Positions 1 through 64,000 of a stretch of DNA of 64,000 nucleotides are shown one piece after another. This DNA is from Acidobacteriota bacterium (lineage in GTDB: Bacteria > Acidobacteriota > Terriglobia > Terriglobales > Acidobacteriaceae). The DNA lies in NCBI GenBank assembly GCA_013289795.1, contig JABCZH010000005.1:62001-126000 (forward strand), written 5' to 3'. The position numbers were made by a program, and so were the translations under genes. Within the stretch, counting starts at the first letter, position 1, and every line of letters begins with the position of its first letter. Under the pieces are notes generated by a model. It was not told where the DNA came from. It was given only the letters and a program-made list of their open reading frames with translations, and searched no databases.

Positions 1-106
1 CCCCAACGGCTCCGAAGTCCGTATTGTGCAGTGGGCTTTTACAGCGTTCCCCTGAATCCACTACCACAAAAGCCAGCATTCTGGGCGGCGATGGCGGCAT
101 AGCAAG

Positions 107-3100
107 TTGAAGAATGTAATCAAGAAGCAGTTGCTGAGCCTGGCGGTTGCAGCCGGTTGGTTGCTGACGCCCCTGCGCGCGTCTAATTTGCCTTCTCCGA
201 CGTTGTCTGTTCCCGATCACGCCCGCTATGTTTTCGAAAAGGTAGGAGAAGACCTGGGGCTGGGGACGATCACGCCGGTGTGCTTATTCCAGGACCATCA
301 GGGCTTTATATGGATTGCGAGCATGAGCGGCCTGTTGCGTTATGACGGGACGCGGGTGGTGAAGTTTGGTTCCGAGCAGGGGATCTCAAGGGCGATCATC
401 GAGGAAATCACAGAAGGCGCGGACGGCCGAATCTGGGTGGTGAGCCGGGACGGGCTGGCGCTGCAAAACGGCATGCGATTTGTTCCGGTGGCACTGCCGG
501 CTGGGATTCATTCAGTGGCCACCTATCAACCCATCGTGGTGAAGCCGGAGGGCATCTACCTGGCGAGTGACAGCGGGCTATGGATATTCACCGCCACGGG
601 GGCCTCTTCGGTGACGGTGAAACAGCAGGTCTTTCCGGGGCGGGAAGTCGGACTGGTGCAGGACGGGAATGACGGCAGAGTCTGGTTTACGTTGGGCAAT
701 CGCGTGGGGTGGCTGGACCACGCTATCCGACCGCATTTTCTGGCGGCACAAAAGGATGTTCCCAAGGAGCCGATGATTGCGCTGCTGCAGGACGGGAAGC
801 GGCGGGTGTGGTTGCGGACCTCGCGGCACTTGCTGCGGCTTGACCCGGGAGCCGAGCAGTTTGTGGTGGATGCTCCCGAATTGCCTCCGGCGAATGACGT
901 GGGTGTGCCGGCGATCGATGGGCACGGGCGGCTGATGGTTCCCACGATTTCCGGTTTGTTTTTGCATTATGACGACCATTGGGATGTGATCGACAAGCGC
1001 AGGGGCACGGCGGCAAACGCGATGTTTTCCGCGATACAGGACCGCGAGGGTACGTACTGGCTGGGACTGGGAGGCAATGGAATCGAGCGCTGGCAGGGTG
1101 AGGGACGCTGGTCGGGCTGGACGGATGCGGAAGGATTGCCGGACAACGTGGTGTGGGCGGAAGCGCGTGACTACAAGCAGCGGCTGTGGGTGGGGACCAA
1201 TGATGGAGTGGCGATGTGGGATGCAGACCAGCATCGCTTTCGGGTGTGGAGGCAGGCGGATGGTTTGAACGGATCGATGGCGCGAACGCTGGCGGTGGCC
1301 GCGGACGGATCGGTATGGGTGCTGTGCCATCCGGGCGGTCTTACGCGGTTCGATCCTCGCACTCTACAACCGGATAAAGTGGCTACGCCGTGGCCGGATA
1401 TCACGTGGATCGGCTCGGGGCCGGATGCGCGGCTTTGGATTTCGGGGCCACATTTCCTGCAAGCGCTGGAGAACTCGGCTCCTCCTTTTGTTTTTAGAGA
1501 CGCTGGCGCGCCACGCGAAATCTTGGATGGGGTCAGCAATTTTGCCATGGCCACCGGAGGAGTGGTTTGGATCAGCGGACACAACGGCCTGGGGAGATAC
1601 GATGGCAAATCGTGGGCACTTTATACACGCAGGGACGGATTGCTGTCCGATCGTGTGCTCGGGGTCGCACCGGTGGACGGAAATGAGGTTTGGATCCACT
1701 ATGCGGACGCCCCTGGAGTGACCCGGTTTCGATTCGACAAACAGAAGAGCGAGGCCGAACATTTCAGCCAGCAGGATGGTTTGTTGGCGAACGAGGTCTT
1801 TATGCTGGGCCGGGACCGCGACGGCAGGATTTGGGCAGGGGGCTCGCAGGGAGTAACGCGGATCACTTGGGGGCACAACACGCAACGTTATCGTCACGAC
1901 GATGGCCTGATCTGGGATGACCAGAGCGAAGGTGGATTTTACGCGGAGCAGGACGGCACGATTCTGTTCGGCACCAGCGGCGGCCTGGCGCGTTACGATC
2001 CGCATGCAGAGAAGGCCTTCGCGGCACCGGCGTTCAACGTGGTGATTACGTCCGCGCAACTGGGAGGACAGGAACGCCTGGGGGACGGCAACCCGGAAGC
2101 GACTCACAAGGAGAACACGCTGCGGGCGCAGTTTTCGGTCTTGTCATATCGAGACCCAACGAGTCTGCGCTGCCGGTCGAGATTGGCGGGCCTGGAAAAC
2201 GAATTCACGGAGACTCCCGCGCGTGAGGTTCGCTATGCCTCGCTGGCGCCGGGAAGCTACACGCTGGAGATTTCCTGCGAGACGGGGAGCGGGATCAAAA
2301 GCCTGCCCGCGAGTTTTTCGTTCGCGGTGTTGCCGGCATGGTGGCAGTCATGGTGGTCGCGTTCTTTGGGGGTGATTGGCCTTGTCTTTACGCTGTATGG
2401 GGTTCTTCGCTTTCGAACCTATTCACTGGAGAAGGACCGGCAGTGTCTGGAGCAGGCCGTGGCCGAGCGCAGCGCGGAGCTGGAGCGGCTGAATCAGGAA
2501 CTGCGAGAGGCGTCACTTACCGATCCGTTGACGGGGACGCGGAACCGGCGGTTCTTCCAGGTCACGATTGAAGGGGACACGCGGCAGGCGATCCGATCGT
2601 ATCTAACGGACAAGGCGGGGGGACGGAATCGGGATTTGATTTTCTATATTGTGGACGCGGATCTGTTTAAAGAGGTGAACGATGTTTATGGGCACGCCGC
2701 GGGGGACGAGATGCTGGCGGAGATGACGCGGCGGATTCAGTCGGCGATTCGCATGTCGGATGTGCTGGTGCGCTGGGGCGGGGAGGAGTTTCTGGTGGTG
2801 TCGCGTTACACCGAGCGGAGCGAAGCTACGACACTGGCGTCGCGGATACTTCACATGGTGGGGAACGAACCATTCCAATTGAAGCACGCGGGGGTGTCGC
2901 TGCGAAGGACGTGCTCGGTGGGGTGGGCGGCGTTTCCGTGGTTTTGTGGCGCGCCGGACGCGGTGGACTATGAGGCGGTGGTTGAACTGGCGGACCAGGC
3001 GCTCTATGCCGCCAAGCAGTTGGGCCGGAATCGTGCGGTGGGCATGCTGCCGCGGGATGCGGATCTTGGCGACGGCATGACGAAACCCTCACCTGAGCAG

Positions 3101-3166
3101 CTGCGAGCAACGCAGATCACGACGCTGGGGCCGGAAGTGGCAAGAGCTGCGGCGGCGGGAGACTGA
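107..3166 (+). CDS. Periplasmic two-component-type propeller sensor with GGDEF diguanylate cyclase
   Basis: Predicted inner-membrane enzyme making cyclic di-GMP in response to a periplasmic signal. A TTG start gives a basic, hydrophobic leader (about residues 1-25). Residues about 45-650 hold many propeller repeats of the type D-G-x-x-W-x-G, as in hybrid two-component sensors. A Y_Y_Y-like beta domain (about 670-745), one membrane helix (about 750-772) and a short coiled coil follow. The C-terminal GGDEF domain has an intact active site GGEEF at 891-895 and an RxxD inhibitory site (RMSD, 882-885) five residues before it, so it should be catalytic and product-inhibited. There is no histidine kinase domain: the cyclase replaces it. 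The ligand cannot be read from the sequence. Confidence 0.9.
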   Translation: MKNVIKKQLLSLAVAAGWLLTPLRASNLPSPTLSVPDHARYVFEKVGEDLGLGTITPVCLFQDHQGFIWIASMSGLLRYDGTRVVKFGSEQGISRAIIEEITEGADGRIWVVSRDGLALQNGMRFVPVALPAGIHSVATYQPIVVKPEGIYLASDSGLWIFTATGASSVTVKQQVFPGREVGLVQDGNDGRVWFTLGNRVGWLDHAIRPHFLAAQKDVPKEPMIALLQDGKRRVWLRTSRHLLRLDPGAEQFVVDAPELPPANDVGVPAIDGHGRLMVPTISGLFLHYDDHWDVIDKRRGTAANAMFSAIQDREGTYWLGLGGNGIERWQGEGRWSGWTDAEGLPDNVVWAEARDYKQRLWVGTNDGVAMWDADQHRFRVWRQADGLNGSMARTLAVAADGSVWVLCHPGGLTRFDPRTLQPDKVATPWPDITWIGSGPDARLWISGPHFLQALENSAPPFVFRDAGAPREILDGVSNFAMATGGVVWISGHNGLGRYDGKSWALYTRRDGLLSDRVLGVAPVDGNEVWIHYADAPGVTRFRFDKQKSEAEHFSQQDGLLANEVFMLGRDRDGRIWAGGSQGVTRITWGHNTQRYRHDDGLIWDDQSEGGFYAEQDGTILFGTSGGLARYDPHAEKAFAAPAFNVVITSAQLGGQERLGDGNPEATHKENTLRAQFSVLSYRDPTSLRCRSRLAGLENEFTETPAREVRYASLAPGSYTLEISCETGSGIKSLPASFSFAVLPAWWQSWWSRSLGVIGLVFTLYGVLRFRTYSLEKDRQCLEQAVAERSAELERLNQELREASLTDPLTGTRNRRFFQVTIEGDTRQAIRSYLTDKAGGRNRDLIFYIVDADLFKEVNDVYGHAAGDEMLAEMTRRIQSAIRMSDVLVRWGGEEFLVVSRYTERSEATTLASRILHMVGNEPFQLKHAGVSLRRTCSVGWAAFPWFCGAPDAVDYEAVVELADQALYAAKQLGRNRAVGMLPRDADLGDGMTKPSPEQLRATQITTLGPEVARAAAAGD

Positions 3167-3189
3167 TCGGCGCGGAGGCTGGGATCGGT

Positions 3190-5682
3190 TTATAAGGTTT
3201 CGACTAGCTTTTGCAGTTCACGGGCAATTTCCTGGGGATCGGCTGATGATGGTTGCATGGGTGCGCCCAGCTTGATGCGCACTTCGCCCGGCCGGGCGAA
3301 TTTTCTTCCTGCGTGTTTGACCTCGAATAATCCATCAATGCGTACGGGAATTATGGGGATGCTGAGATTGTTGGCGAGCAGGCCGACGCCGGCGCGGAAG
3401 GGGCGCAGTTTGCCGTCGGTGGTGTGATGGCCTTCGGGAAATACCAGGATGCTGTAGCCGCGGTCGACACATTCTCCGGCGTGGGCGAAGCTCTGGCGGA
3501 AGCCGGCCTCGCGGGGGAGGGGAAATAAATTGAGCAGACCGACGCCTGAAGTCCATTTGATGCGGTCGTAGGTGCGGGCGGCGAGGTTGCGAGTGACGGA
3601 TGGAGTGCGCAGGATTTCGAGGGCTTCGCCTCCGGTGGCTACGGCGAGCTTGTGGCGGATGCGTGCGGGCAAGGCGGTCAGCACGAAGCCGGGATCGACG
3701 TCGTCGATGTGATTGCAGATTACGAGCACTGGCCCGCGAACTCCGCGGAGGTTTTCGCGGCCTTCGATGTGCGGCCATCCCAGTAAGAACACGGCGGGAC
3801 GCAGCAGGAGATAGTGGACCAGGAGGCGAATCCAAGTCACGGGCCAGCGCAGTGCCCAGCGCGGGTAGTGAAACTGGGTGCGGGGAGCGGCTTCGCCTTG
3901 CAACATGCGTTGCAAGTCGCCGACAGTTTTCAGCGCGGCGAAGCGGGTCTCGCTGAGATCGGATTGATAGCGGTCTTCGAGGGCACTGAGGAGTTCCACA
4001 CGATCGAGAGAGCTGAGGTTCAGGTCGGATTCGAGATTGGCGTTGGCTGAAAGGTTCGCGGGAGTTCGGCCGGTGATGCGGCTGATTAGTTCGGCGAGTG
4101 AAGACGTGTTCTGGCCCGGTGCTTGAGCTTGGACGGCTTGTTGCACCAGATTTCTGCGAGGCTTTTGAGTGGAGGTGCGGGGGAAGTCGTCTTCGGGCCA
4201 GAGGAACCACGAGCGCATGCGCTGGTACTCGGCGAGGGATTGGTTGGCGGCTGCGACGATGGCTGCGGGGTTGTTTTCTCCGGGCTTCAGGAGTAGTACA
4301 GCGCAGGGTTCGGCGTTTCCGTCGCGGGGCGATGCGACTACGAGGGCGTCTTTCACTTGGGGTTGGCGGCGGAGGGCGGCTTCTAGGTCTTCGGGATAGA
4401 TGTTCATGCCGGCGGGGGTGACGATGACTTCTTTTTTCCGGCCTTTGAAGTAGAGGTTGCCGGTGGCGTCGAGTTCGCCGACGTCGCCAGTGCGGTACCA
4501 TCCGTCGGCGTCGCCTAGATGGGCGCCGTTCCAATAGTTGGCGGCGACTCCTCCGCCGCGCACCAGGATTTCGCCGTCTTCGGCGAGTTTGACCTCGCGG
4601 CCTTCGAGCACCTTTCCGATGGAGCCTTTTCCCAGGCGGAACGGGTGGTTGACGCTGATGAGAGACGTGGTTTCAGTGAGGCCATAGCCCTGAATCACGG
4701 CGTAGCCGAGGCGGTCCCAAAATTCTTCGGTGGCGCGGTCTAGCGCTGCGCCGCCGGAGATGAAAGCCCAGAATTTCCAGCCGAACTGGCGGCGGATGCG
4801 GCGAAAGATCCACCAGCGGTGAAGGAAGTGTTTGGTTTTGGATGTGTGAAAGGCTGCTTGAAAGGGTTCGAGACGGTTGTCGTTGGACAGGTCGCGCTCG
4901 ATCTTTTCTTTTAGCGATTGCAGCACGCGAGGGACGGTGACTAGGACGGAAACGCGTTCGCGGCGGATGGTGCGGATTATGTCAGAGGGTTTGAGGGTTT
5001 CCTGAAAGACGACGGTGCCTCCTAATAAAGGAGGAAGGAACATTCCGAGAAATTGTCCGAAGACGTGGCTCAGCGGCAGCAGGTTCAGAAAGCGGATGGG
5101 ATGGACGAAGCGTTCGTATTTGAGGTAGTTGCGGATTTCGGCTTCGAGGGGCGCGAGGTTGGCCAGGACGTTGCCGTGGGAGATGACGACGCCTTTGGGG
5201 TCGGCGGTGGTGCCGGAGGTGAAGACGATTTCCAGAGTGTCGGAGGGGGCGAGTTCGGTTGATGCGTACGGGGAAGATGACCGCGGGGCCAGGATTTCGG
5301 ACAAGTCTTCCAGCGCGAGGGTTGGAATCGAATCGTGTTCGTGAGCATGGGAAGCAACTAGCAGCCTGGCTTGGACCTGCTGGTGGACGCGTAGGAAGAA
5401 GTCGGGGGTGGCGATGTCGTCGAGGGGGACGACGACGGCTCCGCGCAGAGCGCATCCCCAGAATGCCGCGACCCATTCGGCGGAATTTTGGCCCCAGAGG
5501 AAGACACGGTCGCCTTTGCCGATGCCGCGGGCTTCGAGTTCGCGGGCGAAACGGAAGGCGGTTTCGGCGACTTGCTGGTAGGAACGGCGCTGGGTGCGGT
5601 ATCCATGAGGCTGGATGTAGGCAGTCTCTTGCGCTCGGCTGAGAAAGTGGGGCAGGTAGCCGGTCAGCGCGCGGAGAGGCAT
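3190..5682 (-). CDS. AMP-dependent acyl ligase / acyl carrier / PlsC acyltransferase fusion
   Basis: Three-domain cytoplasmic or membrane-associated lipid enzyme. Residues 1 to about 500 are an AMP-binding acyl-activating domain with the SGTT phosphate loop near 156, YGLTETTS and the YRTGDVG motif. About 535-605 is a carrier-protein-like domain with a LNLSSLDRV phosphopantetheine site (serine near 556). About 625-830 is a PlsC-type 1-acylglycerol-phosphate acyltransferase with NHIDDVD (HX4D) near 657 and FPEGHH. The logical reaction is activation of a fatty acid, loading on the internal carrier and transfer to a lysophospholipid, as in Aas-type recycling, but Aas has no carrier domain of its own. 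It converges with the upstream cyclase gene across 23 bases. Confidence 0.88.
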   Translation of the reverse strand: MPLRALTGYLPHFLSRAQETAYIQPHGYRTQRRSYQQVAETAFRFARELEARGIGKGDRVFLWGQNSAEWVAAFWGCALRGAVVVPLDDIATPDFFLRVHQQVQARLLVASHAHEHDSIPTLALEDLSEILAPRSSSPYASTELAPSDTLEIVFTSGTTADPKGVVISHGNVLANLAPLEAEIRNYLKYERFVHPIRFLNLLPLSHVFGQFLGMFLPPLLGGTVVFQETLKPSDIIRTIRRERVSVLVTVPRVLQSLKEKIERDLSNDNRLEPFQAAFHTSKTKHFLHRWWIFRRIRRQFGWKFWAFISGGAALDRATEEFWDRLGYAVIQGYGLTETTSLISVNHPFRLGKGSIGKVLEGREVKLAEDGEILVRGGGVAANYWNGAHLGDADGWYRTGDVGELDATGNLYFKGRKKEVIVTPAGMNIYPEDLEAALRRQPQVKDALVVASPRDGNAEPCAVLLLKPGENNPAAIVAAANQSLAEYQRMRSWFLWPEDDFPRTSTQKPRRNLVQQAVQAQAPGQNTSSLAELISRITGRTPANLSANANLESDLNLSSLDRVELLSALEDRYQSDLSETRFAALKTVGDLQRMLQGEAAPRTQFHYPRWALRWPVTWIRLLVHYLLLRPAVFLLGWPHIEGRENLRGVRGPVLVICNHIDDVDPGFVLTALPARIRHKLAVATGGEALEILRTPSVTRNLAARTYDRIKWTSGVGLLNLFPLPREAGFRQSFAHAGECVDRGYSILVFPEGHHTTDGKLRPFRAGVGLLANNLSIPIIPVRIDGLFEVKHAGRKFARPGEVRIKLGAPMQPSSADPQEIARELQKLVETL

Positions 5683-5742
5683 GCCAGAAAGGTTAGCGCA
5701 TTTGGAGGGCGGGCGGAGATGGGCGGCGAGTTGTTGTTCTTT

Positions 5743-6756
5743 CTAGAACTTGTCCACTGCGTTCCCACCCTGCTCTGCGGTCCAGATATAGGCCCCGTCG
5801 AAGGCAATCCCCTCGCTTTGCAACCGACGGTACCCCACACGGGAGCCGTCAACGGCCCGCAGCACGAAGATGTAGAGATCGCCCGACACCCAGATGTAGG
5901 TCCCATCGAAAGCAATCCCATACGGTCCGTCGGGGGTCGAAAACGTGCCCAGCACCATGCCATCACTGGCTCGCAGCCTGCTAACGGTCCCGTCGCCACG
6001 GTTGGCCACCCACATGCTGCTTCCATCAAAAGCGATGCCTAGCGGTGAAGCGCCTACCGTGAATGTCCCCAAAACAGTCCCATCCGAGGCTCGCAGCTTC
6101 GTAACCGTGCCGGACAGATAGTTTGTGACCCAAACATTGGCGCCATCAAAAGCCGATGCGATGGGAGAGCTGCCTACCGTGAACGTCCCAAGGGTTTTCC
6201 CGTCAAAGGCTCGTAACTTGCTCACCGTGTTGTCGGGGCCGTTAGGTACCCAGGTGTCTGCCCCGTCAAACGTCATCCAGGAAGGGCCCCTCCCTACCGA
6301 GAAAGTACCCAGAATTGTCCCGTCGCTAGCTCGCAACTTAGTGACTGTGCTGTCAGCCTGGTTGGAAGACCAGATGTTAGCCCCGTCGAGAGTCACGCCG
6401 TAGGGCGCGCCTCCTACCTTGAAGGTACCCAGCACCTCTCCGTCGTTGGCTCTCACCTTGGTAACCGTGTTATCACCGTTGTTCGCCGTCCAGATGTTGG
6501 CTCCATCGAAGCACACCCCATATGGCTGGCTACCGACCCTTACAAAAGTTGACGTGTCGGCCAAGTACCAGTGCAGCAGCGCAATCTTCAGCGGATTAAG
6601 CCGCGCCCCTGCGTCCAGGATGGGAGGTTGCGTCTGCAACTGCGGCCCAGCGTGTGCCGATTGATTGATCGGCTTCTGCGCATGGATCGGCAGCAAGTTC
6701 GCCGTCGCCAGAGCTACGACTATCAGGGACACGCCAATCGCGATTCGAGTCTTCAT
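5743..6756 (-). CDS. Secreted seven-repeat beta-propeller (YVTN/Vgb-like), paralogue A
   Basis: Exported protein with an N-terminal signal sequence (MKTRIAIGVSLIVV) followed by about seven repeats of 40-43 residues containing F-D-G-x-x-I/V-W-x-x-N and L-R-A-S-D-G-x-x-L-G-T-F. This matches a seven-bladed propeller of the YVTN/virginiamycin-B-lyase-like superfamily. No catalytic residues were recognised, so a binding or scaffold role is more likely than lyase activity. GAGGAG lies 9 bases before the ATG. It is the last and most diverged of three tandem paralogues on this strand, separated by 33 bases from the next, so they probably share a transcript. Confidence 0.85.
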   Translation of the reverse strand: MKTRIAIGVSLIVVALATANLLPIHAQKPINQSAHAGPQLQTQPPILDAGARLNPLKIALLHWYLADTSTFVRVGSQPYGVCFDGANIWTANNGDNTVTKVRANDGEVLGTFKVGGAPYGVTLDGANIWSSNQADSTVTKLRASDGTILGTFSVGRGPSWMTFDGADTWVPNGPDNTVSKLRAFDGKTLGTFTVGSSPIASAFDGANVWVTNYLSGTVTKLRASDGTVLGTFTVGASPLGIAFDGSSMWVANRGDGTVSRLRASDGMVLGTFSTPDGPYGIAFDGTYIWVSGDLYIFVLRAVDGSRVGYRRLQSEGIAFDGAYIWTAEQGGNAVDKF

Positions 6757-6789
6757 GTCTTTCTACTCCTCAGGGGCAGCCCCGTTGTT

Positions 6790-7800
6790 CTAGAGCTTTC
6801 CGACCGCATTGAACTTGAGCAGGGAGACCCAGACATTCGTACCATCGAAAGCTATCCCTATGCTGGCCGCCGCTGATCTAAACACGCCAATTTGAGTACC
6901 ATCGCTGGCTCGAAGCTCGACGACATTGTTTGCCCCCGTTACCCAGATGTGCTCCCCGTCAAAGGCAATTCCGTAGGGTGCCGTGGTTACGTTGAACGTA
7001 CCCAAAAGAGTACCGTCGCTAGCCCGCAGTTTGCTGACTGTCCCGCTGGTGCCGTTGGTCACCCAGACGCTATCACCGTCGAAAGCAATGCCCAAGGGAG
7101 TCAGGCCTACCGGAAACGTACCCAACACCGTGCCGTCGCTCGCCCGGAGCTTCGTCACGGTTCCGGTCCCGATGCCTCCGCCGTCGACAACCCAGACGTT
7201 TGCCCCGTCGAACGCGGCCGCAATCGGGTTGACGCCCGCGTTGAAGTTACCCATATTCTTGCCGTCATCCGCCCGCAGCTTGGTGACCAGGCTGCTGCCG
7301 TTGGGCACCCAAATGTTTGCCCCGTCAAAAGCCATCCACCCCGGCGGACTAGACGGCACCGGGAACGTGCCGAGGAGCTTGCCGTCGCTGGCCCGCAGTT
7401 TGCTCACGTTACCGCTGTCCAAGTTCGAGACCCAAACGTTGGCACCGTCGAAAGTCACACCGTACGGTTCGAATCCACCTGCCGGAAATGTCCCTAGCAC
7501 GGCCCCATCGCTGGCCTGCACCTTGCTTACCGTGTTGTCGGCAAAGTTTGCGGCCCAAATATTTGCGCCGTCGAAGGCGAGGCCATAGGGCTGCTGGCCG
7601 ACTGCGAATTGTGTCGGCACCCTATTGGCCGCATACCACTTCAGCAGCGCCACCTTCAGCGGGTTCGACAGCGGCGGCGCGCCGTTTCCGGTTAGCTGCG
7701 TCGTAGCACCAGCGGCTTGCTGCGCATGGCTCACGAACAAGTTCGCCATCGCGAGAACTACGACGATCAGTGACACGCCGATCGTGATTCGAGTTTTCAT
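6790..7800 (-). CDS. Secreted seven-repeat beta-propeller, paralogue B
   Basis: Same architecture as the flanking paralogues: a signal peptide (MKTRITIGVSLIVVVLAM), a short linker with NPLKVALLKWY, then seven blades built on AFDGANVWV and KLRASDGTLLGTF. Its first two and last two blades are nearly identical to those of the gene upstream (7834-8838), while blades 3-5 differ strongly. This is the pattern expected from recent duplication plus blade exchange or gene conversion. An AGGGGAT stretch precedes the ATG. Function unknown; secretion and a propeller fold are the only safe statements. Confidence 0.85.
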   Translation of the reverse strand: MKTRITIGVSLIVVVLAMANLFVSHAQQAAGATTQLTGNGAPPLSNPLKVALLKWYAANRVPTQFAVGQQPYGLAFDGANIWAANFADNTVSKVQASDGAVLGTFPAGGFEPYGVTFDGANVWVSNLDSGNVSKLRASDGKLLGTFPVPSSPPGWMAFDGANIWVPNGSSLVTKLRADDGKNMGNFNAGVNPIAAAFDGANVWVVDGGGIGTGTVTKLRASDGTVLGTFPVGLTPLGIAFDGDSVWVTNGTSGTVSKLRASDGTLLGTFNVTTAPYGIAFDGEHIWVTGANNVVELRASDGTQIGVFRSAAASIGIAFDGTNVWVSLLKFNAVGKL

Positions 7801-7833
7801 GTCTTTCTAATCCCCTGGGCGGTCCCCGTTGTT

Positions 7834-8838
7834 CTAGAGCTTTCCGACCGCATTGAACTTGAGCAGGGAGACCCAGACATTCGCACCATCGAAAGCTACC
7901 CCAATGCTGGCCGCCGCTGATCTAAACACGCCGATTTGCGTACCGTCGCTGGCCCGAAGCTCGACGATGCTTGTTCCCCCGGTTACCCAAATATTTTCCC
8001 CGTCAAAAGCAATCCCATAGGGACCCGACGTTGATACGTTGAATGTGCCCAAAAGAGTGCCGTCGCTAGCCCGCAGCTTACTTACCGTTCCGTCGTTGCG
8101 ATTTGCCACCCAGATGCTTGCTCCATCAAAAGCTATGCCCGTCGGTCTCGAACCCACGGGGAAGGTCCCCAGGGTATTGCCGCTGCTGGCCTGGAGCTTA
8201 GTTACGGTCCCGTCACCGGTGTTGGTGATCCAGATGTTCGGCCCGTCGCACGCCGCGGCGAGCGGCGCGTACCCCACGGTAAATGTCCCCAAGGTTTTGC
8301 CATCGCTGGCTCGAATCTTCGCAAGCAGGTTATTCCCGTAGGGAACCCAAAGATCGGCACCGTCAAACGTCATCCACCCCGGATTGGCGCCCACGGTAAA
8401 GGTGCCGAGGAGCTTGCCGTCGCTGGCCCGCAGTTTGCTCACGTTACCGCTGTCCCAGTTCGAGACCCAAACGTTGGCACCATCGAAGGTAACCCCATAA
8501 GGCTCGAATCCCCCTGCCGGAAATGTTCCCAGCACGGTCCCATCGCTGGCCTGCACCTTGCTTACCGTGTTGTCGGCAAGGTTTGCGGCCCAAATGTTTG
8601 CGCCATCGAAGGCTAGGCCATAGGGCTGCTGGCCGACTGCGAACTGTGTCGGCACCCTGTTGGCCGCATACCACTTCAGCAGCGCCACTTTCAGTGGGTT
8701 CGACAAGGGCGGCGCGCCGTTCCCGGTTAGCTGCTGCGCGGGCGCGCCTGTGGCTTGCTGCGCATGGCTTACGAACAAGTTCGCCATCGCCAGAGCTACT
8801 ACGATCAGCGAGACGCAAATGACAATTCGAATCTTCAT
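7834..8838 (-). CDS. Secreted seven-repeat beta-propeller, paralogue C
   Basis: Third copy of the tandem propeller family. I place the start at 8838 (MKIRIVICVSLIVV) because it aligns with the starts of the other two copies; an in-frame start at 8871 would add eleven residues before the signal peptide. Seven blades follow with the F-D-G-x-x-I/V-W and R-A-S-D-G-T signatures. The 3' end, including the stop codon region and the last blade, is almost base-for-base the same as in the next gene down. The quinoprotein-like gene lies 34 bases upstream on the same strand, so all four could form one operon of secreted propellers. Confidence 0.84.
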   Translation of the reverse strand: MKIRIVICVSLIVVALAMANLFVSHAQQATGAPAQQLTGNGAPPLSNPLKVALLKWYAANRVPTQFAVGQQPYGLAFDGANIWAANLADNTVSKVQASDGTVLGTFPAGGFEPYGVTFDGANVWVSNWDSGNVSKLRASDGKLLGTFTVGANPGWMTFDGADLWVPYGNNLLAKIRASDGKTLGTFTVGYAPLAAACDGPNIWITNTGDGTVTKLQASSGNTLGTFPVGSRPTGIAFDGASIWVANRNDGTVSKLRASDGTLLGTFNVSTSGPYGIAFDGENIWVTGGTSIVELRASDGTQIGVFRSAAASIGVAFDGANVWVSLLKFNAVGKL

Positions 8839-8872
8839 ATGTTTTTCGATGGCAGCCGGCGACCTTCGCACC

Positions 8873-10582
8873 TCAGTGGCAGGGTGCGCTGGTCAAGCCG
8901 AACACATCCAACTCGCCTCGCGTATTCGTCGAATCGGTCGGATCCATGGTGCCCAGGTAAACCATTCCATTGGCGCTGGTCGTTGTAACGAACTTGGTTG
9001 CGTTCCCTGGCGTGTCCCGGGCCGGACATTGAGTGCTATCCCACAACTCAGGGACGGTGTTGGGAGGGGTTACATGCTCGGCGTCCATGGCGTAGAGCAC
9101 CGCTGGGGCCGGGCCGTTCTTCGACGGAGGCCACCCGTTTCCGCTTTGCACCCAAAGAATCGCCGTCCCCGTCGTATTTCCGGAAGAGGAAATCGAGGGG
9201 GATGAGAAACCAAGTTTCACGCTCGATGTGTCCGTGCCCGTGGTACAGATTGGACCCGGATTGCAGGTGGGGCTCAGTTGATATCGAGTAAGAGGCGAGA
9301 CCAAGGGAGTCAAGTAAAGGTGCAGGTTCCAGTAGGCCGCCGTCGTAAAGTATTGCCGAGTTGCACCCTGAAAATATTCCTGGTTGTGGTTGGTGCCGGT
9401 GGCAGGGCAAGTATGGTTCGTGGGAGGAGTAAAGCCTCCGGGACTGGCGCGGTCCATCACAGACACAGTGCCTGACTTCGAGGCTGTGACCGCGTAATAC
9501 CTGGAGCTGAGGTTGGGAGTCAACAAGACCCCGCCCGAACCAAAGTCCCCGTCGAATGGATTCAGGCAGGCCTGATTGAAAGGCGTGAAATAGCCGTTGG
9601 GCACGGTAGTCAGCGAAGTCGTCAATTTGACAAAGCTGTCTCCATAGTCGAGGCCGCCGTTATTGACATCGAATGTCCCGTCGCCGGTGTTGACGTAGAG
9701 AAAGGTCTGTCCGTTGGGCGAATCGATGCCGGCGGCTATCCCGCTACCACTCTGCCAGATTCCTCCGCCCTCGCCATTCGGTGTGCTGCTCCAGGTTGTC
9801 GGCGCCTTCGAAAGGTCCTCTGCATCGTAACGGAACAGCCAACCTTGCGGTGTACTGACGCCGGGTTTTCCAAATCCGTCAATACCAGAAAGGCCGAGGT
9901 AGGCGCCGCTGTCGCCGTTTGGCATGACCCCGGGCAACAGGAGGAGCCCTGGCCGCTGGATGTGGGCCTTCGGGTTAAAGGTTGCGCTGAGGTAGGTCCC
10001 GGAGATCAGGGCCGGACCTTTAAATTTCTCCTGCAGGGTGGAGAGATCCAGAGCGTGCAATCGATGGATGAAACAAGTATTCGCATGGTTGGCCTGGCAC
10101 GAACCAGTAGTGGATTCAGTTTCGGTAGTGACATAAATGGTGCTGGTGCTGAGATCGATGACCGGAGTCGCCAGCGCGCCGATCAAAGGAATGATCACCC
10201 CACAGCGCCCGGTCAGGTCGGCGCACGGCGTGGCCTGTTCATCCAAAGGAACCAGCGATACGTGATTAAGCTGGTTGCAGTTGCTGCCGTCCATGGCATA
10301 CACACTATCGTTCATGGTCACCAGGTAGACGACATTCCTGCCTTCTGTGAACACAACCAGGGGTTGAGCGAACAATTGGCCATCGACTACCGCAGAGCAG
10401 ATCTTGCCGAAACTGGCGCGATTGACATTGGCCTGGTTCAGGACTGTTTCGGTCGAGTTCAGCCCGTCGCGCGAAATGTCGTTGCGGGAGGTCAGCACGT
10501 TGGTCTGTGCGCCGAGCAGGACGGTTGTGAAAACCAGGAACGCAAGCCAAGAACAATAGGAAGAGGCGATCGTGGGTGTCAT
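8873..10582 (-). CDS. Secreted quinoprotein-type (PQQ-like) beta-propeller protein
   Basis: Exported protein of about 569 residues. The start at 10582 is chosen because GGGAGGAAAG sits directly before that ATG; a start at 10609 would add nine residues. The leader (LAFLVFTTVLLGAQ) is followed by NDISRDGLNSTET and a long propeller with G-x-A-x-Y-W and D-G-x-F-type strands, like the PQQ-binding quinoprotein-like exoproteins. About six cysteines occur, many in short C-x(6-12)-C spacing, consistent with disulphides outside the cytoplasm. No PQQ ligand set or haem motif was identified, so dehydrogenase activity is not claimed. It is the first gene of the propeller cluster. Confidence 0.75.
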   Translation of the reverse strand: MTPTIASSYCSWLAFLVFTTVLLGAQTNVLTSRNDISRDGLNSTETVLNQANVNRASFGKICSAVVDGQLFAQPLVVFTEGRNVVYLVTMNDSVYAMDGSNCNQLNHVSLVPLDEQATPCADLTGRCGVIIPLIGALATPVIDLSTSTIYVTTETESTTGSCQANHANTCFIHRLHALDLSTLQEKFKGPALISGTYLSATFNPKAHIQRPGLLLLPGVMPNGDSGAYLGLSGIDGFGKPGVSTPQGWLFRYDAEDLSKAPTTWSSTPNGEGGGIWQSGSGIAAGIDSPNGQTFLYVNTGDGTFDVNNGGLDYGDSFVKLTTSLTTVPNGYFTPFNQACLNPFDGDFGSGGVLLTPNLSSRYYAVTASKSGTVSVMDRASPGGFTPPTNHTCPATGTNHNQEYFQGATRQYFTTAAYWNLHLYLTPLVSPLTRYQLSPTCNPGPICTTGTDTSSVKLGFSSPSISSSGNTTGTAILWVQSGNGWPPSKNGPAPAVLYAMDAEHVTPPNTVPELWDSTQCPARDTPGNATKFVTTTSANGMVYLGTMDPTDSTNTRGELDVFGLTSAPCH

Positions 10583-11043
10583 CTTTCCTCCCGGAAAAGC
10601 ATGGGCCACACGTCAGAACACCGGAGAACGACTTCCACAACGGGAAGGAATTCGTGCTAGCCACTGGCACCGGAGATCGGGCGCGTGGACCTTATCGGGA
10701 GGACGATATCACTGTTTTCTGTGTCGTCCAAGGGGAAAGCGGGGTGGTTGGATCGAGCCGGTTGTCCCTATCTTTGCAACAAACGCAAAGATGAGACACG
10801 CGTCGTCGCATGTGGGTAAATGTTTTCACTGTGAACAGGCTTTCAGTGTGGTCATTAGCTTTGATTACCATCCATGACCTAAAGACTCTATGGAGGTTAC
10901 TATCGGGCTAGAGACTTTCTTTTAAAGCCTACCTTCTCAGAGGACTCCCTGCTGGAGCTAAGTGCTTTCGCTGGTATGGACTCGGACGGTCCCGCGACGC
11001 CAGGGAAGAGAACCTTCGCAGCCGGCGCACCCTGTGAGCGGCG
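10583..11043. other. Divergent intergenic region with two inverted repeats
   Basis: About 460 bases without a convincing gene lie between the leftward propeller cluster and the rightward TonB-like gene, so promoters for both directions should lie here. It holds a stable hairpin (10763-10798) and an 11-base odd palindrome, TTCACTGTGAA, at 10825-10835 that could be an operator. No clear -35/-10 pair stood out. Confidence 0.5.
10763..10798. repeat. Perfect 8-bp inverted repeat with 4-bp outer stem
   Basis: ATCTTTGC at 10770-10777 and GCAAAGAT at 10785-10792 pair perfectly around the loop AACAAAC. TGTC at 10763-10766 pairs with GACA at 10795-10798 outside a small internal loop. No T-run follows on either strand, so it is more likely a regulatory or mRNA leader structure than a terminator. 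Confidence 0.6.
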
Positions 11044-12030
11044 GTGGCATCGCGATTGCCCCATACCCTATCGAGTGAAGGACCCTTAGGGGAGGGGCTT
11101 CTGTTTACATTATTGCCATCGCCGCAGTCACGCTGGAAGTCATTGGCGACGGGCTGGAGTGTGCAAGCTCTGTCGCTGGTATGTTTTGCCGTGCTAGGCG
11201 CCGGGGTCCATGAAAGCCTGATGCCGGAGCCGAGCTATCGGGTGACGAATCTGGTGGCCTATAAACCCGTGGTCTTGGAGGAGAGTCGTCCGGTTAACCC
11301 GCCGGTGGTGGCGCGGCCGAAGCCGCGATTGGAAAACAAGCCGGTGATAGAGAGCAAACCGGTGGTAGAGACCAAGGCCCCGCTGGAAGCTCTTGTAGTC
11401 ACGCGGCAGGTAAGAAAGGTCGTCGAACATAAGCCATCCGAACCGGAACCTGCGGCACCAGCGCTTACGCTGGACCATAAGATGCCCGCGATCCCGGCGG
11501 CGCCGACGTCGCAGATCGTGGCCGTGGGAACTTTTTCTCATGAGAGTCCGGTGACGGCACCAGTGGCTAAACTCGCCGCAGTGACTCAGCCAGGAGGTTT
11601 CGGCAACGCGGCCGGCAACGGCTCGGGCCATGACTATCGAACCGGGGCGACAAACGCCAACGTGGTGATGAGTTCGGGATTCGGCAACGGAGCGATTGAT
11701 GCCGTCAACGGCGCCGGCGCTCGTCCTAAGAGCGGAGCGCGCATGCCGAATAATGGAGTTAATGCGCCGGTCGAAATCACTTACAAGCCCAAGCCGGATT
11801 ACACGGATGAGGGACGAAAGCAGAAAGTGAACGGGGAAGTTCGCCTGGAAGTGTTGTTCAAGTCCGACGGGCGAGTACACGTGGTACGAGTGCTGCAAGG
11901 GTTGGGATATGGGCTGGATGAACAGGCGGTGAAGGCGGCGGAGCAGATCAAGTTTACGCCGGCATTGCATGAAGGCCAGCCGGTGGATTCGACGGCCCTG
12001 GTACACATCATTTTTGAACTTATTTCATGA
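11044..12030 (+). CDS. TonB-family energy-transducer-like protein
   Basis: Predicted inner-membrane protein anchored by one helix (about residues 40-58, VQALSLVCFAVLGAGV) after a short cytoplasmic tail. A proline/lysine/valine-rich periplasmic stretch (about 75-150, repeated KPVVE-type units) and a glycine/asparagine-rich linker follow. A C-terminal TonB domain (about 245-325) carries GEVRLEVLFKSDGRV and a terminal ALVHIIFELIS strand. TonB proteins use ExbB/ExbD and the proton gradient to drive outer-membrane transporters, but no ExbB/ExbD or receptor gene is adjacent. The start is GTG. The M48 protease begins within nine bases of its end, so the two are probably co-transcribed. Confidence 0.82.
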   Translation: MASRLPHTLSSEGPLGEGLLFTLLPSPQSRWKSLATGWSVQALSLVCFAVLGAGVHESLMPEPSYRVTNLVAYKPVVLEESRPVNPPVVARPKPRLENKPVIESKPVVETKAPLEALVVTRQVRKVVEHKPSEPEPAAPALTLDHKMPAIPAAPTSQIVAVGTFSHESPVTAPVAKLAAVTQPGGFGNAAGNGSGHDYRTGATNANVVMSSGFGNGAIDAVNGAGARPKSGARMPNNGVNAPVEITYKPKPDYTDEGRKQKVNGEVRLEVLFKSDGRVHVVRVLQGLGYGLDEQAVKAAEQIKFTPALHEGQPVDSTALVHIIFELIS

Positions 12031-12038
12031 GGAGCGCT

Positions 12039-13691
12039 ATGCGTGGTTTCAGAATAATGGTTTGCCTGCTGCTGGTGTCCTCGACCGCGGGAATTGCGGC
12101 CGACAACAAGACGTTGGCCACTACTCTTTCTTTCGACCAAACGGTGGACCGGGTGGTGGAGCGGGAGCACAAGTTTGTCGAGACCATGAAGCGGCTGCAT
12201 CCGCTGGCCGAGACCTACATCCAGAATCTTCATGAAGACAGCGATCACAACGTCGAGCCGGTGAATGACCAGTACTTCCTGGGACGGGTTGACCTGAATG
12301 ATGGGCCCCGCGACTCGGTGTTCCAGAAGCATCACAAGGGATTCCTGCACCACGCGTTGCATCCTTTGTCGGCTGCGCTTTCGACTCGGTTCCTGCCGCA
12401 GGGTTTCGCGCAGATGGTGATACTGGATTCAGATTTCGAGAAGACTAACTATCATTTCACTTTTGTGCGGCGCGAGTTTCTGGGAGAAGCCCGGTGCATC
12501 GTGATTGACGTCCAGCCCAAAGAGAAAGCGCCGAAAGGATTGTTTACCGGCAGAATCTGGGTGGAAGACCGCGACTTCAATATTGTGCGCTTCAACGGGA
12601 CGTATTCCGGACATTCGGATTACACCTATTATCTGCACTTCGACAGCTGGCGTTTTAATCTGCAATCCGATATGTGGCTGCCTTCCTATGTTTATGTGGA
12701 AGAGTCAGGCACACAACACAGCGCGCTATATCACGATCTTTATCTGAAGGCGCAGACGCGGCTGTGGGCATACGATCCGGAACAACTGAATCGCGAGGAA
12801 GAGTTTACGCAAATCAAGGTTGACAGTGTGGTGGATGATCGTCCGGTTGCCAAGGATAATGCTCCGGTTGAAGCCCAGCGAATGTGGGAACGGATGGCGG
12901 AAGACAATGCGGTGGATCATCTGCAGAAGATCGGAGTGCTTGCGCCGGCGGGCGATGTGGACAAGATCCTGCTGACCGTGGTCAACAACCTGATCATCAC
13001 CAACAAACTGCAAATCGAGCCGGATGTGCGCTGCCGGGTGCTGCTGACGTTGCCGCTGGAGTCTTTCACCATTGGGCACACGATTGTTGTCAGCCGCGGC
13101 CTGCTGGATGTGCTGCCGGATGAATCGTCGTTGGCGATGATCCTGGCGCATGAACTTGCGCATATTGCGTTGGGGCATCATGTCGATACCCGGCTGGCCT
13201 TCAATGACCGCTTTTTCTTTGCCGATGCGGATGCTTTTCAACGTCTGCATTTCGAGCGGCCGGCGGCGGACGAGGAAGCTGCCGACACCAAAGCTATGGA
13301 GTTGCTTGGAAACTCGCCGTACAAAGACAAACTGGGCAATGCCGGGCTGTTCCTCAAGACCTTACAGGCTCATTCGCCAGTACTGACGAATTTGATCAGC
13401 CCGCGGCTGGGCAGCAAGATGGCGACTGGCGACACTACACGAATGGCTGCGCTTTTCAACTCAGCGCCGACTTTGGAGAAGCAGCGGATTGATCAGGTGG
13501 CCGCTCTTCCGATTGGAAGCCGGATCAAGTTGGATCCGTGGAGCAATCAATTGACCATGATGAATGCGACCCCGGTTGCGCTGGTGTCGGCGAGGGAGAA
13601 GATGCCGTTCGAGGTTACGCCATTTTTTCCGTTCTTAAGTTATAGCCAGGCGGACAAGAAACTGGTCGCGCAGGGTGCGGCTAATCCGTAG
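12039..13691 (+). CDS. M48-type zinc metalloprotease, exported
   Basis: The start at 12039 follows GAGGAG by four bases and gives a clean signal peptide (MRGFRIMVCLLLVSSTAGIA); an ATG at 12027 overlaps the previous stop but has no ribosome site. The first half (about 30-230) is a beta-rich region with no family I can name. The second half is an M48 peptidase domain with HELAH at 371-375 and the third zinc ligand candidate in the acidic DEEAAD stretch near 411, the order seen in BepA- and Oma1-like enzymes. A role in periplasmic or outer-membrane protein quality control is inferred. Pairing with a TonB-like gene may mean a cell-envelope operon. Confidence 0.85.
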   Translation: MRGFRIMVCLLLVSSTAGIAADNKTLATTLSFDQTVDRVVEREHKFVETMKRLHPLAETYIQNLHEDSDHNVEPVNDQYFLGRVDLNDGPRDSVFQKHHKGFLHHALHPLSAALSTRFLPQGFAQMVILDSDFEKTNYHFTFVRREFLGEARCIVIDVQPKEKAPKGLFTGRIWVEDRDFNIVRFNGTYSGHSDYTYYLHFDSWRFNLQSDMWLPSYVYVEESGTQHSALYHDLYLKAQTRLWAYDPEQLNREEEFTQIKVDSVVDDRPVAKDNAPVEAQRMWERMAEDNAVDHLQKIGVLAPAGDVDKILLTVVNNLIITNKLQIEPDVRCRVLLTLPLESFTIGHTIVVSRGLLDVLPDESSLAMILAHELAHIALGHHVDTRLAFNDRFFFADADAFQRLHFERPAADEEAADTKAMELLGNSPYKDKLGNAGLFLKTLQAHSPVLTNLISPRLGSKMATGDTTRMAALFNSAPTLEKQRIDQVAALPIGSRIKLDPWSNQLTMMNATPVALVSAREKMPFEVTPFFPFLSYSQADKKLVAQGAANP

Positions 13692-13784
13692 GCGGGTTGT
13701 CGAACAACATTTTATTTCGCTCCCCTGTGCGGCTGTTAGACCCCCCAAGCCCCTTAACCCGTACTGCCGATCGGAAAGGATTTG

Positions 13785-14426
13785 ATGAGAAACCCGATGA
13801 GGACCGTTGGGAAGGCCTATTTACTGGTGTTGGTGATGGCGGCGTCCGCTGTGGCGCAGAGCCGGTTGCAATCGGGGCCGTCGCCCGCGGTGGCTGGGCC
13901 AGCTTACGATGTGAGTGTCGGCTACAGCTATCTTTCAATGCCGATTTCCTCGGCGGGACGCGCGGGGCTTAACGGTTTGGATTCGAGTGCGAGCATCGCG
14001 CTGAGCCCGCGCTGGGGAGCGACGGTAGACTCCAGCTATCTGCGGACTTCTGGCGTACTCAGCACTCCACACCAGGGCTATGTGTTGAGTCTTCAGGGCG
14101 GGCCGGTGTTTTCTCTTATTCAGCATAGAAATACGCGAGTGTTTGTTCGCGGGTTGGCGGGTGGGGCTCTGGTGGATGGGGCGGTGCCGGTCAGTGATAC
14201 TTCCTACTTTCATGGATGGTTGCTGCGTCCTACCTACACATTGGGGGGAGGGTTCGAGCGCGCGGTTTCGGGGAACTTGGCCTTACGGGTCAACGGTGAC
14301 TATGTGCGCACGACATTCTATGACACTGCTGGGAGCACGCAGGCGCAGAACAATCTTCGGCTGACGGTTAGTTTTGTGTTTCGGCTGAAACAGCATCCGC
14401 ATCGGTATAGTGCGCAGGTACGGTGA
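13785..14426 (+). CDS. Outer-membrane beta-barrel protein
   Basis: About 213 residues with a signal peptide ending in AVAQ. The body is an alternation of amphipathic beta strands (VSVGYSYLSMPI, RWGATVDSSYLRTSG, YVLSLQGGPVFSL) and ends in a strand with phenylalanine (NLRLTVSFVFRL), like small OmpA/opacity-type eight-strand barrels. AAAGGA precedes the ATG at 13785; a TTG three bases earlier is less likely. No enzymatic motif is present. Probably a monocistronic structural porin-like or adhesin protein. Confidence 0.7.
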   Translation: MRNPMRTVGKAYLLVLVMAASAVAQSRLQSGPSPAVAGPAYDVSVGYSYLSMPISSAGRAGLNGLDSSASIALSPRWGATVDSSYLRTSGVLSTPHQGYVLSLQGGPVFSLIQHRNTRVFVRGLAGGALVDGAVPVSDTSYFHGWLLRPTYTLGGGFERAVSGNLALRVNGDYVRTTFYDTAGSTQAQNNLRLTVSFVFRLKQHPHRYSAQVR

Positions 14427-14465
14427 TGGTGTTCGTTCCCGCCCTTGCATATTATTAGTTGCTCC

Positions 14466-14494
14466 TTGACAGCCGCTGGTTTCGAGACTACTTT
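14466..14494 (+). promoter_or_regulatory. Candidate sigma-70-type promoter for the Asp-box exoprotein
   Basis: A perfect TTGACA box at 14466-14471 is followed after 17 bases by TACTTT at 14489-14494 (3 of 6 to TATAAT). It lies about 90 bases before the chosen start at 14583. Confidence 0.4.
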
Positions 14495-14582
14495 TGCTTC
14501 GTAGTACGGGCCCCGTTTGAATCTTTCCGCTGTGGAGGTTCTCACGCGTTTTCTTTGGTATCTTCTTTCCGTGAAGGTGGCA

Positions 14583-15995
14583 ATGAGAGTTCTAACTCCC
14601 ACCCTGTTTGCGATCTTCCTAGTCTTGTTGTGCTGCTTGACCAGCGGCGCTGCGGGAGCCCAGGTTAATTGCTCGCCCGCGCCGTGTGTGCTGCCGCCCA
14701 CGCAAGCCTCCGAAGGCGGAGCGTTGGTGAATACCTCTCCGATTGTGGCGAACCCGCTGAATCCGGAGCGGCTCTTGCTGGGCAGCAACGATTGGAACTG
14801 TCCTGCGCCGTCCACGGCGGGATTTCATCTTTCAAACGATGGCGGATCTACATGGAGTGTCACCTGCATGCCCGTGGTTCGGACCAAGAACTACGTGTTC
14901 TGGCCGGATGGCGACCCGATGGTCGGCTACGATCGGAATGGAGTGGCATACATTGCTACAAGTTACGCGGATAGTGAGACAGGCTCTATCGGATTTGTGG
15001 GTGTGCAAAAAAGCCAGGATGGAATGCACTGGAGCCAACCTGCCGCGGTGCTATCCGTCCCGGAGACCGTTCCTGTCGAAGGGTGGTTGACGGTAGATAC
15101 AAATGTGGGGAGCCCCTACCTGAACAGTCTCTATGTCACTGCAGTCATGATTGGTCCGCCAGGCGTTCAGTCGGAGAATCAGGTGGTAGTTTCGCACTCC
15201 CACGATGGTGGCAGAACTTGGAGCAGGGCACAAGCAGAACCAATTCAGACCTATCCGGCGAATGAGGGCTTCACCAGCATGGCGGTAGGCAAAGACGGCA
15301 CGGCCTATCTAACCTGGCAGCATTGTGTCGGCACTGGCCCGGCCGCAGGCTGTAAGAACGGCCGAGGGTACATGGTGTTATCGAAATCGAGCGATGGCGG
15401 CGTAACGTGGTCCCACCCAACACTGATGACTGCGATCATGATCGCACCCAGCCCCTGTAACTGTTATGCCGGTCTGTTGCCAAATACCAACGACGTCAGG
15501 GTCTACAACTACCCTGCGATCGGTGTAGACAACAGCAGTGGGCCGTATGCTGGAAACCTTTACGTGGTCATGTACACGTGGACCGGGACCTACATGCAAG
15601 TGCAGGTAATCCGTTCGACGGACGGCGGCAGTACTTGGTCAAAGCCGGTGCCGGTGGCTTCTGCCAGCGACGCACACGACCAGTTTTTCCCCTGGCTTTC
15701 GGTGAGCAGCACGGGCTTGGTGGGAGTCAGTTGGCTCGACCGCCGCAATGATCCTGCCAATATCGATTACCAAGCATTCGCTGCCATCTCCGCAGATGGT
15801 GGCCAGAGCTTTCAGCCAAACGTGCAACTGACAACGGCATTCTCCAACCCAAACGTGAATGGGTATCCATTTAACGAGTGGATGGGCGACTACACTGGCA
15901 ACACTTGGAACGGCCCCGACTTCGTGGCGGCTTGGATGGACAGCAGCAACGGCATCGACATGCAGGATGTAGTCGGCGGCATCCGCCTGCGCTAG
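14583..15995 (+). CDS. Secreted Asp-box (BNR) repeat protein, sialidase-like fold
   Basis: The start at 14583 gives the signal peptide MRVLTPTLFAIFLVLLCCL; a TTG at 14517 would put 22 residues before it and falls closer to the promoter. The mature protein has at least five Asp-boxes of the form S-x-D-G-G-x-T-W (SNDGGSTWS, SHDGGRTWS, SSDGGVTWS, STDGGSTWS, SADGGQSF), the hallmark turns of six-bladed sialidase/BNR propellers. The arginine triad and catalytic tyrosine of true sialidases were not located, so glycan hydrolysis is possible but unproven. It appears to be transcribed alone. Confidence 0.8.
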   Translation: MRVLTPTLFAIFLVLLCCLTSGAAGAQVNCSPAPCVLPPTQASEGGALVNTSPIVANPLNPERLLLGSNDWNCPAPSTAGFHLSNDGGSTWSVTCMPVVRTKNYVFWPDGDPMVGYDRNGVAYIATSYADSETGSIGFVGVQKSQDGMHWSQPAAVLSVPETVPVEGWLTVDTNVGSPYLNSLYVTAVMIGPPGVQSENQVVVSHSHDGGRTWSRAQAEPIQTYPANEGFTSMAVGKDGTAYLTWQHCVGTGPAAGCKNGRGYMVLSKSSDGGVTWSHPTLMTAIMIAPSPCNCYAGLLPNTNDVRVYNYPAIGVDNSSGPYAGNLYVVMYTWTGTYMQVQVIRSTDGGSTWSKPVPVASASDAHDQFFPWLSVSSTGLVGVSWLDRRNDPANIDYQAFAAISADGGQSFQPNVQLTTAFSNPNVNGYPFNEWMGDYTGNTWNGPDFVAAWMDSSNGIDMQDVVGGIRLR

Positions 15996-16235
15996 CGCCA
16001 ATTTGAATGCGGGCCGTCAAAGCTGAGGTTCCGCCAGTAACCCGGTCGTACACTCCCTTTTGGTAACCCTTGGTAACCATACGATTCTGAAGACCCAGCC
16101 GTACAATGACCCTTGTCCGAAAGAACATTTCCCGATCGGTGAGTGGACGGGTTTAGAGGGTCCATTCGGCGCATGCAGGCTGGGTAGGTGGTGTTCTCGG
16201 GCAAGAGTTGAAACGGAGCTGGAGTCCACACTTTT

Positions 16236-19193
16236 ATGGCGTTTGGGTTTGGCTTCAACAAACAGAAGGTGCTCAGTGCGGCGGAGAAGTTTGTCCAGCA
16301 GGGCAAGATACAGAACGCCATCACTGAGTACGAAAAAGTTCTAAAAGCAGACGCCAAGGATTTGACGGTGGCGAACACCGTGGGCGATCTGTACTCGCGG
16401 CTGGGCAATCAAGAAAAAGCGGTGGAATGCTTCAAGACGGTGGGCGATGCCTATGCATCGCAGGGTTTCACGGTCAAAGCCATCGCCATGTACAAGAAGT
16501 TGAGCAAGCTGAAGTCGTCGCTCGACTGCGTACTGCGGCTGGCGGAGTTGTACACACAGCAGGGCTTGTTCAACGATGCGCGCGCGCAATATCTGCAAGT
16601 GGCGGAAGAATTCCTGCGCAATGGAGAGCTGGAGCAGGCGGTACGGATTTTCCAGAAGACGCTGGAGATGGATCCGGAAAACGTGGCCATGCGGACCAAG
16701 CTGGCCGAAGTTTATGTGCGGCTGGGAAAGAAGAATGAAGCCTGGCAGATTTTTTCGGCTGCGGCGGAAACGCTGCGCTCCAAAGGCCAATTAGAGGGAG
16801 CGGAAGAGATTCTGCAACGGATGTTGAAGCTGGATCCGGGCAGCAGTTATGCGTTGCTGCTGCGGGGCCGGAATGCGTTCGATGCCGGCGACATGTCGGC
16901 GACGGTCGAGTGTCTGGAGAAAGTGGCTGACCTGGACAGCAATCCTGACGGCCTGCGGACGCTGTTACAGGCCTATGTTCAGACCGGACGGCTGGCCGAT
17001 GCGGGAACCCTGGCGGGAAAACTGCTATCGGTGCACAACGACATCACTGCGGTACTCAGTTATGCCGAGGCGTTGATGACGGCAGGTCATTATGCTGAGG
17101 CTTTGCAGGTTTATCAACAACATTGCGATCGATTGCTGGCTGCGGACTCGGGAAAGACGATAGAGAATTTGCATTCTCTGATTGGGCATCTGCGCGAGAA
17201 CCCGGCCGCGCTCGAAACCTTGCTGGAGCTGCTGCATAAGGCTGGAGACACAAGCCACATCACGGAAGTTTACGAGTTGCTGGCGCATGCTTATGTGCAA
17301 TCCGACCAGATGGAGAAAGCGCGCGACTACTATCTGAAGTTGACTCAGCTCGAGCCCGAGAACCAGATTCATGCGCGCAATTATCAGCAGGTGCTGGGCA
17401 AGCTGGGGACTTCGTCCGGGGCGCGGTTGATCAGTGCAGAAGAAGGCGCAGTGATGGTGGATGAACTGGAGGCTACGGCGCCGTTCATTGATCAGCGCTA
17501 CGCAGATCCGGTGGCACTGGCAGTGCGCGCCGCCTTGACCGACGCCGAACTGTTCATCTCTTACAATATGCCGGCCAAGGCGCTGGGGCCGTTGATGTCG
17601 GCTCTGCCGCAGGCGCCACGCGATTTGCGCATCAATCAACGGCTGGCAGCACTGCATACGCGGGCGCAGCGGTTCACGGAGGCGGCAGTGTGCTGCCGCA
17701 CCCTGGAGAGCATTTACCACGAGGCGGGATGTCCGGATGAGGCCACGCGCTATGGTGAGCTAGCCACGAAGTACGAAGAGCGGGCAGCCCAGATGCCAGC
17801 GCTTTCGAGCCGGGCGGCGGCGCGAGTGGAAACCGCAGTGGTCAGCGAAGAAGCTCAAGTCAGCGAGATTGCGGAAGCGGGGGTGGTTCCGGCTGCGGCC
17901 GCGGCGGCGGAAGAGGCAGGACCGTTCTTCCACGCTGCTGAAGCGCAAGCGGAGACTGCTGAATTCGCGGTGCAGGCCGCGCCCACGCCGGAGATTGATC
18001 TTTCGGCGGAGTGGGAAGAAGGCTTCACGGAAGCGCCGGCAGCTGGCAGCAAGAAGAGCGACACGGCGAGTGGTAAACCGGCAGGCGGAGCGTCAGAAGC
18101 CGTGATTGCCGACGCTGTGGAGGAGATCCGCTTTTACCTGGCGAATGGCATGGCGGAAGAGGCACAGGCTGCCTTCCGCAAGCTGGAGCAACTGAAACCG
18201 GATGCGGCGAAGCTAGAGACGCTGCGCGCTGAAATCGATGCTGCGCAGAAACATGCGCCGGCGGCGGAAGCGGTTTCGGTGGAAGTGGCGGAAAATTCGG
18301 TGCACGTCGAGGAAGAGCCAGCGACCCCGGAACCGGCCCCGGCCACGCTGGATGCGTTCGTCAGCGACCTGGAGTCGTCTTTGGGGGATGGGTTCCTGCC
18401 GCAGACCACGGCCCAGGAATTTGCGGTGAAAGCCGAGACCGAACCGGTGGTGGCGGCTGGAGCCGACGCGCAACCAGCCCCAGTGCTCAATGCCTTGGTC
18501 AGTGATCTGGAATCTTCGCTGGGAGATAGTTTCCTGGCGGAAGCTCCGGTCGCGCAGGCTACACCAGTTGTAGCGCAGACAGTGCCAGCGCCGGCAGCGC
18601 CCGAGGTTCCGGCGGCAATGGCGGCGGCTGCCGCGGCAGCACCAGCGGCTTCTCCGACATTTACTTATCAACCTGCAACCATTCGGCCGCTGACTCCGCA
18701 AGTTCCGGGAGCGGTTCCGCCCGCCAAGTCCGACGCGGGGGCGGGAGTGGATCTGGCGGACATGTTTGGAGAGTTGAAACACGAGTTGGAAGAAGAGACC
18801 ACCAGCGCCGAGGAAGATCCGGAAACGCATTACAACCTGGGAGTCGCGTTCCGCGAAATGGGCCTACTGGATGAGGCCATTGGCGAACTACAGAAGGTGT
18901 GCCAGTGGGTGGAGCATGGGAATCCCTTCCCGCAGATCATGCAGACCTACACCTGGCTGGCGCAATGCTTCCTGGACAAGGGCGTGCCGGAAGCCGCCAT
19001 ACGCTGGTATGAAAAGGCTCTCACGCTGCCGACGCTGGATGCGGACACGCGGACGGCTCTGCATTATGAACTCGCCTCATCCTACGAAGTCGCGGGAAAC
19101 AAGACGGCTGCCTTGAGCCACTTCATGGAAGTGTACGGCGGCAATATTGACTATCGCGACGTTGCCGAGCGCATTAAGACCCTGAAGTCGTAG
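16236..19193 (+). CDS. Large cytoplasmic TPR protein with Ala/Glu-rich linker
   Basis: A 985-residue protein with no signal peptide. About 1-500 are helical TPR repeats (for example KVLKADAKDLTVANTVGDLY, NGELEQAVRIFQKTLEMDPE). A long disordered Ala/Glu/Pro-rich linker (about 520-840) contains a shorter helical block and two copies of the short motif VSDLESSLGDxFL (about 710 and 755). The C-terminus has another TPR block starting at DLADMFGELKHELEEE and DPETHYNLGVAFREMGLLDEAI. Similar C-terminal blocks occur in TPR proteins of Deltaproteobacteria and Acidobacteriota, some of them near motility genes. It is probably a scaffold. A TTGGTAACC direct repeat (16060-16078) lies in its 240-base leader. 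Confidence 0.8.
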   Translation: MAFGFGFNKQKVLSAAEKFVQQGKIQNAITEYEKVLKADAKDLTVANTVGDLYSRLGNQEKAVECFKTVGDAYASQGFTVKAIAMYKKLSKLKSSLDCVLRLAELYTQQGLFNDARAQYLQVAEEFLRNGELEQAVRIFQKTLEMDPENVAMRTKLAEVYVRLGKKNEAWQIFSAAAETLRSKGQLEGAEEILQRMLKLDPGSSYALLLRGRNAFDAGDMSATVECLEKVADLDSNPDGLRTLLQAYVQTGRLADAGTLAGKLLSVHNDITAVLSYAEALMTAGHYAEALQVYQQHCDRLLAADSGKTIENLHSLIGHLRENPAALETLLELLHKAGDTSHITEVYELLAHAYVQSDQMEKARDYYLKLTQLEPENQIHARNYQQVLGKLGTSSGARLISAEEGAVMVDELEATAPFIDQRYADPVALAVRAALTDAELFISYNMPAKALGPLMSALPQAPRDLRINQRLAALHTRAQRFTEAAVCCRTLESIYHEAGCPDEATRYGELATKYEERAAQMPALSSRAAARVETAVVSEEAQVSEIAEAGVVPAAAAAAEEAGPFFHAAEAQAETAEFAVQAAPTPEIDLSAEWEEGFTEAPAAGSKKSDTASGKPAGGASEAVIADAVEEIRFYLANGMAEEAQAAFRKLEQLKPDAAKLETLRAEIDAAQKHAPAAEAVSVEVAENSVHVEEEPATPEPAPATLDAFVSDLESSLGDGFLPQTTAQEFAVKAETEPVVAAGADAQPAPVLNALVSDLESSLGDSFLAEAPVAQATPVVAQTVPAPAAPEVPAAMAAAAAAAPAASPTFTYQPATIRPLTPQVPGAVPPAKSDAGAGVDLADMFGELKHELEEETTSAEEDPETHYNLGVAFREMGLLDEAIGELQKVCQWVEHGNPFPQIMQTYTWLAQCFLDKGVPEAAIRWYEKALTLPTLDADTRTALHYELASSYEVAGNKTAALSHFMEVYGGNIDYRDVAERIKTLKS

Positions 19194-19282
19194 AATGTCC
19201 CGATGGGTCAATCTTCCCCAAAGCTTGGGATGTGGTGTCACAAAATCCGGTTGCGTTGGCGTCTGTCTCTTAGGAGCGCCGC

Positions 19283-19681
19283 GTGACGGCAGACCCCAAG
19301 ATTTTCCAGAACGATACTTCCCAGGATAGAGACTCAGGCGCCAATGGGACGGGAGTCGATTCCGCCCAGCGAGCTGCCAGTCCATCGGCGGCGGTGGAAC
19401 CGGGACGCGCAAACCGTGAACGCCCCACGCGACTTGATCTCTGGCTGCATCGAGTGACGGTGCTGCTGTTCGTGTTTGTGTGCGCGGTGGTGGGAGTGCT
19501 GCTGGTCATTCTTCCCTGGCGCCCGGAGTGGACCGATAATCGTCTGCTGCTGACCTATCCTTCGTTGCGAGCCATGGTGGCCAATGGGTTTTTCCGGGGG
19601 ATTTGCAGCGGGTTGGGGATTCTGGATATCTGGATTGGATTCTGGGAAGCGACCCACTACCACGAGGGGGAACGGCGCTGA
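19283..19681 (+). CDS. Small two-helix membrane protein, unknown function
   Basis: 132 residues with a GTG start preceded by AGGAGCG. A disordered, charged N-terminus (about 1-45) is followed by two hydrophobic segments (about 55-78, VTVLLFVFVCAVVGVLLVIL, and about 95-115, MVANGFFRGICSGLGILDIWIGF), separated by a short loop with WRPEW. The family is not recognised. It lies 34 bases before the LOG-family gene on the same strand and is probably co-transcribed with it. Confidence 0.65.
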   Translation: MTADPKIFQNDTSQDRDSGANGTGVDSAQRAASPSAAVEPGRANRERPTRLDLWLHRVTVLLFVFVCAVVGVLLVILPWRPEWTDNRLLLTYPSLRAMVANGFFRGICSGLGILDIWIGFWEATHYHEGERR

Positions 19682-19715
19682 AGCCTTATCTGGTTTACGA
19701 AAGAGAAATCTGACC

Positions 19716-20585
19716 ATGAGTGATAGCGAATCGAAGCGCGCGCCGCTGGCGTACGAGAATGGAACCTTTCTCAATAGCCCCGATGGGCGAGTCCTGCGCA
19801 TTTTGTCCGAGTACTCGGAGCCTTTGGCGCGTTTTCGCCGGGAGCAGATACAGGACACGGTGGTGTTCTTTGGATCGGCGAGGTTCGAGAGCCGCAGGGT
19901 TTCGGAAAAGAATCTGGCAGCGCTGGACGGGGGAAAAGCCGTGGGCGGAGCTCTGGGCCGGAAACAGGCGCTCGCGGCCGTGGATATGGCGAAGTATTAC
20001 GAGGACGCACGCCGCCTGGCGTTCCTGCTGAGCCAGTGGTCGATTCAGATTCCGGCGCGACGGCGGCGCTTTGTGGTCACCACCGGAGGCGGGCCGGGGA
20101 TCATGGAGGCGGCCAACCTGGGCGCGAAAGAGGCGGGGGCGAAGACCATCGGGTTGAATATTCATTTGCCTTTTGAGCAGAACCCGAATCCTCACATTAC
20201 TCCGGCACTGAATTTTGAATTTCATTACTTCTTTATGCGCAAGTTTTGGTTTGCGTATCTGGCGAAAGGGCTGGTGATTTTTCCCGGTGGGTTTGGAACG
20301 CTGGACGAACTCTTTGAGATCCTGACGCTGGCGCAGACGCAAAAACTGGCGAAGAAGATATTGGTCGCCATCTATGGGAAGAAATACTGGAACCAGGTGC
20401 TGAACTTTCAGGCGATGGTGGATGCGGGGACGATTGCGCAGGATGACCTGGAGTTGTTCAAGTTCGTGGACTCGCCGGAGGAAGGGTTTGAATTCCTGCG
20501 CGATGGCTTGACCAAGTATCACCTGGGCTCGGAACCACGGCGTAACGCGACGGCCATGCCGGAGATTGCGAAGACGAACCCGTAG
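19716..20585 (+). CDS. LOG family protein (nucleotide 5'-monophosphate phosphoribohydrolase-like)
   Basis: Rossmann-like protein with the two LOG/TIGR00730 signatures, GGGPGIMEAAN at 124-134 and PGGFGTLDE at 190-198, which bind and cleave the N-glycosidic bond of (cytokinin) nucleoside monophosphates in characterised members. The length of 289 residues is longer than the usual 180-220 because of an N-terminal extension with a VVFFGSAR strand and an inserted helical segment. The ATG at 19716 is preferred; starts further left overlap the membrane protein gene. The true substrate in this organism is unknown. Followed by thiE with an overlap of about 20 bases. Confidence 0.85.
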   Translation: MSDSESKRAPLAYENGTFLNSPDGRVLRILSEYSEPLARFRREQIQDTVVFFGSARFESRRVSEKNLAALDGGKAVGGALGRKQALAAVDMAKYYEDARRLAFLLSQWSIQIPARRRRFVVTTGGGPGIMEAANLGAKEAGAKTIGLNIHLPFEQNPNPHITPALNFEFHYFFMRKFWFAYLAKGLVIFPGGFGTLDELFEILTLAQTQKLAKKILVAIYGKKYWNQVLNFQAMVDAGTIAQDDLELFKFVDSPEEGFEFLRDGLTKYHLGSEPRRNATAMPEIAKTNP

Positions 20586-21219
20586 GTGGCCCGAAGTAAC
20601 TCCAACCGCTTTGCTGCTTTACTACATCACCGACCGGACGCAGTTTGCAGGAGACGAAGCGTCCCGGCGTCGCGGTCTACTGGACAAGATCGCGGAGGCT
20701 GCGCGTTGTGGCGTCGACTTCATTCAATTGCGCGAGAAGGATCTTAGTGGGCGCGAGCTGGAAGCTCTGGCTCGGGAGGCGGTGCGGACGGTGCGCGAGA
20801 ATTCGTCACAAACGAAGTTGCTGATCAACTCGCGGACGGATGTGGCGATTGCCTGCGGGGCGGATGGCGTGCATTTGCGGTCGGAAGACGTTTTGCCGGG
20901 CGAGGTGCGAAAAGCGTGGAGGCAGGCTGCGCCGGTGATCAGTGTGTCGGGTCATTCGGCGGACGAGGTGGCGCGCGCGGCTGCGGAAGCAGTGGACTTG
21001 GCGGTGTTCGCTCCGGTGTTTGAGAAGCAAGGATCTTCGGCGGCGGGATTGGATGGGCTGCGTGCGGCTTGCGAGCATTCGATCAAGGTGCTGGCGCTGG
21101 GCGGAATCACCCGCGAGAATGCAGGCGTTTGCATAGAAGCGGGAGCTGCGGGGGTGGCGGGGATACGGCTGTTTCAGGAGAACGATGTGGCGAAAGTGGT
21201 GGGCGCGCTGCGCGGTTGA
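20566..21219 (+). CDS. thiE: Thiamine-phosphate synthase
   Basis: TIM-barrel enzyme joining HMP-pyrophosphate and thiazole phosphate to give thiamine phosphate. Recognisable motifs in order: YYITDR, IQLREKDLSGREL, LLINSRTDVAIACGADGVHL, ISVSGHSADEV, FAPVF and the phosphate-binding loop LALGGITRENA near the C-terminus. About 217 residues is normal for the family. The TTG start at 20566 overlaps the upstream gene; a TTG at 20611, just before the YYITDR strand, is the alternative. No other thiamine gene is nearby and no TPP riboswitch was seen. It converges with the kinase gene after 18 bases. Confidence 0.9.
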   Translation: MRRRTRRWPEVTPTALLLYYITDRTQFAGDEASRRRGLLDKIAEAARCGVDFIQLREKDLSGRELEALAREAVRTVRENSSQTKLLINSRTDVAIACGADGVHLRSEDVLPGEVRKAWRQAAPVISVSGHSADEVARAAAEAVDLAVFAPVFEKQGSSAAGLDGLRAACEHSIKVLALGGITRENAGVCIEAGAAGVAGIRLFQENDVAKVVGALRG

Positions 21220-21237
21220 GTGCTGCCCATCGAGCAC

Positions 21238-23661
21238 TTACCGCTGAGGTTGATTTCTCTCCGCCAAAAAACGGTCGTGGCATTGCCTGGCTTGGGCGAG
21301 CACGGCGGGATATTCCGGCGACTTGCGGAACTCTGCCAGGAGGGGATCGATTGGCAGGTTGTCAGAGGCGCAATACCCGCCTGCGATGGCGGATTTCAAT
21401 AGCCGGGCAGTAAAGTCGTTCCCCAGGCAGGCATTGAAAAGAAGCGCCTGGCCGTACTTGGGTTCCGGATCGTGGAAAGTGAAGATGTCTCTTTCGGCCT
21501 GCGCCAGAAGTTGTTCCGACCCGGAGGGGCGAGGAGTCGAATAACATGCCATCAACGCGCGAGTGTGAAAGAACGAGCTTTCGGGAAGGTGGCGCAGGCG
21601 GTCGAGGGCTTCGCTGGTCTTGCCCTCGCGCAGCAGAATAGCTACCTCGACATTGTTTGACCATTCTGACCCGGCGTCCAGCTTCAGAAAATCCCTTGCC
21701 CGGTCGAACTGCTGGCTTGTGTAGAAGACACTCGCGCAGGAACGGAACTGGTAATTGCCGGGATCGAGCCGCACTGCCGAGTTGCACTCGTCGGCAGCCT
21801 CCTTTGGCAAACTGGCATAGCGCAGGACGTACGACAAGGTAAAGTGAGCGAAGCCGCTCTGTGGACGCTTGTCGATCATCGCTTTCGCTTCCTGGTAGGC
21901 CTGGGCCAACTTGCCCGCATCCGTGTCTAAGCTGACAATCTGCTGGGACGCATCTTCCAGATTCGGATCCAAAGCGAGTGCGCGCCGTAACGCCGGCTCT
22001 GTACGCGACATGGTTCCTGTGGCCCCGACGCCATATTCCTCTTCGTAGTAGTAGCGTTTTCCCAGGGCAGACCAGGCGGGAGCGAACGTCGGATCGAGGC
22101 CTACCGAGCGCTCCAGCATCCTAACAGCCTCCTTATTCTGTTCGCCATCGTGAGCCAGGGCCACGCTTCGCAAATACAAGTCGTAAGCTTCTTCGTTCGA
22201 CGGGCGAGTCCCGTTCTCGCCGGCCTCGGTAGTGGCTCCCAGAGCTGGGATCAGCGCTTGCCGGACTTTTGCCGTTACCTGCCCGCGCATCGCCACCAGA
22301 TCCTCAGCGGAGAGGTTCATGGTTTCCTGCCAGAGCACGCGGTTGTCGTCTACATCGACCGCCTCCATGGTCAACTGAAGGCCGTCGCGAAGCTTTTGAT
22401 AGTGTCCAGTCACGATCCTGCCGACGTGCATATCTTTCCCTGCCTGCTGCAAGTCCACGTCTCCCGCGGCATATTTCCCGGTGGTGGCGAAGGGGCGAAT
22501 CGATAAGGTCCGCACCGAACTCAAGATCGTGGTGACTTCATCCGCCAGTGCCATGCGCAAGAAATCTTCTTCCTTTTCGGCGCCCAAATTCTGAAAAGGC
22601 AAAACGGCAATGGTGACTGGGGCGGCCGCCGTTTTCTTTGCCTCCTGGACTGGCATTCCACGAAGACGCCACATCACCAACCCCAGCACCAGTAGCAGTG
22701 TCACCGTGCCCACGGCCCATATCCATCGCTTGCGTGGCATGGGTGGGGGAGTAACCGCTGCCACGCTCGTCGATGATGCAGAGCCCGTATCTCGCCTTGC
22801 CCGCGACAAATCGGCTCTCATCTCAGAGGCGTGCTGATAGCGGACCTCGCGGTCTTTTTCAAGCGCTTTTAGAATCACTCTTTCGAGATCGGGCGGTATT
22901 TGTGGATTCAATCGTCCTGGCGCTGGGGGAGTGCCATGCAAAACGGCATCAAAAATTGCTCCGGAAGTTTCGCCTTTGAAGGGCAAGGCACCGGTTGCCA
23001 TTTCGTAGAGCACAATGCCGAAGGAAAAGAGATCGCTCCGCGCGTCTAGTTGTTTACCCAGCACTTGCTCGGGGGACATATAGGAGACGGTGCCGAGAGT
23101 CGATCCGGGGTTGGTGAGGTGGTCGTGCTGCGAAATTGTGTTGTCGCTGGCGATCTGGCTGGCTGACGACGTCCGTTCCTCAACCTTGGCCAAGCCGAAA
23201 TCGAGAATCTTGGAGTGTCCCCGCTTGGTGACGAAGATGTTTGCCGGCTTGATGTCGCGGTGAACGATGCCGGCGGTGTGGGCGGCGTCCAGCGCATCCG
23301 CGATTTCAATCGCCAGGGAAAGCAACATCTCGGTTTCCATGGGGCGGCCCATCACAGCGTGTTTCAGGGTCATTCCCTCCAGGTACTCCATGGAAATAAA
23401 GCGAGCGCCGTCGCTTTCGCCGATTTCGTAAATGGTGCAGATGTTGGGATGGTTGAGCGCGGAAGCGGCCCGGGCCTCCCTGCGGAAACGCTCCAGGGCG
23501 GCGGCGTCCTGGGCCACGGTGTCGGGCAGGAATTTGAGAGCGACGAACCTGCCGAGCGAGAGGTCTTCGGCCTTATAGACGACGCCCATGCCACCACCGC
23601 CGAGTTTCTCGACGATGCGGTAGTGGGAGATGGTTTGGCCGATCATCGTTTGGCCGATCAT
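21238..23661 (-). CDS. Membrane serine/threonine protein kinase with TolB-like and TPR domains
   Basis: PknB-type receptor kinase. Residues about 13-275 are the kinase domain with [18 protein letters not shown], the HRDIKPANI catalytic loop near 133 and DFGLAKV, all intact. A juxtamembrane segment with PPPMPRKR leads to one membrane helix (about 314-334). Outside lie a FlgO/TolB-like domain beginning [18 protein letters not shown] (about 348) and a series of TPR repeats to the C-terminus, which should bind the signal or partner proteins. The start region carries a 15-base tandem duplication, so two identical starts (23661 and 23646) exist in frame. It is single, not in an operon. Confidence 0.9.
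23633..23661 (-). repeat. Tandem 14-15 bp duplication over the kinase start codon
   Basis: GTTTGGCCGATCAT occurs at 23633-23646 and again at 23648-23661 on the plus strand. On the coding strand this doubles the start so that the protein begins [10 protein letters not shown]. The second ATG may be the original start. Confidence 0.8.
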
Positions 23662-23764
23662 GGGTGGCGAAGCTGACAGGGTTCATGTTAGGGAGGCGGG
23701 AGGGGGGAGTCAATAGAGAGGCGGGGATTACAGGTCGAAGGCGATGCGCGTTGCCTAGCGATTC

Positions 23765-24232
23765 TCACGGTGTCCACTTCTTGCCGCTCTTTACGATGTC
23801 CATGATCCGGGCCAATCGGCGGGCGCGGGTTTCATCCTGCTTGGCCCCGGTGATGGCTAGTGCCATTTCTTTTTGATTGCTGAAGGAATATTTCTTCCAG
23901 CTGGCTTGCGCCGTCTTGCTCTTGGCCAGGGCTTTCTTGAGGATGGCGGGAACCGTGACGACACGCGGAGCTGTGTCGCGCTCCATTGCCACCGCCACGA
24001 TGTCTCCGGCTTTGCAGTTGGCACCCTCGCGCATGGTGCGGTTGACGGCCATGTAGTGACAGCCGCCCATGGGCATGAGTGAGGAGCGGAAAGGAAAGCC
24101 GTTGATGGTGCCGCGCACCGGCACGCGAGCGATGGTGCCGAAGACTTCTTTTATATCGAACGGAAACATTACCGCGGCGACTGAACTGCCGTCCTGACCT
24201 ACGAGTTTGGTTTTGAATTTGAGTTTTTTCAC
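23765..24232 (-). CDS. DUF1905/YdeI-like protein
   Basis: 155 residues. The N-terminal half (KFKTKLVGQDG, VMFPFDIKEVFG, PVRGTINGFPFRSSL, MPMGGCHYMAVN) matches the DUF1905 beta-barrel. The C-terminal half (LKKALAKSKTAQASWKKYSFSNQKEMALAITGAK) matches the YdeI/OmdA helical domain linked in some bacteria to antimicrobial-peptide or bacteriocin protection. The molecular function is unknown. It is divergent from the SUMF1-like gene, whose start lies about 80 bases away. Confidence 0.8.
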   Translation of the reverse strand: MKKLKFKTKLVGQDGSSVAAVMFPFDIKEVFGTIARVPVRGTINGFPFRSSLMPMGGCHYMAVNRTMREGANCKAGDIVAVAMERDTAPRVVTVPAILKKALAKSKTAQASWKKYSFSNQKEMALAITGAKQDETRARRLARIMDIVKSGKKWTP

Positions 24233-24310
24233 GCTGCTTCTCCCCTCTTCAGGCTGTGCTAGTCTTTGCCTATCGTGAGCGCCATTCGGCAGGTCAACAG
24301 CCTACACCAA

Positions 24311-25021
24311 ATGAAACAAGGGCCCAAGCTGGCGGCGATTCCGGCGGGGTGGTTTCTCATGGGGTCGGATGAGGGTCAGGACAACGAACGTCCGGTGCAT
24401 CGGGTGTGGGTGGATGGTTTCCGCTTGGGCGAATGTCAGGTGACGAATGAAGAGTATGCGGGATTTGTGCAGGCCACGGGGGCGGAAGCGCCTCCGTTTT
24501 TGAATGATCCTAACTTCAATCATCCCCGGCAACCCGTGGTGGCGGTGTCGTGGTTCGAGGCGGTGCGGTATTGCGAGTGGCTGAGCGAGTTGCATGGGGC
24601 TCATTACCGCCTGCCGACTGAGGCAGAGTGGGAGCGCGCGGCGCGTGGCGGAGTGGAAGGCAAGGTTTATCCGTGGGGAGATGCTGCGCCTGAGTCGTTG
24701 CCACAGTATCCGCAACGCTGGGTGAATGGGCCGGAAGCGGTGGGGTCTTCGGATCCTAATGGGTTTGGTCTGCGCGATATGTCCGCGAATGTGCACGAAT
24801 GGTGCAGCGATTGGTTTCAGGCCGATTACTACGCGTCGTCGCCGGAGCGCAACCCGCAGGGGCCGGAGGCGGGTGAGCGGCGGGCGTCGCGGGGTGGGTC
24901 GTGGCGGCATCATATTAAGGTCACACGCTGCGCGGCGCGCTCCAGCATTCCACCTCAGTTCAAGTACGCGGATTACGGTTTCCGGGTGGCGTGTGATGAG
25001 AGCTACTTGTGCCGGAGTTAG
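24311..25021 (+). CDS. SUMF1/formylglycine-generating-enzyme-like protein without the active cysteines
   Basis: FGE-sulfatase fold with [66 protein letters not shown] and RGGSW...RCAARS. In formylglycine-generating enzymes a pair of cysteines lies between GGSY and RCAAR; here that stretch is shorter (RHHIKVT) and has none, so sulfatase activation is unlikely. Related proteins act as EgtB-like sulfoxide synthase domains or are of unknown function. The ATG at 24311 is the most conservative start; TTG at 24266 and GTG at 24275 are in frame. It overlaps the MerR gene tail by four bases. Confidence 0.8.
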
Positions 25022-25440
25022 TGGCGGGTGGAGAGCAGGCCGAGAATGTCTTTGAGTCCCTGGCGGATGTATTTGAGATCGGAGGCGCGCTCGGGAAAGG
25101 GCAAGGGGTTCTGCTTCTTGTCGGACTTGCTCTCAACTCGGAGTTGCTGGCGGGCGCCGGCGATGGTGAAACCTTCCTCGTAAAGCAGTTTCTTGATGCG
25201 CAGCACACTCTCGACGTCTTTGTGGCGATACATGCGCTGGCCGGTGCTGCTTTTGACCGGCTTGAGGTGGGGGAACTCGGTTTCCCAGAAACGCAGAACG
25301 TAGGCCGGCAAGCGGCAAAGTTCGGCGACCTCCCCGATGCGGAAATAAAGTTTATCGGGGATGACCACGTCCGCGGCCCGGAGATGGGCGGCGGTGGTCT
25401 TGTGACGGGAAGTCAGCGCGGCTCGGGAGGCGGTCGGCAT
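25018..25440 (-). CDS. MerR-family transcriptional regulator
   Basis: Winged-helix DNA-binding protein. The MerR domain begins at [11 protein letters not shown] and continues with [39 protein letters not shown] and [16 protein letters not shown]. The C-terminal part is short, with no cysteine or drug-binding domain, as in the small HspR/MlrA-like regulators of unknown ligand. The start is uncertain: ATG at 25440, GTG at 25470 or TTG at 25485, none with a good ribosome site. It faces the flagellar island, with flgM divergent 230 bases away, but nothing shows that it regulates flagella. Confidence 0.85.
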
Positions 25441-25609
25441 CGGTGGAGGTGTGTGCTCATTTTCTAGCACGAGTGAGCGTCTCAAACAACCCCATTGTGG
25501 GGGACGGCACTTTGGTGGGGGTTAGGGTGGGAGACGGCTAAAGTCTGCGAGTGCGCCGCCGATGAAGAGATGGATGGGGTAGAGGGTTGGGAACAGGGTG
25601 GAGCGGGGT

Positions 25610-25636
25610 TAAAGATTCCTAATCCGCTGACGATAG
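25610..25636 (+). promoter_or_regulatory. FliA (sigma-28) promoter of the flgM operon
   Basis: TAAA at 25610-25613, exactly 15 bases, then GACGATAG at 25629-25636. The consensus is TAAA-N15-GCCGATAA; the -35 is perfect and the -10 matches 6 of 8. It lies 38 bases before the flgM start, upstream of a GGGGAGGAG ribosome site. Confidence 0.75.
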
Positions 25637-25673
25637 CTGAATTGCAAGGAGAAAGGCAGGGGAGGAGATTTTG

Positions 25674-25973
25674 ATGAGAATCGACTTAGGCGCGAACGTG
25701 GGGTCGACGGCGGATGCTGGACAGGCCGGGAAAGCGGGCTCGCGGGCAGTGCTGGGAGTAGGGGGCGCAGTGCCGGAGGCCGATAGCGCGCAGCTGTCAA
25801 CCGACCAGAGCAAATTGCAGGCGTTGAGCGCGGCAGTGTTGCGATTGCCGGAAATCCGGCAGGAAAAAGTGGCCGCGCTGGCGGAGCAAGTGCAGAGGGG
25901 CACCTATCAGGTGGAGGCGCGGCAAACTGCTGAAGCTTTACTGACCGCGTTGACCGCCAACCGCGCAGCCTAG
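25674..25973 (+). CDS. flgM: Negative regulator of flagellin synthesis (anti-sigma-28 factor) FlgM
   Basis: 99 residues, small and acidic, with a disordered N-terminus. The FlgM signature is in the C-terminal half: LSTDQSKLQALSAAVLRLPE, then IRQEKVAALAEQVQRGTY and helix QTAEALLTAL. FlgM binds FliA in the cytoplasm and is exported through the hook to release it. The start at 25674 follows GGAGGAG; TTG at 25671 is three bases earlier. The gene heads the flgM-flgN-flgK-flgL run and has its own sigma-28 promoter, the usual feedback design. The 160 bases to flgN hold no gene I can support. Confidence 0.88.
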   Translation: MRIDLGANVGSTADAGQAGKAGSRAVLGVGGAVPEADSAQLSTDQSKLQALSAAVLRLPEIRQEKVAALAEQVQRGTYQVEARQTAEALLTALTANRAA

Positions 25974-26137
25974 TGAACGGAATGAATGAAACCGGGAGCG
26001 ATCCACTGCCAGCAATGGCACGAATTGCCGGACGGCTGGCCGACGCTGCCGTTTTCTCCGATCCAAATTCCGAGTTCGGCGATCCATCCGAAGCTACGCC
26101 CTACCAGGTGGACAGCCTGGTTTGAACGGGACTCTGC

Positions 26138-26560
26138 ATGGCTCAACCCTCAACGTCATCTTTTATATCTTCTATCCCTGAACTTCTGACGCAACGGCTA
26201 GCGCTGCTGGGTGCGCTGGCAGATTCGTTAGAGGAAGCCCAAGCGACGCTGACGACGGCCACGCCGGCAAAACTCGACCAGCATACCGCCCGACAGCGGG
26301 AACTCTGCCAGCAACTGTGCGTGCTGGCCAGCGGAGTTCCGGATGAGGCACCGGCTCAGATGCACTCCGGGTTGGCCAATGATTTGCAAGCCACAGCCCG
26401 ACGGGTGGCGGACTTGAACCGTAAGTACGCAGCGTTGCTGCGGCATCGACGCCGCACGGTGGACATTTTTTGCCGGGTGCTGGCGAGTTCGGGAACAACC
26501 TACCCAGCGCCCAGGCCGCTTTCCCGCCTGAGTTTGGAAGTGATAAGAGCGAAGGGATAA
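26138..26560 (+). CDS. flgN: Flagellar chaperone FlgN-like protein
   Basis: 140 residues, helical, lying between flgM and flgK as FlgN does in many bacteria. Segments such as LTQRLALLGALADSLEEAQATL, ARQRELCQQLCVLA and LNRKYAALLRHRRRTVDIFCRVL fit the FlgN helical hairpin and its C-terminal tail with tyrosine near the end. FlgN protects unassembled FlgK and FlgL from aggregation and hands them to the export gate. The assignment rests on position and helix pattern more than on conserved residues. It ends four bases before the old flgK ATG. Confidence 0.75.
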   Translation: MAQPSTSSFISSIPELLTQRLALLGALADSLEEAQATLTTATPAKLDQHTARQRELCQQLCVLASGVPDEAPAQMHSGLANDLQATARRVADLNRKYAALLRHRRRTVDIFCRVLASSGTTYPAPRPLSRLSLEVIRAKG

Positions 26561-26590
26561 AGGCATGGGCAGTCTGTACGGCTGCAGCCA

Positions 26591-27841
26591 GTGCTGGTCG
26601 AGAGCAATCCGATCGTGGTGGGTTCGGTGACTTATGGGACGGGGGTGTCGCTCGAGAAACTACAAAGCTTGCGCGATCCCATTCTGCAAATGCGCATTCA
26701 GGAAGAGACCCAGCAGCAAGGGCAGTTGAACGCAGCGCTGACGGCGATGCAGCAGGCGCAAGTGCAGTTCACCACCAGCAGCGGAGATATTGGCACGGAA
26801 ATCCCGAACTTCTTCAGCAGTCTGAACCAAATCTCGACTGACCCGACCAACCTGGCGTTGCGCCAGGGCGCGCTCACCGCGGCGGGGAACATGACGACGG
26901 CCTTCAACCACGTGGCCAACAACCTGAGCTCGCAAAGATTGAATCTGGATTCGAACGTAAGCCAGGATGTGGGCCAGGTGAATGTACTGACCGGCCAGAT
27001 CGCGACGCTGAACACCCAGATCAGCGAGTTGCAGGGGGTCAATCAGGACGCCAGCGCGCTGGTGGATCAACGCGACGTGCTCATCGGCAACCTTTCCAAA
27101 CTGATCGATGTTTCGACCATCAGGAGCGGTGACAGCCTGACTCTGACCACGTCGAATGGGACGGCGTTGGTGGTGGGTGGCCAGAGTTTCGCGCTCACCA
27201 CCCAGACCAACGCTTCCGGCCTGCAGGACATTTACGCGCAAGGCACGGACATTACGGCGAATCTGACTTCAGGGGACCTGGCAGGCCTGTTGCAGACCCG
27301 GGACCAGACCATTCCCGGCTTGCTCTCGAACCTGGACACCCTGGCGGCGGGAATCTCGAACGCGATGAACACCGCTAATCAGAAGGGTTTTGACCTGAAT
27401 GGAATTGCCGGCGGGAACCTGTTTGTTCCGCCGGCGGTGTCCGGGCAAGGGGCGGCGGCCGGCATGGCGGTGGCCATCGCCGATCCGGCGCTGATAGCGG
27501 CCAGTTCGGACGGGACACCGGGCAGCAACGGCAACCTGGCGGTGCTGGCGGCGGTGCAAAATCAGCCGGTGGCAGGCGGTCAAACCCCCACGGACTACTA
27601 TTCGAATATGGTTTTCACCGTGGGCAATGAGGTGTCCAATGACGCGGCAGAGTTGAGCTCCTCGCAGTTGATTCTGAGTCAATTGCAGGACCAACGGGCA
27701 AGCATTTCCGGGGTCTCGCTGGATGAAGAAGCCAGCAATACGGTGCAGTTTCAGCGCGCCTTTGATGCCGCGGCTGAAATCGTCACCACGGTCAATAACA
27801 TGCTGTTTGCGGTTATCAACATGGGGACATTAACCGGATGA
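26591..27841 (+). CDS. flgK: Flagellar hook-associated protein FlgK, N-terminus deleted out of frame
   Basis: From ESNPIVV and GTGVSLEKLQSLRDPIL onward this is a standard FlgK (hook-filament junction protein, HAP1), ending in the usual D0 helix with NTVQFQRAFDAAAEIVTTVNNML. The first about 45 residues that all FlgK proteins need (D0 coil with NNIANANTPGYSRQ) are absent. Just upstream an ATG at 26565, with AAAGG before it and directly after flgN, reads MGSLY, the normal FlgK beginning, then runs in another frame and stops at 26628-26630. The remaining frame has only a GTG at 26591. The reading frame stays open from 26561. Either a real deletion or an assembly error; the protein as drawn should not assemble. 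Confidence 0.8.
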   Translation: MLVESNPIVVGSVTYGTGVSLEKLQSLRDPILQMRIQEETQQQGQLNAALTAMQQAQVQFTTSSGDIGTEIPNFFSSLNQISTDPTNLALRQGALTAAGNMTTAFNHVANNLSSQRLNLDSNVSQDVGQVNVLTGQIATLNTQISELQGVNQDASALVDQRDVLIGNLSKLIDVSTIRSGDSLTLTTSNGTALVVGGQSFALTTQTNASGLQDIYAQGTDITANLTSGDLAGLLQTRDQTIPGLLSNLDTLAAGISNAMNTANQKGFDLNGIAGGNLFVPPAVSGQGAAAGMAVAIADPALIAASSDGTPGSNGNLAVLAAVQNQPVAGGQTPTDYYSNMVFTVGNEVSNDAAELSSSQLILSQLQDQRASISGVSLDEEASNTVQFQRAFDAAAEIVTTVNNMLFAVINMGTLTG

Positions 27842-28731
27842 GTTCGCTGAGAGTCAATCCGTATCCGATGCCTGACCTTCTGGCTGCGCTGGAGAATCTG
27901 CAGCAACAGCAGAATACGGCCACGCTGGAACTGTCCAGCGGTAGCAGTATCAACAAACCCTCTGACAACCCTGGCGGCGCTGCCCAGTTGACGCGGATCA
28001 GCGACTTGAGCAGTCAGGTGGATTCCTACCAGCGCAGCATCAGCAGCATCAGCGGCCAGTTCTCGACTGCAGGTTCCACGCTGGACTCGGTGGTGACGGT
28101 GCTGCAGAGAGCCATCAGCCTGGGAGTCGAAGGAGCTAATGGGACGCTTTCGAACAGCGACCGCGCGGGCGTGGCGACCGAAGTGATTGGAATCCAAAAC
28201 CAACTGCTCAGTCTGGCCAACACGTCGTATCAAGGACAGTATATTTTTGCCGGCACGGCCATCACGCAGCCTTTCGTAGTTGATCCCAGCCAGGCGTCGG
28301 GTGTGCGTTATACGGGTAATAACGGCACTAACAGTGTGACCATTGGAAACGGCTACCAGTTGCAAGCCAATGTGCCGGGTTCGCAAGTTTTTAACGGCCC
28401 TGGGGCGGACGTGTTCCAGGCCATCAACGATCTGATCACTTCGCTGCGGAGCAACACTGGCATCGACACGGCTGTAACCGAACTGGGCACTGCCGTCAAC
28501 TACGTCAGTGGGCAGCAGGTTTTCTATGGCAACGCGCTCAATCAGACGCAAAGCCAGCAAACCTATCTCAATACGCAGAGCCTGGGTCTCAGCCAACAGG
28601 AAAACACAGTTGGTGCGGCGAACCTGGCTGCGGTGGCCAGCCAAGTGGAGAATGACCAGATCGCTACTAGTGCGACCCTGGAAGCGATCGCGAAAATGCC
28701 ACAGACCAGCCTGTTCGATTATCTGAAGTGA
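27838..28731 (+). CDS. flgL: Flagellar hook-associated protein FlgL
   Basis: 297 residues, the second junction protein (HAP3) between hook and filament. The N-terminal D0/D1 coil (LLAALENLQQQQNTATLELSSGSSINKPSDNPGGAAQL) and C-terminal coil (AANLAAVASQVENDQIATSATLEAIAKM) match FlgL and are related to flagellin. YQGQYIFAGT marks the middle domain. Its ATG overlaps the flgK stop by four bases, so its translation should be coupled to flgK, which makes the flgK lesion relevant here too. Confidence 0.92.
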   Translation: MSSLRVNPYPMPDLLAALENLQQQQNTATLELSSGSSINKPSDNPGGAAQLTRISDLSSQVDSYQRSISSISGQFSTAGSTLDSVVTVLQRAISLGVEGANGTLSNSDRAGVATEVIGIQNQLLSLANTSYQGQYIFAGTAITQPFVVDPSQASGVRYTGNNGTNSVTIGNGYQLQANVPGSQVFNGPGADVFQAINDLITSLRSNTGIDTAVTELGTAVNYVSGQQVFYGNALNQTQSQQTYLNTQSLGLSQQENTVGAANLAAVASQVENDQIATSATLEAIAKMPQTSLFDYLK

Positions 28732-28768
28732 GCATGAGGTTTGCCTCCCTAGAACTAAAGTCAAAAGC

Positions 28769-28806
28769 TTAAACCACAGAGGGCACAGAGGTTCACGGAG
28801 GAAAGG
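28769..28806. repeat. Copy of a dispersed CACAGAGG-type intergenic repeat
   Basis: Contains CCACAGAGGGCACAGAGG and TTCACGGAGG in tandem-like order, in the gap where flgL and the fliS-side operon converge. Similar purine-rich CGCAGAGG/CGCAAAGG strings recur at 62187-62245 in this window. Such strings are common between genes in Acidobacteriota and Deltaproteobacteria; their role is unknown. Confidence 0.55.
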
Positions 28807-28833
28807 GGCGGGTGCGCGCATCGCGCTCCAGCC

Positions 28834-29187
28834 TCAGAGAGACTTCCTGCTGCCTTGTGCCCAAGCCGCTGCTTGGGCCACGTGGGTTCTCGCATTTTCT
28901 AGACGGGCTTTCTCGATTAGCAGGCGTCCCTGGAGCGAGGGTAGGATTTTTCCGAGCAGTTGTACATGGCTGCGATACTCGGAGATTTCATTTGCCGTCT
29001 CCGCATCCGGGGCGGCCCTGGGAAGGCTGCGCAAGCAGGCGGTCGAGTGCTGTAGCTCCGCCAGCAAATCGGTAAACTCGGTGGCCACCATGGCCGTGGG
29101 GCAATTGTGCTGGGCCGAAAGCCGGGACAAGCGGGCACGCAGCTGTTGATTTACGGTTCGCAAACTCTGGAACAGGGCGCTCGACAT
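28834..29187 (-). CDS. Small helical protein downstream of fliS, FliT-like
   Basis: 117 residues, almost all helical (ALFQSLRTVNQQLRARLSRL, FTDLLAELQHSTACLRSLP, EYRSHVQLLGKILPSLQGRLLIEKARLENARTHV). Its ATG overlaps the fliS stop (TGATG), which implies translational coupling. In many genomes the gene after fliS is fliT, the chaperone of FliD, and FliT is likewise a short helical bundle. The sequence itself is not diagnostic, so FliT-like is an inference from place and fold. Confidence 0.6.
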   Translation of the reverse strand: MSSALFQSLRTVNQQLRARLSRLSAQHNCPTAMVATEFTDLLAELQHSTACLRSLPRAAPDAETANEISEYRSHVQLLGKILPSLQGRLLIEKARLENARTHVAQAAAWAQGSRKSL

Positions 29188-29648
29188 CAGCCTGTCCAGT
29201 CCGCAAGACTACGGGTGGTGGCGGACGCGGTATTCACGGTGCGGGCGGTGACGGTCGGGACCGAGGCGGTTGTCTCTGCGCTTTTCACTTCACTCTCCAC
29301 CTTACTCCAGGCTTCCCGCAGGGAGAGGAGGTCGGTGATCTGCTGGGAAAGAATTGTCCGGGAGACGCGAAACTGGGCGATGGCGAGGTTGCCGCGCAGC
29401 TGATCGTAGAAGCGTTCAAGATTGAGGGCAACTTGCCCGCCAGCTTCTTTGTTCAAGCTGGACTGCAGGCAGGCGATGACGAAAATGGCGTGATTGATCT
29501 TGTTGGTGCGCAGTTCGACGTTATGATGTTCGATCGCATTCACAGCCTGTCGCAGGTCTTCGATCATTTGTTCGTACAGCAGGACGACGAGCCGCACCGG
29601 GTGAGCGCCACGCGCGGTGTCTTCACGGTATGCGGTTCTGGGGTTCAC
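29187..29648 (-). CDS. fliS: Flagellin export chaperone FliS
   Basis: FliS binds the C-terminal D0 helix of flagellin in the cytoplasm and keeps it unfolded for export. The typical start region VNPRTAYREDTARGAHPVRLVVLLYEQMIEDLRQA and the second helix pair HNVELRTNKINHAIFVIACLQSSLN are present. I choose the GTG at 29648, seven bases after the fliD stop, because FliS proteins start at this NPxxAY motif; the upstream GTG at 29702 would add 18 residues and overlap fliD. The C-terminus carries a Thr/Ala-rich tail of about 40 residues beyond the usual four-helix bundle. Confidence 0.88.
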   Translation of the reverse strand: MNPRTAYREDTARGAHPVRLVVLLYEQMIEDLRQAVNAIEHHNVELRTNKINHAIFVIACLQSSLNKEAGGQVALNLERFYDQLRGNLAIAQFRVSRTILSQQITDLLSLREAWSKVESEVKSAETTASVPTVTARTVNTASATTRSLADWTG

Positions 29649-29655
29649 GATTTGG

Positions 29656-31113
29656 CTAGAGTCCTGAAGAGAGAGTGGGGTTCGATCCGCCGGAGGCGCC
29701 ACCGATTCCGGAGGTACTCAGTGAGCCCAGGGTCTCGGTAATCGCCTGCAAGAGCAGCGGGTAGGATTGCAGGGAAGCGTTGACTGCTTCGTACTGTGTG
29801 GTCAACTGTAACTGCTCGCTGGTCAAGTTGGTTTCGAAGTTGGTGATGGCGGTAGTCAGGTCTTTCTGTTCCGCGTTGTTCTGGGTTAAATCCACGTTTA
29901 GCGGGCCCAGCGTGGGGTCGGTCAAGCTGGTCAGGTCGGTGTTGAAATTATTGGCGAAACCGGTTCCGGATGCATTCTGGAAGAAATTCAGCACTGCGGA
30001 AGGATTGGCAGCCAGGACTTGGGCAAAGGTTTGGCTATCGGGGGCTGGCGTAGATCCCACAGTGAGGGTGCCGTCGTTGTTGAGGTTGATGCCCAGGGAG
30101 GCCAGGTTGACAAGGCCACCGTTGCCGCCAATGGCGTAGGACGCGTCGGTCAGGATTCTGGACTGCAACGAGCGCAAGGAAATGTCGGCTTCGAGGGGAG
30201 GTGGGGGTGTGGCACCGGTGGGGTCAACGACGTATTGGGTGTTGATGGTGCTGACCACGGTGTTGTAAGCGGAAACGAAATTATTGACCGCGTTGGTGAT
30301 CTGGTTGGTATCGGGTCCGACGGTCAGCTGCACCGGATTGGCGGGCGATTGACTGGCCAGGCTGAGCGTGACTCCTTGAATGGCCCCAGTGACAGTATTG
30401 CTGCTGCTGCTGAAGGGTACGCCATCGATGGTCAGGATCGCGTTGGCGCCGCCCACGGGAGCGTCGAAGGTAAGAGTCGTGTTGCTGTTGTTGACGATGG
30501 CCAAAGCTCCACCGTTACCGGTGCTTTGGCTGAACAGGGCCAGGCGCGAACCGTTGGGGTCACTGACCACGCTGGCGGTCACTCCCCAGTTGTTGGCGGT
30601 GCTTTGGGTGTTGATGTACTTGGCCAGAGTATTGAGGGTGTCGTTGCTGCCTTGAGTGATGACAATATCGTGGACTGTGCCGCTGGCTCCTCCCACTTGC
30701 AGTTGGACGTCGCCATTGGTTTGCCCAGTCGCAAGGAAAGATGCATCGGGGCCGGCGGCGATGGGATCGGTATAGAGCGTGCCGGCGGTGGCCAGACTGG
30801 TCACCACGATCTGATGAGTTCCTGCAATGGCCCCGCTCTGGGCGGTCGCGGTCACGATTCCGGACTGGGAAGAGATTGCCGCCTGAGCGGTAAGCGCTCC
30901 CGTCGGATCGGCGAGCGCGGCGACTGCGGTCTGCAGGTTGGTGAGATTATTGTTGATTCCCGCGAGTAACCCGTCCTGGGTGGCAAAATTCGTCAACTGC
31001 CCCTGCCATACCGACAACTGGCCGCTCTGCCCGGAAATAATCCGTTGCACGATGGAATTTACATCAATGCCTTGTCCCGAGAGAATGGTAGATGGATTTA
31101 AGCTAATGCCCAC
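29656..31113 (-). CDS. fliD: Flagellar filament cap protein FliD
   Basis: 485 residues, HAP2, which caps the growing filament and helps flagellin fold. The N-terminal conserved region is ILSGQGIDVNSIVQRIISGQSGQL with coil LAGINNNLTNLQTAVAAL. A flagellin hook IN-type segment lies in the middle (DTLNTLAKYINTQ) and the C-terminal coil is QLTTQYEAVNASLQSYPLLLQAITETLGSL. GTG start with GGAGGAAA six bases before it. It heads fliD-fliS-orf on the minus strand, behind fliC and separated from it by a hairpin terminator. Confidence 0.93.
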   Translation of the reverse strand: MGISLNPSTILSGQGIDVNSIVQRIISGQSGQLSVWQGQLTNFATQDGLLAGINNNLTNLQTAVAALADPTGALTAQAAISSQSGIVTATAQSGAIAGTHQIVVTSLATAGTLYTDPIAAGPDASFLATGQTNGDVQLQVGGASGTVHDIVITQGSNDTLNTLAKYINTQSTANNWGVTASVVSDPNGSRLALFSQSTGNGGALAIVNNSNTTLTFDAPVGGANAILTIDGVPFSSSSNTVTGAIQGVTLSLASQSPANPVQLTVGPDTNQITNAVNNFVSAYNTVVSTINTQYVVDPTGATPPPPLEADISLRSLQSRILTDASYAIGGNGGLVNLASLGINLNNDGTLTVGSTPAPDSQTFAQVLAANPSAVLNFFQNASGTGFANNFNTDLTSLTDPTLGPLNVDLTQNNAEQKDLTTAITNFETNLTSEQLQLTTQYEAVNASLQSYPLLLQAITETLGSLSTSGIGGASGGSNPTLSSGL

Positions 31114-31335
31114 GGTCTTTTCCTCCGCCGCATCGGTTGCAGGTTGACTTCAATCCTTTAGAGATAAGGTCGGCAACAGCGAAAGTTGCGACCGATCGAT
31201 TTCTGCGATTTGAAACAACTCCTGAACTGGGACAAAGTCTGGGCCATGCGGTTCCGGTTGACAGCAGACTCAGTGGACGCGGGAAAGTGAATGCGGAGTT
31301 CAAGCTCACATTGAGTTACTCGGGTAAAGCCGGCA

Positions 31336-31358
31336 GGAGGCAGGCTGGGCCTGCCTCC
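31336..31358 (-). terminator. Hairpin terminator after fliC
   Basis: GGAGGCAGGC (31336-31345) and GCCTGCCTCC (31349-31358) form a perfect 10-bp stem with a 3-base loop, 15 bases after the flagellin stop. The T-tract following on the minus strand is short, so termination may be partial. Confidence 0.6.
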
Positions 31359-31372
31359 CGTCCGAGTTGAAT

Positions 31373-33235
31373 TTACTGCAACAGTTTCAGTACGAGCTGC
31401 TGTTGCTGGTTGGCCTGAGCCAGAGCGGAGATGCCGGTCTGCTCGAGGATGGAATACTTGGTGAGGTTCGCCACGGCGGCCGGAATGTCGGCGGCCGTGA
31501 TGGTGTTTTCGGCTGAGGTGAGGTTCTGTACCTGGCTGTTGATGACGTTGCTGGCTGCGGTCAGCCGGTTGACGCTGGCACCCAAGGTGCCGCGAGTGCT
31601 GGCCACGTTCGAGATGGCTTGATTGATCAAGGTCAGAGCGGTTTGCGCGTCGTTCTGAGTGTTGAGGTCGGTGGTAGACAGGTTGACGGACTGACCACCG
31701 CTGCCGTTAGTGAGCGTGGTTGTGGACAGGCCGCCGATAGTTACTGCAATCTGGCTTGATCCGATGGCGGTTGAGTCACTCAGAAAAATGTTGGTGGAGG
31801 TTGAACCCGTCGTAAGCGGGTTGCTGAGGGTACCGAGAACAGTCCCGGTGGTAGTTGCACCGACCGCCAGGTCGCCCTCGTTGTTGGGATCGACGACCAC
31901 CAGGTTGCCGGACTGAAGGTAGGCGGTCAGGCCCGCCGGATCGGTGGCGGGATTGTTGATGGCGCTGATCAGGTCTCCAATGGTGTTGGTGTTGCCGACG
32001 TTGGAGGTGTAGCTAAAAGTCTTGCCACTGGCAGTGAAGCTGTAGATCTTGCTGGCGCCCAGTACGGTGGCGGTGGTCAGGCCGCCGGCGTTGCCGACGA
32101 GTTCGTTAGTATCGGAGGTTGAGGTGCCGACGGTGTTGGGAGTGGCGAACTTGGTGGGAGCGCCCTCGACGGGAGCGCCAAGCACGGTGTCGGTAGTGCT
32201 GACCGCGAGGTCAGCGCGGTTCAACGGATCGGTGATTTGAAGTACGCCGCTGACCAAAGCTGCCTTCGCGCCGACAATGGTGTCGCCGTTAATGGCGTTG
32301 ATCAGATCCTGCACGGTGGAGGTCGCAGCGGCATTTGGAGTAAAAGCGGCTGCGCCCAGCACGCCGCCGGCAGAGTCGGCTGTGGCGAGATCCTGGTTAT
32401 TTTGGAGATCGACGACTTGGAGGTTTCCACCCACCAGTTGGGCCTGATAGCCGCCGTGGTTGCCAACGTCGGTGCCGGCGACGGTAACATTGGCGGTGCT
32501 GGCGCCAGTGTTGATGGCGGTGATCAGTTCGCCGACGGTGGCCCCGGCTGCCGCAGTATAGGTGGTGGTGAGGCCGCCGCTGCCTCGGGTCGAGGTGAGG
32601 ACTTCGGCGACCGCAAGAGCAGTGCCGCTGGTGAGACCGCCGACAGCGCTGGCGGTTTCGTTCAGGTTTTGGCCACTGGTGGTGGCAGCGGTGTAAGTGA
32701 AAGTTTGACCTCCCGCGGTCACTGAGGTTGTGCCGCCCACGTTCAGCACGTCTCCCAGGCTCAGGGTGCCAGCGCTTGCGGGAGTATCCTGCGCGTTGAG
32801 GTTGGGCGCTGAGCCGCTCTGAAACACCGCCTGTCCGTTATAGGTTGTGGCGGTGCCGATACGGTTAATTTCTGCCAGGATGGAGGCATACTGGGCCTGG
32901 ATGGCGGTGCGCTGTCCGTTGGAAACCGTGCCCGTGGCCGATTCGGTAGCCAGGGTCACTGCGGTGTTCAGCAAGGTGGTGACCTGGGCGAGCGCGCCGT
33001 CGGCGAGCTGCAATTGGCCGACACCATTATTCGCGTTGGAAACGGATTGGGTGAGGGCGCTGATATTGGCCTGCAAGCCATTGGCAATGGACAAGCCGGC
33101 GGGGTCATCGGCGCCGCTGTTGATGCGGGACCCTGAAGACAACTGTTGCAGGGTGTTGCTCAAGGCTGTGCTAGTGAGAGTCAGCTGATTTTCCGCCGCC
33201 AGGGACGGAATGTTGTTCAAGATTCCTAATGGCAT
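31373..33235 (-). CDS. fliC: Flagellin with long repetitive central domain
   Basis: 620 residues. The N-terminal D0/D1 (NTLQQLSSGSRINSGADDPAGLSIANGLQANI) and C-terminal D1/D0 (ALTLINQAISNVASTRGTLGA, NRLTAASNVINSQVQNLTSAENTITAADI, QTGISALAQANQQQQLVLKLL) are fully conserved. The centre holds three related blocks of the form T-x-x-D/E-L-I-x-A-I-N...G-x-L-Q-V-x-D...VLG, like the flagellin hook IN motif, which would be exposed on the filament. A very good ribosome site, AAGGAG, lies seven bases before the ATG, and a sigma-28 promoter is about 100 bases upstream. High expression is expected. It is the only flagellin gene here. Confidence 0.95.
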   Translation of the reverse strand: MPLGILNNIPSLAAENQLTLTSTALSNTLQQLSSGSRINSGADDPAGLSIANGLQANISALTQSVSNANNGVGQLQLADGALAQVTTLLNTAVTLATESATGTVSNGQRTAIQAQYASILAEINRIGTATTYNGQAVFQSGSAPNLNAQDTPASAGTLSLGDVLNVGGTTSVTAGGQTFTYTAATTSGQNLNETASAVGGLTSGTALAVAEVLTSTRGSGGLTTTYTAAAGATVGELITAINTGASTANVTVAGTDVGNHGGYQAQLVGGNLQVVDLQNNQDLATADSAGGVLGAAAFTPNAAATSTVQDLINAINGDTIVGAKAALVSGVLQITDPLNRADLAVSTTDTVLGAPVEGAPTKFATPNTVGTSTSDTNELVGNAGGLTTATVLGASKIYSFTASGKTFSYTSNVGNTNTIGDLISAINNPATDPAGLTAYLQSGNLVVVDPNNEGDLAVGATTTGTVLGTLSNPLTTGSTSTNIFLSDSTAIGSSQIAVTIGGLSTTTLTNGSGGQSVNLSTTDLNTQNDAQTALTLINQAISNVASTRGTLGASVNRLTAASNVINSQVQNLTSAENTITAADIPAAVANLTKYSILEQTGISALAQANQQQQLVLKLLQ

Positions 33236-33334
33236 CGAGATTCTCCTTGGTTGAGTGGGTTCCGTCCCGCGGAACCGCCATCCCTGGGTTTGCGCAGAGG
33301 GCCTGTTCCTGTGCCGGTCCTGCCTTCACACATC

Positions 33335-33361
33335 CCATCGACCCTTTGCGGAAAGGCTTTA
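33335..33361 (-). promoter_or_regulatory. FliA (sigma-28) promoter of fliC
   Basis: Reading leftward, TAAA (33361-33358), exactly 15 bases, then GTCGATGG (33342-33335): perfect -35 and 5 of 8 for the -10 GCCGATAA. The expected transcript start leaves a leader of about 95 bases before fliC. Confidence 0.7.
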
Positions 33362-33417
33362 GGCGGCAGGTTTCATCACCTGGAAACTTTCGTAATGGAG
33401 GCGGCTTCGAGGCAGGC

Positions 33418-33446
33418 TTAACGATCTCCGGGCGTCGCGCCGATGG
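33418..33446 (+). promoter_or_regulatory. Possible sigma-28-like promoter of flbD-motAB
   Basis: A -10-like GCCGATGG (33439-33446, 6 of 8) lies 17 bases after TTAA (33418-33421). The spacing is two bases longer than usual and the -35 is imperfect, so this is only a candidate. Confidence 0.35.
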
Positions 33447-33497
33447 GCGAGGAGGGGCAACGCCATAGGCGTGAAGGTGTGCCCGCCGGGAGTGCCA

Positions 33498-33761
33498 ATG
33501 ATCCAACTGACTCGGCTGAATAACAGTTCTCTGATCGTGAACTCGGACTTGATCAAGTTTGTGGAGCAGTCCCCGGACACCGTCATCACGCTTTTGAACG
33601 GCGAAAAGATCATCGTGCGCGAGAGTGCCGATCAGGTGCTGGAGCGGATCGTGCTGTTTCGCCAGTTGGTATTGCAGAATGCCCCGGCTGCGGCCGGTCA
33701 TTTCAGCCCATTGGCTGCAGCGGCGTGGGGCAACGAAACCAAAGATCAAACCGAGAGGTAA
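33498..33761 (+). CDS. flbD: FlbD/SwrD-family flagellar protein
   Basis: 87 residues. MIQLTRLNNSSLIVNSDLI, FVEQSPDTVITLLNGEKIIVRES and VLERIVLFRQ are the full signature of the small FlbD family found in front of motA in many bacteria; the Bacillus homologue SwrD increases motor torque. The start at 33498 follows GGGAG; an upstream in-frame start at 33471 is less likely. It precedes motA by six bases, which fits a role with the stator. Confidence 0.88.
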   Translation: MIQLTRLNNSSLIVNSDLIKFVEQSPDTVITLLNGEKIIVRESADQVLERIVLFRQLVLQNAPAAAGHFSPLAAAAWGNETKDQTER

Positions 33762-33767
33762 GCGCTC

Positions 33768-34580
33768 GTGGATAAGGCGAGCTGGGGTGGCGTCGCACTG
33801 GGGCTGAGTGGGATTGTGGGAGGCCTGCTGCTCGAAGGCGGGCGCTTATCACAGGTGTTACAGCCGACGGCCGCCATGATCGTGCTCGGCGGCACTGCCG
33901 GGGCAGTGTTGATCCAGTTTCCGCTGCCAGTGGTGCTCGAAGCGGTGCACCGGTTGGGAGATGTTTTCATGCCCCCGAGTCACGATCCGGCAGCGATGGT
34001 TCAGGAGTTGGTGCGCTATGCCAACCAGGCCCGGCGCAAGGGGATCGTATCTCTGGATGAGGAACTGGAGAAGATCACGGAGCCTTTTCTCAAGAAATCG
34101 CTGCAACTGGCGGTGGACGGTACGGAACCGCAAGAGCTGCGCACCATGATGGAGCTGGAGCTCGAGAACAAGGCTGATATGGAGGAAAGAATTCCGCAGG
34201 TGTACGAGTCGGCGGGCGGGTTTTCACCCACGATCGGGATCATTGGGGCGGTGCTTGGTTTGATCCAGGTGATGCAGCACCTGGACAAGATTGACGAGGT
34301 GGGGCGAGGCATCGCGGTGGCGTTCGTGGCCACGATCTATGGGGTAGCGGCGGCTAATCTCTTTCTCCTACCTGTGGCCGGCAAACTCAGAATCCGGATC
34401 CGCGAAGAAGAAGTGTTGCGGGAAATGACGCTGGAGGGAGTGATTTCGCTCCTGGAGGGGATGAATCCTCGAATGGTGGAAGCCAGGCTGCTGAGTTTTC
34501 TGGGGGAAAGCAAGCCCGATGACAAGGCGAAGATCACGGCCAAGGTGAAAGCGAAAGGCAAAGGCGCGGGCGCCTCATGA
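33768..34580 (+). CDS. motA: Flagellar motor stator protein MotA
   Basis: 270 residues, the channel half of the proton- or sodium-driven stator. Membrane helices are seen near 10-28, 32-50, 147-170 and 182-202, with the large cytoplasmic loop (about 60-145) that touches FliG and the conserved SAGGFSPTIGIIGAVLGLIQVM segment. GTG start. The C-terminal tail is rich in lysine and alanine. It overlaps motB by four bases. Whether it uses protons or sodium cannot be told from what I see. Confidence 0.93.
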   Translation: MDKASWGGVALGLSGIVGGLLLEGGRLSQVLQPTAAMIVLGGTAGAVLIQFPLPVVLEAVHRLGDVFMPPSHDPAAMVQELVRYANQARRKGIVSLDEELEKITEPFLKKSLQLAVDGTEPQELRTMMELELENKADMEERIPQVYESAGGFSPTIGIIGAVLGLIQVMQHLDKIDEVGRGIAVAFVATIYGVAAANLFLLPVAGKLRIRIREEEVLREMTLEGVISLLEGMNPRMVEARLLSFLGESKPDDKAKITAKVKAKGKGAGAS

Positions 34581-35365
34581 GACGGCGAAGGAAGGCTGCT
34601 CCCCACGCGAGCCACGAACGCTGGCTGGTTTCGTACGCGGATTTCATCACCCTGCTATTTGCCTTTTTTGTGGTGCTGTACTCGACTGCACAGGTTGACA
34701 AGCGCAGGATGGTGGAACTGGCGGCGGCCATTCAAGAAGGCTTTGAACAAATGGGGACCAATCCGACCTACTATGCCGCGATTCCCCCGGAGAGTCTGCC
34801 GGTTGCGGTGCCGAAAGCGGTTCCAGCGATTCTACCTCCCAACATTCCTCAAAGTAATGATCTCGACGCTTTGCGAAAAGACCTGGAGAAAGCGCTGGCG
34901 GGGGAGATCGCAAGGGGCCAAGTGGCGTTGCGCAACACTCCACAGGGTCTAGTGGTCAGCCTGCGGGAAGCTGGCTTCTTCGACAGCGGTGCGGCGGGAA
35001 CGAAAGCCAGTTCGCAACCGGCGTTTGGCCGCATGACGACAGTGCTGCGGGAACGCGGCTACAACATCCGCATCGAAGGCCATACTGATGACGTCCCCAT
35101 TCACAATTCGCAATACACCTCCAACTGGGAACTGTCGACGGCGCGGGCCACTGAAATGGTCCGCGTGCTGATCACGCGTTACGGATTTTCCCCGGAATCG
35201 CTGTCGGCGGCGGGGTTCGCCCAGTTTCATCCCATCGCGCCGAATGCCACAGAAGCGGGGCGGGCGCACAATCGCCGGGTGGATGTGGTGATTCTGGCTG
35301 AGCCTCCAGCGGGCGCCCTGCGGAATCCAACCCATCCGGAGAAGCCTTCACCGGAGCGGAAATAG
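34577..35365 (+). CDS. motB: Flagellar motor stator protein MotB
   Basis: 262 residues. One membrane helix (about 20-40) starts with [17 protein letters not shown], holding the aspartate that carries the ion. A plug/linker region follows, then an OmpA-type peptidoglycan-binding domain ([40 protein letters not shown]) that fixes the stator to the wall. The order flbD-motA-motB is typical. It ends about 90 bases before the sigma-28 promoter of mcp, so the chemosensory genes can be transcribed separately. Confidence 0.94.
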
Positions 35366-35455
35366 CCGTCGCAGGATGTTCAAGAATAAATGTCTTCCCG
35401 ATTCCGGTGGTGCCTTGGGTGAGGCTGGTAGGCGGCTTTCGGGCGCGCACTCCTA

Positions 35456-35482
35456 TAAAGTCCGGGTCTTTCACGCCGATAT
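35456..35482 (+). promoter_or_regulatory. FliA (sigma-28) promoter of the mcp-che operon
   Basis: TAAA at 35456-35459, exactly 15 bases, then GCCGATAT at 35475-35482, 7 of 8 to GCCGATAA. This is the best match of the window. It lies inside the open frame before the mcp ATG and so argues that translation starts at 35505. Confidence 0.8.
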
Positions 35483-35504
35483 TCTCAGAGGCGGAGGCGC
35501 AACG

Positions 35505-37319
35505 ATGTTCGATCGAATCAAGCTGACCCCAAAGATCGGTATTTTCATTGCAGCAGTCTTAACGATGAGTTCGGCCCTGGGATTCTTTATTACCGAGCGC
35601 CGCCTCCATCGTCAAGCCGAGGAGGGTTTCGTTGACAAGCTGCGAAAAACCGATGCGATGGCCAGTCGTCTGCGCTCATTCCTTTCTGCCAATGCAGATG
35701 CGAATGCTCCCCGCCACGAGTTCAAAGAGTTGAAGCAGGTCCCGGTGGTGGTGGCGTGGAGCGTAGCCCGCGAGTATGCCGAGTCACAAGGAATGAAGTT
35801 CAGTACTCCGTCGCTTCATCCCCGCAATCCAGCCAATAATCCAGATGAGTTCGAGGTCAAGGCTCTGCACGCATTTGAGAACGATCCCGGCCTGCAGGAA
35901 TACTACAACCGGACAACCCTCAGCGGAACAGAAGTTATGCGCTTTGCGGTGCCGGTGCGACTCACGGCTGACTGTTTGAATTGCCATGGAGATGCAGCGA
36001 CCGATTCGGGGCCCCCCAGTTATGGCAAAGCGGGCATGAAAGCCGGCGATTTGAGAGGCGCTTTCGTGGTCAGCGCTCCGCTGACCGCGCTAAATGAGGC
36101 CAGCAATTCGAACAACCTGGCGCTCCTGGCCACTGATTTAGGAGTGCTGTGTTCCGGCGTAGTAGCGGTTTTCTTTGTGGTGAGGCGCATTGTCGTCAAA
36201 CCCGTCGTCGCCTCGGCCAAGTTGGCCGAGGAAATTGCAGCCCATAATCTGGCGGTGGCTGACATAGAAATCACGTCGGAAGATGAACTGGGCCAGGCGG
36301 GGGCGGCGCTGAACCGGATGAAGAACAATCTGCGGGAAATGATTCAAGCCATCGCCGGGACCGCCGAACACGTGGCCAGCGCCAGCGAAGAGATCTCCGC
36401 GTCCGCCAACCAGCAATCGCAAAGCGCTGAAACCCAGAAAGACCAAGCGACCCAGGTAGCGACGGCGATGCAGGAGATGTCATCGACAGTATTGCAGGTT
36501 TCGGAAAACTCGAACCGGGCGGCGGAAGCTTCGCGTAAGGCTGCAGAAACTGCACGTCACGGCGGCAACATCGTGCAGGGCACCCTGGGCAAGATGCGGG
36601 TGATTGCGGAATCGGTGGGCGGTACGGCAAGAAAGATGGAGGAATTGGGGAGGAGTTCGGACCAGATTGGGCGCATCATCGCAGTGATTGACGACATTGC
36701 CGACCAGACCAACCTGCTGGCGTTGAATGCCGCGATTGAAGCGGCGAGAGCGGGAGAGCAGGGACGAGGGTTTGCGGTGGTGGCGGATGAAGTGCGCAAG
36801 CTGGCGGAACGGACGACCACGGCGACAAAAGAAATCGCGCAGATGATCAAGAACATACAAGACGAGACCAAGGCGGCGGTGACAGCGATGGAGGCGGGCA
36901 GCCAGCAGGTGGAAGCCGGGGTGAAGTCGACGGCGCAGGCGGGGGAGTCGCTGAAGGAAATTATTGAGATGGCGGAAGAGGTGGGGGAAATGATCACCCA
37001 CATTGCGACGGCGGCGACGGAGCAGTCGGCGGCGAGCGAAGAAGTGAACCAGAACATGGATCAGATTGCGAAGCTGGTGAGGGAATCGGCGATGGGGGCG
37101 CAGCAGTCGGCGAAGGCGTGTCAGGACCTGTCGGGGCTGGCGCTGGATCTGCAAAAGATGGTGGAGAATTTCGATCTGGAGGGCAAGAACGGCCAGGGTC
37201 GCAGCCGATCCGGCAACGGGCAGGGGCCGGAAGGTCAATCCGGAGGCGGGTTGGGCGGGAGTTCAGCCGGGACAGTGCGGACAGGGGCGGGGAAGGCGTT
37301 CGCGGCGGCAGCCCGCTAG
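35505..37319 (+). CDS. Methyl-accepting chemotaxis protein with c-type haem sensor domain
   Basis: 604 residues. Helix 1 (about 8-28), a periplasmic sensor (about 30-203), helix 2 (about 204-226), HAMP, then a complete signalling hairpin with tip [20 protein letters not shown] (about 408-428). The sensor matches the Tll0287/DUF3365-like PAS family and contains CLNCH at 157-161, a covalent haem c site, followed by GAFVVSAPL. It should sense oxygen, NO or redox state. The start at 35505 has GGAGG before it and a sigma-28 promoter; 35376 would lie upstream of that promoter. First gene of the operon mcp-cheW-cheA-cheR-HDOD-cheB; the cheW ATG is one base after its stop. Confidence 0.9.
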
Positions 37320-37865
37320 ATGGCGGAAGCAGAGATCATGGAATCGCAAGCCAAGGCGAGGGAGGCTCCCAGCGGTGCAGCCAGCCTGCATGGCGCCGAT
37401 CTGCGCCATCGTGACTTGTTGCAACTGGTGAGTTTCCACGTGGGCGGCGAGGAGTTTTGCCTCGACATTTTGCGGGTGCAGGAAATCATTCGTATTCAGG
37501 CTCTCACCCGGGTGCCAAATTCCCCTGATTTCGTAGAGGGTGTGATCAACCTGCGAGGGAAGGTCATCCCAGTGATTGCGTTGCGTAAACGGTTCGGGCT
37601 GGAAGCACTGGCCCACGACCGACAGACTCGCATTGTGGTGAGCGAGGTCAAGGGGACGGTACTGGGATTCATTGTGGATTCGGTTTCCGAAGTGCTGCGC
37701 ATCCCGGCCGATACCGTCGAGCCGCCCCCGCGGTTGGGCAAGGTAGGGCGCGAATACGTATCGGGGGTGGGCAAGCTGGACAGCCGGCTACTGATCTTGC
37801 TCGATGTCGATCGTATGTTGAGCGACTCCGAAGACGGGATTGCCGGACCGAACTCGCAGGCCTAG
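37320..37865 (+). CDS. cheW: Chemotaxis coupling protein CheW
   Basis: 181 residues. It bridges receptor and CheA. The conserved double SH3-like fold is seen in LLQLVSFHVGGEEFCLDILRVQEIIRI, VPNSPDFVEGVINLRGKVIPVIALRKRFGL and GFIVDSVSEVLRI. A disordered N-terminal extension of about 30 residues is longer than usual. It begins directly after the receptor stop and ends where cheA begins, so stoichiometric co-translation is likely. Confidence 0.95.
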   Translation: MAEAEIMESQAKAREAPSGAASLHGADLRHRDLLQLVSFHVGGEEFCLDILRVQEIIRIQALTRVPNSPDFVEGVINLRGKVIPVIALRKRFGLEALAHDRQTRIVVSEVKGTVLGFIVDSVSEVLRIPADTVEPPPRLGKVGREYVSGVGKLDSRLLILLDVDRMLSDSEDGIAGPNSQA

Positions 37866-39728
37866 TTGGTCGAGCGCTGCAGGCCGCTGCAGACCAAGGA
37901 TGCAGACCCAGTGGAAAACGATTTCTTACAAGATCCGGCGATGATTCAGGAGTTTCTGACGGAGTCAGAAGAGCTCTTACAAGGGATGGACCAGGACATG
38001 ATCACACTGGAGTCCACTCCTGATGATGCGGAGTTGCTCAACCGGATCTTTCGCGCGTTGCATACCATCAAAGGCACTTCTGGATTTCTGAATTTCGAGC
38101 CGGTGGTGCGCCTGGGCCATCGCGCGGAGGACGTGCTCAACGTACTGCGCCGCGGCGAACTGCGTCTGACCCGGCGCATCACGGATGCCTTGCTTGCCGC
38201 GCGCGACCAGTTAGGACAAATGCTGAGCGATATCCGGCGAGGTGGGCTGAAGACCTACGACCTCGATGCGCTGCTGGAAGAATTGGAAGCGGCGCAGAAA
38301 CCCGAGGGGCCACCGCTTCGTCTGGGTGAAATTCTGGTCGCCGAAGGGGTGATCGAACGGCAAGCTCTGGAAAGCATTTTGCAGGAACAAGCTGCTTTCC
38401 CTCAAGGTCCGAAGCTGGGTGAGTTGCTGGTGAGGAAAGGCTTGGCCTCGACCGCTGAAGTGGGCAACGCGCTGGCCAGTCAAACCGTTGGCGCTGCCCG
38501 GGAGGTTGCGGCAAGGGAGGGACAGACCGTACGAGTCGATTCCGCCAAGCTGGATGAATTAATCAACCTGATTGGAGAGTTGGTGCTGGAGCGAAACCGG
38601 CTAAACCAGCTTACCCGCGACCTGACCTCCGGGCGGGTGGCCGCCGATGCTCTGCATCCGGCTTTCAGCCTAAGCGCAGCGCGTCTGAGTTTCGTGACGG
38701 AGGAGTTGCAAACCGCATGTCTGAAGACTCGCATGGTTCCGATTGACATGGTCTTCCGCAAGTTTCCCCGCCTGGTACGCGACCTCGCCGGCAGCCTGCA
38801 GAAAGAAGTCGAGCTTGAGGTCAGAGGGCAGAGTACCGAGATTGACAAGACGATGGTGGAGTTGCTGGGCGATCCGCTGGTGCATCTGGTGCGTAATTCT
38901 CTTGATCACGGTCTCGAAATGCCGGATGTGCGCGAGCGCCACGGGAAACCGCGAAAAGGCACCATCCGCCTGGAAGCGCGACAAGAGGGCGATCAGATCG
39001 TGATCAGCATTGCCGACGATGGGGCCGGCATCGACCCGGAGCGGGTGCTGCGCAAGGCGGTGGAAAAGGGTTTGGTGACCGCCGAGAGGGGACGGCACCT
39101 TGTACAGCGCGAGATCCTTGATTTCATTTTTCTTCCCGGCTTCAGCACCGTGGAAAAAGTGAGTAACCTCTCGGGGCGCGGTGTGGGCATGGATGTGGTG
39201 CGCTCGAACCTCAAGCGCATGAATGGAAGCATTCAGCTGGAGAGCAATGTGAACAAGGGTACAACGGTGCTGCTGCAATTGCCGCTGACGCTGGCCATCC
39301 TGCAAGTGTTGCTGGTGCAGGTGTCAGAGGAAATCTACGCACTGCCTTTGCGGTTGGTGCTGGAAACCTCCCGGGTCCGGAAAGACGAGGTGCACCTGGT
39401 GGAAGGGATCGAGGTTCTGCGGCTGCGAGGCGAGACGCTGCCGCTGCTGCGTTTGCGGAAGATGTTCGCGACTGGTGCGGACGTTAATGGATCGGGGGGC
39501 GAGAACGTGGTGGTGCTGACCATTGGCGAGAAACGGGTCGCATTGATGGTGGACCGGCTGATTGGGCAGGAGTCCACCGTGATCAAGCCGCTGGGATCTT
39601 ATCTTCACAATTGCGTCAGCATTGCTGGAGCTACAGTGGGCGGGGACGGGCGGGTGCGGTTAGTACTGGATCCAGCGGGATTGCTTGCCTCCGCCCAAGG
39701 CCTGACAGTTCGGGAAACCGTGCAATGA
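37866..39728 (+). CDS. cheA: Chemotaxis histidine kinase CheA with an inserted helical module
   Basis: 620 residues from a TTG; a GTG at 37911 is an alternative start. The HPt domain has the phosphorylated His in ALHTIKGTSGF (H66). Where the CheY-binding P2 domain usually lies, a module with two copies of LGE(I/L)LV-x-x-G is found (about 151-205), like the small MshEN/GspE N-terminal helical domain. Dimerisation, ATPase (HLVRNSLDHG near 340, DDGAGIDP, GRGVGMDV) and CheW-like domains follow intact. No cheY lies in the operon, so the target of phosphotransfer is CheB or a receiver elsewhere. The stop overlaps the cheR ATG. Confidence 0.93.
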   Translation: MVERCRPLQTKDADPVENDFLQDPAMIQEFLTESEELLQGMDQDMITLESTPDDAELLNRIFRALHTIKGTSGFLNFEPVVRLGHRAEDVLNVLRRGELRLTRRITDALLAARDQLGQMLSDIRRGGLKTYDLDALLEELEAAQKPEGPPLRLGEILVAEGVIERQALESILQEQAAFPQGPKLGELLVRKGLASTAEVGNALASQTVGAAREVAAREGQTVRVDSAKLDELINLIGELVLERNRLNQLTRDLTSGRVAADALHPAFSLSAARLSFVTEELQTACLKTRMVPIDMVFRKFPRLVRDLAGSLQKEVELEVRGQSTEIDKTMVELLGDPLVHLVRNSLDHGLEMPDVRERHGKPRKGTIRLEARQEGDQIVISIADDGAGIDPERVLRKAVEKGLVTAERGRHLVQREILDFIFLPGFSTVEKVSNLSGRGVGMDVVRSNLKRMNGSIQLESNVNKGTTVLLQLPLTLAILQVLLVQVSEEIYALPLRLVLETSRVRKDEVHLVEGIEVLRLRGETLPLLRLRKMFATGADVNGSGGENVVVLTIGEKRVALMVDRLIGQESTVIKPLGSYLHNCVSIAGATVGGDGRVRLVLDPAGLLASAQGLTVRETVQ

Positions 39729-40618
39729 CCACCGCGGCGGTTTCTCAGCGCACCCCCGAGACGGCCTGGCGGCCACCCAGCCCGCAATTGATGCAAATCC
39801 GCGATCTGGTGTATCAGGTGGCAGGCATCTTCCAGCCGGACAACAAACTGCGCCAGTTCGAAGACCGCTGCCAGAAGAGGATGCAGGCGTTAGGAGTAAG
39901 CAGCCTCCGTGAGTACTACCAATGCCTCACGGTGAGGCCCAGTCGCCAGACTGAGTTGGTGAGTTTGCTCAATGAGATCACCGTCGGGGAGACTTTTTTC
40001 TTTCGCAACCAGCCCCAGCTCGATGCCCTGCGCAACGTGGTCCTGACCCGCATTGTCGACGCCAGAAAGAAAATGTCACTGCGCCATATACGGATCTGGA
40101 GCGCGGGCTGCTCGACCGGGGAGGAGCCTTACACGCTGAGCATCATGCTGATGGAGGAGCTGGCCGGGCGTCTGCAAGGATGGACGTTCGAGATTGTGGC
40201 CACGGACTTGAACGAGCGTTCTGTAGCGCATGCGAAGGCGGGCCTATACGGGAATTACAGCACTCGTAATCTGACGCCCGAAACCACCAAGAAATACTTC
40301 AGTCCGGCAGGGGAAAACTTGCAAGTGAACGCGCAGGTCAAGACCCATGTGTCGATCACCCGGGTCAACTTTCTGGATGACGCACGCATGGTTTTCTTGA
40401 AGGGCTTCGACATCGTCATGTGCTGCAACGTGCTGATCTACTTTGACGTGCAGTCGAAGCGCCGGGTGATCCAGCATTTCTATAACAGCCTGCTGGGGCA
40501 CGGGTACCTTTTTCTGGGGCACTCGGAATCGCTTTACGGAGTCAACGATGACTTTCGCTTGGTGCACTTGCCTTCCGCGACCGCGTACGTTAAGGCCGAA
40601 ACCAAGGTGATCCTCTAG
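39725..40618 (+). CDS. cheR: Chemoreceptor methyltransferase CheR
   Basis: 297 residues. It methylates receptor glutamates using S-adenosylmethionine. The N-terminal helical domain is followed by NEITVGETFFFRN, the SAM-binding IWSAGCSTGEEPYTL, ATDLNERSVAHAKAGLYG and FDIVMCCNVLIYFD. The start ATG overlaps the cheA TGA as ATGA. The track extends further upstream, but that would lie inside cheA. No C-terminal TPR is present, so it is the plain form. Confidence 0.95.
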   Translation: MTTAAVSQRTPETAWRPPSPQLMQIRDLVYQVAGIFQPDNKLRQFEDRCQKRMQALGVSSLREYYQCLTVRPSRQTELVSLLNEITVGETFFFRNQPQLDALRNVVLTRIVDARKKMSLRHIRIWSAGCSTGEEPYTLSIMLMEELAGRLQGWTFEIVATDLNERSVAHAKAGLYGNYSTRNLTPETTKKYFSPAGENLQVNAQVKTHVSITRVNFLDDARMVFLKGFDIVMCCNVLIYFDVQSKRRVIQHFYNSLLGHGYLFLGHSESLYGVNDDFRLVHLPSATAYVKAETKVIL

Positions 40619-40625
40619 GTGGAAT

Positions 40626-41525
40626 ATGAGTGATGAGCGGCAACAACGACTCCGACAGCGGCTGGAAAATCTGGAGGAGATGCCCACCATTCCGGTGGTG
40701 CTGGCCCCGCTGTTGCGCTATTTGGAGCAGCCCCTGGACACTCTGGATCTGGAGCAGGTGGTGGAATTGATTTCGCAGGACAAGTCTCTGGCTGCGCAGT
40801 GCCTGCAAATGGCTAACTCCCCGCTGTATGGGCGCTGGACGGCGGTGGACAACCTTCGTACCGCGGTCATCGGGTTGGGAATGCAACGGATGCGGGACGT
40901 TGCGCTCTCCTGCACGTTGCTGACGCTGGTGCCCAAGGGGCGGACAAGCGTCGATCCGGTGGTGTTCTGGGAACATTCCCTGGGCTGCGCGCTGGTCTGC
41001 CGCCAGTTTGCCCAGAAGATCGGGTTTCCTGATCCCGCGAAGGCCTATCTGGGAGGGTTGCTGCACGACATCGGAGTGGTGGCGGAATTGTGCGTGGTAC
41101 CAGAGGAATTTCAGGTTGCGTTGGAGTTGGCTCGAAGCCAGGGCATTCCGCTCCATGAAGCCGAGGCAATTACTCTCGGACTCACCCACTGCGACAGCGG
41201 GAAGATTGTGGCGGAGAAATGGCACTTGACTGAGGATCTGGTAGCCGTGGCGGGATGTCACCACGATCCGCAGACCGCCCGAACCCACCGCGACCTGGTG
41301 GCGCTGGTTTCACTGAGCGACTTGCTATGCCGCATGAGCGGCCTGGGATATGGGTATCCCGAAGCGCGACAGGTCACTTTTACGGAGGAGCCGGGGTTCG
41401 CCCTGTTGCTCGAGGAGTGCCCCGCGCTGAGGACGTTCGACTGGGCGCGGTTCACTTTTGAATTGGAAGCCTACATGGAGGAGGTCTACCGCCTGGTGGA
41501 GCTTCTTTATCGAGTGCCGCAGTGA
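40626..41525 (+). CDS. HDOD-domain protein within the che operon
   Basis: 299 residues with the HDOD fold (PTIPVVLAPLLRYLEQP, LISQDKSLAAQCLQMANSPLYG, LRTAVIGLGMQRMRDVALS, GGLLHDIGVVAELC, GCHHDPQTA). HDOD proteins resemble HD phosphohydrolases; here an HD pair is kept (LHDIG), but whether the metal site is complete is unclear. Some HDOD proteins act in signalling and motility control by protein interaction. Insertion between cheR and cheB, with the cheB start overlapping its end, suggests that it works with the chemosensory array. Substrate and partner unknown. Confidence 0.85.
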   Translation: MSDERQQRLRQRLENLEEMPTIPVVLAPLLRYLEQPLDTLDLEQVVELISQDKSLAAQCLQMANSPLYGRWTAVDNLRTAVIGLGMQRMRDVALSCTLLTLVPKGRTSVDPVVFWEHSLGCALVCRQFAQKIGFPDPAKAYLGGLLHDIGVVAELCVVPEEFQVALELARSQGIPLHEAEAITLGLTHCDSGKIVAEKWHLTEDLVAVAGCHHDPQTARTHRDLVALVSLSDLLCRMSGLGYGYPEARQVTFTEEPGFALLLEECPALRTFDWARFTFELEAYMEEVYRLVELLYRVPQ

Positions 41526-42622
41526 ACGACTCCGGCGAAAACGTCCGCCCGGTCAGCGTATTGGTGGTGGATGACAGCGCTTTTATGCGCACTGCCCTGA
41601 GCCGGATGATCGACTCGGACCCGGCTCTGAGGGTTGCGGGTACAGCTCAAAACGGAATGCAGGCGCTGGAGAAGATCGTCGAGTTGCAACCCGATGTGGT
41701 CACGCTGGATGTGGAAATGCCGCGGCTGAATGGCATCGAGACCTTGAAACGCATCATGCAAGAGTTTCCGCGGCCCGTCATTATGGTCAGTTCGCTTACC
41801 CAGGCGGGGGCGGAGAGCACGCTCGAAGCACTGGACATTGGAGCTTTCGACTATGTTTCCAAGCAAGAGTCGTTTGCCTCACTGGACATCGTTAACATCC
41901 GCCACGATCTGGTGGCCAAGATCAGAGCGGCGGCGGAGATGAATCGACGGTGCACCGTTGTCAGGGTTGCGAAACCGCCGATGCCCGCGAGAATTGCGGC
42001 GTCCCACGCCCCGCTGGTTCAGCCTGCGGTGGTGGCTCTGGGGACTTCCACGGGAGGACCCAAAGCTCTGCAACAGATGCTGCCAACGTTGCCCCGAGAT
42101 CTCTCGGTGGGAGTGTTGGTGGTGCAGCACATGCCGATGGGCTTCACCGGACCGTTCGCGAACCGGCTGAATCAGCTTTGTCAGGTTGCGGTGAAGGAAG
42201 CGACGCACGACCAGACCATCGAGCCGGGCGTGGTCTACATTGCGCCCGCCGGTCAACACCTGACGGTGATGCGCCGAAGTCCCGCGAAAGTTGTGACCCG
42301 GCTTTCGGCTTCTCCCGAGGGCACTCTGCACCGGCCATCGGTCGATGTGATGATGCTCTCGGTGGCGGAAGTGTTTGGAGCGCTGGCGATGGGAGTCATC
42401 ATGACCGGGATGGGAGCGGACGGAGTCGAAGGCATGAAGGCGATTGGGAAAGCTGGCGGCTTGACGGTGGGGCAGGATGAAAATAGTTGTACAGTTTATG
42501 GAATGCCACGGTCCTGCGCCGAAGCCGGCGTGTTGCAACGAGTTGTCCCGTTGGATCAAATTCCGGGAGAGATATTGCAGGCGACTCGCTACCAGGAGCG
42601 GACGCATAAAGTGTCGGTGTGA
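41522..42622 (+). CDS. cheB: Chemotaxis response regulator methylesterase CheB
   Basis: 366 residues. The receiver has the acidic pair DDSAF, phospho-acceptor D63 (VTLDVEMP) and SK-type conserved residues. The esterase domain keeps the catalytic serine S176 (GTSTGGPKAL), H203 (VQHMPMGF) and D300 (GMGADGVEG). It removes methyl groups from receptors, or deamidates them, after phosphorylation by CheA. The GTG start overlaps the HDOD stop by four bases. It is the last gene of the operon and the only receiver in it. Confidence 0.95.
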   Translation: MNDSGENVRPVSVLVVDDSAFMRTALSRMIDSDPALRVAGTAQNGMQALEKIVELQPDVVTLDVEMPRLNGIETLKRIMQEFPRPVIMVSSLTQAGAESTLEALDIGAFDYVSKQESFASLDIVNIRHDLVAKIRAAAEMNRRCTVVRVAKPPMPARIAASHAPLVQPAVVALGTSTGGPKALQQMLPTLPRDLSVGVLVVQHMPMGFTGPFANRLNQLCQVAVKEATHDQTIEPGVVYIAPAGQHLTVMRRSPAKVVTRLSASPEGTLHRPSVDVMMLSVAEVFGALAMGVIMTGMGADGVEGMKAIGKAGGLTVGQDENSCTVYGMPRSCAEAGVLQRVVPLDQIPGEILQATRYQERTHKVSV

Positions 42623-42655
42623 GAACCGATGGCCTTCGAGTTCCGACACAAGTCA

Positions 42656-43114
42656 TCAAAGAAAGACTTTTTCTTCCGATTCCAGAACTTGCCGGACTTT
42701 GCCCAGTAGAGACTCCGCCGAGAAAGGTTTAGGCAGGTACGACATCTGGCCGGCTGTGAGGCCGTATCTAGTTACTGTGTTCTCGGGATAGCCTGAGATA
42801 AAGATTGCCTTCAGGGCCGGGCGAGCGGCGCGCAGCTCCTTCGCCAGGGCAGGGCCATTTTGGCCGGGCAGAACCACGTCTGAGAGCAAGAGCTGCACAC
42901 CACCCTGCTGGCGGCGGAACGCGGCCTGTGCTTCGGCTGCATTGCGGGCTCGCAAGACACGATAGCCTTCACCCTCCAGAATGTCGCAGGCGGCCTCGCG
43001 CACGAAGGCTTCGTCTTCGACAACCAGAATGGTGTTGCGCGCTATGGACAAAGAATCACAAAGGTCGATTGCCGGTTGGATTTCATCCGCGGTAGTTTGA
43101 GTCGCATTCAACAT
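42656..43114 (-). CDS. Single-domain response regulator receiver
   Basis: 152 residues. One receiver domain with the acidic pair (ILVVEDEAF), phospho-acceptor aspartate in LLLSDVVLPGQNG, FISGYPE and the lysine in YLPKPFS. No output domain. The sequence resembles receivers at the end of hybrid histidine kinases more than CheY. Because it sits convergent to cheB and no cheY is present, it could serve as a phosphate target of this CheA, but the opposite strand and sequence type do not prove it. Confidence 0.85.
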   Translation of the reverse strand: MLNATQTTADEIQPAIDLCDSLSIARNTILVVEDEAFVREAACDILEGEGYRVLRARNAAEAQAAFRRQQGGVQLLLSDVVLPGQNGPALAKELRAARPALKAIFISGYPENTVTRYGLTAGQMSYLPKPFSAESLLGKVRQVLESEEKVFL

Positions 43115-43323
43115 TAGGTTGACTCGAAGGTTCAGACGAACAGTTGCATTTCCCCGGCCACCGGTGAAGGCTACGCGAACACGAAAGGGACGGCCTCATT
43201 CTTGAATGGCTTGGGAGTGAATCCGTCGTATGCAACTGGAATTGAAGGTTGGAGCGAGGTCGAGGCCGCGTCCATTGCGGGAATTCGGCTTCTAAGACGG
43301 GAAAAACTCATCGGTTCACGATA

Positions 43324-45912
43324 TTACTCGCGTGCCAGCAGAGTCTGTTTGGGGTCGATCAAGATCTTGCGTACGCCGGGCGGAGCTGTTAGGTGAAAAG
43401 CAGTCTCGGTGCCATCGGCGAACACCTGTCCGAGCAGTGTCATTTTCCCGGCGTGAAAGGCGTACAGCGGAACTGGGGTCACGAGATCGTCCGGCGCATC
43501 TTTCTGCAAAAGAGTGCCGGTGACGGTGGTGGCGCCGGCGGTATCGACATATTTCACACTGTGGACTTCGAAATGCGGCACGGCGGTTCCATTGACCCAT
43601 CCGTCGTAAAACCAGTCCAGCGACTTGCGGCCTTCATACCATAGAGGCCGCGGCAAGTCTTCCTCAAAGACGTGCAGCAGTTCGCGGGTGGTGATGGGTT
43701 TTCCTTCGTAGCTTTCTCGGACCCTGCGCAGCGCACGAACGAAAGGCTCATCTCGGACGGAGTTGGGCCCTTCATTCGCGGCGGGCGGTTCCGTATCGAG
43801 CATCATGTTGCGAAGCATGTGAAAGAGCCAGGTGCCGCGTCCGTAGCTGACCGCCTCATAGCCGGTGGGGAACTGGGAGCAGGAAAGGCGGTTGCCCAAA
43901 GTGACCGGGCCGTCCTCCATCAAGCGCACGCCGGCTGAGTTCTTGAAGAGGAGATCGTTCCGGTATTTGTCCAACACCTCGTGGAATTTCGTCGAATCTT
44001 CCGCTTCAACCAGCATCAGTGCGCTGTAGTTCGCCAGAGCTTCCGGGAGCCACTGATCGCGGTAGTCGTTCCAGGTGACGAGATCGCCCCACCATTGGTG
44101 GGCCGTCTCATGTCCGATGACCACGTCGATGAGAGTTTTTTCTACAGGGGACAGATGGAGGCGAGACTTTTCTTCGTTGCTGAGGTAGGAAAGGCTGGAG
44201 AGAAAAACCAACCCGGGCCAGCCTTGACTCATGTTTCCGGGAAACTGCGTCAGAGCCAACTGACTATAAGGGTAAGGCCCGAACCAACGCGAATAAGATT
44301 CGATGGCATGGGCAGACATGCTGGCCACCCTCTGCTCATTGCGGGCAGGAGAGGGCCGAGGCGCGCCGGCCGCCAAAGCGGGGGCGGTCCTGCTGATGTA
44401 GGGAACGTCAGGGAGAACGGTCTCGTTCTCGCTGGGGAACCCGCGTTCGACTGTTTTTGTGGCGTAAGCGTCTACCACGACCTCACCTGCGCGGGCTTCG
44501 ACGCGTTGATATCTGCCAAGGTTGAATCCTGCGACCGGGATGGGCCGCTCGGAAACCCAATGGCTCACCTGCTCGGCGGGCGGGGTGGAATCCGCCAGGG
44601 CGGCGCTTGCGGCGGGGGGCACATCGACCCGTCGGCCAGTCGCCACCAACGTCCAACCCGCCGGGTAGTGGAATTCGAGATCAAAGTTGGACATAGCGAT
44701 GCCGCGGTTGGGGTACCAAGTGCCCCGTGCGCCCACGTAAAGCAATCCCGCGGCAGCTTCCGACAAGACTTCACCGCCGTAGCTGAAGCGCAGCTGGATC
44801 CGTTGTCCGGTCTGAATCGGGGCAGGAAAAACGACTGCCACCAAGTCATTACCCTGCCGGGCAAGTTGCGTACCTTCGATGGCGGGATTATGGATGAATT
44901 CTACGGGATGACCGTCGGCCAGGACTTCCTTGAGGTGAAGGAGTCTTGCCAGCTCGAACACTACTGCCCGCTGACCTCCCTGCAGGACTTTCAAGTCCAG
45001 CTCTGCAACTGCATCAATGGTGGTGGGTGGCCTTATCTCGACGCGAATCTTGTTGGACAGAATGTCGATGGCGCTAACTCTGCCTTCCTCAGTGGCAATG
45101 CTGTTGGCGCCAGCTGTTCCAGATTTTTTCTTTAGTAGGGAATAGGAGGTCCAAACGTTGTAGTAAGTTGTGCCTTCGACGGCCTTCGATTGAGCTGCCC
45201 AAACTTGCTCGGGCGCGCCAGAGTCATAGAAGACGTCGAAAATTCCTTTTGTCTGTCCCTGCATGCGGGCATGAAGGAAGCGGTCGTCGGGACCTCCGCA
45301 TGATTTTGCGGGCTTCGCCGGGACCCCGTTTGCAGGCAACTGCTGGCTGAAGGTCATGAACAAACGCAGGCCATCCGGTAGCGCAAGATTGCGGGCGGTC
45401 TGGTTCCACTGGGAAACGAATTCCGCGGAGCCCTCTGCGGGGACGAGATACGGCTGCATTTCCGCGAAGGTGTCATCGTTGAAACGGAAGTAGGCGTTCT
45501 TGAAGCGTTCCTCCAAGATGGCGGCACCGGTTTGCAAAAGCATGGATGCGCGTTCCACCTGACTGGGCGGAGTGAGCAGAATTTCACCTTCACCTTCGAA
45601 GAACGCTCCCGTTACGCAGCCTGCGACGTCCTGGGTGAAGCCGATGACGCCGTCATCAAACGAAATATGGAAGTCGGCGCGGTCGATGGAAAGTTCGCGT
45701 GCACGATAAACCTGTGAGCTGTCGAGGCCCACGCTGCCGAGCTGCAGGAACAGATTCTCGGCCGCGCTGTGGAGAACGGGGGTTCCGCCGAGTTGGACTT
45801 GAGGCGGACTGGCAGGGTGCGCGGTTTCCTGGCCGAAGGCAGGAATCCAGACGGCCAATAAAGCCGCCGTGAGGCGCAACTTACGCCGCGTTCGTGCCAC
45901 TCCCTTGGTCAC
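43324..45912 (-). CDS. M1-family metallopeptidase, secreted, without a GAMEN motif
   Basis: About 862 residues from the GTG at 45912. The start was chosen because the hydrophobic leader (LTAALLAVWIPAFGQ) follows; starts further up would run into the divergent gene. The zinc site is HETAHQWW plus the glutamate in LPEALANY, with the 18-residue spacing of M1 enzymes. The exopeptidase motif GAMEN is not seen; the strand reads NMSQGWPGL instead, so it may not be an aminopeptidase. Two large beta domains precede the catalytic domain. It diverges from another HExxH gene only 37 bases away. Confidence 0.83.
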   Translation of the reverse strand: MTKGVARTRRKLRLTAALLAVWIPAFGQETAHPASPPQVQLGGTPVLHSAAENLFLQLGSVGLDSSQVYRARELSIDRADFHISFDDGVIGFTQDVAGCVTGAFFEGEGEILLTPPSQVERASMLLQTGAAILEERFKNAYFRFNDDTFAEMQPYLVPAEGSAEFVSQWNQTARNLALPDGLRLFMTFSQQLPANGVPAKPAKSCGGPDDRFLHARMQGQTKGIFDVFYDSGAPEQVWAAQSKAVEGTTYYNVWTSYSLLKKKSGTAGANSIATEEGRVSAIDILSNKIRVEIRPPTTIDAVAELDLKVLQGGQRAVVFELARLLHLKEVLADGHPVEFIHNPAIEGTQLARQGNDLVAVVFPAPIQTGQRIQLRFSYGGEVLSEAAAGLLYVGARGTWYPNRGIAMSNFDLEFHYPAGWTLVATGRRVDVPPAASAALADSTPPAEQVSHWVSERPIPVAGFNLGRYQRVEARAGEVVVDAYATKTVERGFPSENETVLPDVPYISRTAPALAAGAPRPSPARNEQRVASMSAHAIESYSRWFGPYPYSQLALTQFPGNMSQGWPGLVFLSSLSYLSNEEKSRLHLSPVEKTLIDVVIGHETAHQWWGDLVTWNDYRDQWLPEALANYSALMLVEAEDSTKFHEVLDKYRNDLLFKNSAGVRLMEDGPVTLGNRLSCSQFPTGYEAVSYGRGTWLFHMLRNMMLDTEPPAANEGPNSVRDEPFVRALRRVRESYEGKPITTRELLHVFEEDLPRPLWYEGRKSLDWFYDGWVNGTAVPHFEVHSVKYVDTAGATTVTGTLLQKDAPDDLVTPVPLYAFHAGKMTLLGQVFADGTETAFHLTAPPGVRKILIDPKQTLLARE

Positions 45913-45949
45913 CTGCGTAGCAACTCCCGGTGTTCTAGAATGCGCTTCA

Positions 45950-47371
45950 ATGCGGGCATCTGTCATTCTCTCTGTAAGTGCTTGTATATGTGTACTTTCG
46001 CCGTGTTGTGCCCGGGCGGAAGTCATCCATTTGAAAAATGGCCGCATCATCTGGGCCGACCATGTTCGAGAAAACGGCGCACGTATTGAGTATGACGTTG
46101 GGGACAACAGTTACGGTATCCCGAAAGCGGTGGTCGAACGCATCGACACGGGTGGGGTTTCTCCGCAGAGTAACCCGGCGGCGTCCGGGGACCAGCATGA
46201 TCTGCCGGCATTTGTGCCCGCCGATAATCTTAAAAATGATGCCGGACTCATCAGCCGGATCATTCCCGACGACCAGGTGGATGAGGGGCAACTGGCGGCG
46301 CTGGAGCAATCGGGGAACGGGGCGACGATCGCGGCTGGATATTTTATTGCCGGGAAGCATGAGTTCGATCATGGACGATATCCCAAGGCACGTAATTACT
46401 TAGACACCGCGCTGCGCTTCGATGGTCAGAACCCAACCATTCTGAATTATTATGCCGCGCTGCTGGTAAAGACTGGAAGGGCCTCCGAGGCATTGCCGTA
46501 TGCGGAGCGGGCGGTTCGCAGTGCGCCCGATTCCCCGGACGCGCTGACCGTGCTTGGCTATGTGCAGTTTGCGGCGGACCGGGACCAGGACGCGATCCGT
46601 AGCTGGAAACATTCGCTTGAGTTGCGTCCCGACGGCACGGTGCGACAGTATCTCGAGAGAGCGGAACGCGACGCCAGCGCGCGGGTCAACTATTCCGAGC
46701 GGGAGAGCGGACACTTCACCTTGCACTACGAAGGCTCACAGACGCCGGAAGCGCTGCGTAATCAGCTGCTGGCCACGCTGGAGTCGGCATACGACGATCT
46801 GTCGCGGCAGTTGAGCATCACGCCGCGCAGCATCGCGGTGGTGATCTATACCGACCAGGCCTTCTTCGATGTTACCCAGGCGCCGACGTGGACGGGGGCG
46901 GTGAATGACGGGAAATTGCGGATCCCGATTCGCGGGCTGGATTCCGTCACACCGGAGCTGGCGCGAGTGCTGAAACATGAGTTGGCGCATTCTTTCATCA
47001 ACCAGCTCTCTGCGGGACGCTGTCCGCAGTGGCTGAACGAGGGCATCGCGCAGGCGGTTGAACCCAAAGTGCTCTCCAGCGGAAGCCGCTTAGCCGAGCT
47101 CTACCGTACTCAACACGAGATTCCTCTGAATGCGCTGGAAGCAGGTTTCATGCGATTCTCGCCGCTCGAAGCTGCGGTCGCGTACGAGGAATCGCTCGCG
47201 GCGGCGCAGTACATCATTGACACATACGGCATGAGCGATCTGCAGCGGGTGCTGGAACGGCTTGGAGAGGGAAGCTCGACTGAGGCGGCACTGCGCGCAG
47301 TTATTCATTCCGATTACGGGCAGCTCGAGGAGGAAGTTGGGAAATACCTTGGAAGCAAGTACGGGCAGTAG
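45950..47371 (+). CDS. Secreted TPR protein with gluzincin (MA-like) protease domain
   Basis: 473 residues. The start at 45950 gives a signal peptide (MRASVILSVSACICVLSPCC). TPR helices (about 130-230; YPKARNYLDTALRFDGQNPT, ALPYAERAVRSAPDSPDALT) precede a metalloprotease domain with HELAH at 343-347 and NEGIA as the third-ligand region. Same plan as the peptidase MA family in other Acidobacteriota. Likely acts in the periplasm. Divergent from the M1 peptidase, so the two may share a regulatory region of 37 bases. Confidence 0.8.
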   Translation: MRASVILSVSACICVLSPCCARAEVIHLKNGRIIWADHVRENGARIEYDVGDNSYGIPKAVVERIDTGGVSPQSNPAASGDQHDLPAFVPADNLKNDAGLISRIIPDDQVDEGQLAALEQSGNGATIAAGYFIAGKHEFDHGRYPKARNYLDTALRFDGQNPTILNYYAALLVKTGRASEALPYAERAVRSAPDSPDALTVLGYVQFAADRDQDAIRSWKHSLELRPDGTVRQYLERAERDASARVNYSERESGHFTLHYEGSQTPEALRNQLLATLESAYDDLSRQLSITPRSIAVVIYTDQAFFDVTQAPTWTGAVNDGKLRIPIRGLDSVTPELARVLKHELAHSFINQLSAGRCPQWLNEGIAQAVEPKVLSSGSRLAELYRTQHEIPLNALEAGFMRFSPLEAAVAYEESLAAAQYIIDTYGMSDLQRVLERLGEGSSTEAALRAVIHSDYGQLEEEVGKYLGSKYGQ

Positions 47372-47384
47372 GTGGGTGGCGAGT

Positions 47385-49385
47385 CTAAGCCTGCCAGCGT
47401 TTGCGCTTGCGCGGAGAGGTTGACCCGGGGCCGGGCGGGCCTTGTTTGGCGGTATTCACCTTGTCGGTCGAATCGACCGAGAACAGCATGTACTTATCGA
47501 AGCTGTGACGACGGTAGTAGCGGTGGCGATGGAAATCGAGATACACTTCGGCGGTTTTCGGCAACCAAAGTTGTACGTTCTTTTTCTCGAATAGCACAGG
47601 GCCGTATTCGGCGATCTGGTGCTCGGCGAGGAATCCAATTCCCTTCAACGGATTGATCAACTCGGATTCAATGCGGATGATTTGAAACTTGTCGGCAGTG
47701 ATCCAGGCGCGTCCCTTTAGCCGTATTGGGTAGGTGTGATTGCCGACCACGTAGTCCTGAATGTGACTCGGCCGGTCTTCACGGGCGCGGAAGTGCATGA
47801 GCCAGGTGGCTTGTCCTTTCCAATCTCCCAGGCCTTCGCAGGTAATCTCGTAATCCGGCTGCATGGTGGGATGGAAGATCATCGCCAGGGCAGGGAATCC
47901 GGAGGTGGCAATCTGATCGGGCAAGTTGTCGATCCCGTAACGCTCGGTGCGAAATTCATCGACCAGCAGGACCCCGGTGCGGGGTTGAGAAATATAGGCG
48001 GCGTAATCGAACTTGCGGGTCTCCCGGGTGGTGGGGTTGCCCTGATTGTCGAGCCTTTCATGCAACAGATCTTCGATGGCCGCGAAGCGGCCGACGTTAT
48101 CCACCAATTCCTCTACGCGGTCGCCGGCCTTCGCCAAGACTTCCGCGGTTGGGCAATTCACTCCAGCGGCGACTGAGGGTTTCGCTTCATCGATTCCCGG
48201 GGGTTGCCAGGCCACCGACAATTCCGGCTCGGTAGTGTCGGCCAACGGGTCTGGGTCACCAGCGGGGGTGGATTGCACGACGGTAGTAAGCATTGCTGCT
48301 TGGGTCGGAGTATTTGCCGCGCGCTGCTCCAGCTGGGTAATGAACTGCTGTACCTGAGGAGCCTGAGGATTGGCCGGCGCGAGCGCGAGAAAAGTCTTCA
48401 GGGTTTGAATGCCTTCCGCAGTGTGGCCCAGATCGGCTTGGGCTTCACCCAACACCAGGCGGGCGGCGAGGGCGTCTCCTTTGCCCTGGTCAATTGCCAA
48501 CTGGGCCTGTTCCCGGGCTTTATCGTACTGCTTCAGCTTTAGATAGACGTTGCCCAGAAGATTGTGCGACATCCAGTCATTGGGATTCGCTACGATCGCA
48601 CGCTCCAGCGAGGCCTTGGCAGGTTCGTACTGGCCGCGCAGAAGCTGTATCCTGCCGAGCAACGCCAGAGACTGGGCATCGCTGGGACTCAGGGTGATCG
48701 CGTGATTAAGGTAGGTCGTGGCTTGGTCGTAGTCCTTCTGCTCAAAGAACAGGTACCCCATCAGGAAATTGACGCGTCCACTGTCGGGCACCGACCGGTA
48801 TGCCGAATCGAGGCGCTTCTTGGCCTCTTTAAGATTGGAAGATTTCAAGGCGGCGACGGCAGCCGCAGTATCTTTTGAGGCCTTCGATGACATCAGTGCG
48901 TCGGAGGTGCCCGTGGCGTCGAGGTTGATCGCCGCCGCGTCCTTTTGGAGCGTCACCTGTAGTTGCAGAACGTCGGTGAGGCCAGCTACTTCGGCTTGCT
49001 TCTGCGTGGTCAAGTACCCGGCCGCGCTTATCTCGAGGCTGTACTTGCACACGGACAATCCCAAGAATGTGGTCTGGGAGCCGTTTTTCGTGGCCTGATA
49101 GACGGTGCCGGCGGGATTATCGCAGTGCAGACGCACCACCGCCTGGCGATCCAGTTTGGCCTTGTGCTCGTCGAGAACCGTGATCTGGAGGGATCCACCC
49201 TGATGGTAAGCTTCGGTCAGAGACTCGATATCGGTGTTCGGGGGCTGGTTCGTTCTCGGATCGCCCAGGGTCGCCACTCCCCCACTCTGGGCACCAGCGT
49301 TGGGAACGAAAAACACGAAAAAGGCAGAGGCGGCTACTGTCAGCCAGAGTTGTGGTCGAGCCCGTTGTTGAAAACGATGGCTCAT
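47385..49385 (-). CDS. Secreted TPR protein with carboxypeptidase-regulatory-like N-domain
   Basis: 666 residues with a signal peptide (LTVAASAFFVFFVPNAGAQ). About 60-150 is a beta domain like the carboxypeptidase regulatory domain. About 185-370 are TPRs (YDQATTYLNHAITLSPSDAQSLALLGRI, YEPAKASLERAIVANPNDW). The last about 230 residues are a beta-rich domain (FDYAAYISQPRTGVLLVDEF, LPKTAEVYLDFHRHRYYRRHSF), a pattern common in acidobacterial exported proteins of unknown role. Start at 49385; no strong ribosome site. Confidence 0.78.
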   Translation of the reverse strand: MSHRFQQRARPQLWLTVAASAFFVFFVPNAGAQSGGVATLGDPRTNQPPNTDIESLTEAYHQGGSLQITVLDEHKAKLDRQAVVRLHCDNPAGTVYQATKNGSQTTFLGLSVCKYSLEISAAGYLTTQKQAEVAGLTDVLQLQVTLQKDAAAINLDATGTSDALMSSKASKDTAAAVAALKSSNLKEAKKRLDSAYRSVPDSGRVNFLMGYLFFEQKDYDQATTYLNHAITLSPSDAQSLALLGRIQLLRGQYEPAKASLERAIVANPNDWMSHNLLGNVYLKLKQYDKAREQAQLAIDQGKGDALAARLVLGEAQADLGHTAEGIQTLKTFLALAPANPQAPQVQQFITQLEQRAANTPTQAAMLTTVVQSTPAGDPDPLADTTEPELSVAWQPPGIDEAKPSVAAGVNCPTAEVLAKAGDRVEELVDNVGRFAAIEDLLHERLDNQGNPTTRETRKFDYAAYISQPRTGVLLVDEFRTERYGIDNLPDQIATSGFPALAMIFHPTMQPDYEITCEGLGDWKGQATWLMHFRAREDRPSHIQDYVVGNHTYPIRLKGRAWITADKFQIIRIESELINPLKGIGFLAEHQIAEYGPVLFEKKNVQLWLPKTAEVYLDFHRHRYYRRHSFDKYMLFSVDSTDKVNTAKQGPPGPGSTSPRKRKRWQA

Positions 49386-49448
49386 AGCGAAGTGACGCGC
49401 ATTTTGTCACAGTTCGCGCGGCACGTCAATGCCTACGTTAGGAGGGTA

Positions 49449-50297
49449 GTGGGCGCACCAGCCCCATTACCGTTAGTAGTTGGCCCGGAGGGCGGTTCTG
49501 TGCTAACTTTTCGGCTCGACCGGCTAATGAGTCCTCTGTTCAAACTCGGGAAATCTCGACCCCAGCCGGCCCGCGACGCCGTACAGGCTGAGGTGCCGGA
49601 ACTAAGAGGGGCAAACCTTTCGGCGGTCTACTACGGGCAGCGCATGGGGGGTGACTTCTACGACTTCCTGCGGGTCAGCCCCAAAAGAGTGTTGTTTGGG
49701 CTGCTCGACGTGGCTGGGCGTCAGGAAGAGAATCGCGAGATCATTTCGGCGGCACGGCACAGCTTCCGCACCCTGGGTGCGGAACTGTTTGCGCAGGAAG
49801 ACATTAACGAAGCCGAAGCCATGATCGAAGTCTGTCTTCAGCTGAACCGAACCGTCCTGGAAACCGCTGGCGGAGTGCACTCCTGCCCTGCCTTTGCCGG
49901 CTGCTACGACGAGAACCTGGGGACAGTATGTTACTTCAACGCCGGACACACACCGGGATTGGTGCGAGACGCGACCGGAGTCGCGGAATTGCCGGCCACC
50001 GGGCTGCCGCTCGGCCTGTTCTCGCACAGCACTTGCGATGCGTCCACGGTGGCGCTGGAGCCGGGAGCCGTCCTGATGCTGGTCTCCCGCGGGATCGTGG
50101 AAGCAAAGTGCGGCGGCGAAGAGTGGGGATTAGATTCGGTAAAGACTGGACTGCAACGTTCGACCGCGGTTGGCGCCAAGGACTTTGGTCTTTCCGTCCT
50201 CGATCAACTTCAAGAATTCATGTGCACTGCCCCTACCGACAACGACGTGACCACGCTTGTTCTGGCCCGGCACAGCAATGCACAATCCCTCATCTAG
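49449..50297 (+). CDS. PP2C/SpoIIE-type serine phosphatase
   Basis: Single phosphatase domain with the metal-binding GGDFYDF motif, LLDVAGR, YFNAGHTPGLV, LPLGLF and the final aspartate in TDNDVTTLVLAR. Such enzymes reverse serine or threonine phosphorylation on anti-sigma antagonists or other partners. Three starts are possible: ATG 49377 (overlaps the start of the opposite gene), GTG 49449 (close after AGGAGG, chosen here) and ATG 49527. No sigma or anti-sigma gene is near. Confidence 0.83.
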   Translation: MGAPAPLPLVVGPEGGSVLTFRLDRLMSPLFKLGKSRPQPARDAVQAEVPELRGANLSAVYYGQRMGGDFYDFLRVSPKRVLFGLLDVAGRQEENREIISAARHSFRTLGAELFAQEDINEAEAMIEVCLQLNRTVLETAGGVHSCPAFAGCYDENLGTVCYFNAGHTPGLVRDATGVAELPATGLPLGLFSHSTCDASTVALEPGAVLMLVSRGIVEAKCGGEEWGLDSVKTGLQRSTAVGAKDFGLSVLDQLQEFMCTAPTDNDVTTLVLARHSNAQSLI

Positions 50298-50325
50298 AAG
50301 CGTTTCGATCATCGCCGTCTGAGCA

Positions 50326-52122
50326 CTAATTGCGGCGTCCCCGGTGGCTGCGGCTCTTGATTGGTTGTGGAGGAGCAGGTCTGGTGGGAGCTAATTCCTC
50401 GGCGGTCACGAAGACGGGCTCGATGTCGGTAGGAATGCCCTGAAGGCCATCCAGAGCTTTTTTCAGAGTGGGACGCACCACGCCCATTTCGTCCAGCATT
50501 TTCTTGGCGGCTGCGTAGTCGCCCTGGGCTTCGATGGTGAGGAGGTCATGATCGAGCTCGGCGACGGCGGCCTTCATCTTCGCGACATCTACAGAAAAGG
50601 TGCCGTCGTCGTGCTGGATGAAGGCGCCTTTGTCAGTATAAGAATTGAACTGGATTGCCATACCCTTGCCGTGGGCGTCGTTCAGACCAAAGCGCAGAGT
50701 GCGGAATGAAGAGGCCAAATAGGTGGTGTAGAGCTGACGCTGGGCGGCTTCGTCGGATGCCAGGACCTTGCCCAGTCCCATTTCTTTGGCGTGGTCCATC
50801 ATGTATTGCAGGGCGAACAGGCCGGTGACGTCGGCTTTGCACTCTTCGATTGCGGCGTACAGGTCTTTCAGCTCTTCGCGAGGGGTGGTATCGCGATCTC
50901 CGACCTTGATCTGATGCGGACCCAGACCGTGCATCAGTTCGTGGGCAAGGATGTGGGTGAAGAACGGCTCGAAAGTGACATCGACCATGGCATCGTGAGT
51001 CAGAGTGCGGCGGGCGATGGGAAGTAGCACGCTGCGGAACTTTGCTTCTTGAACGTTCTTTAACATGACACGCTTGCTGCCCTTTTGCTGCACCACGCGA
51101 TCGTCGTTGGGCAGGTTGTAAGCCGCGGTCTGGACGCCGTGAGCGGCATCGCCCGCGCTCAGGATTTCATCCACTACGCGAATGGGGGCAGCCGCGCCGA
51201 GCTTGGGATTCCGGTATTGCGGGTCCAGAGGCAAGTTGTTTTCGATGTCCTGCAAGTGCGCGGTGAAGGCGGAAAGCTTGGCAGTCTCCTGGTCGTCCCG
51301 CAGGTTGACGTAGGCCTCGAACGCCGCCTTATAACCAAAGAGTTCGTCGTTGTAGGTTTCGTAGGGGCCGATGGTGATATCGAGCGGCGCATCCAGATCC
51401 ATCCAAGCCATGTCGCTGGCGTAATAGTTGTTGGAGAGGAAGGCGTCCGCGCGCAGATTGAGGAACTTCTTCAACGATTCGTTGTCGGTCAGCGTAGCGG
51501 CGTCATGCAGCAGGCTGGCGGCGCGGTTGAGGTCGTCGGCATAGGCCCGGCTATAGGGAATAGCGTGCAGATTATTGGCGGGCGACGAGCTGTTTTCTGC
51601 CCAGCGAATGATGGTGAAGAAGCTCTTGGCGTCGTCCTGTTCTTTGGGAGAGAGCTGCGCCACCCAGCGCTCGAAGGCATCTTTGGACATGTTTTCTGGA
51701 TAGAAGTTCGCGCCGGGGGGCTTGATCGGCGGCACATCCGGCAGGAAGGCCTGGAATTGGTCGATGTCCGACCAGGGGCCCTTGTTGATCCAGAAGTAGT
51801 TCAGCCGGGCTTTGCCCAGAGGGGAAGTGTCCTTTTGCAGGCGAGAATAAAGGGCGGGGTTGCCGTCCCACCGTTGTTTGAGGAAGATGTCGTTCAAGAC
51901 GCGGGCAGCCTGAATCAGCTTGACCAGGGCCTGACGGTCACCGGAGGAGAGCGCGGAGGTATCGACACGGAGGGGTGTGGGCGCAAAACGGGTGGACATC
52001 TTTTCCAGTTCCAGTTGGTTCGGGAACGAGGCGATGTTCTTCTCTTTCTCTTGTGCTCTAGCCGGAATACTCAAACTCCCTAAGACCATTATCGCAAGCG
52101 CAAAACAGGAAGCGATCCTCAC
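50326..52122 (-). CDS. Exported zinc hydrolase resembling peptidase M49
   Basis: About 598 residues. The start at 52122 (GTG) is chosen for GAGGGGGAC before it and the following signal peptide (RIASCFALAIMVLGSLSIPARA). The active-site motif is HELMHGLGPH with a downstream EECKADVTG that supplies the second-metal-shell glutamate; dipeptidyl-peptidase III (M49) has HELLGH, so this is a related but different zinc site. The first half is helical. Substrate unknown. Closest functional class: secreted or periplasmic peptidase-like hydrolase. Confidence 0.75.
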   Translation of the reverse strand: MRIASCFALAIMVLGSLSIPARAQEKEKNIASFPNQLELEKMSTRFAPTPLRVDTSALSSGDRQALVKLIQAARVLNDIFLKQRWDGNPALYSRLQKDTSPLGKARLNYFWINKGPWSDIDQFQAFLPDVPPIKPPGANFYPENMSKDAFERWVAQLSPKEQDDAKSFFTIIRWAENSSSPANNLHAIPYSRAYADDLNRAASLLHDAATLTDNESLKKFLNLRADAFLSNNYYASDMAWMDLDAPLDITIGPYETYNDELFGYKAAFEAYVNLRDDQETAKLSAFTAHLQDIENNLPLDPQYRNPKLGAAAPIRVVDEILSAGDAAHGVQTAAYNLPNDDRVVQQKGSKRVMLKNVQEAKFRSVLLPIARRTLTHDAMVDVTFEPFFTHILAHELMHGLGPHQIKVGDRDTTPREELKDLYAAIEECKADVTGLFALQYMMDHAKEMGLGKVLASDEAAQRQLYTTYLASSFRTLRFGLNDAHGKGMAIQFNSYTDKGAFIQHDDGTFSVDVAKMKAAVAELDHDLLTIEAQGDYAAAKKMLDEMGVVRPTLKKALDGLQGIPTDIEPVFVTAEELAPTRPAPPQPIKSRSHRGRRN

Positions 52123-52239
52123 AACGTCCCCCTCTGTCACTTAATTCGTGGCTCCTCACCGCGAAAACCGACACATCATAACAGGAGACACAGTGGCAGG
52201 AGCAGACTGGCGGCGGTACAATTTACCAAAGGCCGGTAG

Positions 52240-52265
52240 CGCAGAGGGAGTGGCCGTCCTCTGCG
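52240..52265 (+). repeat. 8-bp inverted repeat before the PpiC gene
   Basis: CGCAGAGG (52240-52247) and CCTCTGCG (52258-52265) form a perfect stem around a 10-base loop, 21 bases before the ATG. It could affect the leader of the chaperone mRNA. No T-run follows. Confidence 0.4.
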
Positions 52266-52286
52266 GGGAAGGCTTGCGGAATTCTT

Positions 52287-53369
52287 ATGCGAAGACGCTT
52301 TTTTCTGCTAACGCTGGTTTGTGCAGCCGGGTTGCCGATTGCCTTAGCTGCGGACACCGTGGTGCAAGAGATTATTGCGCGGGTCAACAATCAGATTATT
52401 ACGCGGAACGAGTATGTGCGAAGCCAGGAAGATCTGAGGAAAGAAGCGCAGCAGCAGGACCCGATCAACGCCGACAAGCTGGTCGCAGAGAAGGAGAAGG
52501 ATGTATTGCGCGACCTGATTGACCAGCAGTTGTTGCTGGAAAAGGGCAAGGACCTGGGCATTACCGGGGACACCGAGCTGATCAAGAAGCTGGACCAGAT
52601 GCGCAAGGAAATGAACTTGGACAGCATGGAGGAACTGGAAAAAGCTGCGCAATCCCAGGGTATTTCGTTCGAGGATTTCAAACAGAACATGCGCAACCAG
52701 ATCATCACCCAGCAGGTGATTGGGAGGGAAGTCGGGCAAAGGCTGGTCATCGACAAGGGCGAAGAAAAGAAATACTACGATGAGCATCAGAAGGACCTCG
52801 ACCAGCCGGAGCAGATCAAGCTCAGTGAGATCCTGATTTCGACCGAGAAGAAGGTCAAAGACATCACCGAGGAGCAGCAACTACAGGCCGCAAAAGCCAA
52901 GGCTGACGACCTGCTGGATCAGATTCAAAAAGGGGCCAAGTTTGAAGATGTCGCCAAGAAGAATTCCGACGTGTCGGCCGCCCAGGGGGGCGACCTCGGC
53001 TACTTCAAGCGCGGGACGCTGGCCAAGGAACTGGAAGACATCACCTTTAGCATGAAGGTGGGCGAAGTTTCGAAGGTGATACAGACCCGGCAGGGTTACG
53101 TCATTCTGAAGGTTGTGGAGCACCATCAGGCGGGAGTGCCGGCGCTTAGCGAGATTGAGCCGCATATTCAGGATGCGGTCTATATGCAGAAGCTGGCCCC
53201 GGCGCTGCGGGAGTATTTGACCAAGCTGCGAGAACAGGCGTTCATCGACATCAAGCCCGGGTACGTGGATACCTCGGCCAGTCCCAACGAGACCAAACCG
53301 GTGGAAACGGAAACCGCGGATGCGAAAGCCAAGCCGCTGAAAAAGAAGAAAAAGTTGGGCCTGTTTTAG
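52287..53369 (+). CDS. SurA-like periplasmic peptidyl-prolyl isomerase (PpiC domain)
   Basis: 360 residues. Signal peptide (MRRRFFLLTLVCAAGLPIALA), a SurA-type N-terminal chaperone domain (EIIARVNNQIITRNEYV, IDQQLLLEKGKDLGI), a single rotamase domain (IKLSEILIST, AKFEDVAKKNSDVSAAQGGDLGYFKRG, MKVGEVSKVIQTRQGYVILKV) and a Lys-rich tail (KPLKKKKKL). It helps outer-membrane proteins fold. E. coli SurA has two rotamase domains; one is usual outside Proteobacteria. Confidence 0.9.
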   Translation: MRRRFFLLTLVCAAGLPIALAADTVVQEIIARVNNQIITRNEYVRSQEDLRKEAQQQDPINADKLVAEKEKDVLRDLIDQQLLLEKGKDLGITGDTELIKKLDQMRKEMNLDSMEELEKAAQSQGISFEDFKQNMRNQIITQQVIGREVGQRLVIDKGEEKKYYDEHQKDLDQPEQIKLSEILISTEKKVKDITEEQQLQAAKAKADDLLDQIQKGAKFEDVAKKNSDVSAAQGGDLGYFKRGTLAKELEDITFSMKVGEVSKVIQTRQGYVILKVVEHHQAGVPALSEIEPHIQDAVYMQKLAPALREYLTKLREQAFIDIKPGYVDTSASPNETKPVETETADAKAKPLKKKKKLGLF

Positions 53370-53431
53370 TTTAAGCTGCCAGCGGGAGCGGGCACCCATT
53401 TCTGGTTCCGGAGCAGTCAAGCGTAGAAGTT

Positions 53432-54523
53432 ATGAAAGAATTCTTCCTATCGGATTGCAGCCAGCACGAAAACAAAGTCATCACGTCCAGCTTTGTGGTT
53501 GCCTCGAAGCAGGTAAAGCCGAAGAAAACCGGGGAGCCCTATCTGGCGTTGACGCTGGGGGACCGCAGCGGCCTGATCGAAGCCAAAATGTGGGACAACG
53601 TGGAAGATTGTCTCAACGCCTTTGAGGCAGATGACTTCGTCAAGATCAAGGGGCTGCTGAACAAGTACAAGAACCGCTTCCAGATCACCATTCACAAGAT
53701 CCGCAAACTAGGGGACGCGGAAGTTGATTTTGCGGACTACCTGCCCAAAACTGCCAAAGACATCGGCGAGTTGTGGCACACGCTTGCAGGTTTTGTGGGA
53801 ACGTTTCAGAATCAACATCTCAAGGCCTTGGTGGAAGCGTTCATGGCTGATCCGGAGATTGCCGAGGCCTATCGCAACGCTCCCGCGGCGAAGACCCTGC
53901 ACCACGCCTACATCGGCGGGCTGCTCGACCACGTGGTGTCGCTGTGCCGCTCCTGCGATCTGGTTTGCCGCAACTATCCGCAGATCAATCGCGATCTGCT
54001 GCTCACGGGCGCGTTTCTGCACGATATCGGCAAGATTCACGAACTGACCTACAACCGCTCGTTTTCCTACACCACCCGCGGGCAGCTGCTTGGGCACATG
54101 ATCATCGAGCTGGAAATGTTACAAGCCAAGCTGGCCCTGGTACCGGGTTTTCCGGATGAGCTCAAGACTCTAGTGGAGCACCTGATCATCAGCCATCACG
54201 GGCAATACGAGTTCGGATCGCCCAAGCTGCCCATGTTTCCGGAAGCGCTGGTGCTGCACTATCTGGACGATCTGGATTCCAAAATGGAGAGCATGCGTGC
54301 GAACTTCGAGCGTGAAGCCGGCACTGAGGGGGCCTGGACGGGATATAATCCCTCGCTCGGGCGTCCGCTGCTGAACACTGCGAAATTTCTGGATAAGAAG
54401 CCGCACGCTGCGGAGACCGCTGCCGAGGAATCCGACGATAGCGCAAGCGCGCCCAGCTTGCGGGGTCTGGAGCCGGAACCAGCAACGACCCCCGCGGGGA
54501 CGATTCGCACGGAAAAGAATTAG
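53432..54523 (+). CDS. OB-fold/HD-domain 3'-5' exoribonuclease, YhaM-like
   Basis: 363 residues. OB-fold at the N-terminus (ASKQVKPKKTGEPYLALTLGDRSGLIEAKMWD) and an HD domain (LHHAYIGGLLDHV, FLHDIGK with H197 D198, HLIISHHGQYEFGSP, LHYLDDLDSKM), the order found in Bacillus YhaM. It probably degrades RNA or single-stranded DNA in the cytoplasm. The tail (about 320-363) is low-complexity. It follows the isomerase by 62 bases on the same strand and may be its operon partner. Confidence 0.85.
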   Translation: MKEFFLSDCSQHENKVITSSFVVASKQVKPKKTGEPYLALTLGDRSGLIEAKMWDNVEDCLNAFEADDFVKIKGLLNKYKNRFQITIHKIRKLGDAEVDFADYLPKTAKDIGELWHTLAGFVGTFQNQHLKALVEAFMADPEIAEAYRNAPAAKTLHHAYIGGLLDHVVSLCRSCDLVCRNYPQINRDLLLTGAFLHDIGKIHELTYNRSFSYTTRGQLLGHMIIELEMLQAKLALVPGFPDELKTLVEHLIISHHGQYEFGSPKLPMFPEALVLHYLDDLDSKMESMRANFEREAGTEGAWTGYNPSLGRPLLNTAKFLDKKPHAAETAAEESDDSASAPSLRGLEPEPATTPAGTIRTEKN

Positions 54524-54616
54524 CTTGCAGAACGGCCACTTCTTTGCCAACGTAGTGGCACCCAAACAGTTTATATTTCTGACCTGACTTCGACAATTCA
54601 TTCGATGGAGGGAACT

Positions 54617-55297
54617 ATGAAACCGCGTTTGCTAGCTCCGATCCTCGTGACCTACCTTGCATTTAGTGTGCTCGGGTGCAGCAAGAAGACCGACGACACG
54701 GCCGACACGAGCGCGACCGCTCCTACTACGACGGCTCCGGTGGAGAAAGCCAAGGCGGAACCGAGAAGGCCCAAACCGCGACCGGTAGTGATACCTGCGG
54801 GCTCGACTCTGACTGTGAACCTGGGTCAGGCGGTGGGTTCCAAGATCAGCCAGCCCGGCCAAAGCTTTTCCGCCACTCTGACCAATCCGGTCCAGGTGGA
54901 TGGCAAGACCGTTATTCCTGCGGGCGCTACGGCGTCCGGCACGGTGGCGGATGCGAAACCTCTGGGACGTTTCAAGGGAGGTGCGGTACTGTCACTGCAA
55001 CTGACTTCGATTAACGTGAACGGGGCCGACCAGACTATTCAAACCTCAGACGTAACCCAGACGGAAAAAGGGAAGGGCAAACGGACTGCGGTGCTGGCCG
55101 GCGGCGGAGCCGCCTTGGGCGCGCTGGTGGGAGGGCTTGCAGGTGGAGGCAAAGGCGTCGCCATTGGAGCGGCTGCGGGAGCCGGCGCGGGCGGAGCGGG
55201 AGCGGCATTCACCGGAAACAAGGAGATTGTGCTTCCAGCGGAGTCGGCGTTGACCTTTACGCTTTCCCAGCCGCTGACGGTGGAAGTAAAGGAGTAG
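54617..55297 (+). CDS. Putative lipoprotein with glycine-rich C-terminal membrane-like segment
   Basis: 226 residues. The start at 54617 follows GGAGGG. The leader ends in LAFSVLGC, a good lipobox with acylated cysteine. A Thr/Ala/Pro stretch is followed by a beta domain (VIPAGSTLTVNLGQAVGSKIS, PGQSFSATLTNPVQVDGKTVIPAG) and a Gly/Ala-rich segment like glycine-zipper domains (AALGALVGGLAGGGKGVAIGAAAG). Likely an envelope lipoprotein of unknown role. A strong terminator follows. Confidence 0.75.
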   Translation: MKPRLLAPILVTYLAFSVLGCSKKTDDTADTSATAPTTTAPVEKAKAEPRRPKPRPVVIPAGSTLTVNLGQAVGSKISQPGQSFSATLTNPVQVDGKTVIPAGATASGTVADAKPLGRFKGGAVLSLQLTSINVNGADQTIQTSDVTQTEKGKGKRTAVLAGGGAALGALVGGLAGGGKGVAIGAAAGAGAGGAGAAFTGNKEIVLPAESALTFTLSQPLTVEVKE

Positions 55298-55318
55298 AGA
55301 AACTTCATTGCCGCGACA

Positions 55319-55346
55319 AATACCCCGAAGGCTTCTTCGGGGTATT
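55319..55346 (+). terminator. Rho-independent terminator after the lipoprotein gene
   Basis: AATACCCCGAAG (55319-55330) and CTTCGGGGTATT (55335-55346) pair perfectly over 12 bases around the loop GCTT, followed by CTGTTTGTGTT. Separates the lipoprotein from the HAD gene 17 bases later. Confidence 0.85.
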
Positions 55347-55363
55347 CTGTTTGTGTTAACGCC

Positions 55364-56080
55364 ATGCTCGACCTCTCGCGGTTCTCGGTACTCAGCTTCG
55401 ACTGCTACGGCACCATGATCGATTGGGAAGCCGGCATCTTCTCGGCGCTGCGCCCCCTTCTGGCGGCGCATAACAAGAGGGTCAACGATGTCACGCTGTT
55501 GAAGATGTATTCGGAACTGGAACTCGAGGCTGAGCAGAAAAAATACATCAGCTATCGCGAGGTGTTGAAGTCGGTGGTTCGCCGTTTTGGGGAGAGGCTG
55601 GGGTTCGATCCTAGCGAAGCGGAAGTAAGCTCGCTGCCGGAATCGCTGGCTTCCTGGCAAGCGTTTCCGGACACGGTCGCAGCGCTGCGCGAACTGAAGA
55701 CCCGTTACCAGTTGGCCGTGATCTCGAATATTGATGACGATCTGTTTACCTGCACTGCGCCCCGGCTGGGAGTGAAGTTCAATCACGTGATCACCGCGCA
55801 GCAGGCGCTCTGCTACAAGCCGTGCAAGATGATTTTTCAGATTGCGCGAGAAAGATTCGGTGTCGCCCCGGAGAAGTGGCTGCACGTCGGACAGAGCATT
55901 TATCACGATGTGATCCCAGCACAAGCCATGGGGATCGCGGCGGTCTGGGTGAATCGGCCTTCGCCGCGTGAGGGGGCGGGCGCAACCAAAGCGGCGGCGG
56001 GGAAGCCGGACCTGGAAGTCGCTAGCCTGAAGGAGTTGGTGGAACTGGTGTCGTCTTCGGCAGGATCCAGAACGGACTGA
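55364..56080 (+). CDS. HAD-superfamily hydrolase, haloacid-dehalogenase type II-like
   Basis: 238 residues. Nucleophile motif FDCYGTMIDWEAGI near residue 12, a helical cap (about 20-100), motif II with the serine in VISNIDDD, lysine in CYKPCKMIF and motif III HVGQSIYHDVIPA. The DCYGT-IDWE pattern is that of L-2-haloacid dehalogenases, but many such proteins act on phosphates or unknown substrates. It lies directly after a terminator and 77 bases before kbl, with which it may be co-transcribed. Confidence 0.83.
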   Translation: MLDLSRFSVLSFDCYGTMIDWEAGIFSALRPLLAAHNKRVNDVTLLKMYSELELEAEQKKYISYREVLKSVVRRFGERLGFDPSEAEVSSLPESLASWQAFPDTVAALRELKTRYQLAVISNIDDDLFTCTAPRLGVKFNHVITAQQALCYKPCKMIFQIARERFGVAPEKWLHVGQSIYHDVIPAQAMGIAAVWVNRPSPREGAGATKAAAGKPDLEVASLKELVELVSSSAGSRTD

Positions 56081-56157
56081 GACTGACCGCTCCCGGGTTT
56101 AAACTGGTGGGTCAAGATTTCAGGTTCTGTCTTTCTATCTTCAAGGTTGGAGATTCC

Positions 56158-57309
56158 ATGGCAACTGCAACTGCTCGCGCTAATCCGCTGTCTTACCTCA
56201 CTGATCAATTGAACGATCTCAAGGCCAAGGGCACGCACTTTAAATTGCGTGTGCTCGATGATGAACAGGCCGCGGTCTGTACGTTCGATGGCAAGAAAGT
56301 CATCAACCTGGCTTCCAACAATTACCTGGGATTAACCACGCATCCCAAGCTGCGTGAAGCCGCGCTTGCGGCTACCCGCAAGTACGGAGTGGGATCGGGC
56401 GCGGTGCGAACCATTGCCGGAACCATGAAGATCCACATGGAGCTGGAAGAGAAGATTGCCCGCTTTAAGAATGTTGAGGCCTGTGTGGTGTTCCAGTCGG
56501 GTTTCACGGCAAATGCGGGGACGGTTTCGGGGGTGCTGGGAAAGGAAGACTTCATTATCTCGGACCAGTTGAATCATGCGTCCATCATCGACGGCGCCCG
56601 GCTGTCTCGCGCGAAGATTCTGGTTTTCAATCACAAGGATGTTGCTCACGCAGAACAGCAACTGGCCAGCGTGAAAGACCAGCCGGGGAAGAAGCTGCTG
56701 ATCACCGACGGCGTTTTTTCGATGGACGGCGACATCGGGCCGCTGCCTGGACTATGCGAAGTGGCGGAGAAATATGGCGCAATCATGATGGTGGATGACG
56801 CCCACGCCTCCGGCGTACTGGGCCGCAACGGGCGCGGCAGCGTGGATCATTTCAAGATGCACGGGCGAGTGGACATTCAGGTGGGGACGCTTTCCAAGGC
56901 CATTGGGGCACTGGGAGGGTACGTTTGCGGCACGCGCGATCTGATTGATTTTCTGTATCACCGGGCGCGGCCGTTTCTGTTTTCGACGTCGCATCCGCCG
57001 TCGGTGGCGGCGACGTGTATTGCAGCGTTCGATGTGTTGGAGCAGGAGCCGGAATTGATTGAGAAGCTGTGGGAGAACACGCGCTTCTGGAAAAAAGAGC
57101 TGGGGTTGCTGGGTTTCGACATCGGAGGGAAGACCACACCGCCGAGCGAGACTCCGATTACGCCGATCATCATCGGCGATGGCCGGCTGACCATGGATTT
57201 CTCCCGCGAACTGTTCAAGGAGGGCGTGTTGGGGACTGGGATTGCGTTTCCGACGGTGCCGGAGGGGAAAGCGCGCATCCGTACGATCATGACCGCGACG
57301 CATACATAA
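56158..57309 (+). CDS. kbl: 2-amino-3-ketobutyrate CoA ligase, prematurely stopped
   Basis: PLP enzyme converting 2-amino-3-ketobutyrate plus CoA to glycine and acetyl-CoA (threonine degradation). The N-terminus, NNYLGLTTHPKL, GVGSGAVRTIAGT, DDAHASGVLG and the PLP lysine in VGTLSKAIGALGG (K247) are intact. The family ends at about 398 residues; here a TAA at 57307 stops the protein at 383, while the following 22 codons in the same frame (EELQQALEVLKRVGKRMG) are the normal C-terminus ending at a TGA (57376-57378). One AAA-to-TAA change explains it. The ATG at 56158 follows GGAG. Homologous 8-amino-7-oxononanoate synthase is less likely from the sequence. Confidence 0.88.
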   Translation: MATATARANPLSYLTDQLNDLKAKGTHFKLRVLDDEQAAVCTFDGKKVINLASNNYLGLTTHPKLREAALAATRKYGVGSGAVRTIAGTMKIHMELEEKIARFKNVEACVVFQSGFTANAGTVSGVLGKEDFIISDQLNHASIIDGARLSRAKILVFNHKDVAHAEQQLASVKDQPGKKLLITDGVFSMDGDIGPLPGLCEVAEKYGAIMMVDDAHASGVLGRNGRGSVDHFKMHGRVDIQVGTLSKAIGALGGYVCGTRDLIDFLYHRARPFLFSTSHPPSVAATCIAAFDVLEQEPELIEKLWENTRFWKKELGLLGFDIGGKTTPPSETPITPIIIGDGRLTMDFSRELFKEGVLGTGIAFPTVPEGKARIRTIMTATHT

Positions 57310-57380
57310 GAGGAATTGCAGCAGGCGTTGGAGGTGTTGAAGCGGGTCGGGAAGCGGATGGGAATTTTGGGGAACTGACA

Positions 57381-58178
57381 TTGAAATATTGCCGCTTCCA
57401 ACACAACGGCCGGGGCGAATACGGCTTGGTCGAGTCCGTCGCGGGGAAAGATGAAATTACGCGCGTGTTCCTCAAGCCGCCGGACGCGGGCGGCGACGTG
57501 GAGGATTTGCCCACCAAGGCTATTGCTCGCCTGCCGCTAGCGGATGCGAAGTTGCTGGTTCCGGTGCGTCCGTCGAAGATTGTGTGTGTGGGGCGTAATT
57601 ATCGGGCCCATGCTGCGGAACTGGGGAACGAAGTTCCGACCGAGCCGCTGCTTTTCTTCAAGCCGCCATCGTCGCTGCTGGCTTCGGGTGAGGATATCCG
57701 GCGTCCGCAAATCTCGCAGCGCACGGACTTCGAAGGCGAGCTAGCGGTAGTGATGGGCCGCCGCTGTTACAAGCTCGCCGGTGATGAAGATGTGCGGCCG
57801 TTGATTCTCGGTTACACAGTGCTGAACGACTTCACGGCGCGTGACCTTCAGAAGAAAGACAGCCAGTGGACACGGGGAAAAGGGTTCGACACGTTTTGTC
57901 CGGTAGGGCCAGTGGTGACGGGTGAGATTGATCCTTGGGCGGGAGTCGGCGTCGAGACGCGGGTGAACGGAGATCTTCGGCAGCACGGCAATACGCTGGA
58001 CTTCATCTTTCCGCTGGAGGTGGTGATTCGCTACATTTGCGATGTCATGACGCTCGAGCCGGGAGACGTGATCGCCACGGGCACGCCGGAAGGGGTGGGG
58101 CCGGTGGTGGCGGGGGATACGATTGAGATTACTGTGGAAGCCGTGGGGACGCTGCGGAATCGCGTGGTGGATGAGTAG
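57381..58178 (+). CDS. Fumarylacetoacetate hydrolase-family protein
   Basis: 265 residues, FAH-type C-terminal domain: IVCVGRNYRAHAAEL, PLLFFKPPSSLL, FEGELAVVMGRRC, GYTVLNDFTARDLQ, KGFDTFCPVGPVV and TGTPEGVGPV. The metal-binding E...E...D set is kept (FEGELAV). Members cleave or isomerise diketo acids in amino-acid or aromatic breakdown; the exact substrate is not certain. TTG start at 57381, two bases after the original kbl stop, implying coupling with kbl before the new stop codon arose. Confidence 0.87.
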   Translation: MKYCRFQHNGRGEYGLVESVAGKDEITRVFLKPPDAGGDVEDLPTKAIARLPLADAKLLVPVRPSKIVCVGRNYRAHAAELGNEVPTEPLLFFKPPSSLLASGEDIRRPQISQRTDFEGELAVVMGRRCYKLAGDEDVRPLILGYTVLNDFTARDLQKKDSQWTRGKGFDTFCPVGPVVTGEIDPWAGVGVETRVNGDLRQHGNTLDFIFPLEVVIRYICDVMTLEPGDVIATGTPEGVGPVVAGDTIEITVEAVGTLRNRVVDE

Positions 58179-58202
58179 GCCGCTGATTACTGCGGCTAAG
58201 CT

Positions 58203-58619
58203 CTAGATGCCGACTTGAGTGGAAGCGCGATCAGGCGGCGGAGGTTGCCGCCGGGTTCGAGAATCTGGGCCCAATCCCCAAACGTCCCGTGGCACCAAGG
58301 CTTCCAGGCCGACGTGGTGCTCTTTGAGGCGGGTAAGCTGTGAGATCCAGATGACCCGAAACTCTACTTTATGTTGGCGGTATTGAATCGTAAGTTGGCT
58401 GCCAACTTGGAGCTGGCGGCGGACGAAACCAAGCCGGATGCCGGATTCGGTGACATCCAGAGTATGCGCCAAATCACAGTAGGCGGTACCGGAACCGTCA
58501 TTGCCGGATACTCGCACCGGCAAGACTGCTTTCGTTCGATGGTTGCGACGACGGTTGTCCACTCCAACTCCCTGCTGGCTCGCGGTCTGTAAGCCTCTAC
58601 TGAAGCCATTGTCGGGCAT
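58203..58619 (-). CDS. PilZ-domain cyclic di-GMP receptor-like protein
   Basis: 138 residues. The N-terminal RRRNHR box and the later TESGIRLGF segment fit the PilZ pattern RxxxR...D/NxSxxG, with beta strands LTIQYRQHKVEFRVIWI. It should bind cyclic di-GMP made by cyclases such as the one at the left end. The C-terminal tail is Pro/Arg-rich. Convergent with the FAH gene, 24 bases between. Confidence 0.75.
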   Translation of the reverse strand: MPDNGFSRGLQTASQQGVGVDNRRRNHRTKAVLPVRVSGNDGSGTAYCDLAHTLDVTESGIRLGFVRRQLQVGSQLTIQYRQHKVEFRVIWISQLTRLKEHHVGLEALVPRDVWGLGPDSRTRRQPPPPDRASTQVGI

Positions 58620-58926
58620 TTCCAGGCCTCGGCCAATAGCCCAAACGGGTGGGGAAGTCCCTCATAAGTGTTATGGATGCAGCAGTTTGCACAGGGGGAG
58701 ACCTATGGCTAAGGCACCGTTGCCCCGGTAACTGCATTTGCATCTATATAAGAGCACGGGAGATTGGGTAATATGTGACCCGCGCAACTAGGCTGCCGGG
58801 TGCGGGTTTGAAGGAGTGGTGGCAGGTAAGCAGAAGTCGATGGAATCGGGCGTTTTTGAGTGCTGGTGCGGCCGATTCCGGGAAAGATTGCGAGCTGCCC
58901 GCAGTCTTCCAAAAAGGGGAGAGGTC
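58620..58926 (+). other. Leader region of the FecR/DUF6600 gene
   Basis: About 300 bases without a supported gene; open frames here are short or extend the downstream gene leftward. It has a TATATAA at 58745-58751 that may be a -10 box, and GGGGAGAGG right before the ATG at 58927. No riboswitch recognised. Confidence 0.4.
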
Positions 58927-61185
58927 ATGAAGTCGGGCAAGCGTTTCTCACTAGTAGGCATACTTATCGTTTTACTGGCGGCAACAGTGTGGGCACAGGA
59001 TCCATCTGCCGCTCCCGCTGATCCCCAGGCCACGTATCCGCAAGCCACAGATATTCAACCCGCAAGTCCAGAAACCGCGGGTGCCCAAGCCGCAGATGCT
59101 AACGCTCCAGATCCTCCGGGGCGGGTGGCGCGTTTGCAGTACATGACGGGGCAAGTTTCGGTCCAGCCGGAGGGCACGGGGGACTGGGTACAGGGTTCGG
59201 CCAACCGTCCGCTCACCAATGCGGACAACGTGTGGGCCGACAGAGAGTCGCGCGCCGAGCTCGGCTTGGGGAACGGCCTGCTACGAATTAGCTCGGAGTC
59301 CAGCCTCACGCTGACAAACATCGATAACAATGCGGTGCAGGTGTCGCTCCACCAAGGTGCTCTGAATGTACACGTGCGTCATTTGTATGAGGGCGAGGTG
59401 TGGGAGATTGACACACCCAATTTGGCGTTTACGGTGAGAAAGCCGGGCGACTATCGGTTCGATGTCGATCCCAATGGGGATTCGACCATGATCACCGTAA
59501 GGAAAGGCGAAGGCGAAGCCACTGGTCAGGGTTCGCCAGTGCGCATTCACAGTGGAGAGCAGGCAAGATTCACCGGCGGGAATTCATTGGAGCACCAGAT
59601 TCAGGACGCTCCCCAGCCGGATAGCTTTGATGAATGGAGCAGCACGCGAGACCGGCAGGAGAACCACTCGGCTTCTGCCCGCTACGTGAATCCAGACGTG
59701 GTTGGTTCCGAAGATCTCGATCAATATGGGACCTGGAAAGATGATCCAGGATACGGCGCAGTCTGGACGCCTACGGCGGTGGCACCGGGTTGGGCGCCAT
59801 ACAGCTACGGCCACTGGATCTGGGTCAGTCCGTGGGGATGGACCTGGGTGGATGATGCTCCGTGGGGTTTCGCGCCCTTTCACTATGGCCGCTGGGCGTA
59901 CGTCGGTGCGTCGTGGGGATGGATACCAGGACCTTACTGGTACCGACCGTGGTATGCGCCGGCACTTGTCGGATGGTTTGGCGGGCCGGGATGGGGTTTC
60001 GGTTGGGGTGGGGGCTTTGGTTTCGGCTTCGGCTTCGGGCCGCGGTTCGGCTGGTGCCCGCTGGGTTTCCGGGAGCCGTTCCGTCCGTGGTTTCACACTA
60101 GTCCGGGTTTCTTCCGGAACGTCAACCTCAGTAATGCGCGGATCTCGAACTTCAACCGCGTGAGCAACAATTTCTTCTCGGGGAAGGCAGGTGGGGAAGG
60201 GACTCACTTCGCCAACATGAACAAGCCGGGAGCGTTGAACGCCATGTCGCAAAATGGTCTGCAGCATGGTTTGTCGGTCCACGGCAATTCTGCGCGCCTC
60301 ACTCCGAACGACTTGAAGGGTGCGCAATCTCTGAGCCGGGTAAATGTTAGCCCGACCCGGGAAAGCCAGCTCGGCGCTAAGGCCAGTCCGGGAGCGCGGC
60401 CTGCTTCAGGTGCGTTTTCGCGGCCGACCGTCAGCCATATGACTCCGCCGGCAGTGTCATCCAGAGCGGCGGCGAGCCAAGTGGCTGCGGCGCGTGGAGC
60501 GTCCCCGGTAGCGCGTGGTGGACAGAATTCCATGGCTGCGCGTTCTCCGGAGACGCATGCTGGATCTATGCCCGCGCCGGCCGGCCGCACGAGTCCCAGA
60601 CCGACGGCGAGCGGCCCGGTTGCCGGATCGAGAAGTGAGCCGACACAAATGGCCATGAACCACTATGTTCCTCGGCCGCCGCAGAACAGTATGCGGTCGT
60701 ATGGCGGGTCTTCGTCGGCAAGAGGTGGAGGTTTGACCGGTTCGATGTCATCTTCAATGTCAACGAACTCGCGGTCGGTTCCGCAGCCACCGGTGGGGAG
60801 CATGTCCAGCCGCTCCACCATGAGTGCGCGGAACGAAGGCTCAGCCTATGGCTCGTCGCGCAGCATGGGCAATAGCGTGGCGCGTCCTTCCGGACGAGTG
60901 CAACCGGCGCCGCATAGCTACTCTGGTTACTCCGGGCCGACGAGCCGCGGAGGCTATAGCCAAGGCTATTCGGGACGGTCGTATGGCGGAGGCTCGAGCC
61001 GGTCCTACGGCAGCCCGTATGGAGGTTCATACGGCGGTCGTGGTGGCTATTCAGCGCCGTCGCGCAGCTATGGCAGTTCGGGTGGTGGTTATCACGGCAG
61101 CTCCGGCGGGGGTTACCACGGCAGTTCCGGCGGCTCGAGTGGTGGCCACAGTTCAGGTTCTCATGGTGGAGGAGGACATCGCTAA
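58927..61185 (+). CDS. FecR-domain, DUF6600-type secreted protein with Gly/Ser/Tyr-rich tail
   Basis: About 752 residues. The start at 58927 with GGGGAGAGG gives signal peptide SLVGILIVLLAATVWA. A FecR-like domain (about 65-220; GRVARLQYMTGQVSVQPEG, VWADRESRAELGLGNG) is followed by an aromatic block (about 265-385) with YGHWIWVSPWGWTW and similar W-rich repeats, the DUF6600 feature. The last about 150 residues are nearly all G, S, Y and H (SYGGSYGGRGGY, SSGGGYHGSSGG), a low-complexity tail that could be adhesive or phase-separating. Monocistronic with its own terminator. Confidence 0.82.
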   Translation: MKSGKRFSLVGILIVLLAATVWAQDPSAAPADPQATYPQATDIQPASPETAGAQAADANAPDPPGRVARLQYMTGQVSVQPEGTGDWVQGSANRPLTNADNVWADRESRAELGLGNGLLRISSESSLTLTNIDNNAVQVSLHQGALNVHVRHLYEGEVWEIDTPNLAFTVRKPGDYRFDVDPNGDSTMITVRKGEGEATGQGSPVRIHSGEQARFTGGNSLEHQIQDAPQPDSFDEWSSTRDRQENHSASARYVNPDVVGSEDLDQYGTWKDDPGYGAVWTPTAVAPGWAPYSYGHWIWVSPWGWTWVDDAPWGFAPFHYGRWAYVGASWGWIPGPYWYRPWYAPALVGWFGGPGWGFGWGGGFGFGFGFGPRFGWCPLGFREPFRPWFHTSPGFFRNVNLSNARISNFNRVSNNFFSGKAGGEGTHFANMNKPGALNAMSQNGLQHGLSVHGNSARLTPNDLKGAQSLSRVNVSPTRESQLGAKASPGARPASGAFSRPTVSHMTPPAVSSRAAASQVAAARGASPVARGGQNSMAARSPETHAGSMPAPAGRTSPRPTASGPVAGSRSEPTQMAMNHYVPRPPQNSMRSYGGSSSARGGGLTGSMSSSMSTNSRSVPQPPVGSMSSRSTMSARNEGSAYGSSRSMGNSVARPSGRVQPAPHSYSGYSGPTSRGGYSQGYSGRSYGGGSSRSYGSPYGGSYGGRGGYSAPSRSYGSSGGGYHGSSGGGYHGSSGGSSGGHSSGSHGGGGHR

Positions 61186-61209
61186 GCCAGGTTGATTCTC
61201 ATCTGCTCG

Positions 61210-61239
61210 ACGCCGCCTGAACCAGGCGGCGTTTTTTTT
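61210..61239 (+). terminator. Rho-independent terminator after the FecR/DUF6600 gene
   Basis: ACGCCGCCTG (61210-61219) and CAGGCGGCGT (61223-61232) form a perfect 10-bp stem with a 3-base loop and are followed by a run of eight T (61232-61239). Confidence 0.93.
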
Positions 61240-61313
61240 GTGTACCAAGAAAGTCGCTGGTGTCACGCCGTTTGGAAGATGGGAAGCACGGTAATGCGGG
61301 TTATCATGACTCG

Positions 61314-62120
61314 ATGATCAACGGGAAGCGCATCGCGGTGGTGTTGCCCGCTTACAACGCGGAAAAGACGCTGCGGGCGACGGTGGGAGAGCTGCCTGAC
61401 CTGGTCGACACTTGCATCCTGGTGGACGACCACAGTTCTGACCGCACCATTGAGGTTGCCAAGGAACTGGGACTGCAATGTTTTGTGCATGACCAGAATT
61501 ACGGATACGGGCGCAACCAGCAGACCTGTTACCGGGAGGCGCTGGCGTCGGGTGCGGATGTGGTCATCATGTTGCACCCCGACTACCAGTACACGCCGCT
61601 GCTGGTGACGGCCATGGCTAGCATGGTGGCGTTTGGGGTGTATGACGTAGTGCTGGGATCGCGCATTATTGGGGGCACGGCGCTACGTGGAGGCATGCCG
61701 CTATGGAAGTACGTCTCCAACCGCTTTCTCACCGCGTTTGAAAACTTCTTTTTGCGGGTCAAATTGTCGGAATATCACACGGGATATCGCGCCTTTAGCC
61801 GGGAAGTTCTCACCCGCTTGCCGCTGCTGGAGAACTCCGACGACTTTGTGTTCGACAACCAGATGCTGGCGCAGTGCGTGCATTTCGGGTTTCGCATCGG
61901 GGAGGTGTCGTGTCCGACGAAGTATTTCGAGGAGGCCTCGTCGATTAATTTCAGCCGCAGCGTGAAGTACGGCTTTGGAGTTCTGGCCACGACCCTGCAA
62001 TTTAGCTTGCAGAAGGCTGGGGTGATACATTTCCGGATTTTCAGCGGCAAGGGGCGGCGGCTGGATCCGGGTCAGGCGGCGTACTACGTCAAAGGCGCGG
62101 CGGCGGATTCGAAGGGGTGA
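61314..62120 (+). CDS. Family 2 glycosyltransferase (polyprenyl-phosphate sugar transferase-like)
   Basis: 268 residues. GT-A fold with [23 protein letters not shown] (metal-binding), [37 protein letters not shown] and [13 protein letters not shown], similar to dolichol-phosphate mannosyltransferase-type enzymes without membrane helices. It transfers a sugar to a lipid carrier or polysaccharide. The ATG at 61314 fits the start of the first strand; longer frames overlap the region after the terminator. Single gene. Confidence 0.85.
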
Positions 62121-62186
62121 TCGCTTTTTGGTCTATTTTAGTTTCTTTGCCGGTTTTGGGGTCGTTGCAATCAATTCAAGAACTTT

Positions 62187-62245
62187 ACCGCAAGGGACGC
62201 AAAGGAACACGCAAGGACGCAAAGGATCCCCGCTGAGGGCGCAAA
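62187..62245. repeat. Dispersed CGCAAAGG-type intergenic repeat
   Basis: GGACGCAAAGGA occurs at 62195-62206 and 62215-62226 with CGCAAGG spacers, then GGGCGCAAAGCGG. Same type as the one at 28769-28806. Noncoding. Confidence 0.6.
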
Positions 62246-62305
62246 GCGGTTCTTCCGAATGAGAGGTTTGCGCTGCTTCTGCGGCCCGGGTAGCATCTAA
62301 ACAGC

Positions 62306-63544
62306 ATGGCGACCACCGCCATTCCGCCGACCCATCATCCTCCCAAGCTGGTCCTGGGGGAGATTCTCAGTTTTGCCTACGACACTTTTTGCAGCAACAA
62401 GGTGCGTTTTGCGCTGACTGCGCTGGGCATGGTCATTGGGACGGCTTCGCTGATTCTGGTGGTCACGATCGGGATGACGGGTAAGCAATACGTTTTGAGC
62501 CTGATCCAGTCGATTGGCGCCAACCAGATCGATGCCGAATATCAAGGCGGCGAGCAGCGCAATGTGACCCCCGACCTGCTGACCATTGATGACATGTACG
62601 CGGTGCTGCAGCAGGTGCCGGGGATCGTGGCTGCGTCGCCGGTGGTTCCGCTGGATGACCGCATTCCCATTGGCGGAGGCAAGGAACGCGATCTACGCAC
62701 GCTGGGAGTGTTCCCTGAGTACACGGTAGTGCGCAACCTGGTGGTGCTTTCGGGGAGATTCTTCGATGCCCAGGACGAGCAGGCACGCAACAAAGTCGGC
62801 GTGATGCAGCAAAAGCTTGCCGAGGAGATTTACGGATCGGTGGGAGATGCAATCGGCAAGACGGTGAAAGTGAATGGCCTTCCCTTCACCATTATTGGAA
62901 CGTTTCGGGAACGAGTGGACACCTTTGGGCAAACGGAGGTGACCGACAACTCCATGCTGATTCCCTACACTGTGGCCCGCTTTTTTACTGAGACTGCGAA
63001 CGTGAGGCAGCTTTACTTTTCGGCCGCCGAACCCTCGATGGTGATTCCAGTCACGCAGCAGGTGAAGAGAGTCATCCAGTCCCGGCATCGTCCGGAATCG
63101 GTATACACCGTCCAGAACCTCACCGAGTTGGTGGCGGTGGCGGACAAAACCGCCAACGCGCTGACCATCGTCTTACTGCTCATTGCGACGGTTACGCTGC
63201 TGGTCAGTGGGATCGGGATCATGAACATCATGCTGGCAACGGTCAGCTCGCGGATTCGCGAGATCGGGATCCGCAAAGCCATCGGCGCGACCAGCCGTTC
63301 GATTCGTTATCAGTTCTTGTCGGAGGCGATTCTGATCTCTCTGATCGGCGGATCGGCGGGGGTGGTGATTGGCCTGGCAGTGCCGTTCTCGGTGCGGTTT
63401 CTGACCGAATACCGCATTCCTATTTCGGGGGTTTCGGCGATTGTCGCGATTCTGGTGTCGTCGCTGGTGGGGATTTTGTTTGGGACGATGCCGGCGGCGC
63501 GCGCGGCCAAGCTGGATCCGGTGGAGAGTTTGAGATACGAATGA
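62306..63544 (+). CDS. MacB/FtsX-type ABC transporter permease
   Basis: 412 residues with four membrane helices (near 35-55, 285-308, 335-365 and 375-400) and a large periplasmic domain between the first two, the plan of MacB_PCD/FtsX permeases: SNKVRFALTALGMVIGTASLILV, NLVVLSGRFFDAQDEQARNKVGVM, IRKAIGATSRSIRYQFLSEA. The ATPase partner gene is not in the window. Such systems export or release lipoproteins, peptides or macrolides by mechanotransmission; the substrate is unknown. Confidence 0.88.
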   Translation: MATTAIPPTHHPPKLVLGEILSFAYDTFCSNKVRFALTALGMVIGTASLILVVTIGMTGKQYVLSLIQSIGANQIDAEYQGGEQRNVTPDLLTIDDMYAVLQQVPGIVAASPVVPLDDRIPIGGGKERDLRTLGVFPEYTVVRNLVVLSGRFFDAQDEQARNKVGVMQQKLAEEIYGSVGDAIGKTVKVNGLPFTIIGTFRERVDTFGQTEVTDNSMLIPYTVARFFTETANVRQLYFSAAEPSMVIPVTQQVKRVIQSRHRPESVYTVQNLTELVAVADKTANALTIVLLLIATVTLLVSGIGIMNIMLATVSSRIREIGIRKAIGATSRSIRYQFLSEAILISLIGGSAGVVIGLAVPFSVRFLTEYRIPISGVSAIVAILVSSLVGILFGTMPAARAAKLDPVESLRYE

Positions 63545-63666
63545 GCTGTCAGCCCTCAGCTTTCAGCCAACTCAGATTGTTGTGGCACCGAAACAAGGCC
63601 CTCCACAAGGAACAGCTTGGGGAATATTGCTTGAACTGAGGGCTGATAGCTGACGGCTGACAGCTC
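63543..63666. repeat. Long imperfect inverted repeat (REP-like)
   Basis: GAGCTGTCAGCC and a further TCAGCTTTCAGCC at 63543-63568 match, on the other strand, GGCTGATAGCTGACGGCTGA and CAGCTC at 63641-63666, with about 2 mismatches in 26. The arms enclose about 70 bases. It resembles the CAGCTATCAGC-type REP elements of other bacteria and overlaps the end of the permease gene. Confidence 0.7.
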
Positions 63667-63696
63667 AAAAAGAAGGGCCGGGCTGGTTCGCCCGGC
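63665..63696 (-). terminator. Terminator for the leftward small gene
   Basis: On the minus strand GCCGGGC (63696-63690), loop, GCCCGGC (63683-63677), then a T-rich CCTTCTTTTT. It follows the gene at 63765 and matches a rho-independent terminator. Confidence 0.65.
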
Positions 63697-63764
63697 GCGT
63701 CTACTGCTTCACCTTCAGGGAGCGACTTGGTTTCGAAGTCCCTGCAGATTCTCTGTGGTGCCGC

Positions 63765-63995
63765 TTACATCACCAAAGCCAAACTCTCCAATTCGTGCTG
63801 TAACACCGGAATGGAGCAACCCGACATCTCGACCCGGCCAGCAGCGTCGAATGCCGCTTGCGGAGAAACACCGTAACCTCTGCCCATCAGGAAGACCTGC
63901 AACAGTTCCGCGGCCTCGCGGGAATCGATCAACCCCCCCTGCAACAGGTCGCTGCGTAAGGCGCTCAGTTCCGTCACCGTGAATCGCTCTCTCAT
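63765..63995 (-). CDS. Small helical protein of unknown function
   Basis: 76 residues, helical, with MRERFTVTELSALRSDLLQG and SREAAELLQVFLMGRGYGVSP. No family recognised. The ATG at 63993-63995 lies next to the right edge, so a ribosome site cannot be seen and a longer start outside the window is possible. A terminator follows its stop. Confidence 0.6.
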   Translation of the reverse strand: MRERFTVTELSALRSDLLQGGLIDSREAAELLQVFLMGRGYGVSPQAAFDAAGRVEMSGCSIPVLQHELESLALVM

Positions 63996-64000
63996 CGCCA

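Follow-up and report, generated by a model that had tools for sequence, protein, structure and literature searches.

The stretch of DNA analysed here (the window, 64,000 nucleotides of contig JABCZH010000005.1) belongs to a Terriglobales-type acidobacterium, whose genome assembly comprises 4.67 Mb in 33 contigs and is 99.9% complete. It contains six chemosensory genes in the order mcp, cheW, cheA, cheR, HDOD and cheB (Table 1), all of which are confirmed by Pfam matches, as an earlier note on the same DNA had described them. The absence of cheY from the operon, pointed out in that note, is likewise borne out. Its picture of genes packed with overlaps or gaps of at most seven bases holds for the other junctions, but probably not for cheW and cheA: Translation of cheA probably starts at GTG 37911 rather than at TTG 37866, because the relatives start at the equivalent residue, because the sequence AAGGA sits 10 bases upstream, and because a codon-based gene caller picked the same start, and the gap between cheW and cheA therefore amounts to about 45 bases. 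The limits of the operon also have to be widened, since positions 35505 to 42622 enclose the six genes but the unit starts earlier, with flbD, motA and motB directly upstream. The complete gene order was found again in two related loci (L033 and L088) and, slightly altered, in about ten further ones, and because the whole order recurs among related loci a chance arrangement is excluded. The earlier note knew of no described system with exactly this gene set, and our literature search found none either, although every component is known singly.

Table 1. Features of the chemosensory operon and its flagellar surroundings (positions within the window)
Feature	Positions	Strand	Evidence
flgM, flgN, flgK, flgL	25674-28731	+	FlgM 53 bits, FlgK_D1 177 bits, Flagellin_N 57 bits
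fliS, fliD, fliC (flagellin)	29187-33235	-	Pfam FliS, FliD_N/C, Flagellin_N/C
flbD	33498-33761	+	PF06289 89 bits
motA	33768-34580	+	PF01618 98.7 bits
motB	34577-35365	+	MotB_plug and OmpA
sigma-28 (FliA) type promoter TAAAG-N14-GCCGATA, TAAAGTCCGGGTCTTTCACGCCGATA	35456-35481	+	pattern, 0 mismatches
mcp, methyl-accepting chemoreceptor	35505-37319	+	PF11845 88.5 bits, HAMP, MCPsignal; PDB 5B82 match
CLNCH haem c attachment motif	35973-35987	+	sequence; CLxCH in 5/5 sensors compared
cheW	37320-37865	+	PF01584 151 bits
cheA (P1, MshEN module, P3, P4, P5)	37911-39728	+	Pfam; start from relatives
MshEN (c-di-GMP-binding type) module, P2 position of CheA	38319-38483	+	NF053729 40.8 bits; model match 8PFA/5HTL, probability 1.00
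cheR	39725-40618	+	PF01739 175 bits
HDOD protein, complete HD-type metal ligand set	40626-41525	+	PF08668 166.8 bits; 72-sequence alignment; model
cheB	41522-42622	+	PF01339 and PF00072
stand-alone receiver, converging on cheB	42656-43114	-	PF00072; recurrent beside cheB or HDOD

With flbD, motA and motB as well as flg and fli genes upstream of it (the Pfam score of FlgN is under the cut-off, 24 vs 30.5), the operon forms part of a flagellar cluster. The sigma-28 site, the sole perfect match in the window, ends 23 bases ahead of the receptor start codon, so that both the neighbouring genes and the promoter place the operon in flagellar chemotaxis. When up to one mismatch and a spacer of 14 or 15 bases were allowed, a sigma-28-like site was detected before the first che gene in eight of ten relatives (L058, L060, L061, L065, L073, L078, L079 and L083); at the same threshold none was found before the che genes of the other two, L082 and L088. 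In L073 (position 6622) and L083 (position 6741) the site, with one mismatch, is kept before cheW though these genomes lack FlhA. The genome harbours two flagellar systems, one on contigs C5 and C13 and one on C22, with two FliM genes, two FlhA genes and two FliA genes, the latter both above the cut-off of TIGR02479. The C22 cluster includes flbD, motA, motB, cheR, HDOD and cheB; CheA, CheW and a receptor are absent between these genes. The best explanation of the locus is that it serves one of these two flagellar systems as its main chemotaxis operon. It shares with flagellar chemotaxis in general the gene set (CheA, CheW, CheR, CheB, CheY, CheX, MotAB and FliM), the clustering, the sigma-28 promoter, the FliM N-terminus and the CheX phosphatase, but differs in that cheY and cheX sit in the basal-body cluster, that an MshEN domain replaces P2 in CheA, and that an HDOD gene is inserted between cheR and cheB.

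The earlier note had supposed that the output of the system may differ from that of a standard CheA-CheY pair. The rest of the genome speaks against this: Contig C13 carries FlhA, FliA, FliM, FliN, an MshEN protein, CheY, CheX and basal-body genes, and its cheY, next to fliM, fliN and cheX, is preceded by a sigma-28 site of the same kind as the one in the window. The encoded CheY is 62% identical to that of a related operon (L035), in which cheY stands first, and the FliM N-terminus reads LNQQEIDAM, resembling the known CheY-binding peptide. Alternatively, CheA might signal to the convergent receiver next to cheB, or through the HDOD protein, instead of to CheY. In its favour, the operon lacks cheY, and by our count about 15 related loci, some of them in genomes without FlhA, have the convergent receiver next to cheB or HDOD. 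We nonetheless regard this alternative as very improbable, given that CheY, CheX and FliM are encoded in the same genome, with the same promoter type, and that cheY heads a related operon. As CheY, CheX and FliM are all encoded in the genome, a standard CheA-CheY output is the simplest and likeliest reading, in which the pairing of this CheA with this CheY is one that we infer, because the genome possesses a second CheA gene (on contig C8) besides the copy in the window.

The receptor combines an sCache_heme sensor (Tll0287/DUF3365) with HAMP and MCPsignal domains. Its PF11845 score lies far above the cut-off of 24.1, the domain is the only one of its kind in the genome, and the sensor matches the Tll0287 structure. 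The two cysteines of CLNCH are the only ones of the sensor region, as in the four related sensors that we aligned with it, and cytochrome c assembly proteins are encoded in the genome; the haem c receptor of the earlier note is thus supported at the sequence level. Haem c is carried by the Tll0287-type family (PMC12889525), and the Geobacter chemoreceptors GSU0582 and GSU0935 display the same periplasmic CXXCH domain, transmembrane helices, HAMP and MCPsignal. Compared with the known Tll0287-type proteins, the present receptor lacks the extra cysteine that could serve as axial ligand, and it belongs to a flagellar che operon. Met51 and Met97 are conserved across the five sensors and could be haem ligands; methionine is a ligand in GSU0582/GSU0935 (PMC8396549). 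The sensor probably is loaded with haem, and NO would be the favoured ligand, because a TM-HAMP member of the family without axial cysteine releases NO slowly, in a sensor-like manner (PMC12889525), with redox sensing as the next candidate. A haem input conserved across the relatives was considered and rejected, as the receptors of L058 and L035 have other sensor domains. Three further operons (L034, L060 and L061) are without receptor. Since related operons carry other sensors, the input is exchangeable.

In CheA, P1, P3, P4 and P5 are all present (Pfam Hpt, H-kinase_dim, HATPase_c and CheW), and a Pfam P2 family was found neither in the window CheA nor in any of 26 related, HDOD-linked CheAs. 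Between P1 and P3 lie RLGEILVAEGVIERQALESILQEQ, a linker of seven residues, and KLGELLVRKGLASTAEVGNALASQ. The earlier note had seen an LGEILV-type module here in place of P2, which is supported, and we identify the module, from its motifs and predicted fold, as an MshEN domain with an eroded signature. The published c-di-GMP motif, RLGxx(LVI)(LVI)xxG(LVI)(LVI)xxxxLxxxLxxQ, occurs in two copies separated by five residues (PMC5013675). The first motif in the window agrees with this pattern at every specified position, while the second departs from it three times, with Lys for Arg and with Ala and Val at hydrophobic positions (Val for Leu). NF053729 scores above its cut-off of 38 in the window CheA as well as in L058, L065, L073, L078, L083 and L088, and it matches 16 of the 26 HDOD-linked CheAs at E<=0.001; PF05157 gives no match on the window CheA, although the same profile does hit three other proteins encoded in the genome. 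An AlphaFold2 model of the module has a core pLDDT of about 80, and its first six Foldseek matches are all PilF (GSPIIB) or MshE in complex with c-di-GMP, at 34-50% identity and a probability of 1.00; the E-values are weak (0.05-0.2) owing to the small size of the domain. The module thus has the two 24-residue motifs and the four-helix fold of the MshEN domains of MshE, PilF GSPIIB and NfrB, but differs from these in its place at the P2 position of a flagellar CheA, in the longer linker and in the second-motif lysine.

Whether a domain of this kind has retained its ligand is another matter. The arginine of the first motif is replaced by Thr or Ala in L065, L073, L078, L079 and L083, and the CheAs of L060, L061 and L082 possess only a low-complexity linker at the position of the module. 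P2-less CheAs are known, and the module might accordingly be a leftover helical linker without nucleotide binding, in an otherwise ordinary flagellar chemotaxis system. The loss of the first-motif arginine in most relatives and the low-complexity linker in three of 11 related CheAs are what this explanation would predict; against it stand the exact first motif of the window CheA, a profile score above cut-off and an MshEN fold retained in the predicted model, and we consider it rather unlikely. Binding of c-di-GMP by the module of the window is, on motif and model, likely. For the group of relatives it is uncertain, and it is not a universal trait, because the arginine has been lost or the module replaced in several of them. 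A single sentence of the 2016 study of the domain names MshEN fusions to CheA and CheX (PMC5013675); our literature search found no experimentally tested MshEN-CheA example and no direct precedent for c-di-GMP in connection with the P2 domain of CheA. Each of the two flagellar clusters of the genome also encodes a small MshEN protein (L141:12654-13361 and L143:8295-8951), flanked by fliN on one side and by cheY or cheX on the other. The NF053729 scores are 38.5 bits for the one between fliN and cheY and 36.4 bits for the other (cut-off 38), and these proteins may form another c-di-GMP link to the flagellum.

The HDOD protein matches known members of its family in its predicted structure (Z 30 to 3HC1, 24.7 to SadB) and is related in fold to HD-GYP proteins (4MCW, Z 11.6). 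Residues H117, H147, D148, H188, H212 and D232 are invariant in all 72 HDOD sequences aligned, and H213 is found in 71. The HD metal ligands of HD-GYP proteins are thus complete, but the GYP motif and the lysine of HDxGK were not found in the sequence, which reads HDIGVV and has no GYP after HHD. It is conceivable that the protein has enzymatic activity, as a phosphodiesterase or phosphohydrolase, and lowers c-di-GMP or another nucleotide locally at the CheR/CheA array, a possibility that concerns the HDOD protein only and is compatible with our explanation of the operon. The invariant ligands and the relationship to HD-GYP would fit such an activity. Besides the missing GYP and lysine, two precedents argue against it: DVU0330, an HDOD protein with HD residues, does not hydrolyse c-di-GMP and has only weak bis-pNPP activity (PMC4114195), and the HDOD of SadB from P. 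fluorescens, which binds c-di-GMP with a Kd of 0.23 uM, is held not to hydrolyse (PMC6543031). We therefore think an active enzyme unlikely. Most likely the protein is a sensor of a nucleotide, perhaps of c-di-GMP, or else a phosphohydrolase of weak activity, and our best guess is a regulator tied to CheR or to the flagellar regulon. It shares its fold with SadB, GsmR, 3HC1 and DVU0330, and several HDODs affect motility; in contrast to these it is a stand-alone protein, fixed beside cheR, with a full set of HD ligands (GsmR is reported without the His). Control by c-di-GMP at CheR has a precedent in MapZ, the CheR-binding c-di-GMP adaptor of Pseudomonas aeruginosa, to which PMC12564702 lists a reference, but MapZ is a PilZ protein unrelated to HDOD, and an interaction of HDOD with CheR is suggested here by gene order alone. 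For HDOD proteins acting with CheR or CheA, our literature search found no direct precedent.

A search of 84,980 species genomes yielded 79 loci with this HDOD gene, 75 of them acidobacterial. Among these 75, HDOD directly follows cheR in 61 and motB in five, is joined to a regulator in five and stands alone in four. Flagellated genomes also display the arrangements flbD-motA-motB-cheR-HDOD and flbD-motA-motB-HDOD, with no cheA detected between. The co-occurrence of the HDOD gene with this type of CheA, suggested for a check by the earlier note, is therefore not what the loci reveal: The HDOD gene goes with cheR and is also found where cheA is missing, and the CheA of L035 contains an MshEN-like stretch at a locus without HDOD. 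HDOD as companion of one CheA type was consequently rejected, and the gene is no general feature of relatives with flagella either, since orthologs are present in nine of 121 genomes of the class and FlhA in 59. The 15 genomes tested that carry flbD-motAB-HDOD or the complete operon on the same contig all have FlhA; the 14 tested members of the group in which an OmpR-type regulator, either joined or intact, lies upstream all lack it. The HDOD reading frame stays open in genomes without FlhA, and the dN/dS values there (0.06-0.15 between the closest pairs, rising to as much as 0.25 in pairs that include the diverged L080) only suggest constraint, because synonymous sites are near saturation.

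The scheme that we regard as fairly probable combines a haem/NO input, a CheA tuned by c-di-GMP, an output through CheY, and an HDOD protein that is perhaps a nucleotide sensor linked to CheR. The haem c Cache receptor with its periplasmic sensor probably responds to NO or redox state and would signal via HAMP to CheW and CheA, with CheR and CheB adapting the receptor. CheA would phosphorylate the CheY of the flagellar basal-body cluster, and this CheY would act on FliM and be dephosphorylated by CheX. The MshEN domain in place of P2 probably binds c-di-GMP and would tune the kinase or the phosphotransfer to the swim-or-settle state of the cell; the direction of this effect, too, is something we can only infer. 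A bolder version, in which c-di-GMP at the P2 position gates the phosphotransfer to CheY and a metal-bearing HDOD couples the same nucleotide to CheR, would amount to direct control at two points beneath an NO-sensing haem receptor, and we offer it tentatively, as a rather doubtful extension. The parts of this system are known, but we found no study of their combination and, above all, none of a flagellar CheA that has MshEN at the P2 position. c-di-GMP meets chemotaxis at CheR, through MapZ, and, via PilZ domains, at receptors or motors. A c-di-GMP-type domain in the P2 place of a flagellar CheA would let the messenger act directly on the kinase. HDOD is a domain without established mechanism, and the fixed cheR-HDOD pair, kept even where FlhA is missing, offers a concrete candidate partner for it.

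In 11 relatives, all without FlhA, an OmpR-type response regulator is joined in frame either to the C-terminal part of MotB (L062, L063, L064, L070, L073 and L083) or to HDOD (L067, L080, L089, L090 and L127). The join always lies after NVVDVY, before the last 30 or so residues of the regulator, and HDOD is joined at about residue 32 or 67; Pfam analysis of the joins in L063 and L080 revealed a truncated Trans_reg_C followed by OmpA or HDOD. These joins look like old deletions of flagellar genes; the MAGs stem from several studies, although an assembly artefact is possible. A decayed copy of the operon is seen in L036/L087, where a short ORF resembling the C-terminus of CheA and an internally deleted cheB accompany an intact cheR and an intact HDOD gene.
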